Below, piece by piece: positions 1 to 45,167 of a stretch of DNA of 45,167 bases; position 1 is the first letter of the stretch, and the number at the start of each line of letters is the position of its first letter. A program made the translations under genes and the position numbers. Source of the stretch: an uncultured Ruminococcus sp. GTDB lineage: Bacteria > Bacillota > Clostridia > Oscillospirales > Acutalibacteraceae. A model generated the notes under the pieces. It was not told the origin of the DNA and did not search any database. It worked only from the letters and a program-made list of their open reading frames with translations. The stretch is from the NCBI GenBank assembly GCA_902777275.1, contig CACYTI010000017.1, forward strand, positions 1 through 45,167. Reading direction: 5' to 3'.

Positions 1-19
1 TGCCGACCGAACATTTGCT

Positions 20-48
20 ATTATAATACTAAGTCCGGCAAATGTCAA
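20..48 (-). promoter_or_regulatory. Consensus sigma-A promoter reading off the left edge
   Basis: On the minus strand a perfect -35 TTGACA (43-48) and a perfect -10 TATAAT (20-25) are separated by exactly 17 bases. Transcription would start near position 12 and leave the window to the left, so the gene it serves is not visible. A perfect match of this sort is typical of strong constitutive or stable-RNA promoters, but the target is unknown. Confidence 0.85.
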
Positions 49-159
49 GCCTTTTTTGAAAATTTTTTAAAAAATTTTTCCGAATATTTTCAGCTTGTGT
101 TTTTTGCCTGTTTTTTCCCTTTCTGCCACTATATATTGTATCTCGCTTTAATTCAATAA

Positions 160-196
160 AGCGGAACAGGCTGCGCTTCCTGCTCCGCTCTTTTTT
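160..196 (+). terminator. Rho-independent terminator
   Basis: An 11-bp stem with one mismatch (160-170 with 179-189) encloses an 8-base loop and is followed by six T on the plus strand. On the minus strand the sequence after the stem is only mildly T-rich, so it may also stop the minus-strand operon that ends with the DUF4250 gene at 301. The rest of 1-300 is AT-rich with no gene visible. Confidence 0.7.
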
Positions 197-300
197 ACTT
201 TATTGGATGTTTCTCCGCCCCGACGTTGAAGGAACGTTTATTTATAGCTATTTATTAATAGGCGCACTGCCCCGTCATGGCAATGACCGTCTCGGTTTTG

Positions 301-474
301 TTATAAAAATCTGTTCAGTTCTTCGCTGTAAGTATAATCTACTGAATTAAGCTTTTCCTCGATCGCCGTCCTGTCCTCCTGCAGGTCATCGCACAGGGCG
401 TCGAGGGACGGATAATAATCGCGCAGCTTTGTGTTGATGTAGCTGAGCAGGATCATCGGGTCATTCGGCAGCAT
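301..474 (-). CDS. DUF4250 family small protein
   Basis: This 57-residue frame begins MLPNDPMILLSYINTKLRDY and continues with an acidic helix-rich half (PSLDALCDD, then EEKLNSVDYTYSEELNRFL). The opening and the YPSLDALC stretch are the recognisable signature of the DUF4250 family, small Firmicute proteins of unknown function. The start ATG (472-474) has a purine-rich AAGGGGG ribosome site about 6 bases upstream. It overlaps the end of the TtcA-like gene by 14 bases, so the two are probably translationally coupled. Family membership is by pattern recognition; function is unknown. Confidence 0.85.
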   Translation of the reverse strand: MLPNDPMILLSYINTKLRDYYPSLDALCDDLQEDRTAIEEKLNSVDYTYSEELNRFL

Positions 475-1339
475 TGCTTTCCCCCTTGTAATTGTCTAAG
501 AAATGGTGTTTCTCACCATGGGTTTTATACGCGATGACCGCGTCGAGGGCAACGTTGTGCATACTGTTGAAAATGTTCGCCTCTACCGCGGGGTTGGTCT
601 TTTTGAGCTGCTGAATAAGCCGCTTTGTCTCCACTCGCTTTGAAGCGGATCCCGAGTCGGTCTCCTCGCTTTCAAGCTCCTCGGTAAAGCGGCAGGCGCA
701 GCGCAGAAAGCATAATTTATTCGCGTCGCGCCATGCGATTATATCCTCCTCGCGGATATAATACATCGGGCGTATAAGCTCCATGCCCTCGTAATTTGTG
801 CTGTGAAGCTTTGGCATCATTGTCTGTATCTGACCGCCCCAAAGCATACTCATAAGGCTGGTTTCGATCACGTCGTCGTAATGATGTCCCAAGGCGATTT
901 TGTTGCAGCCCAAATCGCGCGCTGTTTTGTACAGATGTCCGCGCCGCATACGGGCGCACAGATAGCACGGCGATTTCTTTACATTTACGACCGAGTCGAA
1001 AATGTCGCTTTCAAAAATCGTCACGGGTACGTTCAGCATTGCCGCGTTTCTCTCGATTTGCAGGCGGTTCGCGGGGCTGTAGCCCGGGTCCATAACCAAA
1101 AACACAAGCTCAAAAGGGAATTTGTTCCGCCGCTTAAGCTCCTGAAAAAGCTTAGCCATAAGCATTGAATCCTTTCCGCCCGAAATGCAGACGGCAATTT
1201 TGTCATCAGGCTCAACAAGCGAAAAATCCGCTACCGCCCTTGCAAAACGGTGGACAAGCTTCTCTTTGAAGCGCCTGCGCCCCGTGAGCGACTGCTCGAC
1301 CGCTGCGGCGCGGCTGTGGTTTTGTTCGGTTACTGTCAT
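461..1339 (-). CDS. ttcA: TtcA-like tRNA 2-thiocytidine synthetase family protein
   Basis: PP-loop ATPase of the TtcA family, expected to adenylate a tRNA cytidine and replace oxygen with sulfur. The protein (292 aa from the chosen start) has the PP-loop SGGKDS near residue 55, the CYLCAR cysteine pair near residue 130 that in TtcA helps hold an Fe-S cluster, the GHHYDD motif following it, and a further cysteine pair (CACRF) near residue 215. The frame is open to an ATG at 1363, which overlaps the upstream stop codon. The ATG at 1339 has AGGAG 5 bases ahead and is preferred. It lies directly behind the zinc-ribbon membrane protein and overlaps DUF4250. Substrate position (C32) is family knowledge; some Firmicute relatives may act on other substrates. 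Confidence 0.78.
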   Translation of the reverse strand: MTVTEQNHSRAAAVEQSLTGRRRFKEKLVHRFARAVADFSLVEPDDKIAVCISGGKDSMLMAKLFQELKRRNKFPFELVFLVMDPGYSPANRLQIERNAAMLNVPVTIFESDIFDSVVNVKKSPCYLCARMRRGHLYKTARDLGCNKIALGHHYDDVIETSLMSMLWGGQIQTMMPKLHSTNYEGMELIRPMYYIREEDIIAWRDANKLCFLRCACRFTEELESEETDSGSASKRVETKRLIQQLKKTNPAVEANIFNSMHNVALDAVIAYKTHGEKHHFLDNYKGESNAAE

Positions 1340-1359
1340 AATAACTCCTGAATTCACTG

Positions 1360-3633
1360 TCATTCGCTCAGAGGGGCATAGTCTGTCAAATCAGCTTCAA
1401 AGTCGATCCCCATACCGTCGCCCGCGTTGTCGGAGCTTATTCTCATGTGGACCGCACCGCCGTCGAGCATGAGCGTTCCCGTGCCCGAATTGCCGGAAGT
1501 GTCGGTATAATCGAAATCTCCTTTGCCGTTGTTCATCTCGACCTCGATGTTTTCGGCGGTTTCCTCGCGCGAAACCATAATATAATTCGCCGTTACGCTT
1601 AAGGTTACGCGATTTCCGCTGACCGAGGTGATTTTCACCTGATGTCCGACATTTCCCTGAGCGTTGTCTGACCATGTTCCCAAATATTTCTCATAATCGT
1701 CTGCCGAAGTGGTTTGCGGAACCGTTCGGTTCTGATTGATGACTTTGATCGGATACGAATCATAATAAGCGTCGATAACATATCCGTCGGTTATCACGCA
1801 GTCAACCCTGCAGTTTATCGAGCTGTCCACCGCGCAGGGCGTCAGCTCGTCGCCCGAAACAAGCCATAACTTTTTAATTTTACAATTATCCCCACTGCCC
1901 TGCTGATAGACCGCGTACAAATTTTCGGGCTTAGCTTTATCAAAGGTAAAGGTATAGTAACCGTCCTCAGCCTTCGGAAGGTCAAGAGGCTTGCAAGCTC
2001 CCGTTTTTCTGTCAAAGATATAGTATTTTTCTCCCGTATAAGTATCCTTGAGTATCGCTTTGTCCGTGGCGGGAGAAGCTATTATAAGCGTTGCGGTCAC
2101 TTCGATTTCAGGAGATTTTTTCAGCTCTCCGTCAACAGCCGTATAAAGAAAGTGCTCGCTTAATGTTTCGTCCTCGCCGTTGACGCTATATGAATCGAAG
2201 CACGGATTGCCCGAGCCGTTGAAATAGCCGTGAGGTGAAACCGAACAGTTCTCGATCTCATCGGTGAATTTTCCCGTAGCAAAATCGAATTTGCAGACAA
2301 TATTTTTCTTGTTTTCATCGTTAGCGGCTGGCGCTTTTGAGCAGTACATTATATCGCCGCAGACCACCGCTTTTTCCGGAGTGAAGCTGACGTCCTTATA
2401 CTGCTTTGTTTCCTTCGTGGCAAGGCTGTAGCGGCAGAAGTCATAACCGCCGGTGCTTTTGTTCTCCCTGACATAGTAAAGGCAGTCGTTGTACAGATGA
2501 ACCGGCGTGATTTTTTCATCCGAAGAAAACAAAACCTGATTCTGAGTTCCGTCCGATTTTACGGAGCAGACATGATTCTTATTCTTTTCTTCCCTGACAT
2601 AAAAAATTATTTCACCGTTTGAAAGGAGCTGTCCGTCGTTTTTATCGGCTATGATAACGTTGTTTTTGTCCGTTATTGACTGACGGCTTTTTATTCCCTC
2701 TCCATCTGCTATAAAATACTGACCGCCCGCTATGATGATGCCGCTGCCCGAAACGGGGGTCTCGCTCACTGCGGGAAAGGCAGCTTCGTCCGAGGTCGCG
2801 CTTTTGTTTGCGACCGACTTCGCGCCCTTACTGGGGATCATTACAAACTCGTCCTTATCGCGGTCGTAGGTAAACGCGACCGTTTCATAGGAAATTTTGT
2901 CCTTAACCTTGTTTTTCACGTCGCTCATCGCCCGCATCGCAGCGTCGCGCTCAAGCGAATCCTCCAAGGTCACAATGCTCAGCGCGACCATATTGACGCC
3001 CGTTTCGGTGTCGGTGGGACCGACGCGCAGCTCCTTCATCTCGGAGTTGACGTCGCCGCTCTTTACGGTCTTTGCTTTCATGGTGAAGCCGCCGCCTACA
3101 TATTCGAGAGCGGTGCGGGACTGATTAAGGATCCATTTATCAACGTCAAGACCGGCTGCCGTCACCTCGTCAGGCGTCGCGGAGCGGTTCCGGTTCAATT
3201 TTGTCGTAAATTCGGCGCAGGTCAGGTCAAAGGTCAGGTCGTCCTTATCTACGTTGTTCCTTGTAAACAAATAATACGCCAGTCCGCCTATGATAAGCAT
3301 TATAACAAGCAGAGAAATCAGAACAATGAGCGGCGCCTTGCTCTTTTTCTTTTTCGGCGGCTTTTTCACGGGACTTTTACCGGTTTGTGCGTGCCTTGCC
3401 TGTTTCTTCTGCTTAACGGGCTTTTCCGGCTGCGCGTGCTTTGCCTGCTGCTTTTTTTCATTGGGCTTCTCGGGTTGTACCTGCCTTGCGCGTTGCTTTT
3501 GCTCAATGGGCTTTTTATTTTTTTCAGTCTGTTTGGCAGCGGAGCTTGCAGCCTTCTTCGCGGAATAACCGCATTTTGGGCAGACCTCCATGACATCCTT
3601 TGTGAAGCATCCGCAGTTTTTACAAATCGCCAT
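1360..3633 (-). CDS. Zinc-ribbon, single-pass membrane protein with extracytoplasmic beta-propeller-like domain
   Basis: 757 aa. Residues 1-25 form a CxxC...CxxC zinc ribbon (CKNCGCF, CPKCGYS). Residues about 33-100 are a very basic Lys/Gln-rich stretch built from imperfect 15-residue repeats around QARHAQ/QAKHAQPEKP. One hydrophobic segment follows (about 101-125, rich in Leu/Ile/Val). The large remainder holds repeated YYVRE/GEIIFYV-type strands reminiscent of DUF5050-like propellers, and ends in a separate small beta domain beginning YLGTWSD. The predicted layout is a cytoplasmic zinc ribbon with an outside sensor or structural domain. The start ATG at 3633 has GAGGAAC upstream. Function is not recognised; the domain naming after the membrane segment is inference. 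Confidence 0.75.
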   Translation of the reverse strand: MAICKNCGCFTKDVMEVCPKCGYSAKKAASSAAKQTEKNKKPIEQKQRARQVQPEKPNEKKQQAKHAQPEKPVKQKKQARHAQTGKSPVKKPPKKKKSKAPLIVLISLLVIMLIIGGLAYYLFTRNNVDKDDLTFDLTCAEFTTKLNRNRSATPDEVTAAGLDVDKWILNQSRTALEYVGGGFTMKAKTVKSGDVNSEMKELRVGPTDTETGVNMVALSIVTLEDSLERDAAMRAMSDVKNKVKDKISYETVAFTYDRDKDEFVMIPSKGAKSVANKSATSDEAAFPAVSETPVSGSGIIIAGGQYFIADGEGIKSRQSITDKNNVIIADKNDGQLLSNGEIIFYVREEKNKNHVCSVKSDGTQNQVLFSSDEKITPVHLYNDCLYYVRENKSTGGYDFCRYSLATKETKQYKDVSFTPEKAVVCGDIMYCSKAPAANDENKKNIVCKFDFATGKFTDEIENCSVSPHGYFNGSGNPCFDSYSVNGEDETLSEHFLYTAVDGELKKSPEIEVTATLIIASPATDKAILKDTYTGEKYYIFDRKTGACKPLDLPKAEDGYYTFTFDKAKPENLYAVYQQGSGDNCKIKKLWLVSGDELTPCAVDSSINCRVDCVITDGYVIDAYYDSYPIKVINQNRTVPQTTSADDYEKYLGTWSDNAQGNVGHQVKITSVSGNRVTLSVTANYIMVSREETAENIEVEMNNGKGDFDYTDTSGNSGTGTLMLDGGAVHMRISSDNAGDGMGIDFEADLTDYAPLSE

Positions 3634-3653
3634 AATAGTTCCTCATAGTTGTT

Positions 3654-3692
3654 CAGGCAGAGGGCAAAAAGCCTTCCGCCTGTGTTTTTTTT
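3654..3692 (+). terminator. Plus-strand terminator-like hairpin in the leader of the zinc-ribbon gene
   Basis: The arms 3654-3665 and 3671-3682 pair with G-T wobbles around an A5 loop and are followed by eight T on the plus strand. No plus-strand gene lies upstream, so it may block antisense transcription or be a structured leader for the minus-strand gene starting at 3633. Confidence 0.45.
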
Positions 3693-3748
3693 CTTTATGA
3701 TACGCTTGACCGTCCCGCAGTCGTTTATATAAACAAATTTAGGACGGA

Positions 3749-3762
3749 AAGCCCGAAAGGGC

Positions 3763-3764
<2 letters not shown>
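3749..3764 (-). terminator. Small GAAA-loop hairpin at the end of the Clp gene
   Basis: AAGCCC-GAAA-GGGCTT overlaps the TAA stop of the ClpE-like gene. The following minus-strand sequence is only moderately T-rich, so termination may be partial. Confidence 0.4.
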
Positions 3765-6090
<2,326 letters not shown>

Positions 6091-6124
6091 AATAATCTCC
6101 TTTTTTGTAATGGTTACTGATAAC

Positions 6125-6153
6125 AGTATAAATTATTCCGCCCGTGAAATCAA
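6125..6153 (-). promoter_or_regulatory. Promoter for the ClpE-like gene
   Basis: On the minus strand, -35 TTGATT (6148-6153) and -10 TATACT (6125-6130) are 17 bases apart, about 35 bases before the ATG. No inverted repeat of the CIRCE type or CtsR heptad repeat is apparent next to it. Confidence 0.7.
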
Positions 6154-6240
6154 GCGTATTCACACAATCTTAACTTAATTTAAAACAAATCGCCGTTATT
6201 ACTAATTTTCGGCAATACTCCTTCACGGCAATTAAACGTA

Positions 6241-6825
6241 TTAACCGACGCTTTTACTGTTTTTTTCTTTATTCATTTTTACGAACACCACTGCATACTG
6301 CGCCAGAGCTATCAGCATGACCACAGTCACAATGATAAGTCCGCCGACAACAAGCGCCATGTTTTCTTTTCCCGTGATTATATTGACAAATATAATGAGG
6401 CATATAACCACATAAAACACCAATGTAGCGATTTTTCCGAAAATATTCGCGGGCGGCGGCGACATCTTGTTAAGCATCAGAATAAAACCGCCGAGCAGCA
6501 TCAAAAACTCCTTGAACACCAACACAAGCATTATCGGCAAAATCGAGGGCATATAAATAACCATGCAGACCGCCACGGAAATCAGCGTCACCTTATCCGC
6601 TATCGGATCCAGTATTTTTCCCAATGAGGTGACCTGATTGAACTTTCTTGCAAAAAAGCCGTCGAAGCAATCGCTCAGTCCCGACAGGCCTATCATTATG
6701 CCTGCGGCGATATAATTCCCTTTTAGAAAAAAGTAAATAAACGGCGGCACCAGCAAAAATCTGACATAGGTTATCAGATTCGGCACGGTCACCAAATCCC
6801 TCGGTTTAAAGCTCCAACCTTCCAT
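6241..6825 (-). CDS. pgsA: CDP-diacylglycerol-glycerol-3-phosphate 3-phosphatidyltransferase (PgsA)
   Basis: Makes phosphatidylglycerophosphate from CDP-diacylglycerol and glycerol-3-phosphate, the committed step to phosphatidylglycerol, in the membrane. 194 aa, usual length. The CDP-alcohol phosphotransferase motif D-x2-DG-x2-AR-x8-G-x3-D-x3-D is complete at about residues 52-74 (SDCFDGFFARKF, then GKILDPIADK). Four to five hydrophobic helices follow. The N-terminal VPNLITYVRFLL is also typical of PgsA. The start ATG at 6825 has only a weak GGGTGG site. It follows the CvpA gene on the same strand with a gap of about 75 bases. Confidence 0.92.
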   Translation of the reverse strand: MEGWSFKPRDLVTVPNLITYVRFLLVPPFIYFFLKGNYIAAGIMIGLSGLSDCFDGFFARKFNQVTSLGKILDPIADKVTLISVAVCMVIYMPSILPIMLVLVFKEFLMLLGGFILMLNKMSPPPANIFGKIATLVFYVVICLIIFVNIITGKENMALVVGGLIIVTVVMLIALAQYAVVFVKMNKEKNSKSVG

Positions 6826-6900
6826 TTTTAACCACCCATCCTTTAGCCCTTACAACGCGCGGGCAGCGCGGAATTTTTTGGGAACATTCAGAAATTCCCT

Positions 6901-7575
6901 TTATTTAAAAATCAGCAGCGCGTTAAACAAGCCGCCGAAAATCGAGGCGTTTTCGGCAAGCTGCGGATTGGCGCAGCTTACGGCAACGTATAAAATGTTT
7001 GCCACGAAGAAAACGAAGATGACGCCCTCAAGCAGTCCGAGAAATCCGCCTAAGATCATATTGAGCTGGCGGACGACCGGAATGCGGAAAACGAGGAGCG
7101 CTTTTCTTATCAACAGCTTGAAAACGACCCAGAGAAGAATAAAGACCAGACACGTAAACAGCGTTGACATTATAAACACGGTCAAATCGCCGATAGGCTT
7201 CTCAACGGCGCGGGCAAGCTCTGCGGGAGTATTTGCCTGCACCACGAACCTTCCCTGCAAATCTCCGGAGGATACCCCGAACAGCCGCGTAAAGCCGTTC
7301 AGCAGATTTTGCACTCCGCTCGGCAGCGCGCTAATGCTGTTATGAGCGGTGTAGTCAACTCCGTACTCACCCGCATTGCTCTGCAAATGAGCGATTATGT
7401 TGTTTTTCAGAAAAGTGTCGTAAGCAGCCTGAGCAAGATACGACCCCAAAAAATGCGAAATAACTGCGCTTGCAGCCATAGCCGCTAAATTGAGCAGCGT
7501 CCGCGCCGCGCCCCGGAAGAAGCCCAACACGATGAAAACTATAATAAGAACAATAATAACAACAGAAGAAATCAT
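6901..7575 (-). CDS. CvpA family membrane protein
   Basis: 224 aa with four predicted membrane helices (about 3-20, 25-50, 125-150, 165-190). The N-terminal pattern of a helix, GFFRGAARTLLNLAA and then a second helix is characteristic of CvpA (colicin V production) proteins. A hydrophilic loop at about 55-115 faces outside. Its partner DUF5711 gene ends only 13 bases upstream, so the two are co-transcribed. The molecular role of CvpA in Firmicutes is not settled. Confidence 0.8.
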   Translation of the reverse strand: MISSVVIIVLIIVFIVLGFFRGAARTLLNLAAMAASAVISHFLGSYLAQAAYDTFLKNNIIAHLQSNAGEYGVDYTAHNSISALPSGVQNLLNGFTRLFGVSSGDLQGRFVVQANTPAELARAVEKPIGDLTVFIMSTLFTCLVFILLWVVFKLLIRKALLVFRIPVVRQLNMILGGFLGLLEGVIFVFFVANILYVAVSCANPQLAENASIFGGLFNALLIFK

Positions 7576-7588
7576 AATTACAATAATA

Positions 7589-8866
7589 TCAATAAGCCGA
7601 GTCCGGCGAGGACTGGTGAGTAAGGTCGAGTTTTCTTATCTGATTTACGCTGAGAACATAGGCTTCGGATTCAGACGTCAGAATTATTCTTTCGGAGCCT
7701 GTTCCGGCGTAGCAGGAATACCGCTGCGAGCCGTCGCTGTTGAAAACATATACCATGTTTCCGTCGAGCGTGGCTGTCACGCCGCGAAATGACGAAAGCG
7801 ATTCCGAGCTGAACGAGGTGTCGGCTGAATAGATCAAATCGCCCCCGTCGTTATAGGTTATGAGATCGCAGCTTCTTCCGTCACCGCTTTTTGAAAGCGC
7901 GAGCGAAAAGGTTCCCGATTCCGGGCAGAAGCAGTAATTCGCCAGTGGCTTGCCCTCATAATCTATCCTTCTCAGCTCGTCGCCGTCGGTCAGAACAACG
8001 TAGGAAGCGTTGCCGCCGACAAGCGCGGCGCGGGCTCCGCTCAGATATTTGCTGTCTATAATGTAATCGCCCTCGATCTCATGCTTGGCTAAGGGTTCAT
8101 CCCTTGCAAAATCGAGCACGTAAACACACGTTTTTATCTCGCCCTCACTGTTGCTTATGCCGCAGGCTACACAGCCCGTGCCGCTCGAATTGATCGTCAC
8201 CGAGTTTATGTAATATTCTGCAAAAGAATATTTAAACATACGGTTGTTATTAGCGTCAAAGGCGTAAAGCTGGCTGTAATAGCCGTTTCCCTCTATCACA
8301 TAGCAATATTTTCCGTTGGCGGCAATATCCGCGGCGAGTATTCCGCCGTCGGCTGTTCCGCTGTAGAGCTTGCTGTCAAAGCTCGCTATCTGATAATCCT
8401 TTTCACCCAAGCCGAAAAGAAAGTAACGGTTCTCCTTCGACTTCATAACGGGCTTTGTATATCTGAGCTGTAGATTGCAAACCTCGCGTCCCGTGTTATT
8501 CAAAGTGACAAACGAGGTGTCGGAGGCATAGGCGACCCTGCCCTGATGAACCGAAAAATTTCCCTGCTCCGCTTCGCTTCCGACAATATTGACGGGATAA
8601 CCCTGTCCTGCGGTGCCCAAAACCTCATAGTGCCACCACATACTTATATTATCCCACGTGAGCTTTTCCCTGTTGGCAAAAGCAAACACGATAAGAGTCA
8701 GGAGAAGCACTCCCGCAACGCCGAAAATGATTTTTTTAACGGCAGTTACGGACATTTCGGTTTTTTCCTGTTCATAATCATCAAGAGGCACATCCTCGTA
8801 GCTTATCACGGTGCGCTCCTTGTTTGCCATTCGTTCGGCGTAATGTCCCTTTATTTTCTTAAACAT
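7589..8866 (-). CDS. DUF5711 family membrane-anchored beta-propeller protein
   Basis: 425 aa. A cytoplasmic N-terminus of about 45 residues precedes one strong membrane helix (about 46-66). The rest is extracytoplasmic, with repeated blade-like stretches (for example YQIASFDSKLYSG, SQLYAFDANNNRMF, DLIYSADTSF) as expected for DUF5711. The start ATG at 8866 has AGAGG 7 bases upstream. It sits directly before cvpA, a pairing I recall from other Clostridia. Function is unknown; an extracytoplasmic sensing or cell-envelope role is inference from topology only. Confidence 0.75.
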   Translation of the reverse strand: MFKKIKGHYAERMANKERTVISYEDVPLDDYEQEKTEMSVTAVKKIIFGVAGVLLLTLIVFAFANREKLTWDNISMWWHYEVLGTAGQGYPVNIVGSEAEQGNFSVHQGRVAYASDTSFVTLNNTGREVCNLQLRYTKPVMKSKENRYFLFGLGEKDYQIASFDSKLYSGTADGGILAADIAANGKYCYVIEGNGYYSQLYAFDANNNRMFKYSFAEYYINSVTINSSGTGCVACGISNSEGEIKTCVYVLDFARDEPLAKHEIEGDYIIDSKYLSGARAALVGGNASYVVLTDGDELRRIDYEGKPLANYCFCPESGTFSLALSKSGDGRSCDLITYNDGGDLIYSADTSFSSESLSSFRGVTATLDGNMVYVFNSDGSQRYSCYAGTGSERIILTSESEAYVLSVNQIRKLDLTHQSSPDSAY

Positions 8867-8956
8867 CTTTTCCTCTTTTCATAACAAAATCTGCAACTTA
8901 AGAAAAAGCATTGTTATCTTTGACCTTGCAGTGAAGGTACGGCTGTGGTGTCAAGA

Positions 8957-9064
8957 GTAACATGGTATTCGCCCATGCACCGTGGTTGTTTCCACGTCCG
9001 ATTGTCGATAGAAATACAAACGTTTGGTGCAATGCCCCCGGACAGAAGCAAGCCCTGTCCCTAC
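8957..9064 (-). repeat. GTAGGG/CCCTAC-ended hairpin repeat, copy at 9 kb
   Basis: Read on the minus strand from 9064 it starts GTAGGGACAG, forms a stem GGACAG/CTGTCC, and runs through the family core (GACAATCGGACGTGGAAACA, then GGTGCA, GGGCG). The inner stem here is CGTGG/CCACG, whereas the 40-kb copies have GACGT/ACGTC, so pairing is kept with different bases. The distal hairpin has decayed and the terminal CCCTAC is lost, so the left boundary is approximate. It fills the gap between truA and the DUF5711 gene; no gene is seen at 8867-9135. Confidence 0.75.
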
Positions 9065-9135
9065 AAACTGTTTGAAAACTTGCATTAGTTTGTGATGGTG
9101 TTTTTAATAATCCGCCGCGTTCTTCTTTCAATAAA

Positions 9136-9900
9136 TCAGTAATATATCCTGTTCAGATACAGTCCGCACGCCTGTGCGGTCGGACCCGCGAACTGTCTGT
9201 TTTTCTTTTCTATAATAGCGGGGATCCCGTCGGGCGGTATCTTTCCCTGCGCTATCCTAAGCAAGGTGCCGACCATTATCCGCACCATGTTGTACAGAAA
9301 GCCGTCCGCTTCAACGCGCATAAGCACCAGATCGCCCTCGCGCGTCACGGAAAAGCTCTTGACACAGCGCGTCATGTCGCCCGCCTCGCGGTTGTCGGGG
9401 GTGCAGAAAGATGTGAAATCGTGCCTGCCGACATAAGCCTGCGCCGCCGCGTTGAGCGTTTCGACATTGAGCGGATAGCGGTAGTGAAGGGCGTAGCCCT
9501 CCAAAAACGGGTCCCGCACCTCGCTGTTCCAGATTTTATATATATATTCCTTGCTTTTGCAGCTGTAGCGCGCGTGAAAATCCGCGCTGACCTCAACGCA
9601 GTCCAACACAGCCACCGAGCGCGGCAGCCAGCGGTTCATAGCCGCCTTAAGCCTTTCCGGGGGTATCGGGTGCGAAAGCTTCACGCTGACGCAGTAGCGG
9701 TTTGCGTGAACGCCGCTGTCGGTGCGACTGCAGCCCTTTACGTCCATGCGCTCGCCCGTGATTTTTTCAAGCGCGGTCTGGAACGCCTCCTGAACCGTAT
9801 AGGCGTTCTGCTGTATCTGCCAGCCGTGAAAGCACTTGCCGTCATATGTAATTGTGAGAAGGAGGTTCCTTAAATCGACCAATTCACAAATATGTTGCAT
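9136..9900 (-). CDS. truA: tRNA pseudouridine(38-40) synthase TruA
   Basis: Isomerises uridines 38-40 in the tRNA anticodon arm. 254 aa, normal length. The catalytic-aspartate motif is CSRTDSGVHA at about residues 59-68; YDGKCFHGWQIQ near the start and the later FTSFCTP and MVRIMVGTLL motifs are also TruA hallmarks. The frame stays open upstream inside ecfT. I chose the ATG at 9900 because GGAG lies 8 bases before it, and the family normally begins a few residues before the LTITYDG strand. It overlaps the end of ecfT by 31 bases and closes the ruv-ecf operon. Confidence 0.93.
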   Translation of the reverse strand: MQHICELVDLRNLLLTITYDGKCFHGWQIQQNAYTVQEAFQTALEKITGERMDVKGCSRTDSGVHANRYCVSVKLSHPIPPERLKAAMNRWLPRSVAVLDCVEVSADFHARYSCKSKEYIYKIWNSEVRDPFLEGYALHYRYPLNVETLNAAAQAYVGRHDFTSFCTPDNREAGDMTRCVKSFSVTREGDLVLMRVEADGFLYNMVRIMVGTLLRIAQGKIPPDGIPAIIEKKNRQFAGPTAQACGLYLNRIYY

Positions 9901-10682
9901 AATATTACTCCGCCGATGACAAGCGCGAGAACGATGAACGAAATAACATCGCGCCTTGTCATGTGAATTTGTTTCATGCGGGTCCTGCCCGCTCCGCCCC
10001 TGTAGCAGCGGCACTCCATAGCCGTCGCAACGTCGTAGGCGCGCCTGAATGCGGATACGAACAGCGGGATAAGCACGGGAATGAGCGCCTTTACCCTTTT
10101 AAACAGGTTGCCCGATTCCATGTCCGCGCCCCTCGCCTTCTGCGCCTGCATGATTTTGTCGGTTTCCTCAAGCAGAGTCGGAACAAAGCGCAGCGCGAGC
10201 GACATCATCATCGCGACCTCGTGCACCGGGAACCTTATGAGCTTGAGCGGCCGCATAAGGCGCTCGATAGCGTCCGTAAGCTCTGTGGGCGAGGTGGTGA
10301 AGGTCAGGCAGGAGCTTGCCAAAATCAGTGAGATTATCCGCACCGTTACAAACACCGCGCGGTGTATCCCGTTGTAGGTTATTTTGAAAACCCACCACTG
10401 CCAAATCGGATCTCCGGAGCCGTAGAACAAATTGAGCAGCGATGTAAACAAAACTATAAATATTATAACCTTTAAGCTTTTAAAATAAAACTTAGGCGAT
10501 ATTTCACTTAGAATAAGAAACAGCGCCGTAAACGCAGAGGTTATCGCCAAAGCCGCATAATTGAAGGTGCAGAAAATTATGACGATATATGCGATAAACA
10601 TCAGTATCTTCGCGCGCGGGTCCAGCCTGTGAACAAGGCTTTTTCCGGGAAAATACTGACCGAAGGCAACATCTCTTACCAC
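9870..10682 (-). CDS. ecfT: Energy-coupling factor transporter membrane protein EcfT
   Basis: Membrane coupling subunit of an ECF vitamin/metal transporter, linking two ATPases to a substrate-binding S component. 270 aa with about five or six helices. The cytoplasmic coupling region shows KARGAD (about residue 185) and AMECRCY (about residue 220). The second is the position of the usual AMEARGY, so one of the Ala-Arg-Gly elements is a Cys-Arg-Cys variant. It starts with GTG at 10682, overlapping ecfA2 by 7 bases. No S-component gene is in the window, which fits a shared (group II) module. Confidence 0.93.
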   Translation of the reverse strand: MVRDVAFGQYFPGKSLVHRLDPRAKILMFIAYIVIIFCTFNYAALAITSAFTALFLILSEISPKFYFKSLKVIIFIVLFTSLLNLFYGSGDPIWQWWVFKITYNGIHRAVFVTVRIISLILASSCLTFTTSPTELTDAIERLMRPLKLIRFPVHEVAMMMSLALRFVPTLLEETDKIMQAQKARGADMESGNLFKRVKALIPVLIPLFVSAFRRAYDVATAMECRCYRGGAGRTRMKQIHMTRRDVISFIVLALVIGGVILCNIFVNWSI

Positions 10683-11545
10683 AGCTTTCCCCCCTTTTTC
10701 AGCAGCGGCAGCAGCGCCCTGAACGCGTCGTCAACCGTAAGAACTCCCTCGGGAACGTCTATTCCCTTTTTGCGCAGCTCGCTCATTATTTTTGTTATCT
10801 GCGGCACCTTTAAACCGTATCGTGCAAGCTCGTCGCCGCGCCTGAACACCTCGGCAGTCGGTTCAAGCATGGCGAGCTTGCCCTTGTTCATAACGATTAT
10901 TCTGTCGGCTACGCGCGCTATATCCTCCATGGTGTGGCTGACAAGCAGCACGGTGTTGCGCCTCTCGGAGTGGTAACGCGTTATCTGGCTGAGCAAAACC
11001 TCGCGCCCCATCGGGTCAAGACCCGCCGTCGGCTCGTCTAAAACGAGGATTTCGGGATCCATGGCTATTACTCCGGCTATCGCAGCGCGGCGCTTTTCAC
11101 CGCCTGACAAATCAAACGGAGATTTTTCAAGCAAAGCGGGCTTCAAGCCCGTAAAATCGGCAGCCTCGCGCACCGCCTTGTCAAGCTCGTCCCCCTCGAG
11201 CCCCTTGTTTTGGGGACCGAAGGCTATATCCTTATATACCGTTTCCTCAAAAAGCTGGTACTCGGGATACTGGAACACCATGCCGACCTTGAAGCGCACG
11301 GATCGGATTTTTTTCGGCTCAGCCCAGATATCCTTTCCGTCGAGCAGAACCTGTCCCTCCGACGGGCGAATAAGTCCGTTCAGCATTTGCATAAGGGTGC
11401 TTTTGCCCGAGCCCGTGTGTCCCATGACGCCGATAAACTCGCCCTTGTTGATCTTAAAGCTTACATTGTCAACGGCGCGCTTTTCAAACGGCGTACCCTT
11501 GCCGTACACAAAGCTGATATTTTTTAGCTCAAGAACACAGCTCAC
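10676..11545 (-). CDS. ecfA2: Energy-coupling factor transporter ATPase EcfA2
   Basis: 289-aa ABC ATPase. Walker [10 protein letters not shown] (about residue 43), Q-loop in [10 protein letters not shown], signature LSGGEKRR, Walker [14 protein letters not shown] and the switch histidine in [10 protein letters not shown] are all intact. The C-terminal extension after the nucleotide-binding domain is typical of ECF ATPases. Its ATG overlaps the end of ecfA1 by 4 bases. The A1/A2 assignment follows gene order and the GEKRR signature. Confidence 0.93.
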
Positions 11546-12390
11546 CGCATTGCCTCCTCAAGCATCGCCACGCATTCCTCCTGCGTCAGCGGAATTTTAT
11601 CTATTTTCAATCCGCAGCCCCTCAACCTGTAAGCTAAGTCGGCTGACTGCGGCACGTCCAAACGGTGTGCTTTAAGCAGCTCCACCTGCGAAAAAACCTC
11701 CTGCGGCGTTCCCTGAGTAAGGATCTTTCCGCCGTCCATAACCACAACGCGGTCGGCAAGCACCGCCTCATCCATAAAATGGGTTATCAGCACAACAGTA
11801 AGCTTCCTTTCGCGGTTGAGCTTCAACAGGGTGGAAATTACCTCTTCCCTGCCGCTCGGGTCGAGCATGGCGGTCGGCTCGTCAAGCACAATGCACTGAG
11901 GCTGGATAGCCAAAATGCCCGCTATCGCCACTCGCTGCTTTTGACCGCCCGAGAGCTTGTGCGGCGCGTGCCCGCGGTATTCGTACATATCCACCGCTTT
12001 AAGAGCCTTGTCAACGCGCCTGCGTATTTCCGCGGGCTCTACCCCGAGGTTTTCGGGACCGAAAGCCACGTCCTCCTCGACGATGCCCGCCACAAGCTGG
12101 TTGTCGGGATTTTGCAGCACAAGCCCCACCTTTTCGCGTATATCAAATGTTTTTTCCTCAACCGAAGTGTCGTCCCCGTCGATCATCACACTGCCGCTGT
12201 CTGGCAGCAGCATGGCGTTGAGGTGCTTGGCAAGCGTTGACTTTCCGCAGCCGTTGTGACCGATGACCGCCACAAACTCGCCGCTCTCAATGTCGAGGCT
12301 CACGCCGTCTACAGCGTTCTGAACGACCTTGCCTTCCTCAACCTCGTCGTAAGAGAAAAACACGTTGCGTATCGAAATAAAACTCATCAA
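11542..12390 (-). CDS. ecfA1: Energy-coupling factor transporter ATPase EcfA1
   Basis: 282-aa ABC ATPase, partner of EcfA2. Motifs: Walker [10 protein letters not shown] (about residue 42), Q-loop [10 protein letters not shown], signature [13 protein letters not shown], Walker [14 protein letters not shown], switch LITHFMDEA. The A-M-L-D variant of the D-loop and the QKQR signature are usual for EcfA1. It overlaps the upstream methyltransferase by 4 bases and ecfA2 by 4 bases, so the three subunits should be made together. Confidence 0.93.
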
Positions 12391-13253
12391 ATCTTCTCCC
12401 AGATCGCCGTCGAGCCGCAGGGCAGCACAAGCCCCGTCTCGCTGACACGCAGACCGATTTCATCGCCCGAGACCCTGCCGCCGAATTTCCTTTGCAGCAG
12501 GACTCCTAACAAATATTCCATTACCGCGGGTGAAAGCCCCGTGGTGTAGGAGTTTAGAATGAAGAAAACAGGGTCGTCGCTCAAAACCTGCACGCACAGA
12601 CTCACAAGCGAATACAATTGCTCTTCAAGCTTCCAGACCTCTCCGCCGGGACCTCTGCCGTAGGAGGGCGGGTCCATAATTATACCGTCGTAGCGGTTGC
12701 CGCGCCTTATTTCGCGCTGAACGAATTTGACGCAGTCGTCCACCAGCCAGCGCACGGGTCTGTCGGCTATGCCGCTTGAAACGGCGTTCTCCTTCGCCCA
12801 CTGAACCATGCCCTTTGAGGCGTCGACATGGCAGACCGACGCTCCCGCACGCATACAGGCGAGCGTTGCGCAGCCCGTGTAGCCGAAAAGATTCAGGATC
12901 TTCAGCTCTCTGTTTTCGTTTTTTATTTTTTCGGCGGCAAAATCCCAGTTCACCGCCTGCTCGGGAAAAACTCCCGTGTGCTTAAAGCCCATCGGCTTTA
13001 TGTTGAAGGTCAGCCCGCCGTAGCCCACAGTCCAGCGGTCGGGCGCCTTTTTATACTGCTCCCAGCTTCCGCCGCCTTTGTTCGAGCGGTGGTAGCGAGC
13101 GTGAGCCGAACGCCACAGCGGATTTTTCTTCTCGGTAGTCCAGATTATCTGCGGGTCGGGACGTATCAAAATTATGTCGCCCCACCGCTCCAGACGCTCT
13201 CCGCCTGATGCGTCGATAAGCTCATAGTCATGCCATTTGTCCGATAAACGCAT
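12387..13253 (-). CDS. RlmI-like class I SAM-dependent methyltransferase
   Basis: 288 aa. A Rossmann methyltransferase core begins near residue 120 with [12 protein letters not shown] (SAM-binding motif I), then [12 protein letters not shown] (motif II) and MDPPSYGRG near residue 195 (motif IV, substrate base contact). The first 100 residues are beta-rich. The arrangement matches the COG1092/RlmI-type rRNA cytosine-5 methyltransferase relatives but lacks the N-terminal PUA domain. It lies between ruvB (9-base gap) and ecfA1 (4-base overlap). The exact RNA target cannot be read from sequence. Confidence 0.8.
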
Positions 13254-13262
13254 ATATTAATA

Positions 13263-14348
13263 TCACCCGTTATTCTGAAACAGATTCGGCTGGGTCGCCG
13301 CTCCGTAGACCGCGCCCTTCGGGAAATCGTAGCCCAAATGACGGCAGCCCTCGGCGGTTATGCACCGTCCGCGCGGAGTGCGGCTCAAAAAGCCGATTTG
13401 CAAAAGGTAAGGCTCGTAAACGTCCTCTATCGTGACGGCCTCCTCGCCTATTGCGGCGGCAAGGGTCTCAAGCCCCACGGGACCTCCGTTGTAGAACCTG
13501 ATTATCGCCTCTAACATACGGCGGTCGTTGTTATCGAGTCCTAACTCGTCTATTTCAAGCCTGTCCAGCGCGGTCTGAGCGGTTTGCAGAGTGATGACCC
13601 CGTCGCTCATGACCTGCGCGAAGTCGCGGACGCGCTTTAGCATACGGTTGGCTATTCTCGGCGTTCCGCGTGAGCGCGAGGCTATTTCTATCGCGCCCTC
13701 ATATTCGATTTTTATTCCGAGTATCCCGGCGCTGCGGATTATGATTTTCGCAAGCTCCTCGGGAGTGTACAGCTCCAGCCGCAGCAAAACGCCGAATCGG
13801 TCGCGGAGCGGCGCGGTTAGCTGACCTGCGCGGGTAGTGGCTCCCACCAAAGTGAAGCGCGGCAGCGGCAGGTGATATGACGCCGCCATCTGTCCCTTGC
13901 CCGTGATTATATCTATCGCGAAGTCCTCCATCGAGGGGTACAGAACCTCCTCGACAGCGCGGCTGAGACGGTGTATCTCGTCGATGAACAGCACGTCGCC
14001 CTCGTTGAGGTTTGTGAGTATCGCCGCTAAATCCCCGGGCTTTTCGATCGCAGGTCCCGAGGTTATCCTTATATTAACGCCAAGCTCATTCGCGATTATC
14101 CCCGCCAGGGTCGTTTTGCCCAGTCCGGGAGGACCGTAGAGCAAAACATGGTCGAGCGTTTCGTGACGGATTTTCGCCGCCTCTATATATATTCTGAGAT
14201 TTTCCTTTGCCTTTTCCTGTCCCGTGTATTCATCTAAGTTTTTCGGGCGCAGCGGATTTTCGCCCTCCGCCGCGTCCTCGGGAAGCTCGTTGGCGTCCAT
14301 CATCCGGTTTTCAAAATCAAATTCGTCTGAAAATTGCATATTTGCCAT
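13263..14348 (-). CDS. ruvB: Holliday junction branch migration helicase RuvB
   Basis: 361-aa AAA+ motor that drives branch migration of Holliday junctions with RuvA. It has [12 protein letters not shown] at the N-terminus, Walker [12 protein letters not shown] (about residue 70), Walker [11 protein letters not shown], sensor GATTRAG, the arginine-finger region and a C-terminal winged helix ending near [10 protein letters not shown]. The ATG follows the ruvA stop codon with no gap, implying coupled translation. Confidence 0.97.
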
Positions 14349-14951
14349 TTACTGTCTTCCCATCTGCTTTAATGTCTGCGCTATAAGCTGCTCAACGGGC
14401 AGGCTTGCGTCGAACGCCGCGAGCACGGGTCCGACCTCTGCGGGTGTGTAGCCCAGCACGCCGAGAGCCTCGACCGCCTTGGGGATATTGCCGCCCGAGG
14501 CGTTAACCGCTCCGGTTGAAACAGCCGCAAAGCCGCTGCCTGATGACATCTCTTTTGCAAGCTTGTCCTTTAGCTCAAGCACTATGCGCTGGGCGATCTT
14601 CTTTCCGATCCCCTGAGCGCGGGTGATCGTTTTTATGTCATCGGTGGCTATAGCCATTGCGACCTGTTCGGGAGTGAGCTCCGAAAGCACGGCAAGCCCC
14701 GCCTTGGGACCGACTCCGCTGACGCTTATCAGGGTTTTAAAGGTATCGTGCTCGGTCTTGGTCGCAAAGCCGAACAGCTCCATAGCGTCCTCGCGCACGT
14801 TTAAATATGTGTAAAGCGTCGCCTCGCTGCCGACTCTCAGATTTTTAAGGGTATTGATCGTAGTCTGACAGCGGAAACCAACGCCGCCGCATTCAACCAC
14901 AGCGCAGGTCGATGTTGTATGAATTACTTTTCCTCTGACGGAATATAGCAT
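14349..14951 (-). CDS. ruvA: Holliday junction branch migration protein RuvA
   Basis: 200 aa. N-terminal OB-fold (MLYSVRGKV), two helix-hairpin-helix motifs (LISVSGVGPKAGLAVLSEL and ITRAQGIGKKIAQRIVLEL), then a flexible linker and a C-terminal UBA-like domain (about 155-200) that contacts RuvB. Normal length. It follows ruvC by 18 bases and abuts ruvB. Confidence 0.97.
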   Translation of the reverse strand: MLYSVRGKVIHTTSTCAVVECGGVGFRCQTTINTLKNLRVGSEATLYTYLNVREDAMELFGFATKTEHDTFKTLISVSGVGPKAGLAVLSELTPEQVAMAIATDDIKTITRAQGIGKKIAQRIVLELKDKLAKEMSSGSGFAAVSTGAVNASGGNIPKAVEALGVLGYTPAEVGPVLAAFDASLPVEQLIAQTLKQMGRQ

Positions 14952-14969
14952 AGCGCGCTCCTTAAAGTG

Positions 14970-15485
14970 TTATAGATTTAAGCTCTGTTTTTCGCGGATA
15001 GCCCTGCGCAGCTCCGAGCCTGCCGCCTGAGCGTGACAGATCGCGACGGCAAGGGCGTCGGCGGTATCGTCGGGCTTGGGAACCTCGCTGAGCTTGAGCA
15101 GACGGCGGGTCATCTCCATGACCTGGGGCTTTTTTGCCTTGCCGTAGCCCGTTACAGCCGTTTTCACCTGAAGCGGAGTGTACTCGTAAACCGGTATTTT
15201 AAGCTTTTGCGCCGCCAAAAGGGTGACTCCCCTCGCCTGAGCGACCTTTATAGCCGTTGTCTTGTTCGTCTGAAAATAGAGCTTCTCGATCGAAACGGCG
15301 TCGGGGCGGCAGCGCTGCAAAATCGAATAAAGTTCGTCGTAAATTATCTCTAAACGCCGGTTAAAGTCGGTGTGCGCCTGAGTTTCAACCGCGCCGAAGC
15401 CCAAAGCCTTGAAAGCGTTGGCTTTATAGCTTACGGCGCCCCAACCGACGATAGCGTAGCCGGGGTCAATTCCAAACACAACCAA
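14970..15485 (-). CDS. ruvC: Crossover junction endodeoxyribonuclease RuvC
   Basis: Resolves Holliday junctions. 171 aa. The four catalytic acidic residues are visible: Asp7 in GIDPGYA, Glu in SIEKLYF (about residue 67), and the two in DDTADALAVA (about residues 139-142). FQTNKTTAIKVAQARG is also a family signature. The start codon is TTG at 15485, supported by GGAGG 7 bases upstream and by the family N-terminus starting four residues before the catalytic Gly-Ile-Asp. It leads an eight-gene operon from the promoter at 15529-15557. Confidence 0.95.
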   Translation of the reverse strand: MVVFGIDPGYAIVGWGAVSYKANAFKALGFGAVETQAHTDFNRRLEIIYDELYSILQRCRPDAVSIEKLYFQTNKTTAIKVAQARGVTLLAAQKLKIPVYEYTPLQVKTAVTGYGKAKKPQVMEMTRRLLKLSEVPKPDDTADALAVAICHAQAAGSELRRAIREKQSLNL

Positions 15486-15528
15486 AACAATTCCTCCGTC
15501 AAAATGGCATAAAGATACATTCTAAAAC

Positions 15529-15557
15529 ATTATAACACATTCGGTTGCTATAATCAA
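15529..15557 (-). promoter_or_regulatory. Promoter of the ruvC-ruvA-ruvB-ecf-truA operon
   Basis: Minus-strand -35 TTGATT (15552-15557), 17-base spacer, -10 TATAAT (15529-15534), about 45 bases before the TTG start. No LexA-type box was recognised nearby. Confidence 0.78.
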
Positions 15558-15658
15558 GTAGAAATGTTTCTGTTTCCACGTCCGCCGTTGTTCTGCTAAA
15601 ACCGCAGATCCCGGCAAGCTCCGACAAATCCATCATGCTGCCTTAAGGACTAATAAAA

Positions 15659-15833
15659 CCTCGCTGAGCAAAACGACAAAGCGAGGCGTGCTTTCCGGAA
15701 ACAGAACATAAGCATTCTCCGCCAAAGCGAAATCCTGTCACGAAAGCGGCATATTTTCCAAATGATACGGCGGATCGGCCCGGCTGTTTTGACCTCCTGC
15801 GTCATTTGCGAAAAAATGATGCCGCAGGAGGTC
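15659..15833. other. Gene-free interval with two hairpins
   Basis: The interval 15560-15941 holds no gene I can support. It contains a 7-bp hairpin CCTCGCT/AGCGAGG (15659-15686). It also has a stronger one with an 11-bp perfect stem (GACCTCCTGCG at 15791-15801 with 15823-15833) and a second inner pairing TCATT/AATGA. Neither is followed by a convincing T-run on either strand, so termination of the DUF4364 gene here is uncertain. Confidence 0.5.
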
Positions 15834-15941
15834 TGTTATTATAAAAAATCTTGCTTGAAATTATTCTGAGAAAATGAATAATCGCGTAATGATATTATCC
15901 GGTTTCTCAAGCGTCACGCTCACGGCACAGCCGGCCGTCGC

Positions 15942-16556
15942 TCACTCGCCCTCGCGCAGAGAGCCGTAAACATCTTCAAGCGCCTCTCCCACGTGCTCAA
16001 TGTCGCGCGTCATCAGCCCCAACATTGTCTTGTAGACGGCTTGGGGATAGCTCAAAAAGTTTCTTTTTATTATCTCCGCCTGCTCAAAAACAGGCGCGTA
16101 CAGCGAAAACTCCAACAGCGTCATTTCGCCTCCCGAAACGACGCACTTGACCTCATAGCCGTTGTCGTGTTTTATTATACTTACCTTGTTTTCCCGCGCG
16201 ACCTTGCGCTCTCCGAGCAGGCGCAGGGCGCAGTTGTACGACTTCTGCTTGACCATGTGCGCAAGCGTCGTTTCAAGCTGATTCGCTATTACCTTGCCGT
16301 TTGGAGTAAGAGAGTATATCGTCTCGTTATCGGCGGTTCCGGTCGCTTTGAGATTACCGTCCCGCACAAGCTCCTCAAACGCCACGGCGATCTCAAAAAA
16401 ATTAGCGAGCTCGTCGGCGCGGATAGCCTCAATAACCAGGCTTTGGCTCATATCGTCCTTCACCGTGTCAAACAGATAGCAAATCAGAATTTTGATTTCG
16501 TTTTTACTCCTCAGTCCGCCGGGAGCTATCCCCTCGTCGAAAGTGTCAAATGCCAT
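15942..16556 (-). CDS. DUF4364 family winged-helix-like regulator
   Basis: About 204 aa. The N-terminal half (SKNEIKILICYLF, then ALVIEA-like helices and IYSLTPNGK) reads as a winged helix-turn-helix, and the whole matches the DUF4364 pattern common in Clostridia. The C-terminal half is a beta-rich domain of unknown ligand. Two starts are possible: GTG at 16565 and ATG at 16556. The ATG is preferred because GGGTGA lies 5 bases upstream. It is divergent from the NfeD/SPFH pair, and two identical palindromes lie in the shared upstream region, which suggests autoregulation (inference). Confidence 0.72.
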   Translation of the reverse strand: MAFDTFDEGIAPGGLRSKNEIKILICYLFDTVKDDMSQSLVIEAIRADELANFFEIAVAFEELVRDGNLKATGTADNETIYSLTPNGKVIANQLETTLAHMVKQKSYNCALRLLGERKVARENKVSIIKHDNGYEVKCVVSGGEMTLLEFSLYAPVFEQAEIIKRNFLSYPQAVYKTMLGLMTRDIEHVGEALEDVYGSLREGE

Positions 16557-16570
16557 ATTTATCACCCGCA

Positions 16571-16653
16571 GTAAAATTTTATCATATATACTTTTTCTAT
16601 TATATCATATAATATTAAAAATGTGTAGAAAAAATTAAATAATAAAATTTTAC
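16571..16653. promoter_or_regulatory. Paired TAAAATTTTA palindromes in the divergent promoter region
   Basis: GTAAAATTTTAT at 16571-16582 recurs as its exact inverse ATAAAATTTTAC at 16642-16653. Each contains the 10-bp perfect palindrome TAAAATTTTA, and the centres are 71 bases apart. A minus-strand -10 TATAAT (16599-16604) for the DUF4364 gene lies between them, without a good -35. The layout fits a pair of operators for a dimeric repressor; the AT-rich setting weakens the case. Confidence 0.45.
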
Positions 16654-16661
16654 CAAAAGAG

Positions 16662-16690
16662 TTGAATTTTATCTTGAAATATGATATAAC
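16662..16690 (+). promoter_or_regulatory. Promoter of the NfeD-SPFH operon
   Basis: -35 TTGAAT (16662-16667), 17-base spacer, -10 TATAAC (16685-16690). It lies only 21 bases upstream of the preferred ATG and just past the second palindrome, so a bound regulator would sit next to the -35. Confidence 0.65.
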
Positions 16691-16711
16691 TTGCTTAAAG
16701 GGAGTGATTGC

Positions 16712-17149
16712 ATGGAGTCTTATATGGCGTATGTGTGGATTGCAGTGGCGTTGATCATGGCGGTATACGAGGTGGTTACTGTCCAGCTTGTTACGGTGTG
16801 GTTTTTCATAGGAGCGTTGTGCGCCGCGATAACCACTCTGTTTACCGACAGCATTGTCATTCAGCTTGTCGTGTTTGTTTCGGTGTCGGTTGTTACGCTG
16901 ATAGCCACGCGTCCCCTTGTAAAAAAATTCAAAGAAAAAAGCGTCAAGGTCAGCACAAATGCCGACCGCCTTATCGGTTCGATCGGAGTAATGCGCACCG
17001 ACCTGTCCGACTCCGAGGAAATAGGACAGGTCAAAATGCAGAACGGCGTGTGGAGCGCCAGAACCGACTTTCCGCCTATCAAAGAGGGCGACAAGGTAAA
17101 GGTGTTAGCGATTGACGGCGTAAAGCTGATCGTTGAAAAAACGGAGTAA
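16712..17149 (+). CDS. NfeD-like membrane protein
   Basis: 145 aa. Three hydrophobic segments (about 4-25, 28-45, 48-68) are followed by a soluble C-terminal OB-fold-like domain (about 85-145: LIGSIGVMRTDL ... VKVLAIDGVKLIVEK), which is the short NfeD architecture. The frame extends up to a TTG at 16691, but AAAGGGAG 7 bases before the ATG at 16712 decides the start. It is followed 12 bases later by the SPFH protein, the classical NfeD-stomatin pairing thought to organise membrane microdomains. Confidence 0.82.
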   Translation: MESYMAYVWIAVALIMAVYEVVTVQLVTVWFFIGALCAAITTLFTDSIVIQLVVFVSVSVVTLIATRPLVKKFKEKSVKVSTNADRLIGSIGVMRTDLSDSEEIGQVKMQNGVWSARTDFPPIKEGDKVKVLAIDGVKLIVEKTE

Positions 17150-17161
17150 AGGAGAAAAATT

Positions 17162-18064
17162 ATGGGAGCTTTTGGTATTGTTTTAATTTGTGTAATAGTC
17201 TTTATCGTGTTGCTGCTGATCATCCGCAACATCAAAATCGTTCCGCAGGCGCACGCCTTTGTAATCGAGCGCCTCGGAGCATATCAGACAACATGGGACA
17301 CGGGTCTTCACCTGAAGGTGCCGTTTGTTGACAAGATCTCAAAGAAGGTGTCCCTCAAAGAGCAGGTCGTTGACTTCCCGCCTCAGCCCGTTATCACGCG
17401 CGACAACGTAACAATGCAGATCGACACGGTCGTATACTTTGAGATAACCGACCCCAAGCTGTACACCTACGGCGTAGAGCGTCCTCTCAGCGCCATTGAG
17501 AACCTCACCGCCACAACGCTGAGAAACATTATCGGCGATTTGGAGCTTGACAACACACTTACCTCGCGCGACACTATCAATGATAAGATACGCATTATCC
17601 TTGACGAAGCGACCGACGCTTGGGGCATAAGGGTAATCCGCGTAGAGCTGAAAAACATTCTTCCCCCGCGCGAGATTCAGGACGCCATGGAGAAGCAGAT
17701 GAAGGCGGAGCGCGAACGCCGCGCAAGAATTCTCGATGCCGAGGGCGAAAAGCGCAGTCAGATTCTCGTTGCCGAGGGTCTTAAGGAATCCGCTATCCTC
17801 AAAGCCGACGCCGTCAAGGAGCAGAAGATACGCGAGGCGCAGGGTGAAGCCGAGGCTATCCTCACGGTTCAGAGGGCTAACGCCGACGCTCTGAGAATGC
17901 TCAATGAAGCCGCCCCGAACGACAGAGTTATCCAGCTCAGAAGCCTCGAAGCCTTTGCGAAGGCTGCCGACGGCAAGGCGACAAAAATCATCATTCCCTC
18001 CGATATCCAAGGGCTCGCCGGCTCGGTGGCAGCGGTCAAAGAGATTTGGAAGGACGAGAAATAA
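17162..18064 (+). CDS. SPFH/Band 7 (stomatin-like) membrane protein
   Basis: 300 aa. One N-terminal membrane segment (about 4-24) is followed by the SPFH domain beginning VPQAHAFVIERLGAY. The usual features are present: VSLKEQVVDFPPQPV, YFEITDPKLYTYGV, and an Ala/Glu-rich coiled-coil (about 175-245, with AEGEKRSQILVAEG and AQGEAEAI) that drives oligomerisation. RBS GGAG 8 bases before ATG. Stomatin/QmcA/paraslipin type; forms cytoplasm-facing membrane scaffolds. Terminated by the hairpin at 18115-18150. Confidence 0.9.
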   Translation: MGAFGIVLICVIVFIVLLLIIRNIKIVPQAHAFVIERLGAYQTTWDTGLHLKVPFVDKISKKVSLKEQVVDFPPQPVITRDNVTMQIDTVVYFEITDPKLYTYGVERPLSAIENLTATTLRNIIGDLELDNTLTSRDTINDKIRIILDEATDAWGIRVIRVELKNILPPREIQDAMEKQMKAERERRARILDAEGEKRSQILVAEGLKESAILKADAVKEQKIREAQGEAEAILTVQRANADALRMLNEAAPNDRVIQLRSLEAFAKAADGKATKIIIPSDIQGLAGSVAAVKEIWKDEK

Positions 18065-18114
18065 AGCAAGGCAGTCATAACCCTTTCATTAAACTATTTC
18101 CTTAAACAATTATT

Positions 18115-18150
18115 AAAACAGCCGTTTCCGTTTTGGGAGCGGCTGTTTTT
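18115..18150 (+). terminator. Terminator of the NfeD-SPFH operon
   Basis: AAAACAGCCG (18115-18124) pairs with CGGCTGTTTT (18140-18149), with inner partial pairing, ending in a T-run on the plus strand; the A/T ends make it potentially bidirectional. Confidence 0.85.
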
Positions 18151-18177
18151 AACGTTGCCGGTGCTCGGCTAACAGTA

Positions 18178-18221
18178 TAAAAATTCGGCTGTCCGGAAAG
18201 CGAAAGCTCTCCAAACAGCCG
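18178..18221 (-). terminator. Terminator of glgB
   Basis: On the minus strand CGGCTGT (18215-18221) pairs with ACAGCCG (18186-18192). An inner GGAGAGC/GCTTTCC-type stem closes on a GAAA-like loop, and AATTTTTAT follows. The outer arms are the same heptamer as in the neighbouring plus-strand terminator. Confidence 0.75.
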
Positions 18222-18264
18222 TAATTTATTAATTATTAAAAGTACGCTTAAACCGCGTTTTTAT

Positions 18265-20961
18265 TTATTTTTTGGGAGCAGCCTTTTTCTTGGCGGGAGC
18301 TTTTTTCTTGGCGGCGGGCTTTTCTTCCTTTGCCTCCGGCTCTGTCTTTGCTTCTGCCTTCGGCTCCTCTTTTGCTTCTTCCTTTACCTCTGCTTTGGGA
18401 GCAGCCTTTGCCTTAGCTTTCGGAGCTGCTTTGGCTTTTACCTTTGCCTTGGTTTTGGGAGCGGCTTTCGGCTCTTCCTTTACCTCTGCCTCGGGAGCAG
18501 CCTTGACCTCTTCCTTGACCTCTGCCTTGGGAGCAGCTTTGACTTCTTCCTTGACCTCTGCCTTGGGAGCGGCTTTCGGCTCTTCCTTGACCTCTGCCTT
18601 GGGAGCGGCTTTGACTTCTTCCTTGACCTCTGCCTTGGGAGCAGCTTTGACTTCTTCCTTGACCTCTGCCTTGGGAGCTGCTTTGACTTCTTCCTTGACC
18701 TCTGCCTTGGGAGCTGCTTTGACTTCTTCCTTGACCTCTGCCTTGGGAGCAGCTTTGACTTCTTCCTTGACCTCTGCCTTGGGAGCAGCTTTGACCTCTT
18801 CCTTGACCTCTGCCTTGGGAGCGGCTTTGACCTCTTCCTTGACCTCTGCCTTGGGAGCGGCTTTGACTTCTTCCTTAACCTCTGCCTTGGGAGCTGCTTT
18901 GACTTCTTCCTTGACCTCTGCCTTGGGAGCTGCCTTGACCTCTTCCTCAGCTTCTTCCTTAGTCTCCGCTTCAACAGCCTCTTCAACTGTCTCTTCAACA
19001 GCTGCTTCTACCGTTTCGTCCTCTTCGGCTTCTTCTTTGGGTTCCTCCTTTGGGGGAGCGGGAAGCTCCTCCTTGAGCTTGTAGTAGGTCACGCCGAGAG
19101 GCGGCAGGGTGATGGAAATGCAGTAATCAAGATCATGCTCTTTCTCGTTGATAGCTAAAATGTCGCCCTCGTTCTTGATTCCGCAGCCGCCGAATTCCTC
19201 AGCCTCTGAGTTGAATACTTCCTCATAAATACCGTAAACGGGTACGGCAACGCGGTAGTTTTCGCGGGTGACGGGCTGGAAGTTGCAGACAACCAAAATC
19301 TCGTTGCTGTCGAGCGCGATCCTGCGGAACGCGATAACGCTGTTCTGATAGTCGTCAAGAGCAACCCAACGGAAGCCGTTCCAGTCGTAATCATTCTCGT
19401 GCATGGCGGGAGTGTCGATATAGAACTTGTTAACGGTCGCGAAGAAGTGCTGGAGCTGCTGGTGCTTGGGATAATCAAGCAGGTTCCACTCAAGCTGGGT
19501 GTTGGCGTTCCACTCGTCGAACTGACCGATCTCACTGCCCATGAACATCAGCTTCTTGCCGGGATGAGCGATCATATAGGATACAAAGCCACGGACGCCC
19601 TGGAACTTCTGGTCGTAGCCGCCGGGCATTTTATTGATGAGCGAACCCTTGCCGTAAACGACCTCGTCGTGCGAGATGGGCAGCATGAAGTTCTCGGAGA
19701 ACGCGTAAACCATGCTGAAGGTAAGGGTGTCGTGATGATAATTTCTCCACAGGGGATCGAGCGAAATGTAGGAAAGCATATCGTTCATCCAGCCCATGTT
19801 CCACTTGTAGTCGAAGCCGAGACCCAGTCCCTCGATCGGATAACGGGTAACGTTCGGCCATGCGGTGCTCTCCTCGGCGATCATCATTACCTCGGGGTAG
19901 AACATATGAACAACGTTGTTGAGCTTCTGGAGGAAGTCAACAGCTACAAGGTTCTCTCTGCCGCCGTAGGCATTGGCGATCCACTCGCCGTCCTTGCGGT
20001 TGTAGTCGAGATAGAGCATTGAAGCAACGGCGTCAACGCGGATACCGTCGATATGGAACATATCGAGCCAGAACATTGCAGACGAAATGAGGAAGCTTGT
20101 AACCTCATATCTGCCGTAGTTGAATATATATGTGCCCCATTCCTTGTGCTCGCCTATTCTCCAGTCCTCATACTCATAGCAGCCTGTGCCGTCAAAGCGG
20201 GCAAGGCCGTGAGCGTCCTTGGGGAAGTGAGCGGGAACCCAGTCGAGGATAATGCCGATACCCTCCTGATGGGCGCGGTCTACGAAATACATAAGATCCT
20301 TCGGCTCGCCGTAACGTGAGGTAGCGGCGTAGTAGCCGGTTACCTGATATCCCCAGCTTCCGTCGAAGGGGAATTCGGTGAGAGGCATGAACTCAATGTG
20401 AGTGTAGCCCATCTTTTTAACATAAGGAATAAGCTCATCGGCAAGATTGCGGTAGCTGTAGAAATTGCCGTCGTCAAACTTCTTCCATGAGCCCGCGTTG
20501 ACCTCATAAACATTGATCGCCTGCGACTTGTGGGGGTGATCCTTTTTGTACTGTATCCAAGCGCCGTCGTTCCACTGATAATCATAAATATGATAAGTGC
20601 GCGAGGCGTTGTCGGGACGGGTCTGGCAATGGAAAGCATAGGGGTCGGTTTTAAGAATGCGCTCATTCCACGGGGTCTCAACGCAATACTTATAGCACGC
20701 AAACTCCCAAACGCCTTCGATAAACAGCTCCCATACTCCCGAATCGGAAATACGGTACATATAATGAGCGTCGGGGTTCCAATTGTTAAAGTCGCCCACT
20801 ACGGAAACAGATTTTGCGTTTGGCGCCCAAACTCTGAAAACCGCGCCCTGACGGCCGTCCCAGTTCTCAAAATGTGAACCTAAAAAATGGTAGGCTCTGG
20901 CTGCCTCTCCCTGCAAAAACTGTTCGAGAGGGGGTCTGCTGTCGTTAATTGAAAATGCCAT
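18265..20961 (-). CDS. glgB: 1,4-alpha-glucan branching enzyme with a repeat-built charged tail
   Basis: Introduces alpha-1,6 branches into glycogen. CBM48 covers about residues 25-125 (AVFRVWAPNAKSVSVVGDFN). The GH13 barrel carries the nucleophile in DGIRVDAVASM (about 307), the acid in MMIAEESTAWP (about 360) and the stabiliser in ISHDEVVYGK (about 433). The all-beta C-terminal domain ends near residue 645 at GVTYYKLKEEL, where a normal GlgB stops. A further 250 or so residues follow: a Glu-rich linker, about 13 units of a 12-residue repeat around KAAPKAEVKEEV, then a Lys/Ala/Pro end (AAKKKAPAKKKAAPKK) like histone H1 tails. The ATG at 20961 is preferred; an in-frame ATG at 20973 is part of the ribosome site TGAGG. 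Confidence 0.93.
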   Translation of the reverse strand: MAFSINDSRPPLEQFLQGEAARAYHFLGSHFENWDGRQGAVFRVWAPNAKSVSVVGDFNNWNPDAHYMYRISDSGVWELFIEGVWEFACYKYCVETPWNERILKTDPYAFHCQTRPDNASRTYHIYDYQWNDGAWIQYKKDHPHKSQAINVYEVNAGSWKKFDDGNFYSYRNLADELIPYVKKMGYTHIEFMPLTEFPFDGSWGYQVTGYYAATSRYGEPKDLMYFVDRAHQEGIGIILDWVPAHFPKDAHGLARFDGTGCYEYEDWRIGEHKEWGTYIFNYGRYEVTSFLISSAMFWLDMFHIDGIRVDAVASMLYLDYNRKDGEWIANAYGGRENLVAVDFLQKLNNVVHMFYPEVMMIAEESTAWPNVTRYPIEGLGLGFDYKWNMGWMNDMLSYISLDPLWRNYHHDTLTFSMVYAFSENFMLPISHDEVVYGKGSLINKMPGGYDQKFQGVRGFVSYMIAHPGKKLMFMGSEIGQFDEWNANTQLEWNLLDYPKHQQLQHFFATVNKFYIDTPAMHENDYDWNGFRWVALDDYQNSVIAFRRIALDSNEILVVCNFQPVTRENYRVAVPVYGIYEEVFNSEAEEFGGCGIKNEGDILAINEKEHDLDYCISITLPPLGVTYYKLKEELPAPPKEEPKEEAEEDETVEAAVEETVEEAVEAETKEEAEEEVKAAPKAEVKEEVKAAPKAEVKEEVKAAPKAEVKEEVKAAPKAEVKEEVKAAPKAEVKEEVKAAPKAEVKEEVKAAPKAEVKEEVKAAPKAEVKEEVKAAPKAEVKEEVKAAPKAEVKEEPKAAPKAEVKEEVKAAPKAEVKEEVKAAPEAEVKEEPKAAPKTKAKVKAKAAPKAKAKAAPKAEVKEEAKEEPKAEAKTEPEAKEEKPAAKKKAPAKKKAAPKK
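18480..18955 (-). repeat. 36-bp tandem repeat inside glgB
   Basis: About 13 head-to-tail 36-bp units encode a 12-residue repeat. Units differ mainly at third positions (AGC/GGC/TGC alternatives in the alanine codons) and a few Val/Pro swaps, which indicates expansion in frame by slippage or recombination. There are no spacers, so it is not a CRISPR array. Confidence 0.95.
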
Positions 20962-21043
20962 AGTATACCTCATTTCTAAAAAGATATTGTTTCTTTTGTA
21001 AATACGTCATAATAACACATATACTATTACAACTATTTATTAT

Positions 21044-21072
21044 ATTATACCCATTTTTACCCAAATTTACAA
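21044..21072 (-). promoter_or_regulatory. Promoter of glgB
   Basis: Minus-strand -35 TTGTAA (21067-21072), 17-base spacer, -10 TATAAT (21044-21049), giving a leader of about 75 bases before the ATG at 20961. Confidence 0.7.
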
Positions 21073-21412
21073 GAGTTTTTTTTGATTTTTATGTAAATAT
21101 TTTTATTCAATTTTGTACATTTGACGCAAAACTTCGTTATTTATAACAAATTTGAAAGGTGATTTTTGTGTATTGCTTTTTTGGAATTTTGAATAACAAG
21201 CTGACTGATCGTTAATGCGGAAGGTCGAATTCATCAAGCAGCGAAAACGACCGGAGACAATCTGCCGAAGTCCTACTTAGCTTAACGGAATATGCAAATT
21301 GAATGTGTAAGAATACAACCGCCGGTTTTGATCATTTCCAATTAAATAAATGAATGAGTGGCTTTTTCCCCACGACAAACGCATGAAAAAATTGTGATGA
21401 ATGATTTAGAAG

Positions 21413-21685
21413 ATGAAATATAAAAGCACCGGAATAGTGCGCAAAACCCATGAACAAATCGACGTTAAGGAGCGCGGACTGATTGTCGGCTCAGCCGACC
21501 GCGGACCGGGTGCAGCTTCAAGCTGCCTCAGCCGACCGGACGGGGAACAAACGTCGGTGAACCAAAAGGCTCATATGTTCCTTAAGGCACGTGACAATAT
21601 GAACAACATGAACACTATGTGTTTGACAGAGTCCGCCAAGAGGTCTTTTCTTTGCCGTACCGACAAGGACTTTGTTGACAGATAA
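21413..21685 (+). pseudogene. Possible AbrB/SpoVT-type remnant
   Basis: The 90-residue frame begins MKYKSTGIVRK, which is the usual opening of SpoVT/AbrB-like transition-state regulators. IDVKERG follows shortly, where the family would have a longer beta-hairpin. After that the frame crosses the hairpin repeat at 21486-21580 and loses any family resemblance. I read it as a degraded regulator interrupted by a repeat element, not a working gene; chance resemblance of an 11-residue start cannot be excluded. The remainder of 21073-21412 shows no gene. Confidence 0.3.
21486..21580 (+). repeat. Hairpin repeat, divergent copy at 21.5 kb
   Basis: Contains a stem GTCGGCT-C-AGCCGAC, a second stem GCAGCTT-C-AAGCTGC, and then CCGGACGGGGAACAAACGTC followed by GGTGAACC. 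This last part aligns with the core of the 40-kb copies (CGGACGTGGAAACAACGTC then GGTGCAAGG). End points are approximate. Confidence 0.55.
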
Positions 21686-21711
21686 AGCTGTTTGAAATCG
21701 GCAAAAAGAAA

Positions 21712-24700
21712 ATGTCCCTAAAAAAGAAACGATTCTGTATTTCGCTTAACGTGCAGAAATATTTTCATGAGATTATGGGTGACTACGACGGCGACGGCAA
21801 GGAAGAGTTGGCGTATTATATGCCCGATAAAAAGAACGACGGCGACGCCAACGACGCGCGCGTGATCGTTATGAACATAGACGTAAACAACGGCAGCTAT
21901 TCGCACAGTCAGCTCGGCGCCTTATACGTAAAGGACTTTACCTCCGATTACGGAAAAATGGGCGTGGGCTGGAGGCTTCCCACCGTGGCGCTGTCCACCA
22001 CCTCTACCCGTCTGGGCAATGAGAAAAGCGCTTCCGTAGGCGCGAAGCAGTACGAAACGCACGACGACCTTGTTATGACCGTCTCGGTTCCCACCGAGTA
22101 CAGAGACGACAACCTCGATCTGAACTCTATCACCAAGATATTCACATTTGAAGGCGGAAGCGCACAGCAGCTTTTCCGCTATGAATACACTCCCTTTGAC
22201 AAAAACAAAAAGCGTATGAATTACCCGAACACCTGCGACGCCGACCTGAACGGCGACGGCTTCAAGGAGCTTGTTGTAGCAGGTATGATGGAGTATGAAA
22301 TGAATACCCCCTCGGGATCAAACGATACAAACCGCAACTGGGGTCCGATCTCAAACAAAACGAATTATGTGAATATCATCACGCACAACGGCTCAAAATA
22401 TGAAATGGTATGGGAAACCCCGATGGAGGTCAAAGCTCCCGGCAACCTCAGACCCGAGCACTACATTTCCGTTGAGCCTATCGCCCTTTGCGCGGGCCAC
22501 TTTATGTACGACACTCCCGGCACAAAAGACCAGCTCTGCGTTCAGGGCGTTATTCTGGACTGCAACGGATCGAAGGTGACGGGCGCCCCCGTGCATTCCG
22601 GACAAAACAGCAAGGGCAAAACCGTTAATATCATCACCGACACAAAGCCGCATTACGACAAGGATAACTTCGGCTCGGACGTGAGCTTCAGCAATGAATA
22701 CATATATGACATCACCCGTGATGATACAGTTAACGCGTCGGGCTACCCTTGGGTAGACCAGTGCGTATCGGGACGTTTTCTTGACGGGACCGATGTCGAT
22801 CAGATCGCGCTTATGTCCAGCGACCCCGTAAACGCGAACGACGACAATCTCTATATGGATTTCTCCATTATTTCTCACAGCCGCGTCGATGAGAATTCCG
22901 ACCCCGAATGGACTTTCAAGCCGTTTAACGACTACTTAAGCAAGAAGAACGAGGACGACGAAGGCACCACAATGTTCCTTGCCTTTGTAAATTGCGAGGA
23001 GGATTCCTACTACTACCGTTACGCGGGCACCTACACCACCTATTCCGCGCCTGTGCTGTATTCGGTCGTACAGGCTCCGCCCTATTACAGAGAGGCGAAC
23101 TCCGTTTCGGTTTCCAAGTTCAGCATTACAACGGGCGTTTCAAACTACGACAAGCTGAGCATCGGATTGGGCGGTTCGGTATCCGAACAAACAACCGCAG
23201 ATATTTCGTTCGCGGGTTACGGTATCTCCTTGGGAGTCAGCACTTCGATAGGAGTGGATTTTGCCTATAACCATACATGGACAAGGCAAAAGACCGTAAC
23301 AAAGAGCATTTATCTTAAATCCGACGCCGACTACGCGGTTTGTTACGCGGTACCCATGCTTGTGAATAACTACGAGGTAGTAAGAACCAAGGACCCGAAC
23401 GAAGAGCCCGAAATGGTGCAGATAACCGAGCCTTTGGAGCCCATGTTCGTCGCGCTTACCGTTGACGAATACAACGCCGCCGTTACGGGCGCGCTCGATA
23501 ATTACACCGATGACCCCGAAGAATATTCACCCGACAAGGATACCCCTGTGATCGACAAAAGCGATCTGCCGCCATCATCAGCCGGTGACCCCGTCGCTTA
23601 TGCCCACTCACTAAAGGACGCTATCGGTGAGGAGACTATCGGCAGAACCGATACCAGCCGCGGTATGCTTGACGCGGATATCAATTCCACGATAGACAAG
23701 GCGGAAACCTCGATCTCATTTACCTCGTCAAACGATAACTCCGGAAGCGTAACGCTCAAATCCTCGGTGTCATTTATCGTGGGCATATCCGCAAAGGTTG
23801 CCATGGGATTTTTCCCGGTCACAATGAAGGGCAATGTAAACCTGACGCTCAACGGTTCGATCGGCTACACGGGCGGACGCACCAACTCCTCCGGCGTAAG
23901 CTTTACAACGACCTATACGGGTCTGTCCAAGTCCCTGCCGGATGACATCAGCTTTGCAAGCGAAGCGAATAAATACAGCAAGCTCAACGCGATTATCAGC
24001 GGAAGCGTTCCCCTTGACAGCAACATACAGCACTATTCCCCCGGCGACTCCACCTACGCGTACAAGTCCGTTGCGGTTTGCTATCCGTTCGGCGATTATG
24101 AGGTTGAGGACAACGCGATCATCATTAACGGCTTTTACACCGAGCTGACCCCGAGACCTCCCGAACCCCCGAAGGAGTTTGCCGTTCAGTCGATTACAAA
24201 AACAAACTCCAACGGCGCGCTTGATGTGAACCTGATATGGAACAGCGCTACCCGCAATCAGGACCGCAGGGCGGACGGCTACAATATTTACCTTTTGGAC
24301 AAAAACCCGAATGAACCGTATCTGCACCTGCAAAATACGGAGGGACCCGTTTTCCCGGGCAGCGGCGACTATACCGAGTACAACGTTCACCTGAGAAATA
24401 ACGATTACGGGGACAAGGTCACCTTCTACATCGCGCCCGTTTACATGAATCTGAACACCAGCGGCGTATTGGTGGTCACCGAGGGCAACATCGGCAACAA
24501 AGCCGTTATCGGAAGCGTCAGTCAAGCCACCGACGGCAACGTTATCATTACAAAGCAGCCCGAAAATCAGCGGATAACAAGATCTGAGACAAACGAAACC
24601 GTTTCGTTTGAAATAGAGGCAGGCAAAAACAAACAAGCACCGGTTATAGGCCCCGTTACTTTTACATGGCAGCAGTTCGACAATACGGTCGAAAAGTGGA

Positions 24701-26463
24701 TAGACAAGAAAACCGAGACCGTCACCGTACCGAACAACGGCATATACAGAAACGTATACAGCTTTACGGTTCCTGCGGGTGAAAAAGAAGACTACGATGA
24801 AAGAGGCGTGCGCTGTCTTGTAGGCTGCGGAAATTACACGGTTCATTCCGATATCGTTGCGGTTATCCTCGACGATGACCCGCGTCCACTTGCGACTGTC
24901 AGGTATGAGGGCTGCGACGGCGCTCACCTCGCGTTCAAAGATTATGAAAACTGCTCGCTTATAAGCAATTCCTCCTGTCATTACAGCGCGAATGATACGG
25001 TGAAGCTCTCCGTTGACAACGCCGAATTGTTTGACAAGGGCGTTCACATTTTCGGAGAAACGGACAACGACATCACAAGTAATGTAAATATCGTTTATGA
25101 CCGCGCGAACAGCGAAATCAGATTTACCATGCCTGATCAGTATGTCTATATCTCGGTGCCCTCCATTCACCGTTACGTCAATGGAATTTGCGGCCACTGC
25201 GGTTTGTATGAGGCTCCGTCTCAAAACAGCGGCGGCTGCTATGAGCTTGCAAACGCGGGCAACTTCTTCTGGTTTGCTGCGCTTGTAAACGACGATCACG
25301 AGCACGCCGAATTTGACGAGCGCAACACCGAAGCCTTTGCGGTAATGACGGCAGATATCGATCTTGAAAAACGAACCTTCAACAATATCGGTAAGTTTTC
25401 AACGAGCATATACTCCAACGTTGACGAAATCTTTACCGGCTCTTTCAACGGACAGGGACACACGCTCAGCAATTTCTACACAAACGGCGCTTACAATCAG
25501 CGCGGCGTATTCGGCAACATCTGCGACGCGGAGATCGGAAATCTGACCGTGACCGGTGAGATCGACGCGACGAAGTTCGAGCTTGACAGCTACGCCACAC
25601 TGTTAGGCTTTATCTGCACGGCAAGCTCCTGCAATATCCACGACATCACAAGCTGTATTGACATTTGCAGCACAAGCAGCGCGACCAAGCAGATGGCGGG
25701 CGGAATTGCCGCCTCTGCAAACAGCAAAGTGAGCATAACGCGCTGTGTGAATCTCGGCGGCATCACACTCGGCGGCTTCAACAGTATGGCTTCCGGAATT
25801 ATCGCCGACGTATGGGGCAACGCCGAGGTCAAGGACTGCGCCAATTTTGGCGCGATCACCTGCGAAGAAGGCGACGCTGCCGGCATATTGACCTGCACCG
25901 AAGGCTCGAACAATAAAATAAATAACTGCTTCAACAGCGGCATACTCACAGGCGACATCGAATCAAGAGCCTCGGCTATAACGCTTTCCCGTGCGGACTA
26001 TTGCAGCATTCAAAACTGCTATCGACTTGACGGGACCGCTCCCGAACAGATTTATCCGGAGGAAGTTACCGTCAAGACGTCTGAGGAGTTTGCCTCCGGA
26101 GAGGTCGGATTCCTGCTCAACAACGGAGTGACCGACGGCACACAGGCGTGGTATCAGAACATCGACAACAACGCCGAGCCCGATCAATATCCCTTGCCCC
26201 GCAGCGCGCACGGCACGGTTTACCGGCTCGGAAGCAGCAGCTACTTCTCCAACAACCCCGAATTCCTGTTGGGAGACGTTAACCTTGACGGAGTGGTCGA
26301 TGTGCGCGATATTACCGCGATACAACGCTATATTTCTGAGTATAACGAATTGACCGTAAAACAGTTTGCCGCGGCAGACGTGGACAACAGCGGCAACGTG
26401 ACCGTATCCGATGCAACGCTCCTGCAAATGTATCTTGCGGAGTATAACGTTGTCTTAGGCTAA
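21712..26463 (+). CDS. Dockerin-bearing giant protein, 5'-truncated paralogue (possible pseudogene)
   Basis: 1583 aa, closely similar along its length to the protein starting at 26863, but homology begins only at GDYDGDGKEELAYY (residue 23; about nt 21779). The partner has 285 residues before that point, including the signal peptide. The 22 residues before the join (starting MSLKKKRFCISLN) are unrelated, and the ATG has no good ribosome site. Domains: FG-GAP-like DxDxDG loops (23-40, 172-190), beta-rich segment (about 470-560 and 665-760), FN3-like (about 814-935), Ig-like (944-1058), a CGHCG site (about 1160), GLUG/beta-helix (1177-1445), type I dockerin (1522-1583; GDVNLDGVVDVRD and ADVDNSGNVTVSD). 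Without a signal peptide it could not be exported as read, so it may be a decaying copy; the long intact frame argues for recent truncation. Confidence 0.7.
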   Translation: MSLKKKRFCISLNVQKYFHEIMGDYDGDGKEELAYYMPDKKNDGDANDARVIVMNIDVNNGSYSHSQLGALYVKDFTSDYGKMGVGWRLPTVALSTTSTRLGNEKSASVGAKQYETHDDLVMTVSVPTEYRDDNLDLNSITKIFTFEGGSAQQLFRYEYTPFDKNKKRMNYPNTCDADLNGDGFKELVVAGMMEYEMNTPSGSNDTNRNWGPISNKTNYVNIITHNGSKYEMVWETPMEVKAPGNLRPEHYISVEPIALCAGHFMYDTPGTKDQLCVQGVILDCNGSKVTGAPVHSGQNSKGKTVNIITDTKPHYDKDNFGSDVSFSNEYIYDITRDDTVNASGYPWVDQCVSGRFLDGTDVDQIALMSSDPVNANDDNLYMDFSIISHSRVDENSDPEWTFKPFNDYLSKKNEDDEGTTMFLAFVNCEEDSYYYRYAGTYTTYSAPVLYSVVQAPPYYREANSVSVSKFSITTGVSNYDKLSIGLGGSVSEQTTADISFAGYGISLGVSTSIGVDFAYNHTWTRQKTVTKSIYLKSDADYAVCYAVPMLVNNYEVVRTKDPNEEPEMVQITEPLEPMFVALTVDEYNAAVTGALDNYTDDPEEYSPDKDTPVIDKSDLPPSSAGDPVAYAHSLKDAIGEETIGRTDTSRGMLDADINSTIDKAETSISFTSSNDNSGSVTLKSSVSFIVGISAKVAMGFFPVTMKGNVNLTLNGSIGYTGGRTNSSGVSFTTTYTGLSKSLPDDISFASEANKYSKLNAIISGSVPLDSNIQHYSPGDSTYAYKSVAVCYPFGDYEVEDNAIIINGFYTELTPRPPEPPKEFAVQSITKTNSNGALDVNLIWNSATRNQDRRADGYNIYLLDKNPNEPYLHLQNTEGPVFPGSGDYTEYNVHLRNNDYGDKVTFYIAPVYMNLNTSGVLVVTEGNIGNKAVIGSVSQATDGNVIITKQPENQRITRSETNETVSFEIEAGKNKQAPVIGPVTFTWQQFDNTVEKWIDKKTETVTVPNNGIYRNVYSFTVPAGEKEDYDERGVRCLVGCGNYTVHSDIVAVILDDDPRPLATVRYEGCDGAHLAFKDYENCSLISNSSCHYSANDTVKLSVDNAELFDKGVHIFGETDNDITSNVNIVYDRANSEIRFTMPDQYVYISVPSIHRYVNGICGHCGLYEAPSQNSGGCYELANAGNFFWFAALVNDDHEHAEFDERNTEAFAVMTADIDLEKRTFNNIGKFSTSIYSNVDEIFTGSFNGQGHTLSNFYTNGAYNQRGVFGNICDAEIGNLTVTGEIDATKFELDSYATLLGFICTASSCNIHDITSCIDICSTSSATKQMAGGIAASANSKVSITRCVNLGGITLGGFNSMASGIIADVWGNAEVKDCANFGAITCEEGDAAGILTCTEGSNNKINNCFNSGILTGDIESRASAITLSRADYCSIQNCYRLDGTAPEQIYPEEVTVKTSEEFASGEVGFLLNNGVTDGTQAWYQNIDNNAEPDQYPLPRSAHGTVYRLGSSSYFSNNPEFLLGDVNLDGVVDVRDITAIQRYISEYNELTVKQFAAADVDNSGNVTVSDATLLQMYLAEYNVVLG

Positions 26464-26494
26464 TAATTAGGATAATAATAAAATAACGCAGAGT

Positions 26495-26559
26495 GAAAGA
26501 GGTCGGAATTTTTCCGTCCTCTTTCATATTATCACATCGCCCCTAAAAGATGTGATAAT
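26495..26559 (+). terminator. Double hairpin after the first dockerin gene
   Basis: Stem GAAAGAGGTCGGAA (26495-26508) pairs with 26512-26525 with one mismatch around a T-rich loop. It is followed at once by an 11-bp stem ATTATCACATC/GATGTGATAAT (26528-26559). There is no strong T-run, so efficiency is unclear. Downstream, 26628-26685 resembles 32470-32525 after the second paralogue. Confidence 0.5.
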
Positions 26560-26790
26560 TTGATAATCATGGTGAAACAGCACATTTTCCGATGGGAACC
26601 AACGGAATTATCCCGTCCTGCTGTCCCTGCAAATTGATTTGAAACGTTTATTATCCATTTTAGCATGGTTGTTGGGGTGCTCCCTGTCCATGCGAATTGA
26701 ATTTAGGGAATCTCTAATAATTCAATTTCATGCAGAAGTGCGGAAGGGAGTTTTTATAGGTTCTCTTTAGTTAATTCTTCTTAACATACC

Positions 26791-26820
26791 TTGAAAAATA
26801 TCCGCTAAATGTGATATACT
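26791..26820 (+). promoter_or_regulatory. Promoter of the full-length dockerin protein gene
   Basis: -35 TTGAAA (26791-26796), 18-base spacer, extended AT-rich -10 TATACT (26815-26820), about 45 bases before the ATG. The truncated paralogue upstream has no comparable promoter adjacent to its start. Confidence 0.65.
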
Positions 26821-26862
26821 TGTTGTAATAGACATATTAAAACTTTTATTGACAAGGAGAGT

Positions 26863-29800
26863 ATGCAGATGTTAAGGTTCGGGAAAAAATTACTTGCTGC
26901 ATTTCTGTCGGCGGCTATCATAACGCCGGCGCTTGCGTTTCCCGCGGCGGCTTCCGCGGCGGAAGTGCAAAGCAGTGTCACAGAGACCCCGGAAGACACT
27001 GATGACGTCACCTATGATGAAGAAGCGGACGCGTCGGGTACCGATGTAGTCAGCCAGTACAGCGCCGATGAGGTCGCGGTCGATCTGCTCGTTTCGCACA
27101 CGGGCAAATCGAGCGAGCTTGAAAACTCGCCTGCCGCTGAGGTCGTCAACAGCGCTGACGACGACAACTTCATCAGCCTTTCATGCAGCAGCGAGCTGTA
27201 CGATTCGCTCGGCTTTAATTCCGAAATGATGAAGCAGGATATGCGCGCAACGGCAAAGGATCCCGCTTATCAAAACCCGTTGGCGGGCTATACGTTTGTT
27301 GACCCGAACGAGCTGCTCGTCGGCTCGGTAAACCACACGGGCAGCCATGAGGTGCTGTTTGAGACCTTTGACAACGTGAACAAGACGAGCGCGTCCGATC
27401 TGCCCGGCTTGAGCGAAATGGCAAAAAATACAAACGACTACGCATTTACGGAAGACTCGAACAATCAGACCCATAACGGCGTCGGGATAGACATCGACGG
27501 CGACGGTATAGAAGAGTTGGCGTATTACAGCCTGTTTTATAATTCCAACGAAAGCATTGGTCAAAAAGGAAGCTCCGTTTGGGTCGATATTTTCAAAAGG
27601 GTTCCCGACGGCGACAGCTGCAAGTGGCAGGCTGTGCACAGCTTCCACGATTTTATGCGTGAGGACAATTATGTTTTGGACTTTGAAGCCGCCGAAACGA
27701 AGGGATATGTTTCGCTCGCGGCGGGCGACTACGACGGCGACGGCAAGGAAGAGTTGGCGTATTATATGCCCGACAAAAGCGGCGACGCCACCTCTGACGA
27801 CGCGCGTGTCGTTGTTATGAATATCGACGAGAACAACGGCAGCTATTCGCACAGCGCACTCGGCTCTGTATACGTAAAGGATTTCACAGCCGATTACAGG
27901 AAGATGGGCTTGGACGGACGGCTCCCAACCGTTGCGCTGTCAACCACCTCCACCCGTCTGGGAAATGAGAAAAGCGCTTCCGTCGGCGCGAAGCAGTACG
28001 AAACGCACGACGACCTTGTAATGACCGTTTCGGTTCCCACAAGTGAAAGAACCCATAATCTGTATCTGAATTCTATCACAAAGATATTCACGTTTGAAGG
28101 CGGAAGCGCGCAAGAGCTGTTCCGCTACGAGCATCTTCCCTATGACAATTATACAAAGCGAATGAATTATCCGAACACCTGCGACGCCGACCTCAACGGC
28201 GACGGTTTTAAGGAGTTAGTTGTAGCCGGTATGCTGGAGCAGAATATGACCAAACCGGGCAACGCGGACGACACAAACCGCAATTTCGGCACTATCTCAA
28301 ACAAAAAGAATCTTGTTAACATCATCACGCACAACGGCACAAAATACGAAATGGTGTGGGATACTCCCGTTGAGGTCGAAGCTCCGGGCAACCTCAGCCC
28401 CGAGCACTACGTTTCCATTGAGCCCATCGCTCTTTGTGCGGGTCACTTTATGTATAACACCCCTGGCACAAAAGACCAGCTCTGTATTCAGGGCGTTATT
28501 TTAGACTGTCAGGGCGCAAAGGTGACGGGCGCTCCAATCCGTTCCGGACAAAACGGCAAGGGCGAGACCATAAACATCATCGTTGACTCTCAGCCGCATT
28601 ACGACAAGGAAAACTTCGGCTCGGGCGTGAGCTTCAGCAATGAGTATGTATATGACATCACGAAAGAAAGCACCGTTCACGCGTCGGGCGACCCTTGGGT
28701 AGACCAGTGCGTATCGGGACATTTTCTTGACGGAACCGACGTTGACCAGATCGCTATCCTGTCAAGCGACCCCGAGAATGTGATCGACGATAAAATCTAT
28801 ATGGATTTCTCCATAATATCTCACTACCGCTTGGACGTCGAGCACGACCCGCAATGGACTTATAAGGCGTTTAACGACTACATAAACGACAAGGACGAGG
28901 ACGACGACGGAACCTCGATGTTCCTCGCCTTTATAAACAGCGAAGAGGACTCCTACTACTACCGTTACGCGGGAACCTATACCACTTATTCCGCGCCTGT
29001 GCTGTACGCGGTCATGCAGTCTCCGCCCTATTACAGAGAGGCAAATTCCGTTGCGACAAACAAGTTTACCATCACATCGGGAATTTCGGACTACGACAAG
29101 CTGAGCCTCGGCTTAGGCGGAGCCGTCAGCGAATCGGCGACCTACGAGGAATCCTTTGCAGATATGGGAATATCCCTTGGCATAGGCACGTCGATAGGAG
29201 CGGATTTTGCCTATAACCATACATGGACAAAGCAAAAGACCATTACAAAGAGTATTTATGTCAAATCAAACGACGACTATGCGGTTTGCTACGCGGTTCC
29301 AATGGTTGTAAACAACTACGAGGTCGTGAGAACCAAGGATCCGGAAGAGGAGCCCCAAATGGCGCAGGTGACAGAACCGATGGAGCCGATGTTCGTCGCG
29401 CTGACAATTGACGATTACAACGACGCCATTACGGACGCGCTCGATTCATACACCTCAGACCCCGAGGTGCTTTCACCCGACACCAATACTCCTATCATTC
29501 ACAAAAGCGAGCTGCCGCCTTCATCGGCGGGCGATCCCATAGCTTACGCCCATACCCTAGACGATGCCATAGGCAATTACAGCGGCAACAAAGGCATAGT
29601 CGAATCGGATATCAATTCCACTATCGACAAAGCCGAAACCTCGGTCTCCTTCTCCTCCTCAAACGATAACTCCGGAGGCGTAGCGCTCAAAGCCTCGCTC
29701 ACATTTACCGTGGGCGCGACCACCAAGTGTCCCATACCCTTGGCGTCGGTCAAAGGCTCCACCAGCCTTGTGCTTTCCGGGTCGATCGGCTACACCGGCG

Positions 29801-32385
29801 GACGCACGACCTCAAGCGGCGTAAGCTTCCTGACGACCTATACGGGTGTGCCAACCACTCTGCCAGACGGCGTCGGCTTCTCGTCCAACTCAAGCCGTTA
29901 CAGTATGCTCAGCGAGTATGTCAGCGGAAGCGTTCCGCTCGACAGCGATATACGCCACTATTCTCCCGGCGGTCTGACCTACGCTTACAAAACGGTCTCT
30001 GTTTGCTATCCGTTCGGCGGAATGCAGGCTGACGGAAACGATGTTATTGTTTCGGGCTATTACACCGAGCCTTACGACAACCCGCCGGAAGCGCCGAGGG
30101 AGTTTTCGATTCAGTCTGTAATAGAAAACACCGACGGCTCTGTGGACGTTACACTGATGTGGAACAGCGCGTTGTATGATCATGAACGCAAGGCGGACGG
30201 ATACAACATCTATATGCTGGATATGAACGACAGCCAAAAGGAGCTGCATCTGCAAAACCACGAGGGCTTGATTCCGCCGAAAGCAAACGCGGACTACACC
30301 ACCTACACCATACACCTTGAAGAAACCGAGCACGACAATTCTCTCACCTTCTACATCGCTTCCGCATATGCCGAGCTGAACTCGGGCGGCGTATATATCG
30401 TTTATGAGGGCAACGTCGGCAGCAAAGCCGTTTTGGGCAACGTTGAGGAAGCGGTCAACGGAAATCTGTTGATCACCGAGCAGCCCGAGACCTTTTACAT
30501 GAAGAACAATTACGCCGACGAGACCGCTGTCTATGATATTGAGGTGAGCAAAAAATACGAAAGCGGAAAACCCGTTTATTTCAGATGGGAGCTGTATAAC
30601 AAATCGCGCGGCAGCTGGAAAGAAATAGAGACCGACGTCGCCGTTTTGCCGGACAGCAACGGCAACTACAGAAGCGAGTGCAGCTTTACCGTGCCGGGCG
30701 ACAAGAAGAACCGCTACGATGAATCGGGCGTGCGGTGCATTGCGACCTGCGGCAACTATTCCGTCCGCTCCGACATAGTCGGGCTGGAAAAGGATCCCGA
30801 CCCGCGCCCCGTCGCGAGAATACAGTACGAGGGCTGTGACGGCGCTCATCTTACCTTCAAGGAATACGCTTCCGACGGTCTGATCGACGAATTCAACTGC
30901 TACTATAACCCCGGAGACACCGTAAAGCTTTCTGTCGGCAACGCCGAGGTTTTTGACAAGGGAATCCGCCTTACGGAAGAAATATACGGCGACATCACAA
31001 ACAGCGCCGACCTTGTTTATGACAGGCAAAACAACGAAATCAGATTTACCATGCCGAGTCATTATGTCTATATAGAGCCCGCCTCTATCCACGATTTTGT
31101 CAACGGCGTTTGCGATTGCTGCGGTTGGTACGAAGCCGCCTCTAAAAACAGCGACGGCTGTTATGAAATCAAAAACGCAGGCAACTTCCTCTGGTTCGCC
31201 GCGCTTGTAAACGACGAGCACGAGCACGCCGATTTTGAACAGCGCGACAGCGGAGCCGACGCCGTTCTGATGAACGACATCGACCTTGAGAACCGCCCGT
31301 TCACAAACATAGGAAAATTCAAATCGGCATTGCAGGCAGACGACGAGGACAAGTATAAGGGCGACTTTGACGGTCAGGGACACACCATAAGCAACTTCTT
31401 CGCCGACGGCTCGTTTAACCGTCTCGGTATGTTCGGCGTCGTGTCAGGCTCCACCATTAAGAACCTCACCGTGAAGGGAACGATCGACGCGACAAATTCC
31501 GTTACCGACGACGATACGCTTCTTTCGCTGATCGCCTACACCGCATTAAATGTCAATGTTACCGATGTGACCGCTGATATAGATATCACAGGCGGAGAAA
31601 ATCAAAAAATAGGCAGTGCGGCAGGCATAGTCGCAATAGCGCTTTCCCAGCTTAACATGACGCGCTGTGTCAGCCTTGGCGATATCAATATTGATGATAC
31701 CAATTGCGAGGTGGGAGGCTTATCTGCCGAAATTGGAATGTACTGCGTGCTCCGCGACTGCGCGAATTTAGGAAATGTCACATCGTTACAAGGTTTAGCG
31801 GGTGGTATCGTCGGCATAACGGAAACAGCGAGTTGTCAGATCATAAACTGCTGCAACATCGGAACGGTCACCGCGGCTTCGCAGGACGACGCAGACGCGA
31901 TCGCTGTATCCTCATTTACAAACGCGATCGAAAACTGCTATTATCTCGACACCTGCGGCTCCTCTGAATATGCTACGCCCAAAACGGCTGCGCAGTTTGC
32001 CTCGGGCGAGGTGGGATATCTGCTGAACAGCGCAGTGACCGACGGCACTCAGGCGTGGTATCAGAATATCGACAACGACGGACTGCGCGACTGGTATCCG
32101 CTTCCCGACAAGGCTCACGGCACGATCTACCTGCTTGACGACGGCGTGACCTACTCAAACTATACCGCACCGATTCAGATCACCTTGGGCGACGTCAACT
32201 TTGACGGTATAATTGACGTCCGCGACGTGACGCCGATCCAGCGCCACCTCTGCGAATACCGGGAACTGACCGCAAAGCAATTGAAAGCCGCCGACACAAC
32301 AGGCGACGGCAACATAACCGTGCTGGACGCGACGCTCCTGCAAATGTACCTTGCGGAGTATAACGTCGCTTTGGGAAATCAATAG
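26863..32385 (+). CDS. Secreted giant dockerin protein with FG-GAP-like, putative beta-barrel, FN3/Ig and GLUG domains
   Basis: 1840 aa. Signal peptide 1-33 (basic start, long hydrophobic core, AAASA cleavage region). FG-GAP/EF-like calcium loops at about 206-222 (DIDGDGIEELAYY), 286-304 (GDYDGDGKEELAYY) and 440-455 (DADLNGDGFKELVVAG). A beta-rich stretch of about 740-850 contains GISLGIGTSIGADFAYNHTW then TKQKTITKSIYVK, alternating small/polar and hydrophobic residues as in aerolysin/ETX-type pore loops; a second such stretch lies at 935-1000. FN3-like 1075-1193, Ig-like 1200-1310, Cys motif CDCCGWYE near 1415, GLUG/beta-helix 1430-1700, type I dockerin 1776-1838. AAGGAG precedes both ATGs (26863 and 26869); 26869 has the better spacing. 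No catalytic domain is recognised. The pore-like reading is inference. Confidence 0.85.
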   Translation: MQMLRFGKKLLAAFLSAAIITPALAFPAAASAAEVQSSVTETPEDTDDVTYDEEADASGTDVVSQYSADEVAVDLLVSHTGKSSELENSPAAEVVNSADDDNFISLSCSSELYDSLGFNSEMMKQDMRATAKDPAYQNPLAGYTFVDPNELLVGSVNHTGSHEVLFETFDNVNKTSASDLPGLSEMAKNTNDYAFTEDSNNQTHNGVGIDIDGDGIEELAYYSLFYNSNESIGQKGSSVWVDIFKRVPDGDSCKWQAVHSFHDFMREDNYVLDFEAAETKGYVSLAAGDYDGDGKEELAYYMPDKSGDATSDDARVVVMNIDENNGSYSHSALGSVYVKDFTADYRKMGLDGRLPTVALSTTSTRLGNEKSASVGAKQYETHDDLVMTVSVPTSERTHNLYLNSITKIFTFEGGSAQELFRYEHLPYDNYTKRMNYPNTCDADLNGDGFKELVVAGMLEQNMTKPGNADDTNRNFGTISNKKNLVNIITHNGTKYEMVWDTPVEVEAPGNLSPEHYVSIEPIALCAGHFMYNTPGTKDQLCIQGVILDCQGAKVTGAPIRSGQNGKGETINIIVDSQPHYDKENFGSGVSFSNEYVYDITKESTVHASGDPWVDQCVSGHFLDGTDVDQIAILSSDPENVIDDKIYMDFSIISHYRLDVEHDPQWTYKAFNDYINDKDEDDDGTSMFLAFINSEEDSYYYRYAGTYTTYSAPVLYAVMQSPPYYREANSVATNKFTITSGISDYDKLSLGLGGAVSESATYEESFADMGISLGIGTSIGADFAYNHTWTKQKTITKSIYVKSNDDYAVCYAVPMVVNNYEVVRTKDPEEEPQMAQVTEPMEPMFVALTIDDYNDAITDALDSYTSDPEVLSPDTNTPIIHKSELPPSSAGDPIAYAHTLDDAIGNYSGNKGIVESDINSTIDKAETSVSFSSSNDNSGGVALKASLTFTVGATTKCPIPLASVKGSTSLVLSGSIGYTGGRTTSSGVSFLTTYTGVPTTLPDGVGFSSNSSRYSMLSEYVSGSVPLDSDIRHYSPGGLTYAYKTVSVCYPFGGMQADGNDVIVSGYYTEPYDNPPEAPREFSIQSVIENTDGSVDVTLMWNSALYDHERKADGYNIYMLDMNDSQKELHLQNHEGLIPPKANADYTTYTIHLEETEHDNSLTFYIASAYAELNSGGVYIVYEGNVGSKAVLGNVEEAVNGNLLITEQPETFYMKNNYADETAVYDIEVSKKYESGKPVYFRWELYNKSRGSWKEIETDVAVLPDSNGNYRSECSFTVPGDKKNRYDESGVRCIATCGNYSVRSDIVGLEKDPDPRPVARIQYEGCDGAHLTFKEYASDGLIDEFNCYYNPGDTVKLSVGNAEVFDKGIRLTEEIYGDITNSADLVYDRQNNEIRFTMPSHYVYIEPASIHDFVNGVCDCCGWYEAASKNSDGCYEIKNAGNFLWFAALVNDEHEHADFEQRDSGADAVLMNDIDLENRPFTNIGKFKSALQADDEDKYKGDFDGQGHTISNFFADGSFNRLGMFGVVSGSTIKNLTVKGTIDATNSVTDDDTLLSLIAYTALNVNVTDVTADIDITGGENQKIGSAAGIVAIALSQLNMTRCVSLGDINIDDTNCEVGGLSAEIGMYCVLRDCANLGNVTSLQGLAGGIVGITETASCQIINCCNIGTVTAASQDDADAIAVSSFTNAIENCYYLDTCGSSEYATPKTAAQFASGEVGYLLNSAVTDGTQAWYQNIDNDGLRDWYPLPDKAHGTIYLLDDGVTYSNYTAPIQITLGDVNFDGIIDVRDVTPIQRHLCEYRELTAKQLKAADTTGDGNITVLDATLLQMYLAEYNVALGNQ

Positions 32386-32430
32386 TATAAGCAATAAAGA
32401 AATAGTATAAAAATAAATAGTAAAAACCGC

Positions 32431-32475
32431 GGGGGCCGGCTCAAAACTCGATCGAGTTTTGAGTCAGCCCCCTAC
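32431..32475. repeat. Hairpin with a 24-bp perfect palindrome
   Basis: GGGGGC (32431-32436) pairs with GCCCCC (32467-32472) around the perfect palindrome 32440-32463 (CTCAAAACTCGA and its inverse). It ends CCCCCTAC, matching the end of the GTAGGG/CCCTAC repeat family. It sits between the convergent dockerin and GH13 genes and could also act as a bidirectional terminator. Confidence 0.7.
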
Positions 32476-32509
32476 GAATTGATTTTAAACGACTGTTGTA
32501 CGGTTAAAC

Positions 32510-32562
32510 ATGGTTGTATAGGCGACCATTGGTCACACTTGAACCGACGTTTTGTTCCGCGC
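32510..32562 (-). repeat. Hairpin repeat fragment
   Basis: On the minus strand CGCGGAACAAAACGTCGGTT aligns with the core of the family. It is followed by a stem GTGACC/GGTCGC in the position of the distal hairpin and CTATAC at the end. It abuts the stop codon of the GH13 gene. Confidence 0.5.
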
Positions 32563-32565
32563 ATT

Positions 32566-34269
32566 TTACTCTATCCTTTCAAAGCGCTTTATCTCTTTCC
32601 CGTCCCGCAGGATCGTTTCGGCGAACATTTCGTATGGTCTTGCCCAAATTTCTTCGGGATTTTTCATATTGCGGTAGAGCACTAACTTTTCCTCTGTTTC
32701 GCTGTGACGCGCGAAGCCTATTACCTCGTACTCGTTTCCCTTGAAATGGCGGTAAATGCCCGGGGTGATCTCCTCCGGCTCTGCTTCAATCAAATCCGGT
32801 TCGGTTGATCCCTTTTCGATCGACTCCGTTACGGGTGACTCCGCTTCAATTGCCTCTTCAACGCTTAATTCCTTATCGGAATTGTCAACGGGAGTCTGAA
32901 CCTTTTCCGGTTCAAGGTCGAGCGCAAAGCTGCCGTCGTTTACAACAAGTATACGCGAGGAATAGGGCGGCATGAAAATCTCGCACCAACCGTTGCAGTC
33001 GAACAGCTCGTTGCCGTTCAGCACGTCGGTCAGCTTTGCGCTGCAGCGTGAGTCAAAGCCGAGGTTCTCGCCGCGGTCGGTGAGGTTGAACATCACAAAC
33101 ACGGTCTGATTGTCCGTAAAGCGCTTGTATACAAGCTTTTCGTTCATAATGTTGACGTTCTCGAATTTGCCGTATTTCAGAGCCTCCAGCGCAAGGCGGA
33201 CGCGGCTGAGCTTGCTGATGTGCGCGCAGAGCTTCATGTCGGCGTTCGGCACGTTGTTTAAATCAAGGCAGGGTCGAAGGGCGTAGTCGCTCTCCCACGT
33301 GCGTTTGCCCTCGACCGCGAATTCGCTGCCGTAGTAGATCGAAGGCACTCCGGGCATGGTGAAAAGCAGCGTGTACACGTTGCAGAGGTGGTTCTTGTCG
33401 CGGAGCTCGCTCGCCACGCGGTTGACGTCGTGGTTGTCAACGAAATTGTAGGTGTAAATGCCGCGGTAAATGCCGCCGTTGCCGAACTGCCTGTTGAGCG
33501 AGTGGGCTATCTCAAAATAATTGTGGTCGTTGTGGCTGGAATAAATGCCCTTGTAGCACTCGTAGTTTGTCACGGAATCGAGCATTCCTTCCCTTGTTAC
33601 GCGGTTGTAGTCGCCGCCGACCATCTCTCCGTAAAGCCAGAAATCGGGCTTTTTGCTCTTGCAGGTGTTGCGGAGCTGCCTGAAAAATCCACAGTCCATA
33701 ACGTCCGCCGCGTCTATTCTCAGACCGTCTATCCCGAATTCGTCTATCCAGAAGCATACCGAGTCGAGCAGATATTTAACGACCTCGGGATTTTGCAGAT
33801 TCAGCTTTACCAAGTCGTAATGACCTGCCCAGCCCTCGTACCAAAACGGGTCGCCGAAGGGACTGCTGCCGTTGAAGTTGAGGTTTTGGAACCAGCCGCA
33901 GTAGGGGGAGTCCCACTTCTTTTCCCGAACATCTTTAAAGGCGAAGAACTCTCTGCCGACGTGATTGAAAACGCCGTCAAGAATCACTCTTATCCCGTTT
34001 TCTCTGAGAGTATCGCAGATTTTCTTAAAGGATTCGTTGTCACCAAGGCGGCAGTCGACCCTGCGGTAGTCGATCGTGTCGTAGCCGTGGCGGCTGCTTT
34101 CAAACACGGGGTTGAACAAAATCGCGTTCACGCCGAGCTGCTTGAAGTGTTCTATGCTGTCGAGCACCTTGTCGAGGCGGTAGCTCTGAATATGGTCGTT
34201 CTCCTTGGGAGCACCGCAGTACCCGAGCGGGTAAATATTGTATATAACCGATTCATGAATAAAACTCAT
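32566..34269 (-). CDS. Intracellular GH13 alpha-amylase-family enzyme fused to DUF1653
   Basis: 567 aa, no signal peptide, so it acts on internal maltodextrin or glycogen. The GH13 barrel has GVFNHVG (region II), the nucleophile in GLRIDAADVMD (about residue 195), the acid in WLYGEMV (about 225) and FVDNHDVNR (about 280). The usual C-terminal beta domain ends near 445. An acidic Glu/Ser/Val linker (about 450-500) leads to a final 70 residues opening GIYRHFKGNEYEVIGFARHS and continuing with LVLYRN and IWARPYEMF, which is the DUF1653 pattern normally found as a separate small protein. Amylase subfamily (neopullulanase-like or other) is not certain. GGAAG lies 7 bases before the ATG. Confidence 0.87.
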   Translation of the reverse strand: MSFIHESVIYNIYPLGYCGAPKENDHIQSYRLDKVLDSIEHFKQLGVNAILFNPVFESSRHGYDTIDYRRVDCRLGDNESFKKICDTLRENGIRVILDGVFNHVGREFFAFKDVREKKWDSPYCGWFQNLNFNGSSPFGDPFWYEGWAGHYDLVKLNLQNPEVVKYLLDSVCFWIDEFGIDGLRIDAADVMDCGFFRQLRNTCKSKKPDFWLYGEMVGGDYNRVTREGMLDSVTNYECYKGIYSSHNDHNYFEIAHSLNRQFGNGGIYRGIYTYNFVDNHDVNRVASELRDKNHLCNVYTLLFTMPGVPSIYYGSEFAVEGKRTWESDYALRPCLDLNNVPNADMKLCAHISKLSRVRLALEALKYGKFENVNIMNEKLVYKRFTDNQTVFVMFNLTDRGENLGFDSRCSAKLTDVLNGNELFDCNGWCEIFMPPYSSRILVVNDGSFALDLEPEKVQTPVDNSDKELSVEEAIEAESPVTESIEKGSTEPDLIEAEPEEITPGIYRHFKGNEYEVIGFARHSETEEKLVLYRNMKNPEEIWARPYEMFAETILRDGKEIKRFERIE

Positions 34270-34330
34270 TTTTTTCTTCCTTTCTTTGCGCTTTTACGCG
34301 CGGAAAATTATTATAACATAAATTTTTCTA

Positions 34331-34359
34331 TTGTGCAAATCGAATTTTTGTGATACAAT
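34331..34359 (+). promoter_or_regulatory. Promoter of the small membrane protein gene
   Basis: -35 TTGTGC (34331-34336), 17-base spacer, -10 TACAAT (34354-34359), preceding a GGAGGGG ribosome site and the ATG at 34389. Confidence 0.6.
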
Positions 34360-34388
34360 AGACTCGATATTTTTTACGGAGGGGTAGT

Positions 34389-34907
34389 ATGGTAAAAAAA
34401 CCTGATATAAAAACAAGAAAAAAGCTGAGAATCACAATGTGCGTGCTCTATTTATTGGAGATAGTGATTTGCACAATGCCGTTTTTTCAGGACGTAAAGT
34501 TCAACGAGGACGGTATCGTGACGATGGCTTCGCCGTTTAATATGCTGATGATACTCTTCGGCGTGACCTCGCCGCTCGACGCGTCGATCATTTCGATTTG
34601 CGTGATCTGTATGGCGCTTATAATTGTGCCGATGGTCGGATTTTTGTTCTGCGCTCTCGACAAGCAGCGCAACCTAAAAAACATCATTTCGGTGCTTTGC
34701 TGCTTTACGTGCGTGCTGCTGATCGCCATTATGCTGGGCAACGAAAGAGTGAGATATATGTCTATCGGCGCGGTTTTAGCCATTTTGGTATACATTCTTA
34801 TAATGTTCCTGACTTCGATAGCCATGGTTATGAGGCTTTCAAAGGACGAAGAGGACGTTAAGGAACCCAAAAAGAAAAAAGTCAGAAAAGAAGACAGGAT
34901 ATATTAA
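34389..34907 (+). CDS. Four-helix membrane protein of unknown function
   Basis: 172 aa. The short basic N-terminus (MVKKPDIKTRKK) is followed by hydrophobic segments at about 14-32, 50-62, 66-92, 100-117 and 124-147 (four to five helices), and a Lys/Glu-rich cytoplasmic tail. GGAGGGG 5 bases before ATG is a strong ribosome site. It stands alone between its own promoter and terminator, divergent from the GH13 gene. I do not recognise a family. Confidence 0.8.
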   Translation: MVKKPDIKTRKKLRITMCVLYLLEIVICTMPFFQDVKFNEDGIVTMASPFNMLMILFGVTSPLDASIISICVICMALIIVPMVGFLFCALDKQRNLKNIISVLCCFTCVLLIAIMLGNERVRYMSIGAVLAILVYILIMFLTSIAMVMRLSKDEEDVKEPKKKKVRKEDRIY

Positions 34908-34913
34908 AGTGAA

Positions 34914-34948
34914 CGGGACTTAAGTTTTTCAAGTCCCGCTGTTTTTTT
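34914..34948 (+). terminator. Terminator after the small membrane protein
   Basis: CGGGACTT pairs with AAGTCCCG around a short T-rich loop and is followed by CTGTTTTTTT; a textbook rho-independent terminator. Confidence 0.9.
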
Positions 34949-35003
34949 AGCTGTTTTATTTTGAAGCTGTTTTTTTGAAGCCGTTATTGGGGAATGCCGC
35001 ATT

Positions 35004-36020
35004 TCAGAATTCGGAGAAGATAAGATGTGCCTGCGCGTTGTCGAGCGTGAGCGGTCCGTCCAATTCGACGTAGTTTATTTCGCCGTAGAGCCTGCCGAAA
35101 ACGATTACGGTAGTGTCCATTTTTGACATCATAGCCTGTCCGCCGACCTTGAAGGGCTTGAACATTATGTCCACTGCGGAAATGCCCCCGCGGAAGAAAA
35201 ACGGGCGGTCAAGTCTGCCTGTGTTGCCCTTGACGTTGATGTTGCCGAGCTTGTGCAGCCTTCCGTCAGTGAAAAAGCAGTTTTCGTTGCCGTAGCGGTT
35301 ATCACCGACGCGGCTTGCAAGGCAGAGCGACACGCGCTTGCCGCCGATAACGCAGTCGGCGCTTAATCTCTGATAGTTGTGGCGGCGCGGTTTCGCGAAG
35401 CGGGTCCAGTCAAAATAAACGCGAGAGGTGTTTTCGTTCAGGTTGTATTCGATACCTCCTACGCGGATAACACCCGAGGCGACGAATTTGGGCGCGAAGC
35501 GTTTCAGATAAAAGTATTTGCGGTTTCGCTCAAACGGCGCAAGCTCGTTGAGGCTTTCTCCGACCATCTTTTTAAGAGTCAGATTAAAATATAAGTTTTT
35601 TATTCCGCCGAAGTCGATGAAGTCGCATTTTAAAAATCTTCCCTGCGGAGTGTTCGTCATTTGAAGCTGCACGCGCTTGTCGGTGTAGAGAAATTCTCCG
35701 TTTGTGCCCGACTCGGGAAGCTTGGATTTTATAAGATTGATTTTTTTGACGACGAAGTCGCTTATTACGCCGCCGCGCTTCAGGTCGGCTACAGCGATTT
35801 TTATTGCGAACTCCAAGCCGAGGTTCTCAACTGAGAGATACAGCGACACCTCGCCGTTATTGATAAAATAGCAGTCCCGCTCGCCGTGTTTTCCGCTCAG
35901 CCTGCTCATCGGCTCGTTGTAGCAGAACACCGCTTTCCGCGACCAGCCTGCGTTCATAACCTCGCCGTTCTTTTCAAACACCATACAGGGCTGCGTTATT
36001 TCGTGCTGCAAAAGGCTCAC
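35004..36020 (-). CDS. DUF2804 family protein
   Basis: 338 aa, soluble, no signal peptide. Strand-rich, with the landmark stretches VYFDWTRFAKPRRHNYQRL (about 205), CLASRVGDNRYGNENCFF (about 235) and DGRLHKLGNINV. These match the layout of DUF2804 proteins, which resemble lipocalin/AttH-like folds. Starting MSLLQHEITQP is also typical. Function is unknown. It converges with the membrane-protein gene and diverges from the lipoprotein gene. Confidence 0.72.
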   Translation of the reverse strand: MSLLQHEITQPCMVFEKNGEVMNAGWSRKAVFCYNEPMSRLSGKHGERDCYFINNGEVSLYLSVENLGLEFAIKIAVADLKRGGVISDFVVKKINLIKSKLPESGTNGEFLYTDKRVQLQMTNTPQGRFLKCDFIDFGGIKNLYFNLTLKKMVGESLNELAPFERNRKYFYLKRFAPKFVASGVIRVGGIEYNLNENTSRVYFDWTRFAKPRRHNYQRLSADCVIGGKRVSLCLASRVGDNRYGNENCFFTDGRLHKLGNINVKGNTGRLDRPFFFRGGISAVDIMFKPFKVGGQAMMSKMDTTVIVFGRLYGEINYVELDGPLTLDNAQAHLIFSEF

Positions 36021-36158
36021 TCCGTTTCTTCAAAACGCTAATATATAATATATCAAAACTTTTTTTGCTTTTCAATAGCGATAACAAAACTGTAAATGAA
36101 TAAAAATCCACACCCGCGAATATTCTTTTATGATTCTATCGGAAAGACGGTGAAAAGC

Positions 36159-36500
36159 ATGAAGAAACTTGTCGCGGTTATTTTGTTGCTTCTTGTTGTT
36201 TTTTGCGGATGCGCACGAACCTCTGCGGGAAATACGGCGGAGCTGACTCAATATGACTGGACAGCCGCTCTTAAAGGAGGAGGAGAGGCGCGTCTTGAGC
36301 TTGACGGCAAGACGGCTCACCTCGAAATGAGCTGCGGCGGCGAAAAAGAGGTGATCGAGGGAAGCTATTTGGCTGATGAAACGTCGTTCGTGATTTTTGA
36401 CGCGGGCGCGGGACAAAACTACCGCTTTGAGTACGCCCCGAGAGGAAAGAAGCTGAACCTGACCTTTGACGGGAACACCATAGAGATGAAGGCTGTTTGA
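36159..36500 (+). CDS. Small putative lipoprotein
   Basis: 113 aa. MKKLVAVILLLLVVFCGC is a short basic start, a strong hydrophobic core and a cysteine at residue 18 in a non-ideal lipobox (Phe-Cys-Gly-Cys). The mature part (about 95 residues) is a small beta-rich domain (ARLELDGKTAHLEMS, NLTFDGNTIEMKAV), like many lipocalin-type Firmicute lipoproteins. The frame is open upstream to an ATG at 36096, but that would bury the signal sequence, so the ATG at 36159 was chosen. The ribosome site is weak. No family recognised. Confidence 0.68.
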   Translation: MKKLVAVILLLLVVFCGCARTSAGNTAELTQYDWTAALKGGGEARLELDGKTAHLEMSCGGEKEVIEGSYLADETSFVIFDAGAGQNYRFEYAPRGKKLNLTFDGNTIEMKAV

Positions 36501-36516
36501 AGCTGCACCCGATCCT

Positions 36517-36668
36517 CCCGTTGCCACGGGAGGGCAATCCGCGCCTCTTTACATCATAAAAAAACCTTCCTCTAACTCACGCGTTAAAACGCGACGCCCG
36601 TTGCAACGGGAGGGCGATCCGCGCCTCTTAACTTCATAAAAAAACCTTCCTCTAACTCACGCGTTAAA
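36517..36668. repeat. Tandem 72-bp direct repeat
   Basis: Units 36517-36588 and 36597-36668 are nearly identical. Each has a CCCGTTGC...GCAACGGG-type hairpin at its start, GATCCGCGCCTCTT-like middle and CCTTCCTCTAACTCACGCGT at the end. Only the second unit is followed by the complementary GGAAGG arm, so the first carries half of a terminator. Confidence 0.9.
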
Positions 36669-36678
36669 GGAAGGTTTT
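36641..36678. terminator. Bidirectional terminator between lipoprotein and cdaR
   Basis: AAAACCTTCC (36641-36650) pairs with GGAAGGTTTT (36669-36678). On the minus strand the stem is followed by seven T, serving the cdaA-cdaR operon; on the plus strand by ATTTATAT, serving the lipoprotein gene. Confidence 0.85.
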
Positions 36679-36745
36679 ATTTATATCAATTGTTCAATAG
36701 GCGCCCTGCGTGCAGCGTCACTCTGCCAGCGTCACGCTGCCTGCT

Positions 36746-38005
36746 TCACGCTTCCTTTTTAGATATGGTTACATTTGCGTGATAGGTGCCGTAAGCCCAG
36801 CAGGTCTTTACTCCGCTGAACCTGAACGTTACAGGCATTTCTACCGAGCCGGTCTTTCCCGATGAATTGGAGGTATCTATGACCGCCGTGATGTTTTTCT
36901 CGGACAGCTTGCTGATATCCTCCTTCGGTCCGATGACCGTTACGTTTATGCTCTTTGAGGTGACCTCGTAGGTGTAGTCCTCAGGCAGCCCTTCCACAGC
37001 AAAATTATCTACCGTAAAGTTTTTTGAAGAGAAGCTGCTCAGGTCGAGCGAAACCTTAGCCGTCAGCTTATTGCTGATGTTCTTGCAGTTTTCGGGAACA
37101 TTGATCGGCAGGTCGTCGAAATCTATCTTCTCATTTTTGATTTTTGAAAAGTCGATGTCGTCGGTCTTTACCGAATCAATTATTTTAAGGTCTTCCTCGG
37201 AGCCTGCAAGAAGCAGCTCGGACGGTGAAACGCTTACAAGGAAATCGTTGACGTCCAAGCCCTCGGGCTTGTTTATAAACGACGGAACGACAGACACGTT
37301 CTTCTCGGGCAGCACCGTTACCGTAGCGGTGACTGTGTCTATGCTCATCTTCATCAAGCCCTTTGAAAGCTCGTTGTTGTTTTCGTCGTACATCACAAGA
37401 CGCGCCTCGACATCTCTGCTTGATGTCAGCTTGCTCGATATGACCGCCTTGGCTACGACCTTTTTGACCTTGGCGACCTCGCTTTGAGGTCCCGAAACCG
37501 TCACGTCGTTGAACGAAAGCGATACAGAACCGTAGTAGTTGTCCTCAACATAAAAAATTATACCGTCCTGAATTTTAAAATTTGCTTCCTTCATATAGTC
37601 GATAGTGACGCTCACCGTTGAGGGCGTGCAGTTTGTTATCTGAAAATTGCCGCGCGAGGAACGCTTGTTGGCGGCAACCGGCAGGGTGTAATTGCCGGGG
37701 GAGTTGACAGAGCTTGAAGCCGCCGTGACAACAAGATCGTTTTCGTTCACAAGTCCGAGCACAGTGCGGTTACCCGAAACAGTTACCGCCGCAGTCGGCT
37801 CGTTAGCTGTAAATATTTGCAGACCGAGCTTTTTGGCCTCGTCGGAAATGTCCATTTGAATGGGAACGCCGCTTATTGTAAAGGTTGTGTCGGTGCTTGG
37901 AGAGCTGAAGCTCAAATATCCCCAAATCACAAGCGAAATCACAACCGCCACGGCAAAGAGAAGGTAGTTGTTTTTTAATAAGCGCTGAAAAAGGGGTATT
38001 TTCAC
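36746..38005 (-). CDS. cdaR: YbbR-domain regulator of diadenylate cyclase (CdaR)
   Basis: 419 aa. One N-terminal membrane helix (about 14-33) is followed by four YbbR-like beta repeats outside the cell, each with a conserved strand such as PTAAVTVSGNRTV, DVTVSGPQSEVAKV, SELLLAGSEEDLK and SINVTVIGPKEDISKL. CdaR controls the activity of the membrane cyclase CdaA. It overlaps the end of cdaA by 4 bases, the standard arrangement in Firmicutes. No glmM follows in this window; the operon ends at the terminator near 36641-36678. Confidence 0.92.
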   Translation of the reverse strand: MKIPLFQRLLKNNYLLFAVAVVISLVIWGYLSFSSPSTDTTFTISGVPIQMDISDEAKKLGLQIFTANEPTAAVTVSGNRTVLGLVNENDLVVTAASSSVNSPGNYTLPVAANKRSSRGNFQITNCTPSTVSVTIDYMKEANFKIQDGIIFYVEDNYYGSVSLSFNDVTVSGPQSEVAKVKKVVAKAVISSKLTSSRDVEARLVMYDENNNELSKGLMKMSIDTVTATVTVLPEKNVSVVPSFINKPEGLDVNDFLVSVSPSELLLAGSEEDLKIIDSVKTDDIDFSKIKNEKIDFDDLPINVPENCKNISNKLTAKVSLDLSSFSSKNFTVDNFAVEGLPEDYTYEVTSKSINVTVIGPKEDISKLSEKNITAVIDTSNSSGKTGSVEMPVTFRFSGVKTCWAYGTYHANVTISKKEA

Positions 38006-38865
38006 TTCTTTTTTCTCCCCTTTCTGAAAAAGCCTGTCTTTGGCTCTTCTTCCTCAACGTCGTCCAAAAGCAGCTCGTTGAGCTTTTTGATGAGCGTTTC
38101 GCGAGTGTAGTCGCGCGTCAGCTTGCCTGCGGACGCAAGAGAAATAACGCCCGTTTCCTCGCTCACGATGAGCACTACCGCGTCGCTTTGCTCCGAAATG
38201 CCGAGCGCCGCGCGGTGACGCGTTCCAAGGCTGATATCGACGTCCTTGTTGGAGGTGAGCGGAAGGATACAGCCCGCCGCGAACAGCTTGCCGTCGCGGA
38301 TTATGCTCGCGCCGTCGTGAAGCGGAGCCTTGTTGAAGAAGATATTGCCGAAGAGCGCGACAGAGGTGGTCGCGTCAACGATAGTACCGGTCGAGGCGAT
38401 ATCCGAAAGCATTGTTTCCCTCTCAAAAACTATCAGAGCGCCCGTGCGCGAACGCGAGAAAAGCACCGAGGTGTCGGCAGCGTCAACGATAGACTTCCGC
38501 ACCGCAAGCTCCCACTCGTCGCTTTTGCCGTATTTGGAAAAAACGCGGAAATATTTGCGGATATTTTTGGTCCGTCCCACCTGTTCAAGCGCCTTGCGGA
38601 TCTCGGGCTGGAAGATGACCGCGATGATGACGACCGAAGCCTCGAAGAAGGAGCGCAGCAGGGTGGAGAGCATTACCAAATTGAACAGGGACGCGAGGAT
38701 ATAAACAACGAACAGCAGCAGCAGACCCTTGAAGAGCTGAACCGCGCGCGTTTCACGGATAAGCTTGAATAATCCGAAAATCAGCAGGGCGATTGCAAGG
38801 ATATCAACAATGTCACGAAACTGGATCGTTTTTATGATTGACCACAGATTATTAAAAATATCCAC
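38002..38865 (-). CDS. cdaA: Diadenylate cyclase CdaA
   Basis: Makes cyclic di-AMP from two ATP. Three N-terminal membrane helices (about 15-35, 38-55, 60-80) are followed by the DAC domain. The catalytic motifs LHDGASII (about residue 185) and GTRHRAALGISE (about residue 218) are intact, and the tail is Lys/Arg-rich. The frame opens at a TTG (38883), but AAGGAGG lies inside that extension. It directly abuts an ATG (38871) and is 6 bases before a GTG (38865), so I favour GTG at 38865. The upstream gene is a cysteine desulfurase 47 bases away. Confidence 0.93.
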   Translation of the reverse strand: MDIFNNLWSIIKTIQFRDIVDILAIALLIFGLFKLIRETRAVQLFKGLLLLFVVYILASLFNLVMLSTLLRSFFEASVVIIAVIFQPEIRKALEQVGRTKNIRKYFRVFSKYGKSDEWELAVRKSIVDAADTSVLFSRSRTGALIVFERETMLSDIASTGTIVDATTSVALFGNIFFNKAPLHDGASIIRDGKLFAAGCILPLTSNKDVDISLGTRHRAALGISEQSDAVVLIVSEETGVISLASAGKLTRDYTRETLIKKLNELLLDDVEEEEPKTGFFRKGRKKK

Positions 38866-38911
38866 AAACATCCTCCTTCCCAAAAAGCAGTTTATAATAT
38901 TTTAACACATA

Positions 38912-40093
38912 TCATCTGTCAATTGCAACCTTTTTGTTAAGAAGTTTTGTATTTTTTGTAATTTTATTTACGGATTCGGAAAAATAATCAATTTCGGACT
39001 GCTTGGTGTAAACCGACATTACAGCTCTTACCGTTCCGCCGCTCTCGGTTCCGAACGCCTTGTGCGCAAGCGGAGCGCAGTGCAGACCCGCGCGGACAGC
39101 TATTCCGAAGCGCTCGTCAAGCAGCCGAGCCACTCTCTCGCTGTCCAAACCGCTCAAATTGAACGAAATCACGGGCACATGATGATTTTCTTCGGGGCGC
39201 GCGGTGTAAAGCTCAACGGCGGGATTTTCCGCCAGCCTGTCATAAAGCCTTTGCGCCTTTTCAAGCTCGTATTTCATTATCCTTTGCTCGCCGCGCGACG
39301 CAACGAACCGCATGCCCGCATTCAGCCCGGCTATCCCCGGCAGATTCGGGGTGCCGCTCTCGTAACGGTCGGGCAGGGCTTCGGGCTGTTCGAGGTCAGC
39401 CGACAGGCTTCCCGTTCCGCCCTGAGTCAGACTATCAGGCAAAATTTTGCTGTTGACCGCCAAAATACCCGTGCCCATCGGTCCGTAAAGCCCCTTGTGC
39501 CCCGCGGCGCAAAGGAAGTCTATCCCGCTTTCGATCATATTTACAGGCACTACTCCAGCCGTCTGAGCCGCGTCAACGCAGAACGGGATGTTATAAATGC
39601 GGCACAGCGCGGCAATGCGCTCCACGGGCAAACGGACTCCGAAAACATTTGAAGCCGCCGTGCAAACCGCAAGCTTTGTGTCGCTCCTGATAGAATTGCG
39701 GAAGCTGTTGAGCGTGCGCTCGTCGTCGCCCTCGAACACCTCCGCGACGGAAAAGCTTACGCCGTATTTTTTAAGATAAGTCAGAGGACGCGCTACGGCG
39801 TTGTGTTCAAGCGAGGAGATCACCGCGTGACCGCCGCCTCGCAGCAGACCGTGTATAACGGTGTTGAGCGCCGTAGTGCAGTTGTCTGTAAAGATTATAT
39901 TCTCGGGGCTTCCCACGCCGAAGAGCCGGGCGGCGGTGACGCGGCTGTTGTAAATCAGCTCGGACGCCTTTAGCGACAGCTTGTGCCCTCCCCTGCCGGG
40001 ATTCGCCCCCGCATTGCGCATAGCCGAGCCGACCGCGTTGATGACCGACGGCGGCTTGGGAAAGGTGGTCGCCCCGTTGTCAAAGTATATCAT
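38912..40093 (-). CDS. Cysteine desulfurase-family PLP enzyme
   Basis: 393-aa class V aminotransferase-fold enzyme of the SufS/Csd type. It should take sulfur (or selenium) from cysteine (or selenocysteine) onto an active-site Cys. The PLP-binding lysine is in AAGHKGLYGP (about residue 200), the PLP-contacting His in SSLEHNAV (about 98) and the catalytic Cys in RAGLHCAPLAHKAFGT (about 340). The N-terminal MIYFDNGATTFPKPP is characteristic. Its start overlaps the DUF3343 gene by 4 bases. That partnership, and not suf/isc genes, suggests a dedicated sulfur or selenium transfer route (inference). Confidence 0.9.
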   Translation of the reverse strand: MIYFDNGATTFPKPPSVINAVGSAMRNAGANPGRGGHKLSLKASELIYNSRVTAARLFGVGSPENIIFTDNCTTALNTVIHGLLRGGGHAVISSLEHNAVARPLTYLKKYGVSFSVAEVFEGDDERTLNSFRNSIRSDTKLAVCTAASNVFGVRLPVERIAALCRIYNIPFCVDAAQTAGVVPVNMIESGIDFLCAAGHKGLYGPMGTGILAVNSKILPDSLTQGGTGSLSADLEQPEALPDRYESGTPNLPGIAGLNAGMRFVASRGEQRIMKYELEKAQRLYDRLAENPAVELYTARPEENHHVPVISFNLSGLDSERVARLLDERFGIAVRAGLHCAPLAHKAFGTESGGTVRAVMSVYTKQSEIDYFSESVNKITKNTKLLNKKVAIDR

Positions 40094-40314
40094 TGAGTAT
40101 CATCGGCAAAAATGCCTTTGTATGGGATTTTGCCGGTTTTTATCAGCTCCGCCGCGCGCGCGAAATTCTTCGGCACAACAAGGCTGTAACCGCAGGAGCC
40201 TTTTCTCAGCCGTGCCGGGGTGCGGATAACGCGCGAGAATATCCCGTTTGCGCGCAGCAGTTCCTTTGACTTCATCGCGTTCGTGACGGAGACAAAGGTA
40301 ATAATATTTTCCAT
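40090..40314 (-). CDS. DUF3343 small protein (putative Se/S carrier)
   Basis: 74 aa, starting MENIITFVSVTNAMKSKELL with a conserved CGYSLVV containing its only cysteine (about residue 41). This matches DUF3343, small proteins often encoded beside selenium or sulfur metabolism enzymes. GAGGTG is 6 bases before the ATG. It is first in the operon DUF3343-cysteine desulfurase-cdaA-cdaR. A minus-strand -10-like TATAAT lies about 45 bases upstream without a clear -35. Confidence 0.85.
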   Translation of the reverse strand: MENIITFVSVTNAMKSKELLRANGIFSRVIRTPARLRKGSCGYSLVVPKNFARAAELIKTGKIPYKGIFADDTQ

Positions 40315-40427
40315 TGCTTCACCTCATAAATCCTGATTGTATTCCTACATTACATTATATGAAAAAAGCGGTAAAGGGGTGTAAACGGTGTTGATGGATA
40401 AATTGATTTGAAGGTAGCCTTCTTGCT

Positions 40428-40542
40428 GTAGGGACAGCACTTGCGGCTGTCCAAGGGCGCTGAATCAAACGTTCTGTTTCCTTTCAACAATCGGACGTGG
40501 AAACAACGTCGGTGCAAGGGAGCCCGCAAGGGACTCCCCTAC
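40428..40542 (+). repeat. GTAGGG/CCCTAC hairpin repeat, copy 1 at 40 kb
   Basis: 115 bp from GTAGGG to CCCTAC. First hairpin GGACAGC/GCTGTCC; core with GAATCAAACGTTCTGTTTCC and CAACAATCGGACGTGGAAAC; inner stem GACGT/ACGTC; last hairpin GGGAGCCC-GCAA-GGGACTCCC with one bulged base. The interval 40315-41007 holds no gene, only these repeats. Confidence 0.85.
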
Positions 40543-40584
40543 GATGTCAAGGTAAGGTTTACTATGAATTTTACCTTTACTGCC

Positions 40585-40700
40585 GTAGGGACAGCCCTTG
40601 CGGCTGTCCAAGGGCGTTGAATCATAAGTTGTGTTTCCTATCAACAATCGGACGTGGAAACAACGTCGGTGCAAGGGCGAACACACGGGTTCGCCCCTAC
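40585..40700 (+). repeat. GTAGGG/CCCTAC hairpin repeat, copy 2 at 40 kb
   Basis: 116 bp, the best-preserved copy. First hairpin GGACAGCC-CTTGC-GGCTGTCC (8 bp perfect), same core, inner stem GACGT/ACGTC, last hairpin GGGCGAAC/GTTCGCCC (8 bp perfect), closing CCCCTAC. It is 42 bases after copy 1 in the same orientation. Confidence 0.88.
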
Positions 40701-40802
40701 AACGTGATTATAATGCGGATATAACGGTCGCCTTGGGTGCACGTCGGAATTGTATGCTGTTATCCATTTGCATTGGGAAAATATGCCGTTAGCCGTATGG
40801 TC

Positions 40803-40897
40803 GTAGGGGCGCACCCGCGTGTGCGCCCAAGGGCGCTGAATCAAACGTCTTGTTTCCTACCGACAATCCGACGGAAAACAAACGTCGTTGCGAGGGC
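40803..40897 (+). repeat. GTAGGG hairpin repeat, copy 3 at 40 kb (3' truncated)
   Basis: Starts GTAGGGGCGCAC; first hairpin GGGCGCAC/GTGCGCCC, different in sequence from copies 1 and 2 but equally paired. The core is present, with inner stem CGACG/CGTCG replacing GACGT/ACGTC. The last hairpin and the CCCTAC end are missing after GAGGGCAT. Confidence 0.8.
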
Positions 40898-41007
40898 ATA
40901 TTAAAACCCGCATTAATATTTATTCCATATAAAACTTTTATCCTTTTCACAACCGAATATATGCAATACTAACAAAAAGTTATGCTAAATTTTGGCTTGA
41001 TATATAA

Positions 41008-41036
41008 TTGTAAAGCGCCGAAAAATAAGATATAAT
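41008..41036 (+). promoter_or_regulatory. Promoter of the 984-aa dockerin protein gene
   Basis: -35 TTGTAA (41008-41013), 17-base spacer, -10 TATAAT (41031-41036), about 45 bases before the ATG, followed by a GAGGAGG ribosome site. Confidence 0.72.
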
Positions 41037-41080
41037 CAGTATAAGCAATAATATTTTATTTAACTAAGAGGAGGATATTT

Positions 41081-44035
41081 ATGTTAAAAAAAGCGTTTGC
41101 GGTGCTTTTGGCTTTTGTTCTGTTGGCTACGGTTTTTCCGGTCAACGTTATGGCAGCCGATGACGAACCGCAGGAAGAACCGCAGTTCACCGAGATAAGG
41201 ACGGTCGAAGAGCTGTACAAGGTCAACCTGAACCTTGCGGGAAATTACCGGCTGATGAACGACATCGACCTGACCGAGGCGACCGCGCAGGGCGGCGACT
41301 GGGATTTCGGCGGCAGAGGCTGGGAGCCGATCGGCAGTAACGGTAATTACGGAAAAAACAATCCTTTTACCGGCGTTTTTGACGGTAACGGATACAAAAT
41401 AAAAGGAATGTATATTAATATTATTAGTAGATATAGTAAAATTTCCGACAATCTACCAAAAACTATAACAAACATAAATGAAATCTATTTGGGCTTATTT
41501 TCCGCAAATAGTGGAACTATAAAGAATTTAACTGTTTCGGGTGGAATATATGGGAAAGGTTATCTCCACTACGCCGGCGGTATTGTCGGAACAAATATTG
41601 GTGGTATTATTGAAAACTGCGTTAACGATTGTGATTTGTTGTTAGATAGAGCTTCCGGCTATACTCATTTTTGGTCGGGAATAGCCGGAACATCTTCCGG
41701 CGGAACTATTTCTCGATGCTTTAATAGAGGAGCAGTGACAATTGAAGCAGGGGGAGAGCCAGCGGGGAACGGTTGGTATTATGCTTCCGGTATAACTTAT
41801 GGAAACAACGTGGGAGAAAACCCTACAATTACCAACTGCTACAACACCGGCTTAATTTACGCTCACACCGACTATCTTTATTATTCGGATCACGCGCATG
41901 CCTATGGTATCTCAAAATATGGTATAATCTCCAATTGCTACAATATAGGATCCATAGGTCCCGGAGGACTTAAAAACAAGTATGCAATCTCAGAATCAGG
42001 TTTCATAACAAACTGTTATTATCTTGACGGAAGGGGAGAAGGCACAGACGGAACAAAATCATTAACACCTGCTCAAATGAAAATGCAAATGATGTATAAC
42101 GGCTTTGATTTTGATAATGTATGGTTTATTGATAGTAATTGTGATTATCCATATCCGCAATTAAGAACGAATCCTGTATATCAATACGAATTGGTAGGTT
42201 TGGAGCTTGATGATATACAATTAGATAAAGGGGATGTTACAGGACTGACTGTTAAATACATCCCGGATTACACCACCGACCCGAAAACCGTCACTTGGAC
42301 ATCTTCCGACGATTCGATAGCTTCGGTCGACGAAAACGGAACAGTTACCGCGCACAAAAAAGGCACGGCGACAATCACCGTAACATCCGACAACGGCGTG
42401 CAGGCGAGCTGTGTTGTGACGGTGCTTGTTCCGATGACAGAAATAACCTTTGAAAAAAGCGAGGTCACGATTCCGCGCGGTGCACGTCAAAATGTGAATT
42501 TCACCGTTTTGCCCTCCGACACCACTGATACTTACACCGTTACAAGCTCCGACCCCGAAATCGCGACCGTTGATATAATCGGCAACGTGACCGCCCTAAA
42601 AGTCGGCACGGCGGTTATTACCGTTAAGTCCTCACGAGGCTTGGAGCAGTCGTGTGTTGTTACTGTAAACTCTCCCGCTTCTTCGATAACCGTTTCCGAG
42701 TCAAGCAAAACCCTTTTTGCGGGCAGAGCATTTGACCTTACGGCTGAATTGTCGCCCAAGGACACCACCGACGGCATAACGTGGACTTCCTCCGACGAAA
42801 GCGTTGCGGCAGTGACGCCCGAAGGCAGGGTCACGGCGGTTGCAAAGGGTAAAGCCGTAATCACCGCAACAGCCGACAGCGGCGCGTCCGCAGAGTGCGA
42901 GGTGACGGTAGAGAGCGATATTGCGGCGACAACTATTTATCTCGCCTATCAGGAAACCGAGTACAGCGGCAGCGAAAAAACTCCCGAGGTAAACGTTTAT
43001 TACAACGGCGAAAAGCTTGTTGAAAACACCGACTACAGCCTCTCTTATGTCAACAACATAAACGCGGGCAAAGCGAGCGTTTACATCACCTCGCTGTACG
43101 ACGGCACAGATATTGAAAAGAACTTTACCATTAATCCGGTTTCGGTCAAGGTGGCTGATATCTCGTATAAACTGTTTGTGACCTACACGGGCAGCCCCCT
43201 CACCGCGCTGGAGGAAGTCACCTATCAAGCGCTGCGCCTTGCGGAGGGAACCGATTACGAGGTGAGCTACGAAAACAACGTAAACGCGGGAACCGCAACG
43301 CTGACCGTTACGGGCAAGGGCAACTACTGCGATTCGGCGGTAAAGACATTTACCGTTATGCCGAAATCCATAGCGTCGACGACGGTTTCTTTGGAAACGG
43401 ATTCCTACCGCTTCGACGGCTCCGCAAAATGCCCCACAGTTACCGTCAGAGACGGCGAAAAGGTCTTGACTGAAAATGTTGACTACGAGCTGAACTACTC
43501 CGACAACACCCATGTGGGCGACGCGGTCGTAACCGTGACGGGCATAGGAAACTACAGCGGCGCGACAAACACCGGTTTTAAGATTTATCCAAAGTCTATT
43601 TCCGACGCTGTTTTCACTCTCGGCAACACGGTTTTCGCCTGCGACGGCACCGAGAAATGCCCCGAGGTTCGCATAGAAGACAACGGCGTTGTTCTCACAG
43701 AAGGCGTGGATTACATTGTTGAGTACAGAAACAACAAGGACGCCGGAACTGCTACGGTGACTGTAACGGGACAAAACGACTATACCGGAACGCTCACGGC
43801 TGAATTTACAATCGTTCAGATCGGCGACGTAGACCGCAACGGCACTGTAGATATTCAGGACGTAACCGTGCTGCAACGCCATTTGGCTGAGTTCGTCAAC
43901 GCCGACGGCTCTCCCATAATCGACGAAGCCGACGAAGAAATGCTGAAAATCGCCGACGTAAACCGCGACGGCATTGTAACGATTTTCGACGTAACAACGA
44001 TCCAACGCTATCTCGCCGAAATGATAGATCTATAA
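41081..44035 (+). CDS. Secreted GLUG/Big2/dockerin protein
   Basis: 984 aa. Signal peptide 1-26 (MLKKAFAVLLAFVLLATVFP, VMAAD cleavage). GLUG/beta-helix region about 37-365 with NDIDLTE, FTGVFDGNGYKIKGM and repeated ISNCYN-type rungs. Three Big2-like Ig domains about 370-610 (TWTSSDDSIASVDENGTVTA and relatives). Four about 75-residue beta repeats with NNxNAGTATxTVTGKGNY endings (about 612-910). Type I dockerin about 914-984 (GDVDRNGTVDIQDVT and ADVNRDGIVTIFDVT). No catalytic domain is seen, so it probably is an adhesive or structural component docked to a cohesin. GAGGAGG 7 bases before ATG. The GLUG region (about 41345-42240) is strikingly AT-rich compared with the rest. Confidence 0.9.
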   Translation: MLKKAFAVLLAFVLLATVFPVNVMAADDEPQEEPQFTEIRTVEELYKVNLNLAGNYRLMNDIDLTEATAQGGDWDFGGRGWEPIGSNGNYGKNNPFTGVFDGNGYKIKGMYINIISRYSKISDNLPKTITNINEIYLGLFSANSGTIKNLTVSGGIYGKGYLHYAGGIVGTNIGGIIENCVNDCDLLLDRASGYTHFWSGIAGTSSGGTISRCFNRGAVTIEAGGEPAGNGWYYASGITYGNNVGENPTITNCYNTGLIYAHTDYLYYSDHAHAYGISKYGIISNCYNIGSIGPGGLKNKYAISESGFITNCYYLDGRGEGTDGTKSLTPAQMKMQMMYNGFDFDNVWFIDSNCDYPYPQLRTNPVYQYELVGLELDDIQLDKGDVTGLTVKYIPDYTTDPKTVTWTSSDDSIASVDENGTVTAHKKGTATITVTSDNGVQASCVVTVLVPMTEITFEKSEVTIPRGARQNVNFTVLPSDTTDTYTVTSSDPEIATVDIIGNVTALKVGTAVITVKSSRGLEQSCVVTVNSPASSITVSESSKTLFAGRAFDLTAELSPKDTTDGITWTSSDESVAAVTPEGRVTAVAKGKAVITATADSGASAECEVTVESDIAATTIYLAYQETEYSGSEKTPEVNVYYNGEKLVENTDYSLSYVNNINAGKASVYITSLYDGTDIEKNFTINPVSVKVADISYKLFVTYTGSPLTALEEVTYQALRLAEGTDYEVSYENNVNAGTATLTVTGKGNYCDSAVKTFTVMPKSIASTTVSLETDSYRFDGSAKCPTVTVRDGEKVLTENVDYELNYSDNTHVGDAVVTVTGIGNYSGATNTGFKIYPKSISDAVFTLGNTVFACDGTEKCPEVRIEDNGVVLTEGVDYIVEYRNNKDAGTATVTVTGQNDYTGTLTAEFTIVQIGDVDRNGTVDIQDVTVLQRHLAEFVNADGSPIIDEADEEMLKIADVNRDGIVTIFDVTTIQRYLAEMIDL

Positions 44036-44054
44036 AACATCTCCTCCACCATTT

Positions 44055-44078
44055 CCCCTGCTCCGGCAGGGGATTTTT
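44055..44078 (+). terminator. Terminator after the 984-aa dockerin gene
   Basis: CCCCTGC-TCCG-GCAGGGG perfect 7-bp stem with a tetraloop, followed by ATTTTT, 20 bases past the stop codon. Confidence 0.9.
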
Positions 44079-44174
44079 GTGGAGCTATTTGGATTTGTAG
44101 CTATTTGGAAATTAAAATTAAAAAATGCTTTGAAAAAATTTTTTCCCGATTTTCGGATTTTTTCAAAAAACCAC

Positions 44175-44203
44175 TTGACAAAACCGCACCCTGCTGATAT
44201 AAT
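44175..44203 (+). promoter_or_regulatory. Consensus promoter of the tRNA-Pro gene
   Basis: Perfect -35 TTGACA (44175-44180), 17-base spacer, perfect -10 TATAAT (44198-44203), placing the start a few bases before the tRNA 5' end. Confidence 0.88.
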
Positions 44204-44216
44204 AGTAACGTTGCAT

Positions 44217-44293
44217 CGGGATGTAGCGCAGTTTGGTAGCGCACACGTCTGGGGGGCGTGGAGTCGCAAGTTCAAGTCTTGTCATCCCGACCA
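44217..44293 (+). tRNA. tRNA-Pro (anticodon GGG)
   Basis: 77 nt with encoded CCA. Acceptor stem CGGGATG/CATCCCG, D-arm GCGC...GCGC, anticodon stem CACGT/GCGTG with loop CTGGGGG (anticodon GGG), T-arm GCAAG-TTCAAGT-CTTGT, discriminator A. It reads CCC (and by wobble CCT) codons. Confidence 0.95.
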
Positions 44294-44300
44294 CGACCTA

Positions 44301-44348
44301 AACTCTCAAAAGTCACTGTTTATGCGGCTTTTGAGAGTTTTCTTTTTG
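44301..44348 (+). terminator. tRNA-Pro terminator
   Basis: AACTCTCAAAAG (44301-44312) pairs perfectly with CTTTTGAGAGTT (44328-44339), then a T-rich TTCTTTTTG. It lies between the tRNA and the recombinase gene, where an integration site arm would be expected. Confidence 0.85.
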
Positions 44349-44386
44349 TCGGAAACACAAAAATGTGTTATTGGTGTGTTATGCTG

Positions 44387-45167
44387 TTATGAGGCGGATT
44401 TTTCCATCCTCTCTTTCAGCAAATTGGAAATGGTGTTACAGCCTCGCGCTGTGGCTTCTTTTATTTCGTGCGTGTAGATGCCAAGCGTAATATTGGGATT
44501 GGAATGTCCCACAATGCTTGATACCGTCGCAATATCGGTTCTCTCATGCACCAAATTGGTAACCAGCGCGTGTCGGAAGTTATGCAGCCCCTTGAACGGA
44601 AGATTCTCGCGTTCACAGAATTTTTGTAGCCATGTGTACGGTCTGTTCGGGCGCATCGGCTCGCCGTTCCATGTGGTAAACAGGCGGTCATGCTCTACCC
44701 AATTATCGCCGACGTTTTTCTTCAATTCCTCTTGCTCTGCTTTCAGCTTCGGTAGGAGATCAATGATTTCGTCAGGCAATTTCAAACAGCGAATGGAGCC
44801 TTTCGTTTTCGGAAGCGTTGTATAAACTCCGGTGCTCGAATTGCGATACTGTGAGTTTCTGCGGATGAAAACCGATTTTGCGGAGAATCCGAGGTGGATC
44901 AGCAGCATGAAGAACACTTTATAGTGTGTGGGCACTTCCCTTTCATTGAATTTTTTCAGCAACGTGACTTCCTCATCGAGCGTATAAGGGTCGCGCTCCT
45001 CACTTTCCGTTTCGGTTACTTCGATAGCTCTGCAAGGGCTTTCCTTGATGTACTCATTTTTCACTGCATAGGTAAAAGCGTTGGAAACAAAGGCGAGATA
45101 ATTCTTCTGCGTTTTCTGTTTCAGCGGCTTTTTGCCGTCAGCACCCTTCGCCAGTGCGAAAATAAAC
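44387..45167 (-). CDS. Tyrosine recombinase (integrase), partial at right edge, box I region missing
   Basis: The frame stays open to the window edge (upstream residues include GADGKKPLKQKTQKNYLAFV, a core-binding domain), so about 259 residues are visible and the N-terminus is outside. The catalytic domain has the box II HNFRHALVTNL, the later VGHSNPNITL and the nucleophile Tyr in GIYTHEIKEA. In place of the usual Gly-x-Arg-x-Gly-Glu box I segment, LLIHLGF runs straight into SAKSVFIRRNSQY. About 20 residues with the first catalytic Arg therefore appear deleted in frame. Position and orientation beside tRNA-Pro fit an element inserted at the tRNA 3' end and extending right. Confidence 0.85.
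   Translation of the reverse strand, partial: FIFALAKGADGKKPLKQKTQKNYLAFVSNAFTYAVKNEYIKESPCRAIEVTETESEERDPYTLDEEVTLLKKFNEREVPTHYKVFFMLLIHLGFSAKSVFIRRNSQYRNSSTGVYTTLPKTKGSIRCLKLPDEIIDLLPKLKAEQEELKKNVGDNWVEHDRLFTTWNGEPMRPNRPYTWLQKFCERENLPFKGLHNFRHALVTNLVHERTDIATVSSIVGHSNPNITLGIYTHEIKEATARGCNTISNLLKERMEKSAS

Follow-up and report, generated by a model that had tools for sequence, protein, structure and literature searches.

Inverted repeats with arms that change sequence from copy to copy but keep their pairing could belong to a structured RNA or DNA under selection or to a mobile element that needs its hairpins. Which of these accounts for a ~115-bp repeat in an uncultured Ruminococcus sp. (GenBank assembly GCA_902777275.1) is the question raised by this locus. 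The window, i.e., the whole stretch of DNA analyzed, comprises 45,167 nucleotides of contig CACYTI010000017.1. The original prediction, made from the letters alone, placed a run of three copies within 40428-40897 and a fourth copy at 9 kb, and all four were recovered with nhmmer (E values, 1.1e-30 to 1.3e-21).

Structure and distribution of the repeat

The following features of the window relate to the repeat; genomes and loci are designated throughout by G and L numbers, respectively.

8964..9064, minus strand: diverged 9-kb copy (nhmmer E value, 1.3e-21)
21533..21559, plus strand: possible fragment of the 3′ half of the core (nhmmer E value, 0.002; weak)
40428..40542, plus strand: element copy 1, complete, read from the sequence (nhmmer E value, 1.1e-30); GTAG, 5′ hairpin GGACAGC/GCTGTCC, core, 3′ hairpin GGGAGCCC/GGACTCCC (one mismatch), CTAC
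40543..40584, no strand: spacer between tandem copies 1 and 2, with recurring flanks by eye
40585..40700, plus strand: element copy 2, complete, read from the sequence (nhmmer E value, 4.4e-34); 5′ hairpin GGACAGCC/GGCTGTCC, core, 3′ hairpin GGGCGAAC/GTTCGCCC, CTAC
40803..40897, plus strand: element copy 3, without a 3′ hairpin, read from the sequence (nhmmer E value, 3.1e-24); 5′ hairpin GGGCGCAC/GTGCGCCC and core

The element predicted from these copies is a pair of GTAG-tagged REP hairpins, inverted around a core of ~65 bp. The proposed GTAGGG/CCCTAC ends are present on both complete copies. The hairpins were also as first described, with GGACAGC(C) as the first hairpin of copies 1 and 2 and GGGCGCAC as that of copy 3, and with GGGAGCCC/GGGACTCCC and GGGCGAAC/GTTCGCCC as the last hairpins of copies 1 and 2, respectively. 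In the 9-kb copy, the 5′ hairpin is weakened to a 6-bp stem by eye and the 3′ hairpin has decayed; the hairpin script identified no 7-bp stem at either end. More diverged relatives had been suggested near 21.5 and 32.5 kb. Only a short, weak fragment could be identified at the first, with an E value (0.002) barely better than that of the best match in 225 kb of shuffled sequence (0.0073), and the second was not reported by nhmmer at E values up to 10; by eye, the 32.5-kb site resembles a decayed inverted 3′ end.

The genome totals 2.59 Mb in 57 contigs. BLAST searches with copy 1 gave 60 matches, some merely short end pieces, and 57 distinct element places, partial copies included, were identified in the loci read (nhmmer rows with E values up to 1e-3). 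Complete copies (n = 28) ran from a GTAG-like start to a CTAC-like end over 113 to 118 bp. Two copies with an interrupted 5′ hairpin (L130 and L116) were retained among the 28, 17 long-enough nhmmer rows with an unreadable start or end were dropped (rows from overlapping loci being counted separately), and shorter rows were skipped. Within a 442-kb sample of the genome, none of 40 copies had the greater part of its length within an ORF of 200 aa or longer, such ORFs making up 78% of the sample. The elements are scattered between genes, often in tandem, and no plasmid copies were found.

Full-element matches with E values up to 1e-5 were obtained in 20 of 150 genomes of the genus, several of them to one hairpin only, and the core type of the window's element was seen in G141 (L185). 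The element upstream of the neighboring aminotransferase-like gene was absent in eight of eight relatives. These were considered as carriers of an exact empty site, which was rejected: the next gene in all eight differs from the dockerin gene of the window, and the site is therefore not a clean empty one. Direct signs of movement (a transposition event, a circle, or an exact empty site) were not seen.

Dockerin domains were identified in two proteins of the window, and the ORF at 21712-26463 (1583 aa) ends in such a domain. This ORF and its neighbor at 26863-32385 (1840 aa) have long repeats in common, with 73 to 84% identity. A 36-bp repeat array at 18232-19035 lies inside a long minus-strand ORF (18265-20973), and two tandem repeats of ~80 bp with a CCCGTTGCCACGGGAGGGC palindrome were found at 36517-36668; a similar piece is fused to the element in L126.

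Arm words and retention of pairing

GTAG hairpins with a stem of at least 7 bp numbered 66 in the 442-kb genome sample, compared with 12 in 290 kb of Markov-shuffled sequence. Their arms were GGGCGCAC (n = 16), GGGCGAAC (n = 11), GGACAGCC (n = 7), GGGCGACC (n = 5), GGGAGCCC (n = 4), GGACAGGG (n = 4), and TGACAGGG (n = 3), together with 16 singletons; seven words cover 50 of the 66 hairpins. One hairpin, GTAGGGGCGCAC-CCGCGT-GTGCGCCC, was found in identical form in many species of the genus.

Pairing in the 28 complete copies was compared with that obtained when second arms were redealt among copies (2000 shuffles, with G-T scored as a pair). In the 5′ hairpin, 208 of 224 cells were paired (reassignment mean, 166.6; maximum, 191), and in the 3′ hairpin 217 of 224 (mean, 180.0; maximum, 200). 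As both counts exceed the shuffled means, pairing of the end hairpins has been retained amid base changes, in agreement with the original prediction. The changes mostly exchange whole discrete words, alongside a handful of compensated pairs private to one copy (GGTCGCAC/GTGCGACC in L117, for example). Covariation had also been claimed for the inner stem (GACGT/ACGTC), a claim that did not hold up, with 114 of 140 cells paired against a shuffled mean of 114.4. The wider central core stem likewise showed no clear covariation (81.9% paired versus 80.8% when shuffled, with 41 of 500 shuffles reaching the observed value).

The two ends of the element favor different words. ACAG-type arms were present at 10 of 28 5′ ends and at 0 of 28 3′ ends, and GCGAAC, the commonest 3′ word, was present at 12 of 28 3′ ends and at 0 of 28 5′ ends. 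Only 4 of the 28 complete copies carried the same word at both ends, and 6 combined GCGCAC with GCGAAC. A GTAG foot at both ends of most complete copies and many intergenic copies (57 places, with 0 of 40 mainly in an ORF) are characteristic of GTAG-type REPs, short palindromes with GTAG or GTGG at the foot, and two inverted REPs with a spacer that can be folded as one hairpin are characteristic of REPINs. The same REP at both ends, a further REPIN character, was not the rule among the complete copies; given ends with unequal words, the element was filed as REPIN-like/BIME-like and not as a strict REPIN. BIMEs are alternating REPs joined by recurring short motifs. By eye, cores and spacers recur here joined by hairpins, and the type of spacer at 40543-40584 recurs beside other element copies in the genome. 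Since spacers recur between tandem copies, the arrays look mosaic and BIME-like; by description, BIMEs may share this architecture, with other motifs.

An insert of ~50 bp was found near the loop in five GGGAGCCC hairpins, all at the 3′ ends of elements (L008, L009, L016, L024, and L025), and other palindromic inserts were found near the loops of hairpins of several words (L012, L020, L116, and L130). REP loops look like insertion targets for a second small repeat family.

RAYT-like genes carry element words in frame

A partner transposase of the Y1/REP type was sought, as had been suggested, and a Pfam search identified three Y1 transposase genes in the genome, of which one was IS200-like and two were RAYT-like.

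L032, 1291-1821: RAYT gene between argH and argC
L033, 1318-1836: RAYT gene behind gltX

Both RAYT-like proteins scored above the cutoff for PF01797. The best NCBIfam family for both was REP_Tyr_transpos, yet their scores of 63.3 and 75.3 bits did not reach its cutoff of 80. The motifs of RAYT/TnpA_REP proteins (Y1 HuH, Y---NP, and WQ) were all identified, as PNHLH, YIEENP, and WQRGYYEH in the L032 protein and as ANHVH, YIDENP, and WQRSYFDH in the L033 protein. Downstream of the L033 gene lies what we take to be glnS. The location of both genes beside housekeeping genes suggests that they are stably kept.

Each gene carries two inverted GTAG hairpins within its reading frame. The L032 gene has GGGCGCAC twice and the L033 gene has GGGAGCCC and GGACAGCC; GCGAAC was found in neither. 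The proposal of a MITE- or REP-like mover that needs hairpins is supported, since the GTAG hairpins in the two RAYT-like genes use arm words also found in the element. In-frame REPs between HuH and Y in the transposase gene are the feature of TnpA_REP subclass 2.4; the HuH sequences here are NHLH and NHVH, and the consensus of the subclass is NH[IFV]H. A derivation of the element core from the RAYT segment between the hairpins was considered and rejected, as no resemblance could be seen by eye.

Hairpins inside other RAYT genes

A scan of named genomes confirmed 446 relatives, of which the best 80 were kept; the highest scoring was in an Oscillospiraceae MAG (L034, 46%). A GTAG hairpin lay inside the matched gene in 52 of these best 80 of 446, with none in 28. 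In the same 80 loci, hairpin density was 2.31/kb in the gene compared with 0.57/kb in the flanks, scoring palindromes with GTAG at both feet on both strands in gene and flank alike. In-gene hairpins of this set lay mostly just after the HuH motif. Seven loci (L034, L036, L063, L069, L082, L095, and L100) had one clearly before it, at match codons 33 to 54, and the titles of these, L063 excepted, name Clostridia, Oscillospiraceae, or Ruminococcus. When the best 80 of 446 and the genome's own two genes (82 genes) were read from 60 nt upstream of the match, plus-strand hairpins occurred 43 and 18 times in the open codon phases and twice in the phase where TAG is a stop, both of the latter upstream of the match. 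Short tandem repeats coding for CRGDSH at the end of the RAYT gene in L066, a named Nitrospirae relative (match codons 174 to 198), were scored as hairpins by the script.

The structure model of the L034 protein (mean pLDDT, 88.5) placed the hairpin-coded peptides in loops on either side of the HuH strand, at residues 40 to 48 and 95 to 102 by our count, where ten-residue blocks had mean pLDDT values of 71 to 82. Its top PDB match, the first of 511, was 4ER8, a TnpA_REP bound to a REP hairpin (E value, 6.7e-7). Two hairpins could be read in each of 19 RAYT genes of the genus, and in 11 of these genes both had the same word (shuffled mean, 1.8). Seven of these 11 belong to the L032 orthologue group, and the figure for the other genes is thus 4 of 11.

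RAYT orthologues between argH and argC

Close matches to the L032 RAYT (E values up to 1e-40) were identified in 11 of 161 genomes of the genus, own genome included, and 9 of the 11 sit between argH and argC. The other eight share 88 to 95% identity with the genome's own argH, 89 to 94% with argC, and 59 to 74% with the RAYT. These nine syntenic orthologues with argH/argC flanks indicate that the RAYT gene kept its place. Their in-gene words are given in the order first/second hairpin; A denotes GCGCAC and B denotes GCGGAC.

G000, G141, G024, and G090: A/A
G043 and G053: B/B
G072: A/B (mixed)
G153: -/A, the first hairpin having A-type arms with GTAG lost
G057: both in-gene hairpins lost, frame open

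The outermost G-C pair of the first hairpin has been lost in G141 and G090. Behind the frame of G057, starting 8 to 155 nt from it, are two A hairpins and a GGTCGCAC hairpin. Outside the synteny group, G134 carries GGGCGACC twice and G123 carries GGGCGGAT once.

In eight of the nine syntenic orthologues, GCGCAC or GCGGAC hairpins were thus kept within the gene, at matching codons of the alignment. Words A and B differ by three amino acids and one silent site across both hairpins, with the pairs kept. G053 and G043 are parted by A genomes on the argH+argC tree, and each in-gene hairpin has therefore changed word at least twice on this tree, in which the node joining G090 to G072 has weak support (0.326). 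In the tree of RAYT proteins, by contrast, G043 groups with G072 (support, 0.977), and the RAYT gene may therefore have recombined between species.

Fourfold sites were compared in eight of the nine syntenic orthologues, G057 being left out because its hairpins are lost. The sites were identical in 136 of 154 comparisons for the first hairpin and in 141 of 145 for the second (277 of 299 together), whereas outside the hairpins 263 of 718 agreed. When synonymous codons were reshuffled, 0.30 hairpins were expected in the eight genes, where 15 were seen. Judged from these counts, the hairpin codons are nearly frozen at synonymous sites.

Genome-wide words and the RAYT gene

Four words, selected since they are seen in RAYT genes, were counted: A, B, C (GGACGACC), and D (GGGCGAGC). 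A RAYT match was present in 23 of 60 sampled genomes of the genus, and 19 of these entered the counts; G003, G028, G038, and G045, with partial RAYT matches only, were left out. The RAYT words themselves were taken from the 30 loci returned, a subset of the match rows. Controls with the backward pattern were all 0.

Word A: G000, 47 copies; G013, 32; G057, 23; G024, 3; G053, 3; G043, 2; G006, 2
Word B: G043, 21 copies; G053, 20; G006, 1
Word C: G004, 18 copies; G012, 13; G035, 13; G017, 4; G041, 1
Word D: G013, 11 copies; G024, 3

All remaining combinations of genome and word gave 0. Copies outside the RAYT gene were present in all 9 cognate cells (135 copies in total) compared with 8 of 67 noncognate cells (68 copies; Fisher P = 1.7e-7). 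At least five extra copies were found in 7 of the 9 cognate cells, a number reached in 0 of 20000 permutations of word sets among genomes. G013 had 32 GCGCAC copies, though the one RAYT found there carries GCGAGC, and G057 had 23 copies of GCGCAC, though its gene has lost the hairpins; in the latter, the word stands beside the gene.

Two further genomes were also examined. In G134, 14 hairpins fitting the pattern lay outside the gene, all with the in-gene word GGGCGACC. In G072, five lay outside the gene, all A, and B was found solely in the RAYT gene (1 of 7 matched, for the exact pattern only); as B was found nowhere else, the in-gene copy was not taken from the present-day majority of the genome. 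In one contrast, the loops followed the gene as well. The second loop base was T in 16 of 18 outside B copies in G053, where the in-gene loops are CTGTGT, and in 0 of 19 in G043, where the in-gene loop is CCATGT, although this loop itself was present in only 1 of those 19.

The same words occur on elements with other cores in other species. Judged by eye, what looks like a single core, that of a 109-bp element, is joined at a given end to either GCGAAC or GCGGAC, and L168 and L193 show both states within G103.

Comparison with known systems

Published work already covers REPINs, BIMEs, RAYTs, GTAG REPs, orthoswitches, and REPs that lie within tnpA_REP genes, and the likenesses and differences given here refer to excerpts of the papers cited. 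REPINs (Bertels and Rainey 2011, PMC3116915) are alike in having two inverted REPs and a spacer in a long hairpin or clover fold, tandem clusters, linkage to RAYTs, and frequent compensatory changes; the present elements differ in mixing several arm words in one population, in their end-specific preference, and in the conserved core of ~65 bp. GTAG REPs (Di Nocera 2013, PMC3733652) likewise have a GTAG foot, fall into subfamilies whose stems use alternative complementary bases, form head-to-head dimers, and occur in frame within genes. The host here belongs instead to the Clostridia, in keeping with its dockerin domains and its best-scoring named RAYT relative, and the excerpted text of that paper is without Clostridi-, Ruminococc-, or Faecalibacterium.

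In-frame REPs in tnpA_REP genes were described for subclass 2.4 (Quentin 2018, PMC6006769), which is alike in its WQ motif, in the insertion between HuH and Y, and in a stem foot of three G-C pairs in GGG words. Here, in contrast, a second in-frame hairpin lies before HuH so that the pair brackets the HuH segment, the same word occupies both hairpins of many genes, and words differ between orthologues. These three differences are undescribed in the excerpted main text of Quentin 2018, its supplementary figures aside, and the excerpts of Nunvar 2010 (PMC2817692) have no passage on in-gene REPs. An orthoswitch is a difference in the REP classes beside orthologous RAYTs, by a mechanism called unknown (Nunvar 2013, PMC3686654). 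The likeness lies in different REP classes beside syntenic orthologous RAYTs, followed by spread of the new class; there, however, the REPs flank the gene, whereas here they occupy fixed codons of the coding sequence itself, and one gene is mixed. In the excerpts of the literature searched, supplements aside, no account was found of HuH being bracketed by two hairpins, of one RAYT gene having the same word in both, or of an orthoswitch inside a coding sequence.

Proposed mechanism and alternative explanations

The repeat appears to be a nonautonomous REPIN/BIME-like element that was most likely spread by the RAYT (TnpA_REP) proteins of its genome. Cleavage is known for other TnpA_REP proteins. 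In vitro, such enzymes need GTAG, and mismatches in the stem can abolish activity; stems swapped to their complement are often tolerated, depending on the enzyme, and loop bases can matter (excerpts of PMC8266576). In the proposed mechanism, a paired hairpin in single-stranded DNA would be recognized by a RAYT at its GTAG foot, where the enzyme would cut and rejoin. An enzyme that needs GTAG and an intact stem, and often tolerates other stem sequences, would leave the arms free to change if paired, which would explain arms that vary but pair. The RAYT gene carries two such hairpins in frame, in two loops on either side of HuH, and the words of the genome track those in its RAYT gene. A word change would then take place in both the RAYT gene and the REP population of the genome, with pairing kept, as an orthoswitch inside a reading frame. 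Discrete words, pairing, in-gene hairpins, gene position, word differences between orthologues, and the genome-wide match are read at the level of sequence; from them we infer the cutting, the copying, and which of gene or genome changes first. The different word preference at the two ends of the element is not predicted by a plain REPIN and counts against the REPIN reading.

The hairpins in the gene are probably REPs of this kind, held to the words of the genome's population. They could well be passive, as REPs that landed in permissive RAYT loops and are overwritten again and again by gene conversion from copies at other places, with the gene following the genome. Loss of both hairpins from G057 with the frame still open, and the location of both hairpin-coded peptides in loops of the L034 model, are consistent with such passivity, and the excerpts of Quentin 2018 (PMC6006769) take the insertion as peripheral. 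Repeated insertions would also give hairpins in both open codon phases, as seen (43 and 18); the same aligned codons in eight of nine syntenic orthologues count against passivity. Passive hairpins are also difficult to reconcile with G072, where the B word is solely in the RAYT gene and the five hairpins outside are all GCGCAC; this one genome speaks for the gene leading the genome. The corresponding proposal, that the in-frame RAYT hairpins are the master copy of the REP word of the genome, is tentative and may be thought doubtful.

Descent alone, with a few old REP families copied long ago and no current link to a RAYT, is an unlikely explanation. It would fit the coverage of 50 of 66 hairpins by seven words and the letter-identical GTAGGGGCGCAC-CCGCGT-GTGCGCCC in many species of the genus. 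Words that track the RAYT gene across genomes are not expected from it, nor is the G103 core with two words at one end (L168 and L193; by eye). Vertical inheritance of RAYTs is in print (excerpts of PMC8049555). For the hairpins of the RAYT gene, arms conserved only by descent are disfavored, as the argH+argC tree calls for at least two word changes in orthologous hairpins that still pair, and this explanation is largely refuted there by the orthologue data; for the interspersed copies, it is only partly excluded.

A structured regulatory RNA family under selection, with hairpins acting in transcripts, had been offered as one reading of the paired arms with compensated changes, and is highly improbable. 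It is favored by the stable folds of four copies (z, -2.9 to -5.7, with DNA parameters); two of these formed one long hairpin and two formed three stems, in line with REPIN architecture. The only Rfam match over threshold in the window was, however, a tRNA at 44217-44290; the best weak match over the array at 40.4 to 40.9 kb had an E value of 0.33, and no terminator-like site was identified in 40100-41090. The central and inner stems are without clear covariation, the words follow the transposase gene, and the compensated changes are mostly a few discrete words and not many independent pair changes, which also leaves a structured RNA unsupported. Movement by an unrelated DDE transposase, as ordinary MITEs with TIRs and with an incidental RAYT match, would fit the inverted ends and constant length (113 to 118 bp) but is scarcely credible for ends that are GTAG hairpins with the words of RAYT genes.

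If the master-copy proposal is true, the coding loops of a RAYT also serve as the substrate by which the repeats to be spread are set, and a new word within the gene would rewrite the repeat population of a species. Each such RAYT gene would then hold, in its coding sequence, the address of the elements that it copies. Because the hairpins lie at fixed codons in a gene of the arginine operon, each hairpin state can be aligned and compared with the repeats of its genome, and with a half-switched gene in hand (G072, A/B), the question of how such repeats change becomes testable. The hairpins are also a clear example of a bacterial gene whose synonymous sites, nearly frozen, report DNA structure and not protein function.
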